Assembly (NCBI GenBank): GCA_033398695.1
Contig: CM065801.1
Span: 53,330,358-53,394,357 of the forward strand
Direction of reading: 5' to 3'
Length of the DNA stretch: 64,000 nt
Source of the DNA: Orobanche coerulescens
Lineage: Eukaryota > Streptophyta > Magnoliopsida > Lamiales > Orobanchaceae
In this document: piece by piece, positions 1-64,000 of the stretch
Layout of the letters: every line of letters begins with the position of its first letter
How positions within the stretch are numbered: the first letter of the stretch is position 1
Position numbers and translations under genes: made by a program
Notes under the pieces: model-generated
The model's database searches: none
The model's input: the letters and a program-made list of their open reading frames with translations, nothing else
What the model was told of the DNA's origin: nothing

Positions 1-1806
1 GGCGTAAGCGCACGCTTCTGGCCGGGGCCAGCTGCCTTAGCCTTCTTCAGCGATGTAAGCGCTGTGTCGAGTCGGCCAGCGTCTGTGCTCAGGCGGACGA
101 GGTATTCGAGGTTACGGACTCGGTCGGAGATCGGCGGGTAGCGCACGCCATGTCGGTCGTGGCGCGCGCTAACGGCGAGGTAGCGCCGCTGCGGCCGACT
201 AGCGTCGCTCTGGGACGAGTTGTCGATCCGGTGGCTCTTGGGCCAGTCGGCTAGCGCGAGCTTCCGGCCGTAGCGCCACGCTAGCGAGTCGGCGGTCGAG
301 TCACGGTCGGCGATTTGGTCGGTGGTGCGGTTAAATGCGGGCCATGGCGGGTGTGCTCGGCCGTCTTTGGCGATAAGCGCACGCTAGGCGGGAAGGCTAG
401 CGCACGCTAGTTCGCCCGATATAAAAATGACAGACCGGCGACTTTCTCGTCATTTTCATTTCATTTCTCTTGATGCGGTGGGGTTTCGGAGGAGACGAAA
501 CCATGTTGTTGAACAACAAATCCATGAAGTTCTTGGGGTTATATCGTTGATCAATCATCCTATAACATCCTTCGATCCAAATAATCAAGGTTAGATCTTT
601 AGAACCCTACTTTTGGGTAGATTTGGGGATTTTCGCGTTTTGTCGATTCGTTCCGTTTTGTCGATTAATTCATGATGAATATGATTAATCTTGTTGGTAT
701 TCTTAGTTTCCCTACGGATTCATGGTATATTTCGTGATTTTTACGGAATCGAGAGGGTTTTGGTTGTGGTCGCCCTCGTTGTTGTTTATATACGAATATA
801 CATGAATCGTAGGCGGGTTTTCAGTGTATTCCAATTCCATATTCATTTAGAAATGGTTGTGATTGTATTCTTCGAATCGTTAGGTTCGGTTTCATTGGTT
901 CTAGCGTTCGTCGGTGACTTCCTTTCCGTTCGTTGCGTAAATCGATAATTCAAGGCAAGTATTTTGGAAACCTTTAAGCTTAACATGAAATGGTGATGTA
1001 TATTACTTGTGTGTAACTCACCTCGTGTTGGCCAGACGGGGTCAAGGAGGGAAATCTATCTTTGCCCGGATTTCACGAGTTTGTTTAGCTAGCTTGATGC
1101 GGGAGGGTCCTTAGAGGCCTCGTGCGGGAATCTATGATATTACTCTGTTCCCAAGGCGATGCATGTGCGTGTTTTGTTTTTAATGTAGCCGGTCTGGGAG
1201 GGTCCTTAGAGGCCTCGTGCGGGAATCTATGATATTACTCTGTTCCCAAGGCAAATTATTTGTTTGTTTAGGAAAAAGACATGTCTTGTTTTGGTTTTGA
1301 AATGATATTGGTGCATGTACTATGAAATGTGTAGCGATTGGTTTGCCTTGAATACTTGTACTAGCGTAAGTGCTAACCCCTTTGGGGAGGCGTTGTCGGG
1401 AAATTCTTGTTATGGATTTCGTGTTATGTTCGGCCAGAGACGAGCGGGCTGGATGGTACGAGGATGTTGGCCAAGGTTGTTGACATGTGCAATTGAGTCT
1501 TGTTATTTCCTACTGTCTCTTTTGATGTGGATGTTTTCCAAATTGTAAACTTATAGATTGTACTCGCGAGTACTTAGGCTTTTCTTTTCGGATTGTGTTT
1601 GGACTTCTTGGAGTTACTGTATTTGTCGGTTGATGTTTATTATGCCGGTTGTACCGGACGTGTTGTTTTATGTTCTTGTTGTTAATAGTTGTTTCCTTGC
1701 TGACCGAGATGGTTAGTCGAGTGGTGTTTTATTGTGTTAGCCTGGTGGGTCCCATGTAGGGGTCCACGGCGCTGTAATACACCTCGAATATCTTGGGGAT
1801 GTTACA
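1..1806 (+). repeat. Partial LTR of a Ty3-type retrotransposon (3' LTR or solo LTR)
   Basis: The left edge is cut by the window. It ends with the block shared by other LTRs here: TGGTGGGTCCC, GGGGTCCACGG, CTGTAATA, then GATGTTACA at 1798-1806. The following sequence has no initiator-tRNA primer site, so this is a 3' or solo LTR rather than a 5' LTR. A TATA-like TATAAAAA lies at 420-427, preceded by CpG-rich palindromes. About 710-900 is clearly homologous to 63160-63340 of the LTR at the right end of the window. Two near-identical 95-bp-period units start at 1101 and 1196, and the GCTAACCCC/GGGG hairpin lies at 1372-1390. Confidence 0.8.
139..427 (+). promoter_or_regulatory. U3 palindrome cluster and TATA box of the partial LTR
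   Basis: Imperfect copies of the 12-mer TAGCGYRCGCTA start near 139, 160, 181, 200, 252, 271 and 398, and the last is 22 bp upstream of TATAAAAA at 420. The first four are spaced 19-21 bp apart. Most copies are degenerate compared with those in LTR-RT1 and LTR-RT3. The position just upstream of TATA suggests an enhancer array, by inference from layout only. Confidence 0.6.
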
Positions 1807-2116
1807 GTTATGAGCTTGGAATCATGAAATTGAGGCTTGGATATGAAGATATTGTTGATCCTTGAGGTGTTTGATGGTGTTGTTCATGTTCTTGAGGTAT
1901 GTTGACCAACTCTACACCTTGAATTCGGATTTTTGATGTTGTTGTTGAGGAATAATTCATATGAATATGATTATGGTGTTGTTGTTGTGATTCTTGAGAT
2001 TATGTGAATTGTATGTTGAAGAATACGATGATATATGTCTTCGATTATGTTAATTATTATAATCATGATTATATAATCATGGTATTATGTTAGAACACAT
2101 CGGATTATGTCGTTTT
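1807..2116. other. Interval between two LTRs, no gene seen
   Basis: TTG-rich, low-complexity sequence with repeated 'gttgttgatg/cttgag' strings. It lacks a credible ORF, a PBS or an LTR end. It could be decayed retroelement internal sequence. Confidence 0.5.
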
Positions 2117-4884
2117 TGTAATATCCGCAATTTTGATTTCCGATAATTTTTTTTTAGTGGAAGTCCATCTTAGCGACTCTATTGTGACCATTTCGTCATT
2201 CCGAGAATGATTCATTCTTGTCATCCGAGTACATTTCGGTGTCATTTTGTTGAGTTTCGTGTTCTTAAGCGACTTTTCCACGTATGAGTTCGACTTTGTA
2301 AAATCACCATCAATTCTTGGAAACTCCAAAAGTTCTAATCTTTTCAATATTATAGAGCATCAAGTTAGCTTTCCAATGGTTCAAACGGTGAGTCAATCGG
2401 AGACCGGATGAAGGAGTTATGGTCGAAATAGCTAAGACTACATCGTGTACCTTTTGATGCTGGAGCCGGCTATACCGCGGGCCGCGGCCCTCTGATGGCC
2501 GGGCCACGGCACTAAGCCATTGGCTGGGTATTTTTTTGGCCGCGGCACGCAGGTCTTTTCTGCACTATTTCAGTAGGGTTTCGGGAGAGGATTTCATTTC
2601 CTCTCCCTTCTCCTTCTTCCCCTCGTTTTGGACGATTTAGGGGCGATTTTTGAGCGGTTTATTCATCCTCCTCAAGTTCTTGGTGTGGATTAACAACATC
2701 AATTCGTGTTCTTCGTCATTAATCCGAGGTATTTTCTTGATTCTTCAGAGTTGACCCTTTTTGGAAGTTTTATTCTTGATTTCATTTTCCATCCGATTTT
2801 GATAAATCGATTGGTGTTAGATGTTGTTATTAAACTTGTTTTATGGATTGTATATCCATATTTTCAGTTCGTTTCAACCCAAAAGGTGATTTCGGTGTTC
2901 TTAAGGTGTAGTGAACATTTTTGATTAAATATTCGAATGAGTTTCCTTCGATAGTTTGATGTGGTCTCTATTGCTTTTGGTCGTGATTCTCGTCCTAATC
3001 ATGTTTTTATTGTTCCTTCCAGAGAATTATAGGTGCTCGAGGATTCCGAGTTGAATCCCGTTTGGTGATCGATAATTCGTGCGGTGTTATGCTCGTAGTA
3101 TTCGCGGTGCTATTGTGTTCTTGATAGTGTTTGGGAGTTCGGGGTTGTCGACCGCATCCCATCCGTTGTCTCATTGCGATCGCAGTTTCGATGCAAGTAC
3201 CTTGTCCATATAATTCTTGTTTTGTGGATATGATAATTGGTGATTGTCTTGGTATGTTTGTTTGATTGTCTGAGATGAACTTTCAAAAGATTTGGTTTAG
3301 CCTCCTTAAAGGCTCACTTTCAAAACGCGTGTGTTTTGTGTATGTTGTGTGTCGTGAATGGTTAAGTGAACCATATGAAAATGCTTGGTGTTGTTGTTGT
3401 GCTTTGATAATATATATGCATATATTATCTCATTTCGGTACGTTGTGATTTGGTAATTGTGGCGTGCTTCGTGTTTGTTAACTTTGGGTGAATTGCTTGA
3501 ATATCCTTGGTATGATATGTTAATTGTGTGAACACATTTTGCTCACTCGGGAGGGTCCGGCGAGGCCTCGAGGGAAATCCAATGGTATAACCCTGGATTC
3601 ACGATTTGGTGTGTATATAATTATGTGAACACATTTTGCTCACTCGGAAGGGTCCGGTGAGGCCTCGAGGGAAATCCAATGGTATAGCCCTGGATTCACG
3701 AGTTCGTGTGTATATAATTGTGTGAACGCATTTTGCTCACTCGGGAGGTTCCGGCGAGGCCTCGAGGGAAATCCAATGGTATAGCCCTGGATTCACGAGT
3801 TGGTGTGTATATAATTATGTGAATGCATTTTGCTCACTCAGGAGGGTCCGGCGAGGCCTCGAGGGAAATCTAATGGTATAGCCCTGGATTCACGAGTTGG
3901 TGTGTATATAATTGTGTGAATGTATTTTGCTCACTCGGGAGGGTCCGGCGAGGCCTCGAGGGAAATCCAGTGGTATAGCCCTGGATTCACGAGTTTATGT
4001 GTATATGATTTGTGAATGTATTTTGCTCACCGGGAGGGTCCGGCGAGGCCTCGAGGGAATCCAATGGTATAGCCCTGGATTCACAAGTTGGTGTTGTATT
4101 TGTGTGACCAAGATTTGCATATTTTGGGTGATTATGTTATGTTGATTTTATGTCCGTCGAGGACACGTGACGTGGGTTTTGACCCTGTGAATTCTTGTTA
4201 GTTTTATTTATGAAAACAAAACCTTTGGGATGTGACCCCTATTGATTTTGGAAAGAGAAGGATTCGATCATCCTAAATTATTTTCTATTAAAACTCCCGA
4301 TGGCAGTTAGAACCATTTTATAAATTGTTTCCCTTGATTTGTGATCTTTCGATTTTGGAAAGTCTTACTCAAACTCTTGCCTCGGGAAGCACTTTTTGTT
4401 ATCTTTGAATCTTGAAGGATTCCTGGTTATTATTATTCTTGGAACTTGAATTGTATGACTCATATTTGCACTTAGTACTTTCACTAGCAAAATAGTAGAA
4501 TTTTGCTAACCCCCAAGTAATCGGGGGGTGGATGTTTGTATTGCATTCAGGTTTTGGGGAGCATAGCACAGGGTCGGTATGAAGGATGATGAAAGATGAT
4601 CGATACTAATCACATGAAGACCCGTACATTGTTGTATTGGTTCAGTTGTACTTTATTTCCACTGCAGTAATTTCCCCATTGTACGGGAGTATTTTGTATT
4701 TGACCCCTGCGTGGGCATGTATTGAGATTGAGTTGTACGTATTTATTGAAAGACTAAATCGGTCTACTGAGTCATTTAGCCTTAAAGGCATTGTTGGGAT
4801 GTTCGATATTGTTACCAGTCTGGTGGATCCTTGAGTAAAGTATCTACGGCGTGTAATATCCCTGAGCGGATTGGGGGTGTTACC
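2117..4884 (+). repeat. 5' LTR of a Ty3-type retrotransposon (family shared with 61556)
   Basis: It begins TGTAATATCCGC and ends GGGGGTGTTACC, four bases before a primer binding site. Its first 250 bp and its 3190-3350 segment align by eye with the LTR starting at 61556, so the two are one family. The U3 carries a few CCGCGG-centred palindromes (2475-2545). The R/U5 side carries six copies of a 97-bp tandem unit and a CCCCC/GGGGGG hairpin at 4505-4530. No matching 3' LTR lies within the next 9 kb, so the element is truncated. Confidence 0.85.
3541..4110 (+). repeat. Six-copy tandem array, about 97 bp period, inside the LTR
   Basis: Units begin GCTCAC at 3541, 3638, 3735, 3832, 3929 and 4025. 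Each contains GAGGGTCCGGCGAGGCCTCG, then GGATTCACGAGTT and 'gtgtatataatt'. Differences between units are few, so the array is young or homogenised. Related two- or three-unit arrays occupy the same relative place in other LTRs of the window. Confidence 0.92.
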
Positions 4885-4888
4885 TAAA

Positions 4889-4904
4889 TGGTATCGGAGC
4901 CAGG
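4889..4904 (+). other. Primer binding site (initiator-Met tRNA type)
   Basis: TGGTATCGGAGCCAGG follows the LTR end by four bases. Plant initiator tRNA-Met primer sites read TGGTATCAGAGC, so this copy differs at one base (CAG to CGG). The position fixes the LTR's identity as a 5' LTR on the plus strand. Confidence 0.85.
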
Positions 4905-6670
4905 TTGTGGAAACCTAGGTTTTCGGGTCAAGTTGTGTCTGCTGAGTTTTGTCTTGTCAGCTTATGTCTGACTGAGTCGTGTCGCGACGCGTCGTCTGAG
5001 TTTGTTGGTCGTGATTAGTATCGTGGGGCGATCATCATCTTCGTGCGACCTGTGGATGTAAGTCTCCCTTCTTTGTGTTGTGCCTCGTGTGACATGAGCT
5101 ACTTGTATTATTAGTTGTTGAGTGATGTAATCTTTTTGTCGATTTTGATTTCGTGATATGTGGGTATTCGACTCTCATATTTTATTTATATGAGGAGCAA
5201 TGTCGCTGCTAATGTATTATCGACTGTTTGTTTTCCAATAAAAGATATGTGTTGTATTGATTTTAAACGATTTGATGCGTGTACTACGATGTGGTTAAGC
5301 GAATGTTGATGCGTGTGAGTTTTGGGCATTCTGGCCTATTGAATTTCTGAAAACCTTGAGTATCTTAGAAAATAAATTTCGAGACATACTTTTCAAATGG
5401 ATTATTTTCTCGCGGTATTTTCAAGATGCCTACTAGTGCCACTGTTTGTTTCAAAATTACTCCACTTTGAGGACCAAAATATTTTGAGATATTTTCAAAG
5501 ATTTAGAAATACATTTGCTTAGACCCGAGGGTCGAATATTTCTGAAAGTTTTTCACTAAGAGAAAAGTGTCATCATTCTTATCAAATGCAAGATGGTTTT
5601 TCAATGTCTCGATAACGATGTTTGTACTACTTTTTGTAAGTTGATACTCAAGATCAATCGGTGTTTCCAAAATTATTTTCAAAAGGTGGTTTTTGTTTTT
5701 AAAACCTATCATTCATATTTGCGGTCCGCGAATGTATGTATGATGTTCGCATTGTCATTAGAATGTTAGATCCCGAGTCTGATTGAATTGGTGGCGTGAA
5801 CGTTGAGTCATTTGCCACGCATTGGTTGTGTTAGCCCTCTGTGAGAGGTGAGATGTTGGTATTAAATGTTGTCGTTTCATGGTGATTTGCGCGTTATCAC
5901 ACCTGTGCGAGCTGTTAGAGCTTGGGTTTGTATGATTGTGTACATTTGTGATTGTTTCATGATGTTTTGTAACTGTATGTTGTTTATCGTTCGAACCATT
6001 GAAATCGCCGAACAATACCGTCGTTGCTGTGATTCTGTGTAAGTGAGTTGCCTTACGTTGATATGTTGTGCTGAGTTGGCATCTCTGGTATGTTGTTTTG
6101 CGACGTTATATTCCATTGTATCTAGCAGTTGCATATTCGGTATCCTGAGGCGGTTCGACTGTAATGTGCCGGGGCATGTACATACAAATTGTCCTTCTCG
6201 TCAGTAACGCATTTCAAGTGCGGACTCGAGGGACACATAATTCAGTTTTGCGAATTGGTTACCAAGTCTGCCGAGGTACGAGCTTCAGCATAGATATCAA
6301 GATCGGCTCTGAGAGGCCCATGAAAGATGTTTCTGTCGGTTGTTTTTTTGTGTTGTTACCTTGTTTCCGTTGTTGTGAGTCGCGGGGACGACACTTCTTT
6401 TATAAGAGGTCGAATATAATACCCGTATTATTTTTGACTTCTGCATTTTCTCTTTCTCAATTCTATCGACTCGCTCGTGTTCGTTGATACTTTTTGAACT
6501 TGTTTGGTATCTCGGTTGCCATCGTTCGAACGGGTTGTGAGCTTGTTTTGGATCAATCTATTTATCATTGTGACTTTTCCGAGCTCGATTCGATTCTTGT
6601 GAACCTTGTCCGAAATTAACGTCCTTTAGTTTCTACAAGTTTTGTTTATAACTTTAATTGAAATGTAACT
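4905..6670 (+). other. Degraded internal region of the truncated retroelement
   Basis: No protein domain could be read in any frame. Open stretches are short and low in recognisable motifs. A stretch near 6575-6640 resembles part of the LTR family seen at 61700-61790 (shared 'gacttttccg', 'gagctcgattc', 'gtccgaaa'), suggesting rearrangement or a nested LTR fragment. I see no promoter or RNA gene here. Confidence 0.45.
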
Positions 6671-6910
6671 TTGGAGTCGTTGTTCGACCGTTGTTGTTCG
6701 GTCGTTGGTGTCCGATCGATGTTGTTTGATCGTTGTTGCTCTATAGTTGTTGTTCGATCATTGTTGTTCAATCGTGGTTGTCTGATTGTTGCTGTCTGGT
6801 CTCGTACTGTGAAGAATTGTCGTTCACCGTTGGTCAGCTGTTTCGATTGCAGCCATTTGGGACACCGAGTCGTGCATTGCGAGATGGTGGCTGAGGGTTT
6901 TGGGGATTGA
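6671..6910 (+). pseudogene. Gag zinc-knuckle remnant
   Basis: The open frame contains one intact CX2CX4HX4C knuckle at 6839-6880 (C-FD-C-SHLG-H-RVVH-C), the nucleic-acid-binding motif of Ty1/Ty3-type Gag. Upstream residues are encoded by an imperfect 18-bp minisatellite of 'gttgttcgatc' type (about 6681-6800) and are not a real Gag domain. The frame stops soon after the knuckle, and no protease or reverse transcriptase follows. This is the only coding trace of the element begun at 2117, so assignment to it is by position. Confidence 0.55.
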
Positions 6911-7192
6911 GTTGCCTCTCTACTCCGAAAGGACACCGATATGTCTAATACGGTTTCGAGAATTTCGGCGTGGTCGGAGTTCTTTGTGGTTACCCTCACA
7001 AATCGTAGTGTGTTTAATTTCTATTTTTTTCGACTGTGCGTGTTTTCTTGTAATATGTGCCTTTTGTTTTGTGATTATTCGTATAATTGATTTGATTGTG
7101 CTACCTGTTTGGTGATATTTTGTTAGTATATTATAAATATTAATTTTAAAATTATTTTTGTTGTTACTGAGTATCGAACTTTTGATATTTGA
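6911..7192. other. Retroelement-like degraded sequence, no gene
   Basis: Short T-rich open stretches only. There is no domain signature and no terminal repeat. It probably marks the fading end of the truncated retroelement. Confidence 0.35.
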
Positions 7193-7380
7193 CAGGGCTG
7201 TCTAAAAGGTTTTCGGTTCTCGGTTAGAACCGAAACCACATTGGGTTGCGGTTCCGGGGAACCGGAACCACATTATACGGTTATGGTCTGGTTCTTGATA
7301 GAGAATTTGAAAAATTTTCGGCTTTTGTCTAACCGGAACTGTTCGATTTTGAACCGAAAAACCGAAAATTTAACTTTTTT
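7193..7380 (+). mobile_element. hAT-like transposon terminus (one end only)
   Basis: CAGGGCTGTCTAAAAGG at 7193 has the CAGGG-TG start typical of plant hAT terminal inverted repeats. It is followed by a subterminal cluster of CGGTTC / GAACCG / CCGGAACC motifs to about 7370, which is also common in plant hAT elements. I did not find a matching inverted end or an 8-bp target duplication, so this is a fragment or a chance match. Confidence 0.4.
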
Positions 7381-8087
7381 TATAAATTATATTATATATT
7401 TAAATTTTATTATTTTTAATCCCTAAAATTAAAAATACAAATTAAGTAAATATTCCCTGCTCACCCTCTGTCTCTCTCTCTCTCTCTCTTCGATAGACCT
7501 CTGGCGAAATCCCTCTCTCTGTATCTCTCTCTCTCGCTCGCTCGCTCGCTCTCTCATCTTCTTGGAGGTGGATCAAAATTTCTTCACGATGAATGGCTTA
7601 CAAACACCAGTGCGGATCTAAGTCAGAATCAGAAGCTAAATCGATACAAGCTTGGTACGTGAAATTATCCCCAATTTCGTTTTTTTCGAAATTGTTACAA
7701 AATTCATCTGCTCTAAAAATCCATCTCTGTACTTCAATGGAAATATGTATCCGGGTCGATTGAAATCCTCCGGCTTTGACTCTTTGGATGCAAGAGCCAT
7801 TATTGTAGTTGCCCTGTCATGTGCTGAGATCAGAGTTGTGGATTCCTTTGAAAAGCTGATTTACAGATTTATGAAGATCAATATCAGTTTTGTAATTATT
7901 CCAATTCATGGTGGGTTCATAATAAATATATAAGCAATAATTCAATACATAATATAAATATTTCAGTTCATTCATTTCATGCATACCTTTTGTATTGCTT
8001 ATGAGTCCATGTTATAACATAGACATGATCCATGGTATAATAACTCTGCATATGTCGAGTTTATTCATTCTTCCCTGACCTTATTAA
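7381..8087. other. Gene-free interval with CT microsatellites
   Basis: It contains (TC)n at about 7468-7490 and (CTCG)n at about 7530-7552, then AT-rich sequence. Short open frames (for example 7652-7933) show no recognisable domain and end in AT-rich tract. No RNA gene was seen. Confidence 0.5.
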
Positions 8088-9471
8088 GGGCCTGTTTACT
8101 TTTTACTTAATCAGCTTAATGCTTAATCAGCTTAATCGATCAGCTATATTTTGTTGTTTACTTTCTACTTAATGATCTTAATAATGTCTTTTTCATTAAG
8201 CAACTTTTGGGGTGTCCTTACCATTAAGACAGAAATACTTCCCCAATATACCAAAATTACCCTCTTTTATAATAAAAGAACTGAGTATATATAGTATAAA
8301 TTATCATATAATCTTAATTATAATTGAGTATATATAATATAAATTTAAAATATATATTAGTATTATACATTTAAAATTCATAAAATATAAGCTATTTATT
8401 GATAAAAAAAATAATATAACTATATATATTAAAATATAACTTAATATATTTATAAAAATATTGTCTGATTATTTAAATATACCTGAAAATTATAATATGA
8501 TTTATGAATATAAATATATTATAATATAAATTAAAATATATATTATATAAATTGATTTTTTTATATTGACTATTAAAAAATTAATATAACTATATATAAT
8601 AAAATATAACTTAATATATTTATAAAAATATTATCGATTATTTACATATACCTAAAAATTATAATATGATTTATGAATATATATTATAATATAAATTAAA
8701 ATATATATTATGTTATATTATATAAATTGATTTTTATATTGACTATTAAAAAAATAATATAACTATATATTAAAATATAACTTAATATATTTATAAAACT
8801 ATTGTCTAATTATTTAAATATATCTAAAAATTAAAAAATAATTTATGAATATATATTATAATATAAATTAAAATATATATTATGTTATATTATTTAAATT
8901 GATTTTTATATTGACTATTAAAAGATTAATTTAACTATATATATTAAAATATAACTTAATATATTTATAAAAATATTGTCTAATTATTTAAATATATCTG
9001 AAAATTATAATATGATTTATGAATATATATATATATATAGATATATTATAATATAAATTAATATATATTATGTTATATTATTTAAATTAATTTTTTTGTA
9101 TTGACTATTAAAAAATTAATATAACTATATATATATATATTAAAATATAACTTAATATATTTATAAAATATTATCTGATTATTTAAATATACCTGAAAAT
9201 TATAATATGATTTATGAATATATATTATAATATAAATTAAAATAAATATTATGTCATATAATTTAAATTGATTATATAAACTAAAATGCTCAATCCGTCC
9301 TTTATAAAAAAGGACTTAATTCATATTGAGGGGTAAAATGGTCATTTCTGTCATTCAGATAGTTCATTCAGAAAAAAAAAGAAACAACAGGATATTTTTT
9401 TAATCAGACAGATTAATCCACTCAGACAGCTTAATCCATTCAGGTATTAATGGAAAAAAAGTAAACAGCCC
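8088..9471. mobile_element. 1.4 kb AT-rich TIR element (MITE-like), TTAA flanks
   Basis: The left end GGGCCTGTTTACTTTTTACT and the right end, which reads GGGCTGTTTACTTTTTTT on the complementary strand, are imperfect terminal inverted repeats. TTAA lies directly outside both ends (8084-8087 and 9472-9475). Subterminal 'ttaatcag/cttaatc' motifs repeat at both ends. There is no coding capacity. TTAA duplication would suit a piggyBac-type element, but a 3-bp TTA/TAA duplication of a Harbinger-type element cannot be excluded. Confidence 0.65.
8395..9275. repeat. Five-copy AT-rich tandem array, about 172 bp period
   Basis: The string 'taatataactatat' recurs at about 8411, 8581, 8754, 8926 and 9117. 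Each copy is followed by TAAAATATAACTTAATATAT and 'gatttatgaatata'. The array makes up most of the interior of the TIR element, so the element is largely internal amplification. Confidence 0.8.
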
Positions 9472-9475
9472 TTAA

Positions 9476-11774
9476 ATAAAACCGACTAACTTCACATCAA
9501 TTAAAAATAAGATAATATAGTTTATTTGTCTTGATGGTATATAATAAAGAAATGAGTTAGAATTTCTAAATGATCTTAAGGGTAATTAATCTATTTTATA
9601 TCATGTCATCTCCTTTTCTCATTTTCTTATAAAAAAAGTACTATTACTTTTATCTCTCCTCTTTTTTATATTTAAAAAAATGCAATACCTTCTTCTTTCT
9701 TTTTTTGGGAAAATGTCTTAGAAATACAAAGTAAAACTTACTTTTTATGCAAATACAATACCTTTAATTTTTTGCCCCAAAACTCAATTTTTACCTAATA
9801 CACCTAAAACAGCCTTAGGTACTTCTAACTCCATCTTCAATCCCTTCCGTCACTTTTTGTTTCCCCACTCCCTCTTTTTTTTTATTTTCTCTCTATTTTT
9901 CCTTCTCTCTTCTCTTTCCCCCATTTTCAGCACCAGATCTACACACTTCTTTCTTCTTTCTCTTTCTCTCTTTTCCTTCTCTTCTTCCCTTTTTTCGCTC
10001 CTCCATCAAATCCTGGGTTCTCCCTTCTTCCGTTGGAGATCGGATTTAGGATTCCAGTGGTATACTTCTCATATACATGAGCGAAGGTGGGCGGCGCGAC
10101 ATGATGGTGTAAGCTGATGGAGATGGTTGGTGTCCAAGCTTTTAGGGACGTCGACTCGAGAACCAGCGCTCGTCGAATCTATTTTTTAGGTTGGTAACAC
10201 TTGTGTTTTTTTAGGTTTGGGCTGATCCCATTTGTTTGGGTGTAGATCCGATTTTTTGTTATAAATCGTAGCTTGGGTTGAGAGATTTGTAGATCTATTT
10301 CTCTTGACTTGTAAATATGTTTTTTTAACAATATACCTGCATTTTAAATTTTATTTGACAATTTTCATATCTAGTGTTTTTAGTCCTATTTTTTTTTTTT
10401 TGCTATTATACTCTCTATTTGTTGATAATATTTGTTGTTAACATATATCGGAGAATTCAAAGTACCATTAATAATACAAAATACGATTCAGTAATTTAAA
10501 TAATCTATTGATAATTCAAAATACCAGGTATTGACTGACAGAGGGATCGTGGTTGCACGACCAGATGGTTATAGTTGTACGATAATACTGTGTTTTGATG
10601 GAATTGAATAACAACACAACTATATTGTTATTAAAAATATCGTATGATTTTTTCAATTATCTTGTGGTAATTTTTTGTGGTAATTTTTTGAATTACCTTA
10701 TGGTGATTTCGTAGAATAATTCAAATTAGTATATTAAAATAATAGTTGGTAATTCCAAAATTCATTGATTGTCTAAATCACTAAATGATAAATTTATCAA
10801 AGTGCTGGGCAAAAAAAAAAAACTAAAAAAAAAAAAGATAATTGATTGAATCAAAATAGACATTGGTCATTTTAAATACAAATTGGTAATTTATAACACT
10901 GTCCGTGTGGATCGACAGCAACACTCGATAAACCGACAATGATATTTGTTAGTACCATATGGTAAGAGATATGAGTTAATAGTATGAATTTACGTATTTC
11001 TTATAGAAAATATTGGCAGAAAAAACAAAAAAAAAAATGTCGGTGACGGGAGACCGATCGATGACCGACAACGGTTGACGGACAACACTGTTGGTACATG
11101 ATTATTATCTATAATTACCACTCGATAAAAATTATTTCACTATCATTTCATGGAAAGAGTATTTAGGAAATTTTAGGAATATTATTATTTTAATTACGTA
11201 TCTTAAGGACTATAAAAATTATATTTTATCTCAAAATATTAAAGTATTATATTTTAGTGCAAAAATAATTTATGCTCGTAATTTTGGGTCAAAGGCCCTT
11301 CTTTTTTTATACTTACACGATTATTCTCATACATTGTCCTTAATTAGTGCATGAGCTGAGGATCTTCAACGTGACATAAATCTTGTTTAATCAAGAGTCA
11401 AACAAATAAATAAATTTATATTAAATTAAACAAAATATTAATAATATAGGATACATCATATACAAATTCTCAAACTATATATAAATATTTGTCCATGCAT
11501 CGCGCACAATCTGAATTACTTAATAAAATATTATTAGCAAAAAAAATAATATAATAATAATTTACATACTTAATCTTTTTATGAGGTATATTGCGAAAAT
11601 ATGAGGTATACTAAGAATACCTCATATGTTGTTCAAATTTTTTTAAACCACATTTATCGTCTAATCATTCGTTTGATTGATTATATATTATATGACTTAT
11701 CTAAATCAATATAAGAGATATAGATTTTTATTAGATTTTATTAAATAATATAAATATATTGATACATTGATTAC
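9476..11774. other. AT-rich gene-free DNA with a pyrimidine tract
   Basis: A strongly CT-rich strand occurs at 9857-10010 and gives a low-complexity open frame that I do not accept as a gene. It resembles a 5' leader, but no coding exon follows. Around 11040-11095 the string 'gaccgac' recurs. The rest is AT-rich, with no terminal repeats or ORFs I can support. Confidence 0.5.
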
Positions 11775-12190
11775 TACTGTATATGGTTCTCTCGCAAAAC
11801 ATACTTTTGTCGTTTTTCTATTTAGCATCTTTTTATAGTCCTTGTGGTTCTCCGATATTGCTTATTCTTATTGTTCTTTCGTGTGGCATATTTTTGTGGT
11901 TCTTATATGTAGTATTTTATGATCGTCTCCTCTTCAATATCTTCTTATGATTATCATGTGTAATATCTTCTTATGGTTTCTTTGTGTAGCATCTTCTCAT
12001 TATTCTCCCATGTTTGAACATTGTTATGTTGTTCTCTTGTGAAATATATTCTTACCATTCTCCCTTTTAGCATCTTCTTATGTTTTTTCTGTGTAGCATC
12101 TTCTTATGGTCCTCTCATCTAGCATATTTGAATGGTTCTCTCGTATAACATATTATTGTAATTCTTTTGTGTAGCATCTCCTCTTATATG
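11775..12190. repeat. Degenerate minisatellite, 35-40 bp unit (left part)
   Basis: About ten diverged units of the type 'tagcatcttcttatggttctctcgtg' style, of varying length. The array is interrupted at 12190 by the CACTA element and resumes at 44195 with ATGGTTATTCC...'ataacatcttatt', which keeps the unit order. It is the target sequence of the CACTA insertion. Confidence 0.75.
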
Positions 12191-12385
12191 CACTACGCCA
12201 CAAATGGCCTTTAGCAACGTTTATTTCGATGTTACAAGCAAAAGTGTTAGCATAGATGCCTTGAAATTGATCTACGCTAACACTTTTTTTTAGCGTTACA
12301 GTTGATACTAACAGGTGTTGCCATAGTATCTATGGTAACACCAAATTATTGCTACTGATCTTTAAAAAAAGTGTTACCAGGAAAG
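12191..12385 (+). repeat. CACTA left terminus and subterminal repeats
   Basis: After the CACTA terminal repeat, short direct and inverted copies of AAAGTGTTAGCATAGAT, 'gctaacact' and GTGTTGCCATAG occur within 200 bp. In CACTA elements such motifs are the binding sites of the element's TnpA-type protein (family knowledge). The same motif class recurs at 43.7-44.19 kb. Confidence 0.75.
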
Positions 12386-12544
12386 AAAAAAATAGGCAGG
12401 CTTACACTTAATATTTTGACGGGTCAAAATCAATCTTTAATTTTTGCCCAAACAAATGAGCGACTATTTTATCCAAATAATTCACTCTGAAACCATAGCA
12501 CGCTCAATTATTATTTTATTTAAAAACTAAAAAACAAAACACTA

Positions 12545-12663
12545 GGGGGCGTTTGGTTCGTCGGATTCCGATGTAATTGGAATGGTCGATTCCATTGACT
12601 GAATTCCATTGTGATGTTTGGTTACCTAAGGAATGGAATTGAAATCTCAACATTCCTTCAAAT
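12545..12663 (+). mobile_element. MITE-like fragment interrupted by the SINE
   Basis: GGGGGCGTTTGGTTCGTCGG begins a stretch rich in 'ggaatggaatt' and 'ccattcc'. This is the look of common plant non-autonomous TIR elements. Its sequence resumes after the SINE at 22166 with 'cttctcaaaatggatggaattgaa'-type sequence. I could not find the far inverted end. Confidence 0.45.
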
Positions 12664-12751
12664 AAGGATTTGATCATTCGTCCGCATGGGCAGCTCAAGT
12701 GGTTTGTGGGTGGCAGATTGCTACAAGGACGCAGGTTCGAGTCCTGGCAGC

Positions 12752-15160
12752 TGTAATACCCGGTTGTAATTCAGTCATTATCATTCAGTATTTATCATTC
12801 AATAATTGTCACCCAGTATTTTTCACTCATTTATGATCATTTGTCACTCATATTCAATCATTGTATTCATCGTTCAGAGTAATTGTATCGTCATTCATCA
12901 TCAATCTAGTTGGAGAATCGTGCGGTATTTACCATCGTTATCATTTCATAGTGTGCTGTGTGTGAGGAGTAGCGCACGCTACGTACTCTCTTTAGCGTGC
13001 GCTAATTGAATACTGGTAGCGCACGCCACCTCTCAACACTAGCGCACGCTAGTGTAGTTGAGCAAGCAGTCCAGAAGGCACTGGACTGCAGTTGGGATTG
13101 TAGGTAGCGCACGCTACGAATGGTAAGTAGCGCGCGCTAGTGAGCCGGAGTAGCGCACGCTATGCAGTCAGTGTAGCGCGCGCTAAGGTCGGATCAGGTT
13201 GAGTCCAGTGGCTACTGGACTGAATTGAATTTATTCATAGCGCACGCTAAGAGTGGTTTTTAGTGTACGCAAATGGTGTAGTAGCGCACGCTAATCGTTG
13301 GTTGTAGCGCACGCTACCGAGATCGAATCGAGGACGAAGGTTACGGACTCCATCTCGGGCATCAGATAATTCGTTAGCGCACGCTAACATTTTGGGGTTA
13401 GCGCACGCTAAGTGCATAGCCGTAGCGCACGCTACAAAAAGGTACGTAGCGCGCGCTACCGTTTCCGGACAGTGGGTACTGGACTACCCAAAATACCCAT
13501 TAGCGCACGCTACGCTCAAGAGCTAGCGCACGCTAAACTGGAGTGACTATAAATAGGACAATGCATTCCATTTCGTCATTTCTTCATCTCACTTCACTCC
13601 TTCGGCGGTTTTGGGCGATTTCGGGTGATTTGGAGAGTATTCTTCGAGGTGTAATCATCAATCATCATCTTCAAGCTCATCATTCGGATTAATCATCATT
13701 TCATCATCTTCATCACATCAAATCAAAGGTATTAATCTCTTGGATCTAGGAACTCGGACTTTTGGGTTTTCCTTCCGATTTTCTTCGTTTAAGCTTGGAT
13801 TGTTGTTGGAATATGTTAGATATGGATTATCTATCTTGGATAAATATATTCCTACGGATTTATTGGCTATTTTGGGGATTTATATCAAGAACCCTTGGGA
13901 TTGACTTCGGTTAATTTGGGGATTTCCGATTGACGTTGTTGTAATATTGAATTGTGGATTCCTATGGGATTATTGATATCATTGAAAGTGTTTTGATGGT
14001 TTGAAATACTCATCTTGGAGTTGGTTTCGATATATTCGAGTTTGGATATTGTTGTATCGACGTTTGAGTCGGTTATGATCGTATTTGATTCGCGTAATGA
14101 TCGAATTATTGGTAATTGTGTTATTCAAGGTTGTTCGAGCGACCGACATTTCATTTAGGACGTTGTTCGTGGACGGACATTCTTCATCGGTGTTGTGTAA
14201 GTTAATTCTTACTCAGTTAAAAGGATATTCATTCCTTTCGTTATTGTTCATTCATAATCATAATTCATTCATAAAGCACTAACCGTATTGAAACTTGTAA
14301 TTATCACTTCATTACTTTATTCACGAGGAACGACGGTTTCAATTATTTCATTGAGCTATCATTCATTTCACTGTCATTTCATCTCGGTGAGTCATTATTG
14401 ATTTTGATGTCACTTTTGTTATATCGTGGCATTCCGGGTCGCACTGGCATGCCGGTTGGTATGTGTAGGATTTTCATGTCGGGCACATTTAAGTCGTGTG
14501 TTGGTTGGTGGCCTCACATTGGACTGTGCACACGAGTTGATGGCTTCGCGAGACTGATTAGGTACAAGACCACACGTGTATTCGATCGATACTCGTTGGT
14601 GGCTTGTACACGGACACATTTCCATCCCGGACGTAGTGTGGCGCCATTCCTTTGAGCCATACCGTTAGTTGATTCATATAGCATGTTTGATTGCGTATGT
14701 TTCGACAAGATATTTCATAACTTCAGATATATCATGATTGTGTATTTTCAACCCTTGAGGATTGTTGTTCTGTGTAACTGACCCCGTTGGGGGATATTGT
14801 TTTTCAGGTCATGGAAAAGCAAAAGCACGGGGAGAGCACGTCGACGGAGAGGAGTCCCAATGATACTAGTAGGGGGCCCAGTCTTTTCAGTCATTTATGT
14901 TTTCTTCATTTATTCCGCTGCAGACATTCCGCTTGAATACTCATTTCACTCAGTGTTGTATATTTTGTCTCCATATAAAATATACATGTATTCTGTATTA
15001 TCCTGGGTGTGTTGTATGAAACTCCTCATCGGAGTAATTGATGTTGTAATGTGGTTCGGTACTACATTTACCCTGTGTAATTCATTCATTTTCATTCGCC
15101 TGGTGGGTCCCAGTCGGGGGTCCACGGCACTGTAATATCTGCCTAGTTTGGGGTGTTACA
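12752..15160 (+). repeat. LTR-RT1 5' LTR
   Basis: It starts TGTAATACCCGG and ends TTTGGGGTGTTACA. U3 holds 18 palindromic 12-mers (12970-13535) and a TATA box (TATAAATA, 13548-13555). The downstream part holds the GACCCC/GGGGG hairpin (14780-14793) and the U5 block GGTGGGTCCC / GGGGTCCACGG. Confidence 0.95.
12970..13555 (+). promoter_or_regulatory. LTR-RT1 U3: quartets of 12-bp palindromes leading to a TATA box
   Basis: Copies of TAGCGYRCGCTA start at 12970, 12993, 13017, 13040; 13105, 13128, 13151, 13174; 13238, 13261, 13282, 13305; 13375, 13399, 13423, 13447; 13501, 13524. Within groups the spacing is 21-24 bp, and groups repeat every 126-137 bp. The last copy is 24 bp upstream of TATAAATA (13548), so TATA sits in phase. 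At least two inter-group spacers hold an inverted repeat of the form AGTCCAG-N6-CTGGACT (13067-13088, 13202-13221). The role as an enhancer is inferred from position. The same array is at 19787-20353 in the 3' LTR. Confidence 0.85.
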
Positions 15161-15164
15161 GAGT

Positions 15165-15176
15165 TGGTATCAGAGC
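15165..15176 (+). other. LTR-RT1 primer binding site
   Basis: TGGTATCAGAGC lies four bases after the 5' LTR. It is complementary to the 3' end of plant initiator tRNA-Met. It is the only one of four such sites in the window with an intact CAG. Confidence 0.92.
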
Positions 15177-15648
15177 GTGGTTTTGAATACCTCCTTCCAA
15201 GTCATGTCTCATTTGAAATTATCGTCATCGGACTAGTATCATTGGACTTTCGCGTCACGTGTGACCTGTGCAAATGCCGAGCCAATCAGACCAAGAATTG
15301 TTAGATTTCTAACGCCATGGTATAATTTATGGCAATAATCATTCATTCATAATTCATCAGTTAACAATCCTCATTCATCATTTTCAATTGTGATCAAGTC
15401 GATCATGTTAATTCATTAATCACTCATTTCATTTCATTGTTCAGTTATTGATCTTGAGGATCATATCATTAATCTTGTTAAATTGTTCAAGATAATCATA
15501 TCAAGGATTTCATTAGACAATCACGTCATTTCAGTTGATCATTCATGTAATCGTTGTATTTGAGCGTGTATGCTCATCTTCATCATTTCATAATATAATG
15601 TGATACTCATGCGAGGTATATAATCATCATACGACTTTCCACTTCAGT

Positions 15649-16798
15649 ATGGAAAGGGCTGGCAGAGGACGCGGGGGAAGAGGCCGTAGTGCAGGCCGGA
15701 ACTCGAGAGCTCGTATAAATACACGCGTGAATGCTAGAAATAATGCTAACTCATCGATCAGTGATGCTGCCACTCATTCACCTGGACGTAATAATTCACT
15801 ATCAGGGAGCCGTACCCGGGATACAGCTCAGTCAGAGGGTGTTCGGGTTGACCCACTCGCTTTTATGCAGGGCATGATGGCCCAAATGACTCAGATGGCA
15901 CAATTAATGGAGATGATGCATAACTCCACTACTCAAAATCAACAGGCTCCTCCGCCGCCACCTCAGAGGCAAGAGAGGGGTGTAAGAAGTATCATTGGCG
16001 ATATCTCTTGCCAGCGACCACCTACCTTTGAGGGCTCATCTGAGCCGGTGGATATTGTTCATTGGCTTGAGCATTTCGAGAAGTTATTTGCTATGATGGA
16101 TTGCCCTGAAGGGCATAAAGTTTCAGTTGTGGCCTACTATCTTGGTAAGAGTGCTCATTCATGGTGGTTATCGTTGAAGCCCACCGACGGATCATGTACT
16201 TGGGATCAGTTCAAAACTCTCATGATGGAGAGGTATTATCCAGCCCCACTCAGGGAGGCTAAATTGTCGGAATTACTCACTCCCGACGACGATGTTCTCG
16301 CCATCGCCGAAAAATTTCAGGAACTTCTTCCGTTAGCCTCATCTATCATTCACTCTGAGGCAGACAAGATCAAGTATTTCAGCAAGAGGCTGAAACCTCG
16401 TATGCGGCTACAGTTGCTTAATCATAATTGTACCACTCTGGACGAGTTCATTGAGAAAGCTCTTACTTACGAGCTTACTGCTAAGGAAATTGCTAAGCAA
16501 CAACCCTCATCAGCTGGCAAGAAGTCTAAGAACCGTAATCAGTCTGACGGCAGTCAGGCCACTTTCAAGAAACCACGTGCAGGCTCTACTTTTTCTGAGC
16601 GACCTCCTATGGCGCCTAACCTATTTCAACTGTGAAGAACAGGGTCATTTCAGCACCAAGTGTCCGAAGCAGACTGTCACGTGCCACAACTGTGGGATTG
16701 CTGGGCATAGAGCCCGTTTTTGTCGTAGGGACTCTAAACCCACTCCGGCGTCATCTCAGGCCCCAGGACATTCAGCGGTGCAGAATCAGGCCACTTAG
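15649..16798 (+). pseudogene. LTR-RT1 gag (capsid/nucleocapsid), frameshifted
   Basis: The Met at 15649 opens an arginine/glycine-rich N-terminus, typical of Tekay-type Gag. A Gly/Gln/Met-rich linker and the retrotransposon Gag core follow, with residues about 120-270 containing HWLEHFEKLF and WWLSLKP. The frame ends at 16635, just before the nucleocapsid. The zinc knuckles continue in another frame at about 16618-16725. The first has lost its leading Cys (Tyr instead) and the second is intact CX2CX4HX4C. Gag normally packages element RNA into cytoplasmic particles. One frameshift separates core and knuckles. Confidence 0.88.
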
Positions 16799-16897
16799 TC
16801 AGCGTTGTTAAAGGCAGCGAGAGCTAATAAAGGCGGAGCCAAGAGCTATCAGACGGGAGCGTCCGGTTCGGGGGCCGGCAAGCCCTGAATTTATGAG

Positions 16898-17350
16898 ATG
16901 AAGAAGACCGACGATCCAGAGGCCCGGATGATATTAGGTACACTCGATATTCTATCTCAACCTGTGTGTGCCCTTTTTGATACTGGTGCATCGCATTCAT
17001 TCATTTTCGAGTCATGTTTGAGTAGACTACGTCTGGGTAGTGCTACTAGTTGTGAGCCTTATGTCATTGGTCTACCTGACAGTAGAAGAATTATCGGAAA
17101 TCATGAGATTTAGAATTGTCCGATTCAGCTTCATGGCCGTGTATGGCTAGCAGACCTAATCGTGGTAGATTTACCGAGAGACGACGTCATTCAGGTATTA
17201 TTTGGATGGATCGTCATGATGCCATCATTAGTATCCGTAAGCGTATGGTCACTATCATTTCAAACGATGGGGTTGAATGTGTTGTTCAGGGAGGTAATCC
17301 CGGCTATTCTGGTAAAGTCATTAATTTGATGAGAGCAGTGAGATTACTCA
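16898..17350 (+). pseudogene. LTR-RT1 aspartic protease fragment
   Basis: The active-site motif LFDTGASHSF (D-T-G) is visible near 16975-17004, followed by CEPYVIGLPD. A stop at 17111-17113 breaks the frame, and the remainder (flap and C-terminal half) continues in other frames to about 17350. The protease would process Gag-Pol in the particle. A stop also separates it from gag, beyond the frameshift in gag itself. Confidence 0.8.
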
Positions 17351-17352
17351 GT

Positions 17353-19533
17353 CAGGGAGTTCGTGTCGATCCTCAGAAGACAGAGGCTATTCGATATTGG
17401 CTACCTCCGAAGAATGTTAAGGAAATCCGAAGTTTCCTCGGATTAGCGGGTTATTATCGGCGATTTATGGAGGGATTTTCTAAAATCGCTCAACCCATAA
17501 CGAACCTTTTACGGAAGGATAAGAAATACACGTGGTCCGACGCATGTCAACAGAGTTTTGAGGAACTCAAGAGCCGGTTAACTTCAGCACCTGTCCTTTC
17601 TTTACCGCAAGGGACGGAGGGATTTGTGGTTTATAGTGATGCGTCCGGACAGGGTCTCGAATGTGTACTCATGCAGAACGGGAAAGTTAGTGCTTATGCT
17701 TCACGGCAATTGAGACCTTACGAGGTTAATTATCCGACCCACGACCTGGAGCTAGCAGCCATGGTGTTCGCATTGAAGATTTGTCGTCATTATCTTTATG
17801 GCGTTACCTGTCAGATATTCACCGATCATAAGAGTTTAAAGTATATATTTACTCAGAAGGAGTTAAATATGCGACAGAGACGGTGGTTGGAACTAATCAA
17901 AGATTATGATATCGAGATCCTTTACCACCCGGGCAAGGCGAACGTTGTCGCCGACGCCTTGAGTCGTAAGTCCGTTCAGGAGCAGATGCTTGCTCGATTA
18001 ACAGTTCAGAAGGAACTTCAGCAGGAATTTCTGAGACCCGAGATCGAGGTCTGGTTACAGCGAGTACAAGGGCAACTTTGTACGTTGGAGATTTCATCGC
18101 CACTTGGGGAGGCGATCAGGGAAAATCAGGGTGTGGAACCATTTTTGTTACGCATTCGAGAGGATGTGACTCAGGGGAAAGCCCCCGTATTTGTGGTTCA
18201 CGAGGATGGACTTCTGCGTTTTAAGAATCGGTTGTGCGTACCGGCGAATGACGAGTTGAAAAACTCGATTTTGAAAGAAGCTCATGCTACCCCTTATTCC
18301 GTTCACCCGGGGTCTAGCAAGATGTATAAAGACTTGAAACAAAATTACTGGTGGAGTAATATGAAGCGAGAAGTCGCGGAATTTGTTTCGAGATGTTTAA
18401 ACTGTCAACAAGTCAAGATAGAACATCAGCGACCGGCGGGTATGCTGAAACCTCTCTCTATTCCAGAGTGGAAGTGGGAGGATATTTCTATGGACTTCAT
18501 CACGAGTTTGCCGACGAGTCGTCGTGGCATGAACACAATCTGGGTAATTGTGGATCGCCTAACTAAATCAGCTCATTTCCTTGAGATTAAGGATACGTGG
18601 GGTCCCGAGAGACTTGCCCAGTTATTTATCAAAGAGATAGTGAGATTGCACGGTACTCCTAAAAGTATCGTTTCCGATCGTGACGGACGATTCGTGTCTC
18701 ATTTTTGGAAATCAGTTCATCGTGCTATGGGAACTCAACTTAATCTCAGTACAACTTTTCATCCTCAGTCCGACGGACAATCAGAGAGGACTATTCAGAC
18801 TTTGGAGGACATGTTGAGAGCATGTGTCCTCGATTGGAAAGATGATTGGGAAGCCCAACTACCGTTGATCGAGTTCACGTACAATAATAGTTGGCATTCT
18901 TCGATTAAGATGGCACCTTACGAGGCCTTGTACGGTCGTCGTTGTCGATCTCCTTTGTGTTGGGATGACTTATCAGAATCAATCGGCACCGAGCCCGATA
19001 TGCTTATAGCCGCCCGTGAGAAGGTAGCTTTGATCAGGAGTCGTTTGTTGACCGCTCAGAGTCGATAGAAATCATATGCAGATAATTGTCGTCGACCGTT
19101 AGAGTTGGAGACGGGTGACCATGTTTTGGTCAAGGTATTCCCGAGTCGTGGTATCTTCCGTTTTGGGAAGAGGGGAAAGTTGAGTCTGAGATTCATTGGA
19201 CCGTTAGAGATTTTGGATCGAGTAGGCGAGTTAGCTTATCGATTGGCTTTACCTCCGGCGTTGAGCCGAATTCGTAATGTGTTTCACGTCTCTCAGTTGC
19301 GGAAGTATGTTGCCGACCCGAGTCACATACTTCAGTTCGATGAAATCGAGATCGCCGATGATCATTCATATGAGGAGCGTCCTATACGAGTTTTAGAGCG
19401 GTGAATCAAACAGTTGAGGAATAAGACGATTCCTTTGGTTAAAATTCAGTGGTCTAGACACGGAGTCGAAGAGGCTACTTGGGAAACCGAGGATAGTATG
19501 CGGGAGAGTTATCCCGAGTTGTTTGACCCTTAG
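17353..19533 (+). pseudogene. LTR-RT1 pol: RNase H, integrase, chromodomain; reverse transcriptase core deleted
   Basis: A 650-codon frame (17116-19068) runs from the protease tail straight into the region after the RT catalytic site. At 17353-17361 the pre-RT linker joins the connection domain, so the [15 protein letters not shown] and DD box are absent. RNase H is present (D near 17638, E near 17749, D near 17824). Integrase shows the HHCC zinc site (H near 18283 and 18304, C near 18394 and 18403) and D-D35-E residues near 18493, 18676 and 18784. A CAG-to-TAG stop at 19066 and a TGA at 19402 interrupt the tail. The GPF-type region and a C-terminal chromodomain with the VEEATWETED signature end at 19533. 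Chromodomains direct integration to heterochromatin (family knowledge). Confidence 0.9.
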
Positions 19534-19554
19534 TTTCAGGGCCGAAACTCTTTT

Positions 19555-19563
19555 AAGGGGGGG
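19555..19563 (+). other. LTR-RT1 polypurine tract
   Basis: AAGGGGGGG lies four bases before the 3' LTR, in the position where plus-strand DNA synthesis is primed. Confidence 0.85.
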
Positions 19564-19567
19564 TGTG

Positions 19568-21971
19568 TGTAATACCCGGTTGTAAATCAGTCATTATCAT
19601 TCAGTATTTATCATTCAGTAATTGTCACCCAGTATTTTTCACTCATTTATGATCATTTGTCACTCATATTCAATCATTGTATTCATCGTTCAAAGTAATT
19701 GTATTGTCATTCATCATCAATCTAGTTGGAGAATCATGCGGTGTTTACCATCGTTGTCATTTCATAGTGTGCTGTGTGTGAGGAGTAGCGCACGCTACGT
19801 ACTCTCTTTAGCATGCGCTAATTGAGTACTGGTAGCGCACGCCACCTCTCAACACTAGCGCACGCTAGTGTAGTTGAGCAGGCACTCCAGAAGGCACTGG
19901 ACTGCAGTTGGGATTGTAGGTAGCGCACGCTACGAATGGTAAGTAGCGCGCACTAGTGAGCCGGAGTAGCGCACGCTATGCAGTCGGTGTAGCGCGCGCT
20001 AAGGTCGGATCAGGTTGAGTCCAGTGGCTACTGGACTGAATTGAATTTATTCATAGCGCACGCTAAGAGTGGTTTTTAGCGTACGCAAATGGTGTAGTAG
20101 CGCACGCTAATCGTTGGTTGTAGCGCACGCTACCGAGATCGAATCGAGAGGACGAAAGTTACGGACTCCGATCGGGCATTAGATAATTCGTTAGCGCACG
20201 CTAACATTTTGGGGTTAGCGCACGCTAAGTGCATAGCCATAGTGCACGCTACAAAAAGGTACATAGCGCGCGCTATCGTTTCCGGACAGTGGGTACTGGA
20301 CTACCCAAAATACCCGTTAGCGCACGCTACGCACAAGAGCTAGCGCACGCTAAACTGGAGTGACTATAAATAGGACAGTGCAGCCATTTCGTCATTTCTT
20401 CATCTCACTTCACTCCTTCGGCGGTTTTGGGCGATTTCGGGCGATTTGGAGAGTATTCTTTTAGGTGTAATCATCAATCATCATCTTCAAGCTCATCATT
20501 CGGATTAATCATCATTTCATTATCTTCATCACATCAAATCAAAGGTATTAATCTCTTGGATGTAGGAACTCGGATTTTTGGGTTTTCCTTTCGATTTTCT
20601 TCGTGTAAGCTTGGATTGTTGTTGGAATATGTTAGATATGGATTATCTATCTTGGATAAATATATTCCTACGGATTTAATGGCTATTTTGGGGATTTATA
20701 TCAAGAACCCTTGGGTTGACTTCGGTTAATTTGGGGATTTCCGATTGACGTTGTTGTAATCTTGAATTGTGGATTCCTATGGGATTATTGATATCATTGA
20801 AAGTGTTTTGATGGTTTGAAATACTCATCTTGGAGTTGGTTTCGATATATTCGAGTTTGGATATTGTTGTATCAACGTTTGAGTCGGTTATGATCATATT
20901 TGATTCGCGTAATGATCGAATTATTGGTAATTATGTTATTCAAGGTTGTTCGAGCGACCGGCATTTCATTTAGGACGTTATTCGTGGACGGACATTCTTC
21001 ATCGGTGTTGTGTAAGTTAATTCTTACTCAGTTAAAAGGATATTCATTCCTTTCGTTGTTGTTCATTCATAATCATAATTCATTCATAAAGCACTAACCG
21101 TATTGAAACTTGTAATTGTCACTTCATTACTTCATTCGAGGAGCAGCGGTTCCAATTATTTCATTGAGCTATCATTCATTTCACTGTCATTTCATCTTGG
21201 TGAGTCATTATTGATTTTGATGTCACTTTTGTTATATCGTGGCATTCCGGGTCGCACTGGCGTGCCGGTTGGTATGTGTAGGATTTTCACGTCGGGCACA
21301 TTTAAGTCGTGTGTTGGTTGGTGGCCTCACATTGGACTGTGCACACGAGTTGATGGCTTCGTGAGACTGATTAGGTACAAGACCACACGTGTATTCGATC
21401 GATACTAGTTGGTGGCTTGTACACGGACACATTTCCATCCCGGACGTAGTGTGGCGCCATTCCTTTGAGCCATACCGTTAGTTGATTCATATAGCATGTT
21501 TGATTGCGTATGTTTCGATAGGATATTTCATAACTTCAGATATATCATGATTGTGTATTTTCAACACTTGAGGATTGTTGTTACGTATGGCGGCCCGTTG
21601 GGGATATTGTTTTTCAGGTCATGGCAAAGCAAAAGCACGGGGAGAGCACGTCGACGGCGAGGAGTCCCAATGATACTCGTAGGGGGCCCCAGTCTTTTCA
21701 GTCATTTATGTTTTCTTCATTTATTCCGCTGCAGACATTCCGCTTGAATACTCATTTCACTCAGTGTGGTATATTTTATCTCCATATAAAATATACATGT
21801 ATTCTGTATTATCCTGGGTGTGCTGTATGAAACTCCTCATCGGAGTAATTAATATTGTAATGTGGTTCGGTACTACATTTATCCTGTGTAATTCATTCAT
21901 TTTCATTCGTCTGGTGGGTCCCAGTCGGGGGTCCACGGTACTGTAATATCCGCCTAGTTTGGGGTGTTACA
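19568..21971 (+). repeat. LTR-RT1 3' LTR
   Basis: Nearly identical to 12752-15160 throughout, including the U3 palindrome array (19787-20353) and TATA box. Differences are scattered transitions plus a local cluster at about 21580-21600, where CTG triplets of the 5' copy appear as CG. Confidence 0.95.
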
Positions 21972-22165
21972 GCAGCCGCACTGGGGGAGTTTTATCCCTC
22001 CAATGTGGGGGATAGCTCCTTGTGGGCACCAGGCACTGTTCCTCCCACCTAGTGGACCGTTGAGTCACCATGATTTAATTCCTCCACCAACCCCTGTCGG
22101 GCCGGGGGGGTGGGGGCCCCGGGGGCGAGGGATTTCGCCTTTTTTCTACAAGGATTTGATCATTC

Positions 22166-24630
22166 CTTCTCAAAATGGATGGAATTGAAATCCATTCCAT
22201 CTGAAAATTTATAAACGACAAATATACCCTCATTAAATATAATGATCGGAAGAAGAAAAAACGGTGGTGTGATTGTTGCCGGAAAAAATAATTTTATTAT
22301 GATTTATTTGTAAAAATATTACATATTAATATTAAAAATATATTGAGAAATATTAATATTAAAAATATTAAATATTAATATTAATATTAATATTAATATT
22401 AAAAATAATGTTTTCCAACCTAACACTCAATTTCGGTTCCAAAAAAAAATCATAAACAACCTCCTTTCTCATCTCCACGACGCATACAACCCCCTCCATC
22501 TGCAATTAGGGTTCACAACGCAGCTTCCTCCACCTCTTTTCCACGATGCATCCGGAGCCCCAATCGAAGGTTAGCGTTATCTCTCCCACCTAATTGTTGT
22601 CTCTCTCGCTTAATTGTTATCTCCTTCTGCTCGTATTTTTCCGTGTGTGTGTATCTTTGATGTCGGAGCTTCGTTGTTATCTCATTATTTGTGGGTGTCT
22701 GGAAAGAAAGTGAGGCGGACAGTATGAGGTATGGGATTGTTTTATTTTCCAAAGGGTGGTTTTCACTGGAGCATCTTGTAGCATATATATATATATATAT
22801 AATGCTGTGGGTTTGTATCTTCCTTTAAGGTGAGCGTATTTCTTTTCGATTTTTTTTGGCTGAGTTGTTTTTTGTTTTCCTATCGGTGTCGTTCTAGGGT
22901 TTGGTTTTGTTGTTTACGGGCGTCTCGATTCCGTTTCTTTTTGGGTTTTCTGGGGTCATTATTTAGTAGGTATTTTTTTAGGGTTCCTGATTTTTACCTA
23001 TTGTTGTCCTTTTTTTGGGCGTTTTTTTAATTGGGTATGTTTTTCTTTTTATGCAGGCCTTTGGATCGAAATTTCTCGTGGTTTCTTTTGATTTTGGGAG
23101 CGAGGTTTGGGGTTTGTTTTTTGGAGGAGACCGTGCGGTCAGGTTTGTGGGTCTTTCTTTTTTTTATTAGCTTTTTTGCAAGTTGTGTTCGATCTATTGG
23201 GTGGGTGATGTTTGTTTTGTATTTTCTGTGATTTTTAGTGTATTTGTGTGCTATTTTTTAATAGACTGTTGGGTAGGTTTTTTTGGGATTATGGAGATTA
23301 TAATGTTGTTTGGGAAATTCTGTTCTTTGGCTGTTTCGGTAAACGGCATCTTTTCCTATATTTTGGGCTCTGGGTGAGCTCGCCTTCTTTTTCGGGTTTT
23401 AATGAGTGTGGGTTTTTTTGAGTGGGTGTGCCGCCGTTTGTGAATATTATGCTTCGTTTCTTTTGGGGGTTACGGTGTGATTTTCAGAGAGCGTAAAGGG
23501 TGGTAATTCTCTGTTATGTCCTTTGCATGGTGTTTTTGGATTATTGGTTGAGAGCTGTTTGCGTTGGTTATTTAGTTCGCCTCAGTATGTTTTAGGCGTG
23601 GTTTGTTTGTTTTGGTGGTGTTTTATCTCATATTTCTTTACAGAGGTATGTTCTTCAAAATAGGTTCTGTTGGTAAGTGTACATGTTTACACGGTGTCTG
23701 GATGTAGTTTTAGGATACAGATTATTGGGTTCAGGTTTCCTCTGTCTTCATTGCTGGGAAGGCCTGTTTTTGTTACGCTATTGAGTTTAATTGGATTTTT
23801 TTCGCTGTTAATATAGGTTGGCGTATTCATTAGCCACTGATAAACAAACTAAAGAAGACGAAATGATCGGAAAAAATGACGTGCACACATAAATGAAAAA
23901 CAATTAACTATACTTTGAAAGGACAGGGATTTGAGTAATGGAAAATTACATGTGCACAGAGATAATAAAAATAAATTATACTTTCAAAGGCTTATTATTA
24001 ACCTTGTTAATCCCTAGAAAAATTCCCTTTTCTTTTTTACAGGTATGAAATTATTTTATTTATGTGTTTACGTGGTTTCGATCGGTTTTCTGGTCTCTGT
24101 GTTTTACGATGTTAGAAATGTGCAATTTCATACGTATGAGTTTGAGTATGTGTGTTTTCATGTGTTTAGAGGTTTGCGTTACTTTAAAAGTGTTAGGGCC
24201 GTCCAGTTGAAAACGTATTTTGCCTTTTTTTTCCCGAAGCGTTTTCTGGCTTCTCTGTATTTTTTTCGCTATCATCTCGGTAAAATTTGTTTTTTTCCTA
24301 TTCTACTTATTAGATTTTAGGCGTCTTTGTTTTGGTTTTATATCTTCTTTGACAGTGAGCTTATTTCTTTTCTATTCCTCTCGCCGATTTGTTTTTCAGT
24401 TTCCTATCGTTGTTGCTGTAGTTTTTTGCTGTTTTTTTTACAGCTGTGTGGATCCCGTGTCTTTTTGTTTTCTTGCCTGTTATTTGCGAGTATCGACTTA
24501 GGTTTGTTTTGTTTTTGTGTCGTTTTTTTACTTGTTTTTTATTTGGGTGCGTTGGTTTTTCCTGTTGCTGTCTCCTGTTTTTTGGGGCGCTTCTTTTGAT
24601 TAGGTGTGTTTTTCTTTTTTACAGGCATCT
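22166..24630 (+). other. CACTA-internal T-rich region with a possible gene 5' end
   Basis: After the MITE-like remnant and an (ATT)n stretch (about 22366-22405), a CT-rich leader (22450-22545) precedes an ATG at 22546. Eight codons later comes GTTAGC at 22570, a possible 5' splice site. The rest is T-rich and intron-like, with several TTTTACAG-type acceptor strings but no exon I can recognise. Parts (about 22850-23650) resemble the left half of the LTR that begins at 24631. The many short open frames here are a product of T-richness. Confidence 0.4.
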
Positions 24631-27113
24631 GGATTGCATTTGGTTTTGGGCTTTTGGGGCTGCTGTTTGCGAACACTGGGCTTCGTTTCCTTGGAGGATA
24701 TCGTGCGGTTTTGAGGACGTGGATATTTTTTGTTGGAGGTATATGGTGCTCTCTTTTTTAGTGTTTAATTTAGTGATATAGGTTTTCTTCAGTGTTGTTT
24801 GATTGTTTTCGGTCTGCTTTTTTCCCATAGATTGTTGAGGTTGATTATTGAAAAGAGGTTGCCGGTTTTAAAATAGGTTTTCGTGGGAATTTGGCAGAGG
24901 TTGCTATTAGTTGTTTGGTTGAAATCTTGTTTCTTTGCTGTTTTGGTAAATCGGTTTCTTTGCTGTATTCTTCGCCGACTTCTGTTTCTTATCTTTTTCG
25001 CTCCGATTAGGAGTGTCATTAATTTTTGGTTTTGATTGCTATTTTCTCTCGGCCTTTGTTTTTTGGTCAGTACTTATTTTTGCTCTTATTTTACTGGTTT
25101 TTGATTTCAGTGGGTTTGTTTTTTTTGGGCAGCTATTCGGCTCGCGTTTATTTTTGGGTTTATTCGCCGCTGTTAGTGAACATTGTATGTGGTTTGTTTT
25201 GGATGATGCGTTGTGCTTTTCAGCAACCGGACCTTACTTGTTAAAGGCTGGTGGTTCTTTATTGTTTTCTTTTTTGCATAGTATTTTCGTGTCGTTGGTT
25301 CAGAGCTTTCTGTTTTGCATTTTTCTTGACTTTAGTTTCTTTGAGTGTGGTTTGTTTGTTTTGATGGTGTTTTATTCCATATTTCTTTATGAAGGTATCA
25401 TAGTTGTTAAATATCGCGATACGCGATACGTATCGGCGATACGATACGCGATACGTATAGTGTCGATATGTATCACATGGGAATATCGATTTCCTCCTCC
25501 GTATCGCGCGTATCGTACGTATCGCGTATCGTATCATAAATATTGCTGATACGGCCGATACGTAATATCTGTAATAAGGTATGGTAGTCTTCCTATTTTG
25601 GATACCAATCTTGCGTCTCTGTAATCATATTAATAAGCTCAGACTTCTTTTGGCAGAGGAACACTTCAAGAATAAGTTGGTGCTTCCTCTAGGCAAGTTG
25701 CAATATATTAGTTCAATTTTCTCGAAGTTGAAGTTTCGATTCCTCTGTGTTATGAATTGTAGTAGTTATTATAATAGCTTTGTGTTGAAGGAAAATCCCT
25801 CACAATATGCCGCAAGTGCACGGTGTCAACAAGTAATAAAGTGATAAGTAAAGTATCGTTCCCTCGAGGACTGATTTCACTAAGTACCAAAATTTAGTCA
25901 ACTCACAATTTTATTTGAAGAACAATTAAATAGAGTTTATATCTAAACTAATTGCAGAAAGTAAATAATAGTACTAATAATAATAAAAATAATACTAATA
26001 AGGGGTAGGATATTGATTTTCACCTCAAACAATCGGGAATGATATTTATTCGATTCAATTCACTGTTATTTAATTGATTGTAAGCCAGGAATTCCTAAAT
26101 TATTCTAAAGCCTTTCCAAAGGTCGATAGATAATACTACGAATTACTAACTCGATATATCCCTATTCGAATCGGATAATTAATAGCTAAAGCAGTTCAAG
26201 AATTCCCCTGATAACGAGCTTACAATTCGCATGAGTATATCCCTATCTCACGAACATGATGATTCGTCTAAGAAGAACTATGCCTAAATTTCATCTCCGA
26301 ATCCATAAAGACATTCAAAACAAATTAAGCATTGGTAGACAATTAAAAAGCATTAAGAACAGTAAGAAGAATCCAATTCAATAGAATAACGAGTAAATCG
26401 AAATAATAATAAATAATCAAACCGTCATGAAATTGGCTACAATCAAAATCCTACGCGAATAGATCAAAAAAAACTAAGATGCAGAAAAACTGTAGGGATC
26501 AGTGGTCTTGTCGTCGCCCCACAAATCTCCTCCTTGTGTTCCCCTTGATTACTTCACGCCGACCACCTCCCCATACTCCTCCTTTTTGTGCCTTTTTATA
26601 TCATTCTTTTCTCCCCCCATTAGGTTTTTCTTCTCCAGGAAAATAAAATCCTCCTCACGTAAAGCTCCTCTCGGCACAACACCCCAAGGCAATGGTCAGC
26701 GGCCCAAAAGCTGAAGGAAAATCAGCACACCAAAAGCCCACCAAAAGAAAATACCCTGCGGCCCAAATTTCATCTCCTCATTTCATCTCCCGCGGCCCAA
26801 AGCAAATTCAGCATACTTACTGGCAGTGGCGTCTTTTTTTGCGCTTTCTGTGCCACTTTCGGCTGGTGTGTCTTGCGGCACATGATCTGATGTCTTGTCA
26901 TTCGTTGGTTGTCTTCGTGTCTGCGGTTCGGCAGTGTGTCTGCATGTTCATGACAATCGCTATTTTTTACTTTATTTTTCATCGTTTTGGCTTCCGGACT
27001 CCGATTTCCTGCAAAACATATAAAAATAATGCATTAAAAGCTCATTTATGCTGATTTAGGCTCAAGATGGATATATATTAATGATATAAAAGCGCATAAA
27101 AATACGCCTAACA
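24631..27113 (-). repeat. LTR-RT4 3' LTR (left copy)
   Basis: It matches 29513-31977 almost base for base, with small indels. It contains a TCG-rich palindrome island at 25411-25567 and the segment with CGCAAGTGCACGGTGTCAAC and 'gttccctcgagga' seen in many plant LTRs. The left border is where the two copies stop matching. Confidence 0.85.
25411..25567. repeat. GATACG palindrome island in LTR-RT4 LTR
   Basis: A dense run of overlapping 'tatcgcgata', 'gatacgcgatacg' and 'cgtatcgtacg' strings in otherwise T-rich DNA. The other LTR has the same island at 30285-30418 with about 24 bp fewer. It may be an old insertion or a regulatory cluster. Confidence 0.6.
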
Positions 27114-27126
27114 AATACCCCCAAAC
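27114..27126 (-). other. LTR-RT4 polypurine tract
   Basis: On the minus strand GTTTGGGGGTATT directly precedes the LTR start TGTTAGGCG. Confidence 0.75.
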
Positions 27127-27539
27127 TTGAGCCTTTGCTTGTCCTCAAGCAAAAAATTATAATTTTAAACAAAATGTATCGTGAATAATCATGCAAATTC
27201 ATAGTGCTAAACTTAATCAATACTATCCTGAAAATCTCAAAGAATAATACAAGTATCGTAATAGTGAGTCACGTCCCGGACACTGATTCCACAAAGTAAC
27301 CAATTTCAGTCCTAATCAATCGTTCAAGAAGAAAATCAAGCTCAAAGATTAACAAGCGTGAATTTAACCCACCGTCAATATGAAGGGTTAGATTAAACAA
27401 GCCAATTCGCCCCGTCCCACAGTCTAGTGGAAAAATTCAAGAGTTTCATTATCAAAATTACACCTAGGACAGCATTCCCTTATGTATGATCAATAATATG
27501 ATTCGAGTTAACCACTAGGTTTCGGTTCTCGGGATATTT

Positions 27540-27870
27540 CATCGGGATGATCCTAGGGTGGATTTCCATTCTCATGTATCGGGGAATCGTTTGACGTAAA
27601 AGACACTCATGGGGCACATGGATGCTTCTAGTTACTAAGCCCCCCTCTACAGCGGAGAAAAAACTCGAATAGCAAGTCTCGCATGTCAAGGTTGCTGTTT
27701 TACGCGAGAGTAAACAATGGGTCACGTGAATACCCCCGGTTACTAGGCTTCCCATCATCGGTAATGCGATATTTCTAAATTATTAATCTATTCAGGGTCG
27801 TCGTTTTACGCGAGAGTAAACAACGGGTCACGTGAATACCCCCGGTTACTAAACTTCCCATCATAGAACA
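27540..27870. repeat. Three-copy tandem repeat in LTR-RT4 internal region
   Basis: TTTTACGCGAGAGTAAACAA, then GGGTCACGTGAATACCCCC and 'ggttactaa' recur at about 27698 and 27802. A more diverged unit starts near 27588. The period is 104-110 bp, and the segment is non-coding. Confidence 0.75.
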
Positions 27871-28666
27871 AATAGTATCTCGACTTTTTCTTGGGAAAAA
27901 CTGTCCGACTCTAAACTCAATTTAAGTGCCCACGAGACTTATGTTATTGGACGATTAGCTACGCGAAAAGTTTAACCAAACGTATAAACGGTGATTTGAA
28001 AACACGTATGTCTCCTTTCTTATCTGCTAAAATTTCTACAAAAACGATAAAATTTCGGACCTAATTGAATACTCAACAGAAACAGATATCGCTGATTGCA
28101 ACTCGACTAAAACTCAACCGTTTCTTCCAAGAGAAATCAGTATCGTAACATCAGTTTTACACACGGGAGCACGAAAAATTCATGAAAAATTCAAGCTTGC
28201 AAAAACCATCAACAGCATGCAAAATAAAGTCCACTACACATAACATTATCAATAATAAAACTCATGTGAAAATAAAAGAGATAAGGAAAAGTGAAACTTA
28301 TTCCAAATGTCTTCTTGAACACCCGCACATGTCTGAGTGGAAATGTCGGTCAATCCATACTTCAAATAACGCCCAACATCACGAGGGACCCCCAAACTTA
28401 GTCTCTAGTCATGAGATAACAATAGACATTAAATCAAGAAAGACTAGAATATGAAGAATAATAACTCATAGGGGTTATAAAGAAATATCAGAGAAATAAG
28501 GGCCAACAAGAATACACGAATCCAAACGAAATACAAAACAAAGAAAAGAAAAATTATTAACGAAAAATCAAATAAAAACAACTAACTAGAAAGCAAGTAA
28601 AAATGATGGGTTGCCTCCCATTCAGCGCTCTATTTTACGTCTTGAGCACGACGTGGCGAAAAAAAT

Positions 28667-29344
28667 TTAACGTGGCTTCTTTCTAGGGAGATTGCCAAAT
28701 GCCCCCTTCTTGCAATCTATAAGCCTCTTATTCCATAGGGGAGGCTTTGGCTCATGCCCGGTTGCCAAAAATAATGAATAAGAATAATTATGCGGACAAC
28801 CAAAAAATGATGGAAGAATATAATAATGATAAGGCATGAAAAAATAAGCAGAGTTCGAATGGGCAAATAATACAGAATTATCATGCATAACCTCATTAGA
28901 ACTCGAAGAATCAGCCTCAACAAAATCATGAGTAATGGGGTCAATCTCTCCCATTATGGATTTAGGAAAAATTATGCGTGGCACCGTTAATAAAATTTTT
29001 GGCACAAAAGTGTTCACCTTATTAGTCGAAGTTTGATGACAATTTAATGGAATTACTTTGGAAACATCATCAATGGTAACTTCTTCTACAGGCTCATCAC
29101 ACTTTATGAAATTATTAGGTGCTGAGGGATCGACCCTAAAACTCAACATGTTATTCTTCTCAACCTCCCCCTCAACTTCACTACTAAATATATGAGCTGG
29201 AAAATAACCGTAGTGAACCTCAAGACCACGACGTGCACATTCTAGCTCAAAAAGGGTACTATCAGGATTTTTAAGAACGTCTACACATTGTTCAAGCATG
29301 GTCTTTTGTTTTGGGGGAGGGGGCTGACTGACCCTATTTGGCAA
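28667..29344 (-). CDS. 225-aa ORF of unknown function in LTR-RT4 (gag position)
   Basis: The open frame starts 147 bp downstream of the tRNA-Asp primer site on the same strand, where gag normally lies. The protein begins MPNRVSQPPPPKQ, then has an acidic middle (EVEGEVE, EPVEEVTIDDV) and an aromatic Tyr/Phe/His-rich stretch (residues about 165-195). It ends in a basic tail (NLPRKKPR). No zinc knuckle, Gag core, signal peptide or catalytic motif is visible. It could be a conserved ORF carried by non-autonomous elements, a captured gene piece, or a chance survival. I do not recognise it. Confidence 0.5.
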   Translation of the reverse strand: MPNRVSQPPPPKQKTMLEQCVDVLKNPDSTLFELECARRGLEVHYGYFPAHIFSSEVEGEVEKNNMLSFRVDPSAPNNFIKCDEPVEEVTIDDVSKVIPLNCHQTSTNKVNTFVPKILLTVPRIIFPKSIMGEIDPITHDFVEADSSSSNEVMHDNSVLFAHSNSAYFFMPYHYYILPSFFGCPHNYSYSLFLATGHEPKPPLWNKRLIDCKKGAFGNLPRKKPR

Positions 29345-29490
29345 ATTATTAAGAACATCGGAATTTATGAAATGTCAAGGGCCACGATACTCAAAGGAAA
29401 ACATAAAAAAAAAATAAAAATATAAAAACTAAAGAAGAAACTTCAAATTAAAATTAGAGTCGCTTGGTATTGATATTAGCGAAAAATCAG

Positions 29491-29508
29491 TCCCCGGCAA
29501 CGGTGCCA
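29491..29508 (-). other. LTR-RT4 primer binding site (tRNA-Asp type)
   Basis: The plus strand reads TCCCCGGCAACGGTGCCA. Its reverse complement TGGCACCGTTGCCGGGGA matches the 3' end of plant tRNA-Asp except one base. Asp tRNA priming is known for Athila-like and some related plant Ty3 elements. Confidence 0.85.
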
Positions 29509-29512
29509 AAAC

Positions 29513-31977
29513 GGATTGCATTTGGTTTTGGGATTTTGGGGCTGCTGTTTGCGAACACTGGGCTTCGTTTCCTTGGAGGATATCGTGCGGTTTTGAGGAC
29601 GTGGATATTTTTTGTTGGAGGTATATGGTTCTCTCTTTTTTAGTGTTTAATTTAGTGATATAGGTTTTCTTCAGTGTTGTTTGATTGTTTTCGGTCTGAT
29701 TTTTTCCCATAGATTTGTTGAGGTTGATTATGCTGCCGGTTTTAAAATAGGTTTTCGTGGGAATTTGGCAGAGGTTGCTATTAGTTGTTTGGTTGAAATC
29801 TTGTTTCTTTGTTGTTTTGGTAAATCGGTTTCTTTGCTGTATTCTTCGCCGACTTCTGTTTCTTATCTTTTTCGCTCCGATTAGGAGTGTCACTAATTTT
29901 TGGTTTTGATTGCTCTTTTCTCTCGGCCTTTGTTTTTTGGTCAGTACTTATTTTTGCTCTTATTTTTCTGGTTTTTGATTTCAGTGGGTTTGTTTTTTTT
30001 GGGCAGCTATTCGGCTCGCGTTTATTTTTGGGTTTATTCGCCGCTGTTAGTGAACATTGTATGTGGTTTGTTTTGGATGATGAGTTGTGCTTTTCAGCAA
30101 CCGGACCTTACTTGTTAAAGGCTGGTGGTTCTTTATTGTTTTCTTTTTTGCATAGTATTTTCGTGTCGTTGGTTCAGAGCTTTCTGTTTTGCATTTTTCT
30201 TGACTTTAGTTTCTTTGAGTGTGGTTTGTTTGTTTTGATTGTGTTTTATTCCATATTTCTTTATGAAGGTATCATAGTTGTTAAATATCGCGATACGCGA
30301 TACGTATAGTGTCGATACGTATCGCATGGGAATATCGATTTCCTCCTCCGTATCGCGCGTATCGTATGTATCGCGTATCGTATCATAAATATCGCCGATA
30401 CGGCCGATACGTAATATCTGTAATAAGGTATGGTAGTCTTCCTATTTTGGATACCAATCTTGCGTCTCTGTAATCATATTAATAAGCTCAGACTTCTTTT
30501 GGCAGAGGAACACTTCAAGAATAAGTTGGTGCTTCCTCTAGGCAAGTTGCAATATATTAGAAGTTCAATTTTCTCGAAGTTGAAGTTTCGATTCCTCTGT
30601 GTTATGAATTGTAGTAGTTATTATAATAGCTTTGTATTGAAGGAAAATCCCTCACAATATGCCGCAAGTGCACGGTGTCAACAAGTAATAAAGTGATAAG
30701 TAAAGTATCGTTCCCTCGAGGACTAATTTCACTAAGTACCAAAATTTAGTCAACTCACAATTTTATTTGAAGAACAATTAAATAGAGTTTATATCTAAAC
30801 TAATTGCAGAAAGTAAATAATAGTACTAATAATAATAAAAATAATACAAATAAGGGGTAGGATATTGATTTTCACCTCAAACAATCGGGAATGATATTTA
30901 TTCGATTCAATTCACTGTTATTCAATTGATTGTAAGCCAGGAATTCCTAAATTATTCTAAAGCCTTTCCCAAGGTCGATTGAAAATACTACGAATTACTA
31001 ACTCGATATATCCCTATTCGAATCAGATAATTAATAGCTAAAACAGTTCAAGAATTCCCACAATAACAGGCTTCACAATTCGCATGAGTATATCCATATC
31101 TCACGAAAATTATGATTCGTCTAACAAGAACTATGCCTAAATTTCATCTCCCGAATCCATAAAGACATTCAAAACAAATTAACTGTTGGCTAGACAATTA
31201 AAAAGCATTAAGAACAGTAAGAAGAATCCAATTCAATAGAATAACGAGTAAATCGAAATAATAATAAATAATCAAACCGTCATGAAATTGGCTACAATCA
31301 AAATCCTACGCGAATAGATAAAAAAAAAACTAAGATGCAGAAAAACCGTAGGGATCCGTGGTCTTGTCGTCGCCCCACAAATCTCCTCCTTGTGTTCCCC
31401 TTGATTACTTCACGCCGACCACCTCCCCCATACTCCTCCTTTTTGTGCCTTTTTATATCATTCTTTTCTCCCCCCCAGTAGGTTTTTCTTCTCCAGGAAA
31501 ATAAAATCCTCCTCACGTAAAGCTCCTCTCGGCACAACACCCCAAGGCAATGGTCAGCGGCCCAAAAGCTGATGTAAGGAAAATCAGCACACCAAAAGCC
31601 CACCAAAAGAAAATACCCTGCGGCCCAAATTTTATCTCCTCATTTCATCTCCCGCGGCCCAAAGCAAATTCAGCATACTTACTGGCAATGGCGTCTTTTT
31701 GCGCTTTTCTGCCATGCTCACTTGGTGTGTCTTGCGGCACACTGATCTGATGTCTGCATCATTATTGGTTGTCTTCGTGTGCCGCGGTTCACTTGGTGTG
31801 TGTCGCGGCTCATGACCAAAAACTGCTATTTTTGCCCGTTTTTCATTGTTTTGGCTTCCGGAGTCCGATTTCCTGCAAAACATATAAAAATATTGCATTA
31901 AAAGCTCATTTATGCTGATTTAGGCTCAAGATGGATATAAATTAATGATATAAAAGCGCATAAAAATACGCCTAACA
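29513..31977 (-). repeat. LTR-RT4 5' LTR (right copy)
   Basis: Same sequence as 24631-27113 with small indels, ending CGCCTAACA on the plus strand. The outer boundary is followed by CTTTG. Confidence 0.85.
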
Positions 31978-32137
31978 CTTTGTTAATGAATGTTTGCTAT
32001 TAGTAGCTGTGCTGCATCTAAGTTAACACCGCATGCTTGATAGTCATTGGAGGAATCAAGAAGCATTCTCTTTATAGTAAAATTATGTGAGCACTCAGTC
32101 CAGTTGCTGGAAAATCTCTCTTTTGTGCAGTTTCTCT

Positions 32138-33510
32138 TACTCCAACTGCAGATAGCCAAGAGTTATCGACGGACATCAATCATAAAGGAATGGAAAAAGA
32201 ATCAACTGAATTCTTTTACACGAAGTGGTATTTCTCTGCTAGAACACCTAGACTGAAATTTAGTTAGGTCTGCTTGCTCTTTTCAAATGCATCATATTTC
32301 CATATTTCTTTTATGTAAATTTTCATATTTTACCAGGAATTCTTTCTTTAAACTGATTGCTCCACTGGCTCACCCCATAGGAAACTTTAGTTAGATGCCA
32401 GAAGAGGTAAAACTATATGACCATTGCGTTCAGTGTACTAAATATCCTGGGATGTCGAGCATGACGAATATTACATTTTAAGTAAATTTAAATATTATTT
32501 GATGACATGTCTCCATTATGAGCATGCTACGGTGTGTTTAGTCTTGACACCTGCATCTTGAATTTATTAATAAACTGTTTTTTCGTCCTGTAGCATGACA
32601 TTTATTTGCTTATGGTCCTAGACACTCTACTTTTCTTGAACATTAGTTGACTTCTCAGATTGGGTTAACTATGCATGTGATTAATAAAAACTTGAGGGCT
32701 TAATGTATTGGAATAACTATCATCTTAATGAGTTAACTTGTTATTTCAATAGTAAATCAAATTTTTTATTAATAGGCTGACTGCATGGTTTTCGAAAGAG
32801 ACCTGAACTTGCCAGCTAATGAGTTGCCTGGATCTAAATGTTGGAAAAAAAACATATATACCTAACTTCAAAATACCTCTTTGTTCTTAAAATTGGATTT
32901 GCAGAGTGGGTACGATGATCTAACACTCTCCAAAGGCTCTTCAGAACAAGATGCTAATAGCTCGTTGACCAATGATCTTCTTAGAATGGATATTGGGAAC
33001 ATAACCAGCAAGCCTTCTGTAGAGGCTTTCAATGTAAGAGTAACCTAGACAAGTGTGTTAATGAAACTGCTGATCTAGAGTTGAATATTGATAGAAGGAT
33101 CTCACTTTAATTATTCAGGTCAACTCCATCCTAAATGCATATGTGTACCTGTATGAGAATGATGATCTCCAAGGTGATGGTGAGGTAAGCTTGGGAACAG
33201 ATACTCTGCCCATTGGCGCCTTTTCGGATTTCGAGAGTGAGGTAAGACATTTCGGTTTCTTATAGTAGCTACTATTCTTCATACAACACGTCATTTTTTC
33301 AATTTTTTTGTTGCGCTATAGACTATGTTTTTGCTCTTTGGCAGCTAAAGACCGATTACCCTGGTATAGGCAGCATTCCCTTTAGTCTAAATTTGAATTT
33401 GGTCCATAGCTAAATTGCTGAATTTTTAATTGATTTTTAATGTCAACAGCATGACGCGTATCAAAATTCCTGTCAAAGGTCATTCATGCAAACATCATCA
33501 GGTCAGTCTC
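32138..33510 (+). pseudogene. Host-gene-like exons captured inside the CACTA element
   Basis: Short open segments bounded by splice-like signals occur: about 32139-32260 (after TTTTGTGCAG), 32776-32840 (contains FERDLNLPANELPG), 32905-33033 (after TTTGCAG, ending AAT/GTAAGAG; contains LTLSKGSSEQDANSS and SVEAFN), 33120-33186 (after TTCAGG, then GTAAGC), a further stretch to 33240 and small pieces to 33510. The deduced protein is acidic, Ser/Asp-rich and non-repetitive, unlike a transposase. I cannot name it. LTR-RT2 inserted shortly downstream. Exon borders are by eye only. Confidence 0.45.
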
Positions 33511-33985
33511 TGATGGAAAGAGAGTTTTGACTCAGCCTCTGCCAAAGCATGTAGCCGCCTCAACAGGTCCCCTCCACCTCTGAAATTGGGAGTAGAGTTT
33601 TACACCACCAACAGTAAATTAAAAAAAATGAAGAAAAAAGCATATAATAGAATGGAGGCCAGCAATATATCTTAGCATTATTTGGACATATCCATTGACT
33701 TTCTAGTATCACTTACTTAAGACTACCACCAGTTAGAAGTCCCCTGGGTTCGAAAATATCACCTTTCAAGGTGACTTGGTATTCTGGTTTTTCTGTTGAA
33801 AGCTACCTATGAATATCAATTAATGAGATTATAGCTGACAAAAACAAATGGAAAGAAGAGAACGGTCAGTTAAAAGTTTAGTTCCACAAATGTCCAACCA
33901 TGAAGAGAACTCATACACGTAGAGAGTACACAATGCAATACAAGAATTCTTAAATTATTATGTTCATATTGCTTTGGCTACTAGA

Positions 33986-36003
33986 TGTAACACCCCCAAG
34001 TTATTCAGGGTATATTACAGCGCCGTGAGCCCCGCCGTGGGACACACAAGGCTAAACATACACGGACTATAAAACTTGACCGAGAAGGTCTACATATAAT
34101 GAGAAGAAAGACGATACAAAGGTATTCAAAAACATAACCAATGTATTCACAGACATTACATCACAAGTCAATACTTCGGCAAACACAGGCCGGAACTTCA
34201 AGGAAAGAGGAAAAACAATACTCGAGTATTCAATAACCAATCCAGTACAACAACACTGAATGGAAAGTTCAAAACATAACTGGAAGACCAACACAGTATC
34301 ACACTTGCCCACCATCTTCATGCCGACCCGGTACCTGCCTGTCCGATCTTCTGGAACCTGAAATACATGAAAAGTATTTCCCCCATAAAGGGGTTAGCCG
34401 TCGAATAGCTAGTGCAAGTATATCAAGTATGAAACACAATACTCCTCGACAATAAAGTAAATATAATCCGTCAATTCATCAATATAAGTCAATTCATCAA
34501 TTTAAGACTAGTATTCCGGAATAACTAAAATCTCAAGACGTATGTGAATGCCGTAGAAATGGTTCGTTCATATCATACGCCGTTACATGTAGGAATGCCG
34601 TCAAAACGGTTCGTTCATTACATGCCAACATTATTTCATATGAATGCCGTAGAAACGGTTCGTTCATATCAACCATGGAATCGCACCAGAGGCTACGAAA
34701 CCCTCAGAGGACCATAGGCCCGTCCCGGAGTGGCTAGAAATAATCATACCATCAATATTTCATACTTTCAAAGTCGAGAATGTACAATCATAAATGTATA
34801 CTTGCCTTTGAGACATCGAGAAATCGCACGGAGGAAGGGTATGAGTTCGGTAGGTCCAAGAACGCGCTTCCGGCACCTAAACGATTCGCAAGGAGTATGA
34901 TAATTACTCATCCATATTCAAACTACACGAAGGAACTCCCCAAACCCGTCTAAGATTCATAAAGATATGCGGATAATCAACTAAAGGTTGGAAAATCGTT
35001 CTAAATCTCACAAGTCCGAAAACGGCACAATCTAAACCATAAAATCGTAGGAAAGGTATACATACGGTATAGATACATCATAATCTCAAGGTTCTCAAGC
35101 TTCAAAGCGGGTAAAACGGACGAATCTACGAAAAACCCCAAAATTCCCAAAAGGTAGGGTTCTAAGGATTTTTACCTTGATTCGGACGTTTGGAGGAATT
35201 AGATGTTGAGAAATCCTTGTTCTCCAACCAAAAATATTGTTGTTAGAAGGAAGATCGCTTCCAATCGCCTAAGATCGCCTCTCCCGAGTGATTCCCGTCG
35301 AAAAGGAGTGAAGAAGGTGAGAAATGACGAAAATAAAGTCAACTGCCATATTTATAACTGTCCAGTCTAGCGCACGCTACGCCTCCTTCATTAGCGTGCG
35401 CTAGCGAAGTCACCGGATAGTCCAGTGGTTTCTGCCGATTCCGTTAGCGTGCGCTAATCGTCTGTCTCTAGCGTGCGCTAGTCCAAAATGTGGAACTTAC
35501 TGTCTCTGCCACTCGGCCTTAGCGTGCGCTAGCGCTAAGACTTAGCGTGCGCTATTCCATAACTCTAGCGTGCGCTAGCCGGGCTAGCGTACGCTACGAT
35601 AGTCGAGAAAATCTGTAACTTCCGCCTCTGGCGGCCCGGTGGCGTGCGCTACGGACGGGTGTTAGCGTACGCTACTAACCACGAATAGCGCGCGCTAACA
35701 ACCCCTAGCGTGCGTTAATCCGCCCGATCGAGCGATTTGAAATGTTGGTTCGACTGACCGATCTTCTTAGCGCGCTACGGCTCAAAGCTTAGCGTGCGTT
35801 AATCAGCAGAATTAGCGTGCGTTAGCTAGGCCTAACGTCGTTATATCTCCGGTCGAACATTTCCGCAAGGTCCTAAACGACATGATCAACAACTAAACGA
35901 GATGCGAAACTCAAAAACAATATCAACAACATCTCCAAGCATTTACAGAGTGTTAACACAAGAGAAACGGCAAGGTCAAATAACGAAAAGTACGGGTATT
36001 ACA
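33986..36003 (-). repeat. LTR-RT2 3' LTR
   Basis: On the minus strand it starts TGTAATACCCGTAC and ends GGGGGTGTTACA. Palindromic 12-mers occupy 35368-35845, the minus-strand TATA (TATAAATA) is at 35349-35356 and the hairpin at 34380-34398. Three units of a 48-bp repeat containing GAATGCCGT lie at 34546-34672. Confidence 0.93.
35349..35845 (-). promoter_or_regulatory. LTR-RT2 U3 palindrome groups and TATA box
   Basis: Plus-strand starts of the 12-mers are 35368, 35392; 35445, 35469; 35520, 35543, 35566, 35585; 35640, 35663, 35686, 35706; and about 35768, 35790, 35811, 35833. Groups of two or four use about 23-bp spacing. The nearest lies 23 bp from TATA on the minus strand. A spacer contains AGTCCAGTGG, as in LTR-RT1. 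The second LTR has the same set at 42201-42710, and there several copies damaged here are intact. Confidence 0.8.
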
Positions 36004-36020
36004 TTCTCCCCTCTAAAAAG
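36004..36020 (-). other. LTR-RT2 polypurine tract
   Basis: On the minus strand TAGAGGGGAGAA precedes the 3' LTR start TGTAATACCC. Confidence 0.75.
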
Positions 36021-38405
36021 AAGTTTCGTCCGAAACTTAAGAAATAAACGATTCGGGGTATTCCACCGCATCTTCTCTTCCGTCTCCCAAGTTGCCTCTT
36101 CGACTCCATGCCTCGACCATTGCACCTTAACCGGTGGAATGGTCTTATGCGAGATTGTTTCTCGCGACGCTCAAGGATCTTTACGGGTCTCTCCGGAAAG
36201 GTAATATCCTCGGCTACGTCAATCTCACTGTAGTCGATGATGTGGCTCGGATCCGGTATGTACTTTCTCAATTGAGACACATGAAAAACACTATGGACGT
36301 GACTCAAAGCTGGAGGTAACGCCAAGCGATAAGCTAAATCTCCAACTCTGTCCAAAATCTCGAAAGGTCCGATATACCTCGGACTAAGTTTCCCTTTTTT
36401 CCCGAAGCGGAAAACTCCACGGGTCGGCGACACCCTGAGCAAGACATGATCCCCCACTTCGAACTCCAAGGGTCGACGACGAGTATCAGCATAAGATTTC
36501 TGACGACTCTGGGCAGCCAATAATCGGTCCCGGATAATAGTAATCTTTTCCTTAGTCTCCATCAACATATCCGGCTCCGTCCCAACTAGCTCAGAAGCCT
36601 CGTCCCAACACAATGGCGACCTACATCGCCTACCGTAAAGTGCCTCGAAGGGTGCCATTTGGATCGACGCATGCCAACTATTATTGTAAGCAAACTCGAT
36701 CAACGGCAAGTGAAGCTCCCAATCATTACTCCAGTCTAAGGCACAAGCCCGCAACATATCTTCTAACGTTTGAATCGTCCTCTCTGTCTGACCATCCGAC
36801 TGAGGATGAAAAGAAGTGCTCAATCTCAACTCAGTACCCAAAGCCTGATGAACGGCCTGCCAAAAGTGCGACACGAAACGGCCGTCTCGATCAGAAACAA
36901 TGGTTTTGGGGGCACCGTGTAACCTCACGATCTCAGCAATAAATGTTCGAGCCAGTCTATCCGGCGCCCTAGTATCATTAATACCCAAAAGTGTGCGAGA
37001 CTTGGTCAACCTCGACAACCACCCAAATCATATTCATTCCGGCCCGAGTTCTCGGCATGCGATGATGAAATCCATAGAAATGTCTTCCCACTTCCACTCG
37101 GGAATGGGAAGCGGTTTCAACAACCCCGATCGTTGATGTTCAATCTTGACTTGTTGGCACGTCAAGCACCGTAGTACAAACTCCGTAACATCCTTCTTCA
37201 TGTTATTCCACCAAAATTTCGCTTCAAATCTTTGTACATCTTACTCGTCCGGGGTGGATTGAGTAAGGCGTAGCATGCGCTTCTCGGAGAATTCTCTGTC
37301 TCAACTCTAAATCGTTCGGAACACAAAGCCCGCCTTGAAATCTCGAATACTATCTTCGTGTACCATAAAGCCAGAGCTTTTCCTTTAATTACATCTTCCT
37401 TCGATTGAGAAATCATCGGGTCACTCCACCGCTTCCCTTTGATGTCATCAACTAAGGCGAAGTAATTTCGAGAGTACACATTGCCTCGTACTCGTTGAAG
37501 CCAAACTTCTATCCCTTGCTCAATTAAGTCCTGACGGATTTTCGTGCGAGGTGTAAGAACCTCGAGCATTTGAAGAGATGCCGATTTGCGGCTCAATGCA
37601 TCCGCAACGACATTAGCTTTACCGGGGTGGTAAAGAATTTCCAAGTCATAATCCTTTATCAACTCTAACCAACGTCATTGTCTCATATTCAGCTCCTTCA
37701 TCAAAATATACTTGAGACTCTTGTGATCGGTATAAATCCAAAGACGGCGAACCATACAAATAATGTCGCCAAATCTTGAGTGCGAAGACAATTGCGGCTA
37801 ATTCCAAATCGTGAGTAGGATAGTTCATTTCGTAAGGCTTTAATTGTCGTGACGCAAAGCTATTGTCTTATCATGCCGCATAAGGACACAACCTGTGCCT
37901 TGACCCGAAGCGTCAGAATCGCAAAGCCTTCGCTACCATGTGGTAAAGTTAGAATCGGCGCTGAAGTCAATCGTCTCTTTAGTTCATCGAAGCTCTGCTG
38001 TCTCTCATCCGTCCAAACAAACTTTTCGGTCTTCTGGAGTAATTTCGTAAGCGGTCGAGCGAGTTTCGAGAACCCCTCGACAAACCGACGGTAATACCCA
38101 GCAAGGCCCAAAAAGCTACGAACCTCCTTAACATTTTTTAGGCGGTGCCCGGCACTTGCCTCGATTTTCTCGGGTCTACGAACCCCTTCGGCCGAAATCA
38201 CATGGCCGAGAAACATGACTTCCTCCAACCAAAACTCACATTTCGAGAATTTTGCATAGAGGTGCTCGGTTCTCAAAATGTCTAAAACCAAACGCAAGTG
38301 TCGGGCATGTTCCTCCTTATCTCGTGAATGAATTAAGATGTCGTCAATAAAGACGACTACACACCTGTCGAGGTACTCGATGAATATCTTATTCATTAAT
38401 CGCAT
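36004..38405 (-). pseudogene. LTR-RT2 pol C-terminal part: RT end, RNase H, integrase, chromodomain
   Basis: Reading on the minus strand, 38405-37860 holds the RT palm end ([11 protein letters not shown], the DD box) and the connection domain ([15 protein letters not shown]). RNase H is split between frames at about 37960-37690. 37662-37198 holds the rest of RNase H ([13 protein letters not shown]) and a damaged HHCC region. 37018-36020 holds the integrase core (SDRDGRF and SERT-equivalent QTERT, D35E spacing) and the GPFEIL segment. The chromodomain near 36160-36030 is in another frame. At least four frameshifts are needed to follow the domains, so no enzyme can be made as written. Confidence 0.88.
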
Positions 38406-38447
38406 GAATACCGCGCGTTGGTCAACCCAAAAGGCATAACTACAAAT

Positions 38448-39560
38448 TCATAATGCCCATATCTCGTCCGAAATGCCGTCTTGGGCGTCGGACTCCCTCA
38501 CCGAGTTGATAATACCGGATCTTAAATCAATTTTCGAGAAAACTGCAGCCCCTTGCAATTGATCAAATAAATCATCTATACGTGGCAAAGGATACTTGTT
38601 CTTGATGGTTACTTTGTTCAGCTCACGGTAGTCAATGCACAACCGTAGTGAACCATCCTTCTTCCTCACAAAAAGAACAGGCGCGCCCCAAGGCGAAGCG
38701 CTCGGTCTGATGTACCCTTTTTCCAGAAGTTCTCCCAACTGATTCTTCAATTCTTGCATTTCGGAAGGTGCCATCCGGTAAGGTGCTTTAGAAATCGGAG
38801 CCGCATCTGGCTCTAAGTCCACGGTAAACTCTATTTCTCGATCTGGCGGTAATCCCGGGAGGTCATCCGGAAAAACATCGGGGTACTCACTAACAACTGG
38901 AATCAAAGAGAAATCGATTTCATTTCCTTCCGTTTTCGAGGCATAACACCAATAGCCCGTACAACCTTTATTCAAAAGTTTTACGGCCTTCATGGCACTG
39001 ATAAGTAACTTGGGTAGTCCCGACTTACGCCCCAAAAATGAGTGCTCAGATCCGTCTTTAGTCATCATGGTGATAACCTTAGTACGGTAATTCATAATCG
39101 CTTGATGACTATTAAGCCAATCCTCACCGAGGATTACATCCTCGCCCTCCATATCAACTACAATCAGATTCGATAACCATTCCATACCAGATATAATCAC
39201 CGGAAAATCTCTAATCTCCCGGTTCCCCACAATTCTATCCCCGCTAGGCAGTTTCACGATGAAAGGATCGCAAGCAGTCAAACAAGTTATATTCAAACGG
39301 CGTACACACTCCAAAGAAATAAAAGAATGTGTAGCACCTGAATCAAAAAGTACACGGACTGGATGAGATAGAATATGAATGGTACCTGAAGCCACCGCCG
39401 CGTCGGGTTCGTCTGCTCGACGCATCTCATAAACTCGTGGTTGTACCGAACCGACGCTAGAGTTTCCCCCTCCAGCATTCTGACCCCGTCCCCGGCCCCT
39501 GCCGAAATTCTGTTGAGGTTGACCAGCTGGGGCAGAAGCCCGAGTGTCCAAAGTCTGATT
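38448..39560 (-). pseudogene. LTR-RT2 aspartic protease and N-terminal reverse transcriptase
   Basis: The same 444-codon frame that opens in the nucleocapsid runs on through protease (active-site FDSGATHSF, near 39354-39328) and [14 protein letters not shown]. It then enters RT fingers and palm ([44 protein letters not shown]). It shifts frame shortly after the first catalytic Asp of RT, near 38500. The rest of RT resumes at 38405. Chromovirus Gag-Pol is normally one frame, so the break is a lesion. Confidence 0.88.
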
Positions 39561-39569
39561 CGGCTCGGA

Positions 39570-40604
39570 ACAATAAGCCGCTCTATGTCCCATCTGTCCG
39601 CACGTGTGACACTTCAACGGTGGAAAGTGGCATTCCAAATTAATGTGGCCTGAACGGCCACAATTATAGCAAGTCACTGCACGATTTGTGGCACCCATAG
39701 TAGGACGGTAACCCCTCTTTCCTTTATTAGAACGTGATCGGCGTGAGCAGTTAGTAAATCTGTGACTTCTGAAAGTTGCCACTCTTAGAGTTAGAAAAAT
39801 TCCCTGCTACTTTCTGCTTCTTCGATTCTCCCCCGGTATCGTTGTCGGGGCTTAACATATCATGGGCTAAAGCTCTGTCCTGGTATTCCTTTAATGTGGT
39901 GCAAGCAAATCCGGCCATGTACCGCCGTAAGTCCAAATTCATCCGCATATCGAAATAATGGATCTTATCACGCTCGTTATGCACTTGATCCTTCACATGG
40001 ATCAATTGTTGGTTGTACTCCACGATCGCCTGCGAAACGGGAATATCTTGTGGTTTAGCCTCGAAGAAGGCTCGGATTCGGCTCTCTCGTACCGGCCAAG
40101 GACAAAACTCGGCCTCCAAGAGCTCCTTAAATTCATCCCACGAGGCAATACGATCCTGTGGCTTGATGACCTTCCACCAAGTAGCGGCCTCCTTAGTAAG
40201 GAAATACTGAGCAATTGGTACTTTCCTCACCTCGGGGCAATCAACCGCCTCGAAAATCTTCTCTAATTCCGCTAGCCAGTCTTCCCACTTAACGGGTCTG
40301 TGGCACCGCCAAGCGTGGAGGGTGCATACGGATTACATTCAAGCAAGGCATCCGTGTTTGGGTTCGGGTTATTTCACCAGTTTGGGCCAAAATAGTCATC
40401 GAGTAGCAATTGTTGAAGTGCATTCGCCACTCCAACGTCCGCGTTGTTCCCACGACCGTCGATTGGTGCCGACTCTCGGTGTCGGGATGCACCGAGTTCG
40501 ACAAAGCGTGGTTGGTCGATCCCGAATCGAATCGATGGAAACGGCCGCGCCACCTCTTCCTCGTCCACGGCCACGACCACGGCCACGGCCCCTACCGGTG
40601 ACAT
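39570..40604 (-). pseudogene. LTR-RT2 gag
   Basis: The N-terminal Arg-Gly repeat (about 40600-40545) has no in-frame Met. The ATG at 40604 opens a different frame. The Gag core lies at 40230-39790 (EAATWWKVIKP, FFEAKPQ, YFDMRMNLDLRRYMAG). Two intact CX2CX4HX4C knuckles follow at 39671-39572 in the frame that leads into protease. At least two frameshifts separate N-terminus, core and knuckles. The RGRG tract parallels that of LTR-RT3. Confidence 0.85.
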
Positions 40605-40821
40605 CTTGAAGAACACACAAGGTACGTAAGCACAATTCAAACACACGTCATTAAGGTGATCGATTCTCAAGAACATCCATAGATGAAGCATAATGAATAA
40701 GGAAACATCGGAAGAGTAAAAGGTCTTACAAGTACCGTCGCCGTGATGATGGCGAGTAGTGATCGTGGGAAGTTGACGACTCATTCGACCCAAAAGACCG
40801 ACACCTAGGTATCCATAGACC

Positions 40822-40834
40822 TAAGCTCGATACC
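40822..40834 (-). other. LTR-RT2 primer binding site with one-base deletion
   Basis: On the minus strand the sequence after the LTR reads AATATGGTATCGAGCTTAGG. Compared with the initiator tRNA-Met site, the A of TCAGAG is absent (TCGAG). LTR-RT3 has the same deletion. Confidence 0.75.
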
Positions 40835-40839
40835 ATATT

Positions 40840-42876
40840 CGTAACACCCCAAGTTATTCGGGGTATATTACGGCGCCGTGAGCCCCGCCGTGGGACACAC
40901 ACAAGGCTAAACATACACGGACTATAAAACTTGACCGAGAAGGTCTACATATAATGAGAAGAAAGACGATACAAAGGTATTCAAAAACATAACCAATGTA
41001 TTCACAGACATTACATCACAAGTCAATACTTCGGCAAACACAGGCCGGAACTTCAAGGAAAGAGGAAAAACAATACTCGAGTATTCAATAACCAATCCAA
41101 GACAACAACACCGAATGGAAAGTTCAAAACATAATGGAAGACCAACACAAGATCACACTTGCCCACCATCTTCATGCCGACCCGGTACTGCTGTCCGATC
41201 TTCTGGAACCTGAAATACATGAAAAGTATTTCCCCCATAAAGGGGTTAGCCGTCGAATAGCTAGTGCAAGTATATCAAGTATGAAACACAATACTCCTCG
41301 ACAATAAAGTAAATATAATCCGTCAATTCATCAATATAAGTCAATTCATCAATTTAAGACTAGTATTCCGGAATAACTAAAATCTCAAGACGTATGTGAA
41401 TGCCGTAGAAACGGTTCGTTCATATCATACGCCGTTACATGTAGGAATGCCGTCAAAACGGTTCGTTCATTACATGCCAACATTATTTCATATGAATGCC
41501 GTAGAAACGGTTCGTTCATATCAACCATGGAATCGCACTGCAGGCTACGAAACCCTCAGAGGACCATAGGCCCGTCCCGGAGTGGCTAGAAATAATCATA
41601 CCATCAATATTTCATACTTTCAAAGTCGAGAACGTACAATCATAAATGTATACTTGCCTTTGAGACATCGAGAAATCGCACGGAGGAAGGGTATGAGTTC
41701 GGTAGGTCCAAGAACGCGCTTCCGGCACCTAAACGATTCGCAAGGAGTATGATAATTACTCATCCATATTCAAACTACACGAAGGAACTCCCCAAACCCG
41801 TCTAAGATTCATAAAGATATGCGGATAATCAACTAAAGGTTGGAAAATCGTTCTAAATCTCACAAGTCCGAAAACGGCACAATCTAAACCATAAAATCGT
41901 AGGAAAGGTATACATACGGTATAGATACATCATAATCTCAAGGTTCTCAAGCTTCAAAGCGGGTAAAATGGACGAATCTACGAAAAACCCCAAAATTCCC
42001 AAAAGGTAGGGTTCTAAGGATTTTTACCTTGATTCGGACGTTTGGAGGAATTAGATGTTGAGAAATCCTTGTTCTCCAACCAAAAATATTGTTGTTAGAA
42101 GGAAGATCGCTTCCAATCGCCTAAGATCGCCTCTCCCGAGTGATTCCCGTCGAAAAGGAGTGAAGAAGGTGAGAAATGACGAAAATAAAGTCAACTGCCA
42201 TATTTATAATCGTCCGGTCTAGCGCACGCTACGCCTCCTTCATTAGCGTGCGCTAGCGAAGTCACCGGATAGTCCAGTGGTTTCCGCCGATTCCGTTAGC
42301 GTGCGCTAATCGTCTGTCTCTAGCGTGCGCTAGTCCAAAATGTGGAACTTACTGTCTCTGCCCTGCTCAGCACTTAGCGTGCGCTAGCGCTAAGACTTAG
42401 CGTGCGCTATTCCATAACTCTAGCGTGCGCTAGCCGGCCTAGCGTCGCTACCGATAGTCCGTAAAATCTGTAACTTCATCGCCTCTGGCCGGCCCGGTGG
42501 CGTGCGCTAAGGACGGGTGTTAGCGTACGCTACTAACCACGAATAGCGCGCGCTAACAACCCCTAGCGTGCGTTAATCCGCCAGTCCAGAGAGCAGTTTG
42601 AAATGTTGGTTCTGACCTGACTGATCTTCTTAGCGCGCGCTACGGCTCAAAGCTTAGCGTGCGTTAATCAGGCAGAATTAGCGTGCGTTAGCCTAGGCCT
42701 AGCGTGCGTTATATCTCCGGTCCAGAACATTTCCGCAAGGTCCTAAACGACATGATCAACAACTAAACGAGATGCGAAACTCAAAAACAATATCAACAAC
42801 ATCTCCAAGCATTTACAGAGTGTTAACACAAGAGAAACGGCAAGGTCAAATAGTCAAAAAATGTACGGGTATTACA
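40840..42876 (-). repeat. LTR-RT2 5' LTR
   Basis: Near-identical to 33986-36003, but it keeps more intact 12-mers (for example near 42381, 42630, 42654) and CAG/CTG triplets. Its internal-side end reads TGTTACG instead of TGTTACA. Confidence 0.93.
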
Positions 42877-42881
42877 CTAGA

Positions 42882-43121
42882 ATCCTCTTCCGTCGCGTTA
42901 CTCAGTTGAGGACCATCTTAAAAGTTGAAGAATAAAGAATCAAACCTTCCTGTGACGGCATACATTGCGTTCATCATATCACTTGCCTTAATTGGTGTCT
43001 CTAATGACCTTTATCTATGCTGAAACTCTGCGGCCCATATCACTTTTCCATTATTGTTATTGTTTGTATTTTATGTTTCTGTTAATTATTTGAGGGAAAT
43101 ACTTGATACTTTTATTTACAG
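42882..43121 (+). other. CACTA-internal intron-like sequence
   Basis: T-rich sequence continuing the host side of the LTR-RT2 target. It ends in TTTATTTACAG, a good 3' splice acceptor before the transposase exon. Confidence 0.4.
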
Positions 43122-43470
43122 GCTGGTGTTAAGAAAGCTCTTGAAATTGAAGGTGTTGAGGCTGCTAATAAATTGATTCATGATGGCAAATAACACCGAC
43201 CATCTTATCTAATTGGGAGACTTATTCAGAAAAATGAACCAAAATCAAAGTCTTCAGCATCACCATCCGTTCAAGTTGCTGATCAGTACGTGGCGGACCT
43301 AACTGCTAAGATCAGAGCTCAACTTCAACAAGAGATGGATGAAAAACTTGACCAAAAAATTCGAGAAATGATGAAAATGTTGGCCGAGAAGAATCCAGAT
43401 TTGAACTTAAAGATTGATGACTCTCAGAAATCAGTCGAGGAGTCATATGGTGGTGGCAATGTCACTCCTT
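43122..43470 (+). pseudogene. CACTA-type plant transposase C-terminal exon (TnpA/Transposase_24-like)
   Basis: The exon follows an AG acceptor and reads through KKALEIEGVEAANKLIHDGK, then a TAA stop at 43191, then IGRLIQKNEPKSK. A coiled-coil segment follows: QLQQEMDEKLDQKIREMMKM, then LAEKNPDLNLKI. This order (GRL-I box, Glu/Lys helix, LxExNPxLxL) is what I know from the C-terminal plant transposase family of En/Spm elements. It ends with TGA at 43470-43472. It lies 0.7 kb from the right terminus, the expected place for the last tnp exon. The internal stop and missing upstream exons make it non-functional. Confidence 0.65.
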
Positions 43471-43639
43471 GACTGATCTCATCATTTTATATTATGCTAG
43501 CTAAGTGACTCAAGTAGTTTTGTTATATTTATGGATTGCGATCGTAACTTGTTCTTAGCTATTGTGGATTGAATATTAGTAGTCATGTATTTTGGATGTT
43601 GTTATGGTTGACAGTGTTTTAATGCTATTGACTGTTTTA

Positions 43640-44194
43640 TGGTAATATTTATTTTTCAATATAACATTTTGCTTTTTACCATGAAAAATGTTGGTAAAAA
43701 CCTGCAAAAATGTAGCCATAAACTAGAATTTATAATTCTTTTTGTTGGCAAAGATTAAAAGTGTGTTGGCAAAAGTTAGAACTGTTTATATATAAGTGTA
43801 TCCATAGTGTTAAAGTTGTTGGTAAAAATGTGAAAGTGTTTCACAATTTAATGTTACATTAGACCTCATGAGTGTTAGCATAGGCCTACGGCTACATAAA
43901 TTATTGTGTCACTAAATATATAAAAGTGTGGCCTTAAGTCTACAGCAACACAAAATCTAGTGTAGCCACAGACAATAAAAGTGTTGGCATAGGGGTCTAT
44001 TGCTACACTTTTTTAACATGTTACCAAAAACAAGAAAAGTGTTACCTTAGACCCCTATGGTTGCGGCCTTTTTTGTAACACTTTCGAATTTGGTCAAAGT
44101 ATAGCCATAGCTTGTTTTTCTGCCTTCAGCAACACTTTTTGGACTTTTGAACACAGTTTTTCAGGTGTTGCTGAAACCCATATATGGTGTAGTG
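43640..44194 (-). repeat. CACTA right terminus and subterminal repeats
   Basis: About 15 short repeats of the types 'gtgttggcaaa', 'gtagccata', 'gtgttaccttaga' and 'agtgttgctga' occur in both orientations up to the terminal TATGGTGTAGTG. They match the motif class of 12191-12385. Confidence 0.75.
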
Positions 44195-44260
44195 ATGGTT
44201 ATTCCATATAACATCTTATTATATTCGGTGATGATAAATTATTGATATCGATTATAAATT
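44195..44260. repeat. Minisatellite, right part
   Basis: ATGGTTATTCC and 'ataacatcttatta' continue the unit that stops at 12190. Joining the flanks with one ATG restores a normal unit, which confirms the CACTA borders. Confidence 0.7.
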
Positions 44261-45716
44261 GTACCATCTACCTAATAAGATTTATAAGGTTACCAAAAAA
44301 TCTACATAACAACGCATAAGCCAATTTATTGTGGTGTCTCTAAGAAACTCAATAATATAATATATAGATAGATAGACATAGATAGGTGTTGAAAAATGGA
44401 CTTATAAAGACTATTAGAAGTCCAATTTGAGGCCTCATCTTGAGTAGGCTCGACGATGAAACAATGTTGAGGTTAGTTTGGAATTCATAGTGCTCCAAAA
44501 GAGCTTTTCAAAATATGCAAAAACACTCAATGTGGAGGAGGGATGAATGAGTATTAATACTCCAAAGTAAGCTCCATGGAAATGGGTTAGGACTTTATCC
44601 CATATTGAACAAGAGTAGAAAGATTATTGTGCATATAAAGCTATATGCATAATTAATAGTTCACAACAGCTAGTGGAGACATGAGTGGATCTGTGACTGG
44701 GCGGTCCTCGCGAGCACACACACAAACACACACACACACATGCCCCCGTCTGTCCAGTCGGCGGGGTCAGTCGGGTCAGGCCAAAGGGCGATTTGGGCCA
44801 AATATCTTGGTATCTCAAAGTTATCTTTTTACTGTAATTTTATTTGCTAATCGCCTCATTAAATTAATCCAAAATTTTTGGATTAAGATGTTGGGATTCG
44901 TTGCCGAAAACGAAGGCGCAGTGGAAGTAATTTACGAAAATAAGTTCGATCTGCATCCCTAAACAGGATCAATTCAAACAACGTATATACGAATATAAAT
45001 AAAACAAAAGTAAGATTCGAAATCATACCCTTGTAGTCCTTTGATTGAATATTGAGGTTGGTGATGTCCGCCAATAATCCGATTCGTCAAAACTTTTGAT
45101 ATCCCGAGCACCGAAAGCACAGTGCCTCTACTTGCCACGCACCACAAGTCATCCAGAATAACATCCACATTATTATCCTCCAAGGATACGGCTAGAACAA
45201 GATGATTGGAGCTTACCGATACTCTAAGTATATAAATATATTTTCTCTCTCAATTTTCTCTAAGAAAATAAAGAAGTAAGATGAAGAACAAAAAATAAAA
45301 CTCTATCCCCTCACAAAATGTTGTTGGCCGTGAGTTACAGGAGGCTGGTTTATATTTTGTCTTCATCTCTCACCTCATGTCAAAGTCTCCCTCACAAAAT
45401 AATACATCACCTGCCAACTCCCTTATCAAAAGTCTTGGTCTTCCTCCCATAAAGGAAAGGAATCAAGACAAAAGTGGAAGCATGTGAGAAGGGGGGCTCT
45501 AGAAGGAATTAGGAGAGTCCGGTTCATTTCGGACTATCGTGTGTCCAATCAGATAAACTCCATACCGTCTAAATGTATTTATATTAATTAATTAATTATA
45601 TCGAATACAAAATAATATAATTAATTCTTTACGAAATAATTATACATGTGAATTAAATTAATTACTCAGTAATATATTTAATCCATTTGGCCGTAAATTA
45701 ATTATTCAATAAATTA
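44261..45716. other. Old LTR-like non-coding DNA, interrupted by LTR-RT3
   Basis: TGTTGAAAAATGGACTTAT near 44387 and a TATA-like CATATAAAG (44634) look like a decayed LTR. A (CA)n tract lies at about 44704-44742. From 44890 the strings TGTTGGGATTCGTTGCCG and 'acgaaggcgcagtggaag' resemble LTR ends I know from plant Copia-type elements, but no partner end is secured. The sequence continues beyond LTR-RT3 at 55232. No gene was seen. Confidence 0.4.
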
Positions 45717-45721
45717 ATTTA

Positions 45722-48036
45722 TGTAATACCCGAGATTTCTGTTATGTAATTGGAACTTGTGATATTGTAATAATTGTACTTTTGTATGAGTACTATTCTC
45801 CGTATTTCATAATCCGATGCCGTCGAGCATATAATTTCGTGTATGTGATTTAAATGGTTGAAATTCTGTGCATGTAGCGCACGCTACAGGCTACGGGTAG
45901 CGTACGCTAGCATGGTTTCATAGCGTACGCTACCGAGTGTAGTTAGCGCACGCTACGCGTGGTCAAATTGATTGAGACGCGCGGTAGGTGAGATCTGGCC
46001 GGGGGACCCTTGTCGGATCCTGTCGAATGTATCTGGACGGCTTTCGGGAAAAGCCGAGTCAACGCCTTAGCGCACGCTAGAGGTCTATGCGTAGCGCACG
46101 CTAAGTGCCGAGTACAGATAGATCGTGAGCCGTTAGCGCACGCTACGGACAGTGTATAGCGCGCGCTAATAGCCATTTATTATAAATAGGACAGCATCCT
46201 ATTCGTGAATTCAGTCCTTTCTTCCCCCATAACCCGAACTCTTGCACTTGAAACATAACTCCATTCGTCTTAAACACTCCATATCAACCTCCTAGTTCGA
46301 GATTGAAGATCTTATATCATTGGAGATTGGTGTTCAAGCCTTGGGTGTTGGATTGCTTCATTTTCATCCGTGTTCTTCACTACTTTGAGGTAGGTGATTC
46401 TTCACCAATGATTAGTAATGTTCATGAGGAAGTTTGAATCATGTTTGGATAGCTAGTATCTCGTTTTTATCGATCATCACATGTTAGAAGGATACTTTTG
46501 ATGTATCGGTACTAGATGTCGAATGAACCTTTGAACCATCTTATTATAAGGACTCCTAAGCATGTTTAAATCGATTTATGATCAAGTGATCGGATATTAC
46601 CCAGTTGATACGTTGTATACGTTGGAATCATGTGTTTTGGAACGTAAGACGATGGAACTTAGATTATTTCTTGAAGATCGTAGAGGAATTGTGATATCGA
46701 GATAACTATCCGTATATTGGTGTTTCATAATCATAAATCTTCCGAAACCTTATTAGCATGATATGCCCGAGGATAACTTGTAATATCACCATAGGGTTCA
46801 TGAGTTCTTCATCATTCAACCCAGCTTTCGGTTCGTAGTATTCGCCATGCAAGATTAGCGCACGCTAACATGTGTGAGTTAACGTGCGCTATCGAGGTTC
46901 GTTTTCGCCGCACGTCGTAGCGTACGTTATGAGGCGGCCGAGCTGGCCGATTGTGGCTAGCGACGCTAGTCTTATACGATAGCGTCGCTATGATTGACTT
47001 AGCGCCGCGTTACGTATAATACGTAGCGCGCTAAGTATTCCAGCACTTGTTTAGTTTGAGCTTTTCGCCGTAGGTCGAATTGTTAGGCCATTGTTCGACT
47101 CGAGATGATTTGTATATCGTTCCTTTTGTTAAGGTTCGAGCTTGTTACGTTGATCGGAGGCGGCCTTCGAGTGCGTCGAGAGCATTGAAGTATATCATTC
47201 TTGCCATCTTCGAGGCAAGTATCGTGATATGTTAATATCGGTATTTTGGAGTATACGTATGATTATGCATGTTGTTGAACATGATATTTACTTCGTTGAT
47301 TTGTCATGATATTCGTTGTATATTGTTTATATGTTCATGTTGATGAACATAATGATTTGGCATATGTGTATGCATGAGTTGTGTTTGTATACGTTGTACG
47401 ATCTATGCCGAGGGCGCTGGATCGGATGTCCACCTCGTGTTGGTCCGACGGGATCATCTTGGGATCTAGGCTGAGGGCGCTGGATCATTGGACGGGTTAT
47501 TTCCACCTCGTGTTGGTCCGACGGGATCATCTTGGGATCTATCTTTGAGGGCTGGATCATTGGAATACCCATGTTTGTGTAATGGAATCTTGTAGATTCG
47601 CATTGTCGGGTTCCTAGCGGAAGCCCGTGTGATATGTCTTGTTGTGTATTGTTGATGCATATTCGAATTGTTTAAATATGATACTTGTACTAGCATTGTT
47701 TTGCTAACCCCTTCGGGGTGGACATTTGTTTTGATGTTCGGGTAGCTAAGGAGCAGGGAAAGCGACCAGATCTGACGTGACGGCGAAGGGCTCGTGATGT
47801 TTATTGTTATTGGAGATTTGTTGTCTTGGTTTGGTTTCGTACTCGAGTACGTGTGTCCTTTGATATTAATTCGATATGGTTGTATTAATTACCCGTTGAA
47901 CCGGTTATGCGTTTTCATAAACTCGAATCTTCGCAGATTGACGCCTTATTTTCACTTTCCTTTTTAATTAGCCTTGTAAATCCTTATTTAAAGGGTTTAC
48001 GGCGCTGTAATTATTCCGAATATCTCGGGTGTTACG
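45722..48036 (+). repeat. LTR-RT3 5' LTR
   Basis: It starts TGTAATACCCGAG. U3 12-mers start at 45875, 45898, 45921, 45944 and 46068, 46092, 46134, 46157, with TATAAATA at 46181. A second, partly eroded 12-mer set lies at 46858-47035. A 65-bp-period repeat containing CCACCTCGTGTTGGTCCGAC is at about 47404-47575. The hairpin GCTAACCCCTTCGGGGTG is at 47703-47720. It ends GTTACG rather than GTTACA. Confidence 0.93.
45875..46188 (+). promoter_or_regulatory. LTR-RT3 U3 palindrome quartet and TATA box
   Basis: Four perfectly 23-bp-spaced copies (TAGCGCACGCTA, then TAGCGTACGCTA twice, then TAGCGCACGCTA) start at 45875. Four more start at 46068-46157, the last 24 bp upstream of TATAAATA at 46181. The 3' LTR repeats this at 53043-53112 and 53236-53326, with TATA at 53350. 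Confidence 0.85.
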
Positions 48037-48040
48037 AATA

Positions 48041-48053
48041 TGGTATCGAGCTA
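48041..48053 (+). other. LTR-RT3 primer binding site with one-base deletion
   Basis: TGGTATCGAGC follows the LTR by four bases. It lacks the A of TCAGAG, the same change as in LTR-RT2. Confidence 0.8.
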
Positions 48054-48276
48054 AGATTTATGGATATCTTGGCAATCGGGTTTTATTTGGGTCTGTTTAC
48101 GTTATTTGATTTACGGGTTGTTTGTAACATCACCGTTCACCAAGTCGTCATGTGGACCGTGGTTGTAAGTCTCTTAATCTCTTATACTACCGTTTTACTT
48201 AATTACTGTTTTGTGAGTATTGACGGACTTTATTTCAAAAATTTTGTTCTGTATATTGAGAAATTTCGTTTACAGT

Positions 48277-49490
48277 ATGTTGAGAGGAGGTCGTGGACGC
48301 GGACGCGGTCGTGGACGCGGACGCGGTCGTGGACGCGGACGTGGTAACATGAGACATGAGGATTCCGCAACTACCCCAGAAATATCGGCTAGTCGAACCG
48401 ATTCCCATTCTGGAGGGCAGCAAGGATCAGCGAATGATGACGCAAATCCGAACATGCCGGGAGTGCTTCAACAGGTGGTGGCGCAGATAAACCAGTTCGC
48501 CCAGGTCGTTGATCGCATGCAGACAGCGATGGGACAGCAGCACCATGAGGATAACCGGGGAGACAGATGGCTTGCTGAGGTGGTTAAATTGCACCCGCCA
48601 AAATTTGACGGATCTGCTGAGGCACTTACTTGGGATCACTGGCTCAAGGAGTTGGAAAAGATATTCGCGGGTCTTAACTGTCCCAGGACCTAAGGTTCCC
48701 ATTGCCCAAGATTTTCCGACCGGGAGGCCTTTGACTTGTGGGAGGCTATTCGACCCGAGAACCATAATGCGGATTGGACGGAATTCAAACAAATGATGGA
48801 AGCACAGTATTGTCCTCGTCCGGTTAGAGAGGCGAAGATCCGAGAGTTTTTCTCACCACAAAGTTCGGAGGCATCTGTGACAGATGTAATTAAAACCTTT
48901 AATCATCAGCTGACTTGTGTGCGACACTTGGTCAGAACGGAGGCAGAAAAGATTTTTCATTTTGATATGCGGATGAAGCCGGAGATTCAGCAGACATGTC
49001 CGATTCGAGTGTACTACGTTGCGACAGTACCAAGACAAAGCGGCCTACGACATGAAAGAGGCGGCGGTGGAGAAATCGGTAGAGGCAAAGAAGCGAAGGT
49101 GACCGGCTTTGCGTAAAACAAGAGTGGTGGGGCCCGCAAGGGCCGCCTTCCTTTATTCGGCTAGAAACCTCCACATCCTTCTAAAGGCGGAAAGAAGTTA
49201 CGACAAGATCGGCAGCTTTCGGACGCATCAAGGAAATGCTACAATTGTGGTCGAGCAGGCATATTCAAGAGATTGCCGCATCTTCGTGACTTGTTACGAT
49301 TGTGGGCAAGAAGGGCACCGTGCGGCTTTACGTGGAGCCGCTACTAGATCTGTTGGCACCCGCACTCCGGCACCGGTTCCTAAGGAGATAAGTGTGAACC
49401 GAGACACGCAGTGGATTTCAGCAGTTGGTAACGCTGGGAAGAGGGAGACATCCGGTAGCCAGTCCGTTCCTCCGCGCTGTGCATTTAAAT
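48277..49490 (+). pseudogene. LTR-RT3 gag
   Basis: The Met at 48277 follows a leader and opens an eight-fold Arg-Gly tract encoded by a 'ggacgcggtcgt' repeat. The Gag core follows (VKLHPPKFDGSAEALTWDHW), shifts frame near 48690, continues at about 48720-49010 (YCPRPVREAKIREFF, FDMRMKPEIQ) and shifts again. Two zinc knuckles near 49235-49330 are both damaged: the first lacks its His, and the second (CYDCGQEGHRA) lacks its last Cys. The RG tract is shared with LTR-RT2 and probably binds RNA. Confidence 0.85.
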
Positions 49491-49925
49491 GAGGAGATCG
49501 ACGGCGAACACTGCCGTTGCATCAGTGCGATTCAGATCCTTTTGCAACCGATTAGTGTCTTGTTCGATTCGGGAGCTACGCATTCTTTTATATCTTTGAA
49601 CTGTGTTAATCGTTTGAACATCTCGTGCTTGTATAATTGTGAACCTTATGTTGTGGGATTACCAAGCGGAGAGAAAATTGTGGGAACACTAGAAGCTAGG
49701 GATTTCCCAGTATCTATAGAAGGGAGAGATTGGCCATCGAATCTTATTGTAGTTGACATATGCGGTGACGATTTAATTCTCGGAGATGATTGGCTCAACC
49801 GTTATGGAGCTGTGTTGAATTACCGAGAGAGAGTCATTTCCATCATTGCCGATGACGGATCTGAACACTTATTCCGAGGATGGAGACCGAAGCTCGGGAA
49901 ATTGATCAAGGCAATGAAAGTGTGA
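49491..49925 (+). pseudogene. LTR-RT3 aspartic protease
   Basis: An open stretch with the active-site motif [12 protein letters not shown] (near 49558-49593), then GLPSGEKIVG and GDDLILGDDWLNRYG, ending at 49925 just before the RT linker. The domain itself is complete and in frame from about 49491. It is cut off from gag by the frameshifts before it and from RT after it. Confidence 0.82.
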
Positions 49926-50007
49926 AATTCAAGCGGGGATGTCACGGACTTTGGTGCTATGCCATGAGGAAAGAGGAAGGAATAGAGCTCGTCTATTTCG
50001 ATTGTGA

Positions 50008-51735
50008 ATGAGTTCTCGAGATGTATTTCGGACGAGCTACCCGGTTACCCCGCAAAGAGGAGTGGAATTCACCATCGAATTAGAGCCTGAGCAACCCCTA
50101 TTTCCAGGGCACCATACCGCATGGCGCCAACCGAGATGTATGAACTCAAGAAGCAACTGGAGGAATTGTTACAGAAGGGCTATATTCAACCGAGCGTTTC
50201 CCCTTGGGAGCGCCGTTCTCTTTGTCCTAAGAAAGACGGATCCCTCCGATTGTGTATTGATTACGGGGAGCTTAACAAGATGACGATCAAGAATAAGTAT
50301 CCTATACCTCGGATCGACGACTTGTTTGATCAAGCGCAAAGGCGAGGTATTCTCGAAGATTGACTTGCGATCGGATACCACCAATTGAGAATTAAGGAAT
50401 CGGACATACCGAAATCGCTTTGAGATCCCGTGCAGGCATTATGAATTTGTGGTGATGCCATTCGGACTTACCAATGCTCCTGCGGTATTCATGCAATTGA
50501 TGAATCGGGTATTCTTGGAATACTTGGATAAATTTGTGGTCGTTTTCATTGACGACATTTTGATATATTCGAGGGACGCAGAGGAGCATGCGATCATTTA
50601 CGTGTGGTTTTGAGCATCTTGAGAAAGGAACATTATATGCAAAATTTGCTAAATGCGAGTTCGCTTAAGGAAGTAACCTTCCTTGGGCATGTGATATCCG
50701 CCGATGGAGTTCAGTGGACCCGAAGAAAGTCGGAGCAATCTTGGAATGGGAAGCTCCTAAGAACGTGAAGGAAGTCCGAAGCTTCTTAGGACTAGCGGGA
50801 TATTATCGCCGCTTTGTAGAGGGATTTTCCAAAATTGCTCGTCCGCTCACTCATTATTCTGAAAACTCAAAAGTTCACGTGGAATGAGAAATGCCAGTGG
50901 TTTTTGACGAACTTAAAAGAGACTAACGACAAGACCTATATTAGCGCCGCCGGAAGGCCCGATGGATTCATGGTATACTGACGCTTCAAATCGTGGTTTG
51001 GGTTGTGTGTTGATGCGTAGGATAAAGTGATTGCTTATGCTTCTCGGCGGTTGAAACCGTCTGAAGTTAATTATCCGACTCATGATCCGGAGCTAGCGGC
51101 CGTGGTTTTTGCTTTGAAAATTTGGCGACATTATCATGCGGCACTCATTGTCGATCTTTACGGATCATAAGAGCCTCAAATACATTTTCATCAAGGAATT
51201 AAACATGAGGCGTAGAAGGTGGTGGAATTGATCAAGGATTACGACTTAGAGATTCTCTATCATCCGGGAAAGCAAATGTAGTAGCCGATGCATTGAGCCG
51301 TAAACTGTTTCTCTTCGAGTGTTGGAAGCACTTACATCCCAAACCAAGATTCAACGAGGCCCGATCCGCGAAGGGATTGAAGTATGGGCACCAGAATCCA
51401 AGGGCGACTTTATGTGATGGAACCGACTTCATCACTAGTCGAGAAGATCAAGTCAGCGGTTGCACGATCCCCGATCCTTCGATTATGTGATGAAGTAAAG
51501 AAAGGAAAAGCCCGAGGATTCGTGATACGGGATGATGGAGTTACGAGATTTCAAAGTCGACTTTGCGTTCGATGATGATGATTTGAGACGAACTATTCGA
51601 AAGAAGCTCATAGCGCGCCCTATTCTATTCACCCAGGCGTGATAAGATGTATAAGGATCTTAAACAAAACTTCCGTGGGGAATATGAAGAAGGACGTAGC
51701 AGTACGTTTCAAGTGTTTGACTTGTCGGCGAGTTA
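50008..51735 (+). pseudogene. LTR-RT3 reverse transcriptase, RNase H and integrase zinc domain (multiply frameshifted)
   Basis: RT signatures lie in different frames: CIDYGELN near 50253, then [16 protein letters not shown] and [11 protein letters not shown] near 50430-50580. The connection motif [18 protein letters not shown] is near 50780. RNase H pieces occur at 50985-51295, and the damaged HHCC region at 51600-51735. About ten single- or few-base lesions interrupt this 1.7 kb, many at places where related copies have CAG or CTG. All domains are collinear with LTR-RT1 and LTR-RT2, so nothing large is missing, unlike LTR-RT1. Confidence 0.85.
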
Positions 51736-51738
51736 AGA

Positions 51739-52854
51739 TTGAACATCGGCGACACTGTAGGGATGTTAAAGCCGCTTCCGATCCCTGAATGGAAGTGGGA
51801 GGACATTTCGATGGATTTCATCACAAGTATGCCAAGGACTAGAGCAGGAATGAACATGATTTGGGTCGTAGTTGATCGACTAACCAAGTCGGCTCATTTC
51901 CTAGGAATCAAGGATACATGGGGACCCGAGAGATTGGCACGAGTGTTTGTTGCGGAGATAGTCAGATTGCATGGGACGCCGAAGACCATTATTTCGGATC
52001 GAGATGGTCGTTTCGTGTCGCACTTCTGGAAAGCAGTTCACAAGGCTTTGGGGACTGAGCTCAACTTTAACACAGCTTATCATCCCCAAACAGACGGTCA
52101 GTCCGAAAGGACTATTCAAACTGTAGAAGACATGCTTAGGGCTTGTGCGTTGGATTGGTCAACTAATTGGGAAGTTCACTTGCCCTTGATCGAATTCACT
52201 TACAATAACAGTTGGCACGCTTCTATCAAGATGGCACCATTTGAAGCTTTGTACGGGAGGAGATTCCGATCGCCTCTGTGTTGGGATGATTCTTCGGATC
52301 TGATCGGGACGGAACCGGAATTGATTATTCAGACTCAAGAGAAAATAGCTTTGATTCGAGAGAGACTATTGACTGCCCAAAGTCGACAGAAGTCTTATGC
52401 CGATGTACATCGTCGTCCTCTAGAGTTCGACGTTGGGGATCATGTGCTATTGAAGGTGTCTCCTACACGAGGGATTTTCCGTTTTGGGAGGAGAGGCAAG
52501 CTTAGTCCGAGATATATCGGACCATTTGAGATCCTAGATAAGGTTGGGGATTTAGCGTACAGGTTGGCCTTACCGCCATCGCTGAGTCATGTTCACAATG
52601 TGTTTCACGTATCCCAACTGCAGAAGTATGTACCGGACCCCAGTCACGTCGTTGATTTCGACGAGATCGAGATAGCTAATGATGGCACCTTCGAAGAGAG
52701 ACCTATCAAGATACTTGAGAGCCGGATCAAACAATTGAGGAATAAACCAATACATTTGGTTAAAGTACAATGGTCACGACATGGAGTTGAAGAGGCCACT
52801 TGGGAAACGGAGGACGGTATGAAGGCTAAATATCCGGAGTTGTTTTCATCCTAA
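51739..52854 (+). CDS. LTR-RT3 integrase core and chromodomain, open frame
   Basis: A 371-codon frame whose native part begins about 51765 (the first codons are out-of-frame sequence). The integrase core residues are D (near 51814), D (near 51997) and E (near 52105), with 35 residues between the last two. The C-terminal GPFEIL domain is near 52519. The chromodomain occupies the last 55 residues (VEEATWETED), ending at a TAA (52852-52854) just before the PPT. It is the longest undamaged retroviral-type coding block in the window. It lacks the zinc domain in frame, so integrase as written would be incomplete. Confidence 0.9.
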   Translation: MNIGDTVGMLKPLPIPEWKWEDISMDFITSMPRTRAGMNMIWVVVDRLTKSAHFLGIKDTWGPERLARVFVAEIVRLHGTPKTIISDRDGRFVSHFWKAVHKALGTELNFNTAYHPQTDGQSERTIQTVEDMLRACALDWSTNWEVHLPLIEFTYNNSWHASIKMAPFEALYGRRFRSPLCWDDSSDLIGTEPELIIQTQEKIALIRERLLTAQSRQKSYADVHRRPLEFDVGDHVLLKVSPTRGIFRFGRRGKLSPRYIGPFEILDKVGDLAYRLALPPSLSHVHNVFHVSQLQKYVPDPSHVVDFDEIEIANDGTFEERPIKILESRIKQLRNKPIHLVKVQWSRHGVEEATWETEDGMKAKYPELFSS

Positions 52855-52889
52855 GTTTCGGGACGAAACTTCTTCTTAGGGAGGAAGGA

Positions 52890-55226
52890 TGTAATACCCG
52901 AGATTTCTGTTATGTAATTGGAACTTGTGATATTGTAATAATTGTACTTTTGTATGAGTACTATTCTCCGTATTTCATAATCCGATGCCGTCGAGCATAT
53001 AATTTCGTGTATGTGATTTAAATGGTTGAAATTCTGTGCATGTAGCGCACGCTACAGGCTACGGGTAGCGTACGCTAGCATGGTTTCATAGCGTACGCTA
53101 CCGAGTGTAGTTAGCGCACGCTACGCGTGGTCAAATTGATTGAGACGCGCGGTAGGTGAGATCTGGCCGGGGGACCCTTGTCGGATCCTGTCGAATGTAT
53201 CTGGACGGCTTTCGGGAAAAGCCGAGTCAACGCCTTAGCGCACGCTAGAGGTCTATGCGTAGCGCACGCTAAGTGCCGAGTACAGTATAGACTGTGAGCC
53301 GTTAGCGCACGCTACGGACAGTGTATAGCGCGCGCTAATAGCCATTTATTATAAATAGGACAACATCCTATTCGTGAATTCAGTCCTTTCTTCCCCCATA
53401 ACCCGAACTCTTGCGCTTGAAACATAACTCCATTCGTCTTAAACACTCCATATCAACCTCCTAGTTCGAGATTGAAGATCTTATATCATTGGAGATTGGT
53501 GTTCAAGCCTTGGGTGTTGGATTGCTTCATTTTCATCCAGGTTCTTCACTACTTTGAGGTAGGTGATTCTTCACCAATGATTAGTAATGTTCATGAGGAA
53601 GTTTGAATCATGTTTGGATAGCTAGTATCTCGTTTTTATCGATCATCACATGTTAGAAGGATACTTTTGATGTATCGGTACTAGATGTCGAATGAACCTT
53701 TGAACCATCTTATTATAAGGACTCCTAAGCATGTTTAAATCGATTTATGATCAAGTGATCGGATATTACCCAGTTGATACGTTGTATACGTTGGAATCAT
53801 GTGTTTTGGAACGTAAGACGATGGAACTTAGATTATTTCTTGAAGATCGTAGAGGAATTGTGATATCGAGATAACTATCCGTATATTGGTGTTTCATAAT
53901 CATAAATCTTCCAGAAACCTTATTAGCATGATATGCCCGAGGATAACTTGTAATATCACCATAGGGTTCATGAGTTCTTCATCATTCAACCCAGTTTTCG
54001 GTTCGTAGTATTCTGCCATGCAAGATTAGCGCACGTTAACATGTGTGAGTTAACGTGCGCTATCGAGGTTCGGTTTTCGCACAAAACGTACGTAGCGTAC
54101 GTTATGAGGCAGCCGAGCCAGACTGCCAGTTTGTGGCTAGCGCACGCTAGTCTTATACGATAGCGTACGCTAACAGTTCAGCTTAGCGCACGTTACGTAT
54201 AATACGTAGCGCGCGCTAAGTATTCCAGGCAGCTTGTTTAGTTTGAGCTTTTCGGCCGTAGGTCGAATTGTTAGGCCATTGTTCGACTCGAGATGATTTG
54301 TATATCGTTCCTTTTGTTAAGGTTCGAGCTTGTTACGTTGATCGGAGGCGGCCTTCGAGTGCGTCGAGAGCATTGAAGTATATCATTCTTGCCATCTTCG
54401 AGGCAAGTATCGTGATATGTTAATATCGGTATTTTTGGAGTATACGTATGATTATGCATGTTGTTGAACATGATATTTACTTCGTTGATTTGTCATGATA
54501 TTCGTTGTATATTGTTTATATGTTCATGTTGATGAACATAATGATTTGGCATATGTGTATGCATGAGTTGTGTTTGTATACGTTGTACGATCTATGCTGA
54601 GGGCGCTGGATCGGATGTCCACCTCGTGTTGGTCCGACGGATCATCTTGGGATCTAGCCGAGGGTCTTTGGATCATTGGGACGGGTTATTTCCACCTCGT
54701 GTTGGTCCGACGGATCATCTTGGGATCTATGCCGAGGCGCTGGATCATTGGAATACCCATGCGTGTAATGGAATCTTGTAGATTCGCATTGTCGGGTTCC
54801 TAGCGGAAGCCCGTGTGATATGTCTTGTTGTGTATTGTTGATGCATATTCGAAATGTTTAAATATGATACTTGTACTAGCATTGTTTTGCTAACCCCTAC
54901 GGGGTGGACATTTGTTTTGATGTTCGGGTAGCGAGGAGCGGGAAAGCGACCCAAGATCGACGTGACGACGAAGGGGCTCAGTGATGTTTATTGTTATTGG
55001 AGATTTGTTGTCTTGGTTTGGTTTCTGTACTCGAGTACGTGTGTCCTTTGATATTAATTCGATATGGTTGTATTAATTACCCGTTGAACCAGTTGTACGT
55101 TTTCATAAACTCGAATCTTCGCAGTATTGACGTCTTATTTTCACTTTCCTTTTTAATTAGCCTTGTAAATCCTTATTTAAAGGGTTTACGGCGCTGTAAT
55201 TATTCCGAATATCTCGGGGTGTTACA
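52890..55226 (+). repeat. LTR-RT3 3' LTR
   Basis: Same as 45722-48036 but better preserved: the downstream 12-mer set is intact (54027, 54051, 54093, 54138, 54161, 54184, 54207), and CAG/CTG triplets lost in the 5' copy are present. It ends GGGGTGTTACA. Confidence 0.94.
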
Positions 55227-55231
55227 ATTTA

Positions 55232-56150
55232 GACATCCAATGTACCATAATTAATTAGACATCTAATATCCAATAAATTAGATATTCAATATCTAATATT
55301 TATAAAGAGAGAGTAAGCTCGATATATTCATTCGTCTATCCCATTTCGCAACTCGATAAGTCCGTCTCAGTTAGCAATGAGAGGAACTAAAGAGTGATAG
55401 CACCACCTAGCCAGTCCTGCGGCCTACACTGTAACCTAACTGAGAACGAATAATGGGGATCATTCCAAAATATTTCTGTCGTGAATACCAGTATACGTAT
55501 AAACCCTTATCTCAAATGTCCCGATCAAGTTATAGGGTCACGGTCAGTCAAACCCTATCTGTACTTGACGTTATGTATGAGTTAATACAAATCGAGATCA
55601 CTGAGCTCTCGTGTATCTAATACAACTAGCTCCATTGCGTTGTCCAAATACTTATGATCTCATCTGCCAATAACTGCATAGGACATATACATGTTCACTT
55701 ATAAGAGAAAGAATCATATCTCGGTATTTAGTAGAACCTGCTACTTGTCTGTCAAGATGCACGTCAAGGTTGACCCCCACCTTCCGATTTTCTGGGCCGA
55801 ACTACTCTAGTGAAAATCTTAACGTCACAAGCACATCCCTACTAAATCCTCAAGTTGAAGGTTCACAAATACCTATCACAACCTTTCGATTCCATCATTA
55901 ACTGTCCCGGAGTGAAATCCGTGTGACGAACACATTTCCGGATCGGGCGTACTGTGATGTTCGCCTTGAGCCATATGAATTGGTCATTCATACTCTATGT
56001 ATGATTGAGTATGTTCGACAGTTTGCCACTGGTTGTTTATACGCCCGAGGGGTATGTTCGACAGTCGAGTTTGTTTCTTTGAGATCCATTGCATGTGATT
56101 TGTATAACGTCTTGGGACTTTCTTATAATGTATATCTGACCTTGCGGTTC
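55232..56150. other. Continuation of old LTR-like DNA, no gene
   Basis: The AT-rich start repeats 'attagacatctaatatcc'-type strings, followed by unique-looking sequence to 55910. An open frame at 55923-56183 shows no domain and overlaps repeat sequence. I consider it non-coding. Confidence 0.4.
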
Positions 56151-56153
56151 TTT

Positions 56154-56372
56154 GTTGATCTTGTTTGGAGTTTACCATGTTGATGGTATTCTCGGTCGTT
56201 GTTGATCCTTTATTGATCTGTTGGAGCTTACCATGTGATGGTATTCTTGATTATTATTGATCCTTCATTGGTAGTATTGGAGTTTATGATGTTGATGATA
56301 TTCTCGGTTGTGGTCGACTTTTAGTTGGTCGTGTTGGAGTTTATCATATCGATGATATTCTCGGTTGATTTA
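56154..56372 (+). repeat. Four-copy tandem repeat, 56-57 bp period
   Basis: TTGGAG recurs at 56165, 56221, 56277 and 56334, each followed by 'tttaccatgttgatggtattctcgg' with changes. The copies are diverged, so the array is old. Confidence 0.75.
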
Positions 56373-56796
56373 TTGGTTGATAATTTTTATTGGTCGTATG
56401 AGCATTCGGACTTTGCATCGATGTTTCGGGACTTATTGTCATTGTTTTCGGGTAGTAAATCTATAGACGTATTGTGTATTATTGATTTTTATTAGGATTG
56501 GGATTTGATTGTGCGATCTAACAGGCAGGATTAGCACGAATGGGTTATTCTATACTTGAGTTATGATGATGTTTTGAGGATTTTTTGTATTGTTAGATAC
56601 AGTACAGAGGTTTGGATTTGGTTTCATTTCGTCATTTGAGAATGCGAGATGTGAATTATAGTAAGGCTTGATTTAATATGGATTACTATGAGTTGGTAAG
56701 GTTATGATGGTGAGATTACAGTGGTAGAGTTCTCCTTTGTTATTAAATTGGTATGTGATTGTTTATGATGATGTGATCGTTATCATTATTGAGTAT

Positions 56797-56815
56797 TGTG
56801 GCTAACCCCGTCGTG
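56797..56815 (+). other. LTR-type GCTAACCCC hairpin remnant
   Basis: GGCTAACCCCGTCGTGGGC matches the hairpin found near the end of every Ty3-type LTR in the window, suggesting an old LTR fragment at about 56.2-56.83 kb. Confidence 0.4.
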
Positions 56816-56821
56816 GGCTTT

Positions 56822-57188
56822 ATTTGAGGAAGAAATGGCATTCATTATGCAAAGATTCATCAATTTTAGGAAGAACTACTCAAAATATAAGAACAACTAC
56901 AAGGAGAACCCAAGGAGGAACCAAAATGCTGGAAACTGGAATGTAGAATACTACAACTGTCATAAGACAGGACTTATCCAATTTGATTGCCATAATCTCA
57001 AGAGAGATGAAGATAAGAAGGACATGGGCAAGAAGGAAGACAAGAGAAAAGATCCCATTAGAGAAGATCAGATCCAAGAGAGAGTAGAATCAAGCAGTGG
57101 ATTCTTTTCAGATGATGATGACAACTATAATTGCTTGATGGCCAATTTAGCTGATGAAGAGGTAACATCTAAACCTTCAACTTCATGA
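56822..57188 (+). pseudogene. Copia-type gag zinc-knuckle remnant
   Basis: The frame reads an N-terminal EEMAFIMQRFINF segment, Asn/Lys-rich linkers and one decayed knuckle, Y-YN-C-HKTG-L-IQFD-C, in which the first Cys and the His are replaced. An acidic tail follows (SSSGFFSDDDDNYNCLMAN). This arrangement is what I know from Copia-type Gag polyproteins of plants. No protease, integrase or RT follows. It ends at TGA 57186-57188. Confidence 0.55.
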
Positions 57189-57633
57189 TATGTCAATTCA
57201 GACATGTCTGAAGATATTGATCTTCATAAATCTGTAAATCAGCTTTTCAAAGACTTTGAAACATTAAAAATATGCACACTTGACTGTGACAGTCGAAAAT
57301 GGGCATTTGATACTTGGACCGAGGGAGTGTAATTTATGAAAAGACAAATCACAATAAAAAATAAAATCACTAATCCTCCTCACAGCTTGAAAAAAAATAT
57401 CAACACAAAAAATAGATTTGGGGCTTGGATCGGGATATTGTGATTGAATGTACAGTATTTTTAATAAAAAATTCTGCATTTTTAATAAATATATTTTATA
57501 CGATATCGATTTTTAATGTACAGTATTTTTAATAAAATATTTTATACATTTTTATAAGTATATTTTATAATTTTTTATTAATATATTTTAAGTAAAAACT
57601 ATCTAAAATTAATAATATATCATACGTAATAAA
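57189..57633. other. AT-rich interval, no gene
   Basis: Coding similarity to a Copia gag-pol spacer fades by about 57320. After that the sequence is AT-rich, with a duplicated string AATGTACAGTATTTTTAATA (57446 and 57517). Confidence 0.45.
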
Positions 57634-60134
57634 TCTATAATATATAATAGCGTTTCGGATCTCAAGTACCACATTAACTCTCTCTTCTATGTGGCATTCT
57701 TTTACTTTTGGATTCTTATTTATCTAAAATATTGGATCTCATATCAATTTAAAATGATACTTAAACGCTGAATAACCTAAATAAATAGAATTTAATGTCT
57801 TGAACCCCACATCGATTAAAAATAGAACTCCACTAATGGAGAACCTAAATAAACACTTAGAATTCAATGTGTACTTTCAACCCGATAGTTATATCACACA
57901 CAAGCTTAAGAATTTTAGTTTATTGTGTTAATTTGGTCAATTAATAAGTTGGACAAATAAATAGTTTAATTTTTTAGTGAAGATTTAATTTGGTCAATTA
58001 CTAAATTTACATTACTTCTATTTATCTAAAATTTGAATCTCACATCTGTTTTATATAGTATTTTTATTTAATTAAAATTTTTAATTTGGTCAGTATTAAT
58101 AATATCAATTACTAAGTAAACCTAATTAATTGGAGAATCTAAGTTGACCAATTATCGAACTTGTATTAATCGTATTTATTTAAATTTTGAATACCAAATC
58201 GATCTTATATTAGATTATATAGATTTTATAAGTTTTAATAAATTTGGTAATTAGTATAATCAATGTGTAATTTACCATCATGTTTCTAAGCAAATTAATT
58301 TGACCAATTATCGAGTTGGCCAAATAAATAGTATTTTTTTATTTGAAAATATAATTTGGCCAATCATTAAGTTGGCCAACTAAATATATTTATCAAAAAA
58401 ATTAATTTGGCTAATTTATTGACCTTAATTTAGTTGTCCAATTTAGCAAGTATAACAATTTGAGCGAATTTGAAATTTTTTGACGTCGGACGTAATAATC
58501 AATTATTATAACAACTTATATTTGATTATTTAGATTTTATATGTCTTAATAGATTTGGATAATTAGTGCATACAACTATATAGATTGACGAGGAGAACAT
58601 GTACTAAAATTATCTTTAATCGAGTTTGAGACGGGTATAAGTATATAATATTTAAATAGGTTTTTGATAGTTGAACCCTAGCTCTATTATTTCAGGTATC
58701 AGTATATGAGTGTGGGATGAAAACGGGTAATAAATACATATTTAAATCAAATTTCGGACGAGTATGGTTATATAAATTATAAACGGGTTCGAATGGGTGA
58801 ATCATTGCCTCATCTTTTTTGGTTTATCATTTTGTTCTGCCTCGATGAGGAACTCCAAGTGGCTGAACCTAACTTATAAGTATAACTAAGTAGTTTTTTG
58901 CATTAATAGATTTGATTAAAAAAATATAATTTTATTATATATATATAAATATATAATATTGTTACGCATCAGGAGCACCACATTAACTCTCCCATACGCG
59001 GTATTTTTATATTTATTAGATTCTTATTTATTTAAATCTTATATCCAATCTTAATTTTCAATAACACTCAAATGATTGAATAACTAAATAAATATTCAAA
59101 AAAAAATGTGTATTTTACCATCCAATAATTATTTTAAATCATTGTTTTAATTTGGTCATCAATTGAGTTGGCCAAATGAAATGATTTATTCTTATTAGAA
59201 AATTTAATTTGGCAAATTATTAAGTAAATCTCAATGGCCTGAATACGTAAGTATTTTTTAATATCTAATTTATATATGCATATATATTTTTTTATTTTTT
59301 TTTAATAAATTCGATTCTCTTCACTTCTAAATAAATATATATAGTATCTAACAGCAATACGAATTCGGAGTACCACATTTACTTTCTCTCCTACATGATT
59401 TTTTTATTTTTTTTCTCCTTATCTATCTATATATATAATAGCGTTTCGGATCTGAAGTACCACATTAACTCTCTCTTCTCTGTGGCATTCTCTTAATTTC
59501 GGATTCTTATTTATCTAAAATTTTGAATCCTACATCAAAGTATAGATGTATAAATTGTAAAGAGTTTTTGAAGATTGTATAATTCCAAACTTATACTAGG
59601 AATTTAATTTTAAACTTTTACTATTTATAATATTTATTCTTAACCTTTACTTTACAATAGTTGAGTTTTCATTGAGATGAGTTAACTAATTACTATAACT
59701 TATGTTTAGTTATTTAAATTGTATAAATTTAAATATGTTTAGTAATTAGTGGACATTATATAGACGTCTGGGTTTAAAATGGTAATAAAGTTATCTTTTA
59801 ATCAAGTTTGTGACGAATACATGTATACAGATTTTAAACGGGTCTGGGTGGCTAAACCACACTCTCATTATTTCATGAGTTACTATACGAGTTTTTAACT
59901 CGAATAAGTAATAAAATTATCTTCAATCGGGTTTAGGATGAGTACAAGTAGATTATTCTAATTGAGTTCAAGTGGTTGAATCTTATCTCCATCATTTTTG
60001 TTTATTGATGTGTTTTGCTGCGGTGCAATTCCAAGTGATTGAACTCTGACAAAATATTAAATTATTTTAAATTTTTACTTATAAATTATAATATAAAATG
60101 ATTACCTGTCGAATTTCGACAGGCTATACACTAG
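57634..60134 (+). mobile_element. Helitron-derived region, non-autonomous
   Basis: The 3' end is diagnostic: the hairpin CCTGTCGAATTTCGACAGG (60105-60123), seven bases, then CTAG (60131-60134) followed by T. 5' ends of the type TCTATATATATAATAGCG occur at 57634 and 59426, each preceded by A. Two further decayed copies start near 58935 and 59340. No terminal inverted repeats or target duplication are expected for Helitrons. There is no Rep-helicase coding, so transposition would need help in trans. Confidence 0.75.
59426..60134 (+). mobile_element. 709-bp complete non-autonomous Helitron
   Basis: It starts TCTATATATATAATAGCGTT after A and ends CTAG before T, with the 3' hairpin. Its interior (CACATTAACTCTCTCTTCTC, then 'aaacgggt' and 'ggttgaa') is repeated in the longer upstream copy, so this is the innermost full unit. 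Confidence 0.72.
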
Positions 60135-61130
60135 TTTAGATAATAATTAAATAAAAGGGGATTTTTTTTTTTTTTTTTTGTAAAATATGCTAGATTTGTC
60201 GAAAGGAGGGATTAGGGGTGGCGGCCCGGAGGAGGGCCCATCATGAATTGGGACTCCGATGTACTTTTTCACCATTTGATGCGACAGTCGATATTACTAT
60301 TAATTATTTGGGCTATGCTAATCCTCCTCTTTTGCTAATTCCCCCTCTTTTGTTAATCCCCCTCTCTCTTGGACAAAAAAGACCAAAATGTCCTTTTTGT
60401 CCCTCCCACTTTTTTAAAACACACACACACACACATATATATATATAATACTTTAAATTTTTTTCAATTTTTTACTGATATTTTTTCGATAATTTTTTTA
60501 CTAATTTATAAATAAATTTCTATACAATATATTTATATTTAAAAAAATATTTAGAAAATATGTTCGAACAGATCTAGATTCAACCGATCTAAGAATTTCA
60601 ATAAAATTTAGAGAAAACTTCAATTCATTGAACGTCTGAAATAATGGCCTTACACGCATATATATATACCCTATGGAGGCTAGAGTTAAAATCACGGCAA
60701 TTAATAACAACCACACAAACTTTTAGAAAATTACAATTAAGTCCCTAAAAACAGGAAAAAAGCAAAATCGAAGGCCTAAACGTCGTTTTTTGGCCAAAAA
60801 GCGACGGACCTCGACTCTTATTCAGTGGGTCGATTCCGATAAAAAAAGGTCGAGTTTATCCCAAAATTCACCAACAAACATTTTCCATATATTTCAAAAA
60901 CAACTATTTTCCAAATAACAAATTGCAATATCCTCCACTACATCAATAGTCATCTATACAAATAATATATATTAATATTCAGATTATATATTATTATCTT
61001 GATATATATTATTATTATTATTAGCTACCAATTGAGTTGTCATTTCAAAGTTTTTAACCAAAATAGTTCCCTAATCTATACTACCTATTGAATTGTCATG
61101 TCAATTATTTTTATTATTTTGTAATCTTGT
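60135..61130. other. Gene-free interval with simple repeats
   Basis: A T-run occurs at 60160-60180, and (CA)n then (TA)n at about 60420-60448. An open frame at 60218-60448 is low-complexity and unsupported. 60770-60865 has moderate complexity and no ORF. Nothing else could be assigned. Confidence 0.5.
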
Positions 61131-61133
61131 TTG

Positions 61134-61361
61134 GCTATAAATAGGGAGTGAAGAAGAAATATAACTCATCATCTCTCTATATTTTCTTCTTAAATTTCTC
61201 ATGTAATATCACTTATTTGTTCAAATTTCTGAAACACTATTCTATTTATAATAAATGGAAGAATATAATTCAGCAACTAATGGGAATATGTCGTGTGAAT
61301 TTATCACTGATCAGGTACGACTTCGTGTAAATATCTTTTTTTTGTGTTTCGTCATTTTTTT

Positions 61362-61420
<59 letters not shown>

Positions 61421-61555
61421 CTCTTTTTTCGTATAAATATATTTTTCTGGTTTGCTCTTTTTATTTAATTAGTTTAATATATATTGCTCATTTAATCAGT
61501 TTTACTCTTTTTATTTTTTTACAGATTTTTGAAAGTAGAGATGCGATGTTAGATT
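61134..61555 (+). pseudogene. 5' end of a putative FAR1/MULE-like gene, cut by an LTR insertion
   Basis: CTATAAATAGG (61135) is a good TATA box. A 110-bp leader leads to ATG at 61255, encoding MEEYNSATNGNMSCEFITDQ, followed by GT at 61315. The intron contains a long (AT)n tract and ends TTTTTACAG at 61524. Exon 2 starts IFESRDAMLD and is interrupted at 61556 by an LTR. The 'F-xSR-x-x-hhD/W' opening resembles the start of FAR1/MULE-transposase-related plant proteins, but only about 30 residues are visible, so the name is tentative. Confidence 0.45.
61360..61420. repeat. (TA)n microsatellite
   Basis: About 28 TA units in the putative intron. Length is likely polymorphic. Confidence 0.95.
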
Positions 61556-62084
61556 TGTAATATCCGCAATTTCGAATTTCGGTAATTTTCTTTTTTCGGC
61601 GGAAGTCCGTTTTGATGACTCGCTCGTGACCGTTTCGTCATTCCGAGAATGATTAATTCTGCACTTTTTGTCATTCGAGTTCGTTTCGGTATCGTTTTGT
61701 TGAGTTCCGAGCTTTTTAGCGACTTTTCCGCACTTGAGCTCGATTCTTGCGAATCTCGTCCGAAACTATTGTTTAGAGTTTCTCGTAAGTTCATTTAATG
61801 TTATTATTCATGTTGCGAGCGTTGGTTCGGTGTTTCGATCATGTATCGTGTATTTCGGACATTTTGGGCCATTTTTGTAATTTCCCAAAGTTTGGGGTAA
61901 TTACTTCCGTTGTCGAATTCCGACACTTCGGGTGGTCGGAATCGTGTGTTCTCTTAGCGTTTGGATTCGTCTTTGCGAGTACTTCGTAACCGTATCTCCG
62001 ATTTTTACTCAGGTTCGGGTTTCGGGGTCGTCCGGGCCGTCGGAGTCGCCACGGCCGAGTCACGGCCGGAGGCTGGCTTTGGCG

Positions 62085-62296
62085 AGTTCTGGCCGTAAGG
62101 TGCGATTCTGGCCGTAATGTGTGCGATTACGGCCGTAAGGCGTGGTCGGGTATGGCCGTATGGCGCTGGCGGCTTCTGACGAAGGCCGATTCTGGCCGTA
62201 ATGTGTGCGATTACGGCCGTAAGTGTCCTGGCAGTCTTTGGCGATTTTTGACAAATGCCGGTTACGGCCATAAGGCCTGCCGAGTACGGCTGTAAG
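62085..62296 (+). promoter_or_regulatory. LTR U3 array of TTACGGCCGTAA palindromes
   Basis: GGCC centres are at 62091, 62110, 62131 and 62154, then at 62194 and 62215, then at 62265. Spacing is 19-23 bp. Perfect (TTACGGCCGTAA) and half-changed (CTGGCCGTAA, TATGGCCGTA) forms alternate. The role is inferred from resemblance to the arrays of other LTRs. Confidence 0.7.
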
Positions 62297-62548
62297 TGTA
62301 CTATCCGCAATTTCGAATTTCGGTAATTTTCTTTTTTTGGTGTATTTCTCGATTGTAGTGACTCTCGTATACCTTTCAGTGTGTCCTTCCTGTCAACTGT
62401 TGAACTGTATTTTCGTTATTGATGTGCGGAACCGCCGTTTCGGGGTTGCCGCGGATCCATTTCGTGTTATTGGTCCCCAAATATTGATTCCTATCGTTTT
62501 ATTCTCTTTCCGGATCATTTTTATCATTTTGGGACCCAAAAGGGGTGT

Positions 62549-62830
62549 GGGCCGCGGCACAAGGTGCGTGCGCCGCGGCACACAAATTTCTCCAAATGTT
62601 GGTCGAGCGATGCATGCGTGTGCCGCGGCACACCTATCCGTGCCGCGGCACGGTGCCGAGGCAGTGCCGCGGCACACTGTCCGTGCCGCGGCACACTCGT
62701 GTGTCTTCTGCGACCAAAACCCGATGCCGTGTGCCGCGGCACACGCGCGGTATCTTGCGCGGCACAACGCCAAAACCTGGGAGTAGATTTTCGGTCTGTG
62801 CCGCGGCACACTTGTGCTGTGCCGCGGCAC
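62549..62830 (+). promoter_or_regulatory. LTR U3 array of GTGCCGCGGCAC palindromes
   Basis: CCGCGG centres start at 62552, 62573; 62623, 62643, 62667, 62686; 62734, (62757 damaged); 62801, 62822. Spacing is 19-24 bp inside groups and 44-50 bp between groups. Long open frames on both strands here come from the repeats, not from a gene. No canonical TATA follows. The nearest AT-rich string is TTTATTAG at 62858. Confidence 0.75.
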
Positions 62831-64000
62831 ACGAAGCGGTAATTGCGCAGACTCGTCTTTATTAGACGAGATCGGTCGTCTCCTTCCCCATTTTTCCACT
62901 GCATCGCGAGAGAAAGGATATAGAGGGGGAGAGTTCTTCATCCGGGGGTCGATTTTCATCATTCCTTTTCGGTTGTGAAGCCTGGGAAATCAATCTAACG
63001 CGTGTTCTACGGATCTTGGTACTTGAATCTCCTAAGGTAATATTCTAAAACTTTATTTTCGATTTAATTGGGGGTTTTGGGATTTTCTTCCGATCCGTTT
63101 CGTTTTGTTGGTGGATTCATGGTATATACGATTAATATTGTTAGTATCTTTAGTTTTCCTACGGATTCATGGATATTTTGTGGATTTTTGCGGAATCGAG
63201 AGGGTTTGGTGGTGGTCCGCCCTCGTTGTTTTCGGTATGAATATACATGAATCGTAGGCGGGTTTCCGGGTGTATTCCATTTCCATAATCGTTTAGAAGT
63301 GGTTGTGATTGTGCTATTCGAATCGTTAGGTTCATTTTCGTCGGTTCCTCGCGGTCGTGCTTGATTCTTCCGTTCCGTTCGTTGTCGTATTCCTTTTCGT
63401 TAGCATCGGGCGTTCCGAAGCTTCCCGGTTGAGCCGTATCCGTTCGTGGTTCCATGCTCGTGGTATCGAGGCAAGTACCTTGCCCATACTTTTCTTATTT
63501 TGTGGATATGATGATCGGTGATCGTATTAGTGTGTTTGTTTGGTTGTTTGAAACGAAGTTTCAAAAGATTTCGGTTTGGCCTCGTTAAAGGCTTTCTTTC
63601 AAATGCGTGTGTGTTTTGTGAACGGTGTGTTTTGGGAATTTATTATGATTTGATTATTTTGAACGTTGAAGGATTTTATGATGATACTCCTATTGTTTAA
63701 GTTATGGAATCGTGTATTCCGTATTTAATCTTGTTATGGTATTTTGAAGAGTTTGATAATGGTGTCGAGTTAATGGCCATCTCTAGTGAGTATTCTTAAT
63801 GAACTTACATTCTTAGCATATTAGTATTGCATGAGTAACGTGTGTGTGTGTATGCTCACTATGGGTTAGATCCGACGGGGTCTCGGTAGGGGTCCACGGA
63901 GGTGTGGATCGACGAGCTTTGCTTTTAACCACTACGGGTTAGATCCGACGGGTCTCGGTAGGGGTCCACGGAGGTGTGGATCGACGGTTAATTGTGGTGA

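Follow-up and report, generated by a model that had tools for sequence, protein, structure and literature searches.

What does it signify that a 12-bp near-palindrome, TAGCGYRCGCTA, recurs in regularly spaced groups ahead of a TATA box in several LTR retrotransposons of the 64-kb stretch of Orobanche coerulescens DNA analysed here (the window)? The window contains 70 exact sites, against 0 in 100 dinucleotide shuffles, and motif density is not equal inside and outside the putative U3: all 70 sites lie in LTRs, belonging to three Ty3/gypsy-type families (RT1–RT3) and one partial LTR, and 66 of them are upstream of TATA (Table 1). The site has the core GCG-YR-CGC and lacks a CGG-CCG core. In the RT1–RT3 LTRs 8–18 copies (≤2 mismatches) precede TATA, in arrays that begin 155–219 bp into LTRs of 2.0–2.4 kb, with a GC content of 0.53–0.67 and a CpG observed/expected ratio of 1.37–1.49 (1.07–1.50 in the remaining LTR, 1.14 in the window). 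The RTA repeats act as an internal negative, with 0 sites at ≤2 mismatches in either copy. The preliminary description had counted eighteen copies in groups of four, 21–24 bp apart; at 12970–13535 eighteen are reached at ≤2 mismatches (17 at ≤1, only 16 exact), and the steps within groups are as described, with group sizes of 4, 4, 4, 4 and 2.

Table 1. Motif arrays and associated features, in window coordinates.
Feature	Position	Strand	Remarks
RT1 5' LTR	12752..15161	+	96.5% identical to 19568-21972; start TGTAATACCC, end GTGTTACAG (blast boundaries)
RT1 5' LTR motif array	12970..13535	+	16 exact, 18 at ≤2 mismatches; runs 4,4,4,4,2
TATAAATA box, RT1 5' LTR	13548..13555	+	12 bp past final motif copy
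RT1 3' LTR motif array	19786..20352	+	13 exact, 18 at ≤1 mismatch; TATA 20365, gap 12
RT2 5' LTR (40841-42876) motif array	42220..42711	-	10 exact, 15 at ≤1 mismatch; TATA 42201-42208 (-), gap 11
RT2 3' LTR (33987-36003) motif array	35368..35824	-	10 exact, 14 at ≤1 mismatch; TATA 35349-35356 (-), gap 11
RT3 5' LTR (45721-48035) array	45875..46168	+	8 exact, forming a quartet (every step 23 bp) plus two pairs; TATA at 46181, gap 12
RT3 3' LTR (52889-55225) array	53043..53337	+	8 exact; TATA 53350, gap 12
RT3 5' LTR second cluster	46856..46929	+	about 675-750 bp downstream of TATA start; partly degraded, degraded copies on to ~47033
RT3 3' LTR second cluster	54027..54218	+	about 680-870 bp downstream of TATA; last unit a quartet, 23-bp steps; no TATA seen directly after
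Partial-LTR degenerate array, window start	6..409	+	final two copies stop 33 and 10 bp short of TATAAAAA (420)
Second dyad TCCAG-N6-CTGGA	13070..13085, again 13204	+	linker between RT1 quartets
CACTGGACTATCCGGTG in RT2, upstream of TATA	42263..42279, other LTR copy 35411-35427	-	2 mismatches from OPIE-2/PREM-2 Sirevirus RM (consensus as printed in PMC2829016 Table 3)
GTGCCGCGGCAC array, different word	62549..62830	+	7 exact, 10 at ≤2 mismatches
Two exact TTACGGCCGTAA sites	62127..62222	+	imperfect copies around; same stretch as GTGCCGCGGCAC array
RTA direct-repeat pair, 2.5 kb each	24631-27113, 29513-31977 (24631..31977)	+	probably LTRs

Five ORF pieces of RT1–RT3 match Ty3_capsid, RVP_2, RT_RNaseH followed by Integrase_H2C2, SH3_Tf2-1 and, weakly, Chromo. 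The elements are of Ty3/gypsy type, without the Ty1/copia protein content of Sirevirus. The chromodomain (PF00385) match in RT3 has an E value of 2.4e-4 and, at 21.4 bits, falls below the 25.1 cut-off; none is reported for the scanned RT1 and RT2 pieces. The LTRs had been presented as independent families, and outside the motifs their array regions cannot be aligned between families, but the pol regions of RT1–RT3 share ~69% DNA identity. With the motifs masked, no similarity is left between the arrays of different families, the masked matches being three short stretches outside the arrays.

When RT1, RT2, RT3 and the partial LTR are represented by one LTR each, 34 steps of ≤34 bp are obtained, of which 30 measure 23 or 24 bp; in 20,000 trials with randomly placed copies the number averaged 2.5 and never exceeded 10. 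Steps of 23 or 24 bp also account for 35 of the 40 steps of ≤24 bp in a 190-kb genome sample, and across the genome 268,679 pairs stand exactly 23 bp apart (control, 0), so that the 23-bp peak expected from the preliminary description is present. Copies are further grouped by number: over 18 arrays, on which the pair and quartet sizes rest, there are 13 single copies and 59 runs of at least two, namely 27 pairs, 3 triples, 28 quartets and 1 run of five. Seven of these arrays, hand-picked to represent different families, contain 27 runs of two or more copies, and 25 of these are of size 2 or 4 (P 0.0004, geometric null). Two other proposals do not carry over. The 134-bp super-period is clear in RT1 only; among all-pair distances in the sample 131–134 bp is common, and many other distances are equally so. 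Nor is a single DNA face kept at steps of 23–24 bp, since 23 bp amounts to 2.19 turns at 10.5 bp per turn, 69 degrees out of phase at each step.

The arrays are also phased with the TATA box. The gap from the last copy to the box is 12, 11, 12 and 10 bp in RT1, RT2, RT3 and the partial LTR, respectively, in agreement with the start-to-start distances first given for RT1 (24 bp, 13524 to TATAAATA at 13548), RT2 on the minus strand (23 bp) and the partial LTR (22 bp, 398 to 420; six copies at ≤2 mismatches, one of them exact). For RT3 the quartet at 45875, 45898, 45921 and 45944 is exact, but the copy adjacent to TATA is the one at 46157, with the box at 46181. Enrichment before TATA extends to the genome, in which TATAWAWA lies 9–13 bp past a CA-centred copy 26,705 times as against 314 times at 19–23 bp; these are the two gap classes counted, and the contrast is a favourable one because 19–23 bp falls in the trough between two phased copies. 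Of 100 in-phase genome sites listed, 89 have a gap of 11 or 12 bp. On the sense strand the motif centre is CA in 36 copies, CG in 9, TA in 6 and TG in 3, the copy nearest to TATA being frequently CG- or TG-centred; the bias of CA over TG indicates either non-symmetric use of the palindrome or a polarity inherited by descent, and it is a polarity that a plain homodimer does not need. In the sampled arrays of at least three copies, a box stands at 11–12 bp on the side predicted by this polarity in 8 of 13 and on the opposite side in 0 of 13. The five arrays with no box at 11–12 bp, together with TATA-less clusters ~680–900 bp downstream (RT3 and locus L016) and at locus L019, are observations that sit awkwardly with a promoter module.

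Could the regular step simply record how the arrays arose? A functionless satellite born within the LTR, its 23-bp unit expanding in tandem by neutral or selfish means, would be consistent with the weak 23-bp arrays picked up by TRF and with the 134-bp units of RT1, in which larger segmental duplication is probable because the units have linker words in common. The spacers speak against it. Motif identity is 0.89–0.93 in RT1–RT3, whereas spacer identity is 0.251, 0.278 and 0.256, against ~0.25 when shuffled; in the partial LTR the pattern is weaker (motif 0.78; two spacers 0.44, shuffle 0.34 ± 0.12), and 65 spacers of 10–12 bp in the sample have a mean identity of 0.272. Pure tandem duplication is rejected in view of such random spacers between near-perfect motifs, and it is therefore likely that the near-identical motifs of RT1–RT3 reflect constraint rather than recent tandem duplication. 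As the genome-wide TATA phase and the predominance of runs of 2 or 4 are likewise unaccounted for, we regard neutral expansion as extremely improbable.

In the 3.65-Gb genome TAGCGYRCGCTA occurs 1,309,842 times, against 108 for the reversed control, and TTACGGCCGTAA 184,551 times, against 83, counts that take in many copies of single families and families of common ancestry. The promoter-phased palindrome arrays are confirmed as real, and as a stronger feature than first claimed. The spacing and conservation support a constrained, putatively cis-acting module phased to the promoter before TATA and common to LTR families that are otherwise unalignable there, and the genome-wide counts agree. 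Searches further afield returned one paired motif match in prokaryote genome contigs (Aurantiacibacter) and one in a single viral contig of IMG/VR, both judged to be chance, while a search of IMG/VR for relatives of the integrase gave eight stretches that fitted a pattern, none of them confirmed. Five papers contain one of the four 12-mers; going by the titles, three concern EBV and the others Sox2 and let-7, and they are unrelated.

We consider the arrays to be, with fair probability, promoter-proximal cis-regulatory modules, dense in putative sites for a sequence-specific protein that is probably a dimer. A dimer would fill one 12-bp site and pair, cooperatively, with a neighbour ~23 bp away, so that a quartet would comprise two pairs. 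The core-promoter pair, whose copies end 10–12 and 33–35 bp before TATA, may help to position the transcription machinery, and the distal quartets could work as enhancer or open-chromatin units. A dimeric factor encoded by the host, as originally suggested for TAGCGYRCGCTA, is plausible; of BZR, FHY3/FAR1, CAMTA and VOZ/NAC, plant factors whose sites are GCG/CGC-rich, none is known to fit the whole 12-mer.

The copies might instead act as nucleic acid structure, pairing into hairpins in LTR transcripts that lead to small-RNA silencing or serve RNA processing or packaging. A 601-nt array folds at −264.2 kcal/mol, with 20 shuffles averaging −214.3 (z −9.2), but any set of inverted repeats folds strongly. 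Palindromes of maize Sirevirus have been linked to small RNAs, as far as the accessible text of PMC10760457 goes. Neighbouring copies are complementary at 10.29 of 12 positions, ~2 sd above the 10.08 ± 0.11 of shuffled order, yet perfectly complementary neighbours number 4 of 34 (null 2.4, P 0.19) and the commonest neighbours, CA with CA, give two central C.A mismatches. Arm changes are one-sided in 17 of the 18 dyad pairs that have one. Compensatory pairing was rejected as the main cause, the excess in adjacent complementarity notwithstanding. With the fixed TATA spacing also left unexplained, a structural role appears quite improbable.

Alternatively, the arrays might attract a protein, encoded by the host or the element, that protects the LTR from methylation or insulates it in the manner of VANC at VANDAL motifs, with any effect on the promoter being indirect. 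Dense non-coding arrays whose word differs by family do resemble VANC targets in the available text of PMC5735166, other words are found in similar clusters here, and motif clusters lie downstream of TATA too. CpGs within motifs differ less between LTR pairs than other CpGs, though not significantly (7 of 124 vs 48 of 452, P 0.12). Such an anti-silencing or insulator array has no need of exact TATA phasing, however, and in RT1–RT3 the gag/pol pieces are the only ORFs seen to reach 250 aa (stop to stop), a threshold that leaves room for smaller or spliced genes. VANC targets, moreover, formed through tandem repeats according to the same text, whereas the spacers here are random. We judge this reading unlikely.

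Further 12-bp dyads with similar spacing occur, for example TTACGGCCGTAA, and one adjoins an Athila ORF; a CGG-CCG core is present in the genome words TTACGGCCGTAA and ACACGGCCGTGT. Of 18 non-TAGCG arrays, just one is accompanied by a strict TATAWAW box; the GTGCCGCGGCAC array has no TATAWAW within 60 bp. It is conceivable, if doubtful, that LTR families of different lineages (chromovirus-like, Athila-associated without a demonstrated LTR pair, and others) hold one geometry and swap the word (TAGCGYRCGCTA, TTACGGCCGTAA, TTACGTACGTAA, GTGCCGCGGCAC or ACWCGGYCGTGT), a promoter grammar with dialects in which one word has more than 1 million sites. The readers would then be a diversifying family of DNA-binding dimers, all related and encoded by either host or element, caught up in an arms race akin to that of VANC and VANDAL. 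We offer equally tentatively the geometry that the dialects would have in common: CG-rich dyads of ~12 bp at steps of ~18–24 bp, in pairs or quartets, with the final copy ~10–14 bp before a TATA-like box.

A single 12-bp site with 1.3 million genome copies has a spacing rule and a promoter distance fixed enough to be called a grammar, and its sites make up a natural library with many variants of both spacing and word. If a protein reads the site, it would offer a handle on how a large group of retrotransposons is switched on or silenced. Whether one promoter architecture with changeable words runs across LTR lineages can be tested now.

Among known systems, the Drosophila gypsy insulator has clustered sites for the host protein Su(Hw) inside an LTR retrotransposon, but these lie outside the LTR promoter and are not known to be palindromic or TATA-phased. 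Repeated U3 boxes control the plant LTR promoters of Tnt1 and Tto1, which have few copies and belong to another superfamily, and no 23-bp grammar is known for them. The symmetry of Tnt1 box I is mentioned in PMC2829016. Like the arrays described here, the VANC-binding arrays of VANDAL elements are dense, in the same orientation and in non-coding TE DNA, with motifs that differ among related TEs; they differ in belonging to DNA transposons and in having a 9-base word, a TE-encoded reader and a tandem-repeat origin, and the available text of PMC5735166 reports no TATA phasing.

The closest case in our literature search, which covered subscription papers thinly, such that absence carries little weight, is that of Sirevirus (Ty1/copia; Bousios et al. 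2010, PMC2829016). The preliminary description knew of no plant LTR module of this kind, but the accessible text of that paper describes many palindromic RM boxes just before TATA in Sirevirus LTRs, and that of PMC10760457 arrays of sometimes palindromic repeats in the cis-regions of several TE families. RM boxes are, in the same text of PMC2829016, many near-identical, CG-rich short palindromes with diverged flanks, clustered mostly in the upper LTR half and ending just before a conserved TATA; the word differs per element, the clusters form CpG islands, and RM function is unproven. RT1–RT3 likewise have at least eight palindromic copies clustered in the upper LTR half, and a TATA box follows within 10–12 bp in these and the partial LTR, while the CGG-CCG core of RM modules is absent from TAGCGYRCGCTA and present in TTACGGCCGTAA. 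Unlike Sirevirus, RT1–RT3 are Ty3/gypsy-type elements, and what could be consulted of PMC2829016 reports no fixed 23-bp step, pair or quartet rule, polarity or base-pair-exact TATA distance for RM boxes. A feature which that paper calls Sirevirus-specific among Ty1/copia elements is thereby extended to Ty3/gypsy, with geometric rules added.

Self-comparison of the window returned four pairs of long direct repeats, RT1, RTA, RT2 and RT3, listed below with a partial LTR at the window start.

LTRs and LTR-like repeats in the window
Feature	Coordinates	Strand	Basis
RT1 LTRs	12752-15161 and 19568-21972	plus	self-comparison
RTA repeat pair, unclassified, probably LTRs	24631-27113, 29513-31977		self-comparison
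RT2 LTRs	33987-36003, 40841-42876	minus	self-comparison
RT3 LTRs	45721-48035, 52889-55225		self-comparison
Partial LTR	1 to ~520		inferred from own array and TATA

Five ORF pieces from RT1-RT3 match Ty3/gypsy-type domains, the RT3 chromodomain match being weak and under its cut-off. The pol DNA identity among the three is ~69%, so the families are related and are not independent inventions. All 21 matches of the RT1 gag ORF come from Orobanche gracilis, hederae or minor, while the best named integrase matches are from Smallanthus, Tanacetum and Dionaea, with one Orobanche among the best 120 of 8000 scored. The gag matches thus suggest a broomrape or close relative as the source, the integrase matches being less informative. 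In several Orobanche genomes, Tekay chromoviruses are reported to account for roughly one tenth of the DNA or more (PMC4381496). The window also holds a 97 bp tandem repeat (3521-4099, 6 copies, 93% identity) and an AT-rich, partly self-complementary tandem array with a period of ~172 bp (8268-9273).

The 12-bp near-palindrome (core GCG-YR-CGC) occurs as 70 exact TAGCGYRCGCTA sites in the window, compared to 0 across 100 shuffles. All 70 lie inside the RT1, RT2 and RT3 LTRs and the partial LTR, four of them in a second RT3 cluster ~680-870 bp downstream of the TATA box; the RTA repeats contain none, even allowing two mismatches. The eighteen copies of the preliminary description are recovered at RT1 12970-13535 when up to two mismatches are allowed, but only 16 are exact, and its groups of four hold for the first four runs but not for the last, which has two copies. 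Of 34 short steps (one LTR each of RT1, RT2 and RT3, and the partial LTR), 20 are 23 bp, 10 are 24 bp, three are 21 bp and one is 20 bp; random placement gave at most 10 steps of 23-24 bp in 20,000 trials, compared to the 30 observed. Relative to the TATA box, the promoter-proximal copy ends 12 bp upstream in RT1 and RT3, 11 bp in RT2 and 10 bp in the partial LTR; the next-to-last copy ends 35 bp upstream in RT1, RT2 and RT3 and 33 bp in the partial LTR. The RT1 linkers between quartets (13070, 13204 and ~13465, in 12752-13560) have a common second word, TCCAG-N6-CTGGA / TACTGGACT, which accompanies the 134-bp super-period.

Compared within an LTR, the 9-base spacers match only at the level of shuffled sequence, with identities of 0.251 (RT1, n=13), 0.278 (RT2, n=9) and 0.256 (RT3, n=9); the motif copies reach 0.925, 0.905 and 0.892. 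A simple tandem repeat was rejected on these values. The partial LTR is weaker (motif 0.783; two spacers at 0.444, shuffle 0.34 +- 0.12). With motifs masked, blastn between families found no array similarity; the three short stretches that it aligned lie in other parts of the LTRs. Thus motif, spacing and TATA distance are kept and the rest is randomised. Just downstream of the TATA box, TCGTCATTT is by eye common to RT1, RT2 and the partial LTR. CpG differences over four LTR pairs are lower in the motif (7/124) than elsewhere (48/452), though not significantly (P 0.12). In RT2 (42375-42650 vs 35520-35790) and RT3 (46880-47060 vs 54050-54250), differences between the two LTRs bunch in palindrome-rich stretches, where they change several bases at once or delete the centre (TAGCGACGCTA, TAGCGTCGCTA). 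Gene conversion, unstable palindromes or errors in the assembly could account for them; in RT3, bunched differences occur elsewhere in the LTR too.

Across the genome (3,646,015,169 bp, 1279 contigs; window at C1:53330358-53394357) we counted 1,309,842 motif sites, compared to 108 for the reversed pattern, and 268,679 pairs exactly 23 bp apart (control 0); such counts take in many copies of the same families and, for repeats, are lower bounds. TATAWAWA follows a CA-centred copy at 9-13 bp in 26,705 cases (13,081 + 13,624) and at 19-23 bp in 314 (114 + 200), with 0 in either control, a favourable contrast since the latter gap, the only other one counted, sits between two phased copies (~12 and ~35 bp). 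Gaps of 11 and 12 account for 47 and 42 of 100 listed in-phase sites, and among 100 listed sites at 19-23 bp, inspection by eye shows in most cases a TA microsatellite or a box that overlaps another copy of the motif. A 190-kb sample (10,000,001-10,010,000 of each of 19 large contigs, 138-237 Mb) contains 99 exact copies, spread over 10 of the 19 stretches; it has 40 steps no longer than 24 bp, among them 25 of 23 bp and 10 of 24 bp. Among 13 sample arrays with at least three copies, TATAWA lies at 11-12 bp on the side predicted by motif polarity in eight and on the opposite side in none; the in-phase box is absent from five. In stretch L028, two arrays that are copies of one LTR have TATAWA on the opposite side, 9 bp away; an array in L019 has it at 21 bp. 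Two mixed-polarity clusters at L019 2436-3760, with no TATA at 11-12 bp, resemble the downstream clusters of RT3 and stretch L016.

In a symmetric palindrome, CA and TG centres would be equally frequent. On the LTR sense strand, the 54 copies with up to two mismatches from RT1, RT2, RT3 and the partial LTR are centred on CA (36), CG (9), TA (6) and TG (3), so either the polarity is inherited or the complex is asymmetric; the claim is limited because the copy nearest the TATA box is frequently CG- or TG-centred. Run lengths in 18 arrays (13 sample, 5 window; related arrays counted separately) are 1:13, 2:27, 3:3, 4:28 and 5:1, and seven of them, picked by eye as different families, have 27 runs with two or more copies, 25 of which are of length 2 or 4 (P 0.0004, geometric null). 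This prevalence of pairs and quartets, with few triples, suggests the unit is two sites. We favour a model in which a dimeric protein would bind paired sites cooperatively, the proximal pair being held at a fixed position relative to the TATA box, and the arrays would thereby have a regulatory effect. The earlier proposal that binding is nearly on one DNA face does not survive the arithmetic, as 23 bp is 2.19 helical turns (10.5 bp per turn), and neighbouring sites, offset by 69 degrees per step, are not on one face. An anti-silencing function like that of the VANDAL-encoded VANC would be consistent with the density of the arrays, the changes of word and the clusters downstream of the TATA box, but does not fit the TATA phase. 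Hairpins from pairing between copies would agree with strong folding of the array (z -9.2 vs 20 shuffles), neighbour complementarity slightly above shuffle (10.29 vs 10.08 +- 0.11 of 12) and reported small-RNA work on maize Sirevirus (PMC10760457); perfectly pairing neighbours, however, are not in excess (4/34, null 2.4, P 0.19).

Other LTR families may keep the geometry with a different dyad word. A dyad scan of sample and window (254 kb) gave TTACGGCCGTAA, TTACGTACGTAA, GTGCCGCGGCAC and ACWCGGYCGTGT, clustered at steps of ~18-24 bp and multiples, and same-word pairs outside TAGCG, 12-80 bp apart, number 39 (0 in three shuffles), including 14 at 19-24 bp. TTACGGCCGTAA has 184,551 sites genome-wide (control 83), and 15 of 22 short steps among its listed sites are 22-23 bp. 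Stretch L015 holds, at 2146-5508, a tandem series of three LTR-like units (~1.1 kb, ~91% identical), and each unit carries eight TTACGGCCGTAA-type copies in two quartets with steps of 21-23 bp. The TATA phase is weaker than with the main motif: by script, one of 18 other-word arrays listed has a strict TATAWAW within 60 bp (L011, gap 14), and by eye there is TATAAAC at 13 in L024 and TATTTAA at 10 in three L015 arrays and at 18 in L019, while neither approach found a TATA-like box at GTGCCGCGGCAC arrays. In L011, ACWCGGYCGTGT arrays at 3893-4060 and 8563-8870, one with TATAAAG at 12 bp (minus strand, by eye), flank an ATHILA ORF (6630-8027 minus; PF03078, E 5.7e-27), around which self-blast found no LTR pair. 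In the window, an LTR-like stretch at 62050-62830 carries the different palindrome GTGCCGCGGCAC and TTACGGCCGTAA copies. The sequence further downstream (63068-63389) shares 82% identity with 623-939, which in turn lies downstream of the TAGCGCACGCTA-using partial LTR; the two are possibly related elements with different words. We take this evidence as a lead and claim no survey.

A close precedent is the RM box of Sirevirus (Ty1/copia) LTRs, which is palindromic, present in many copies upstream of the TATA box, different in word by element, and reportedly missing from the other Ty1/copia elements examined (PMC2829016). A 17-mer of RT2 is two mismatches from the OPIE-2/PREM-2 RM, whose four matches within three mismatches (expected 0.06) are both strands of two LTR copies. 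The arrays described here represent this kind of module in another superfamily, and their geometry is tighter than in Sirevirus.
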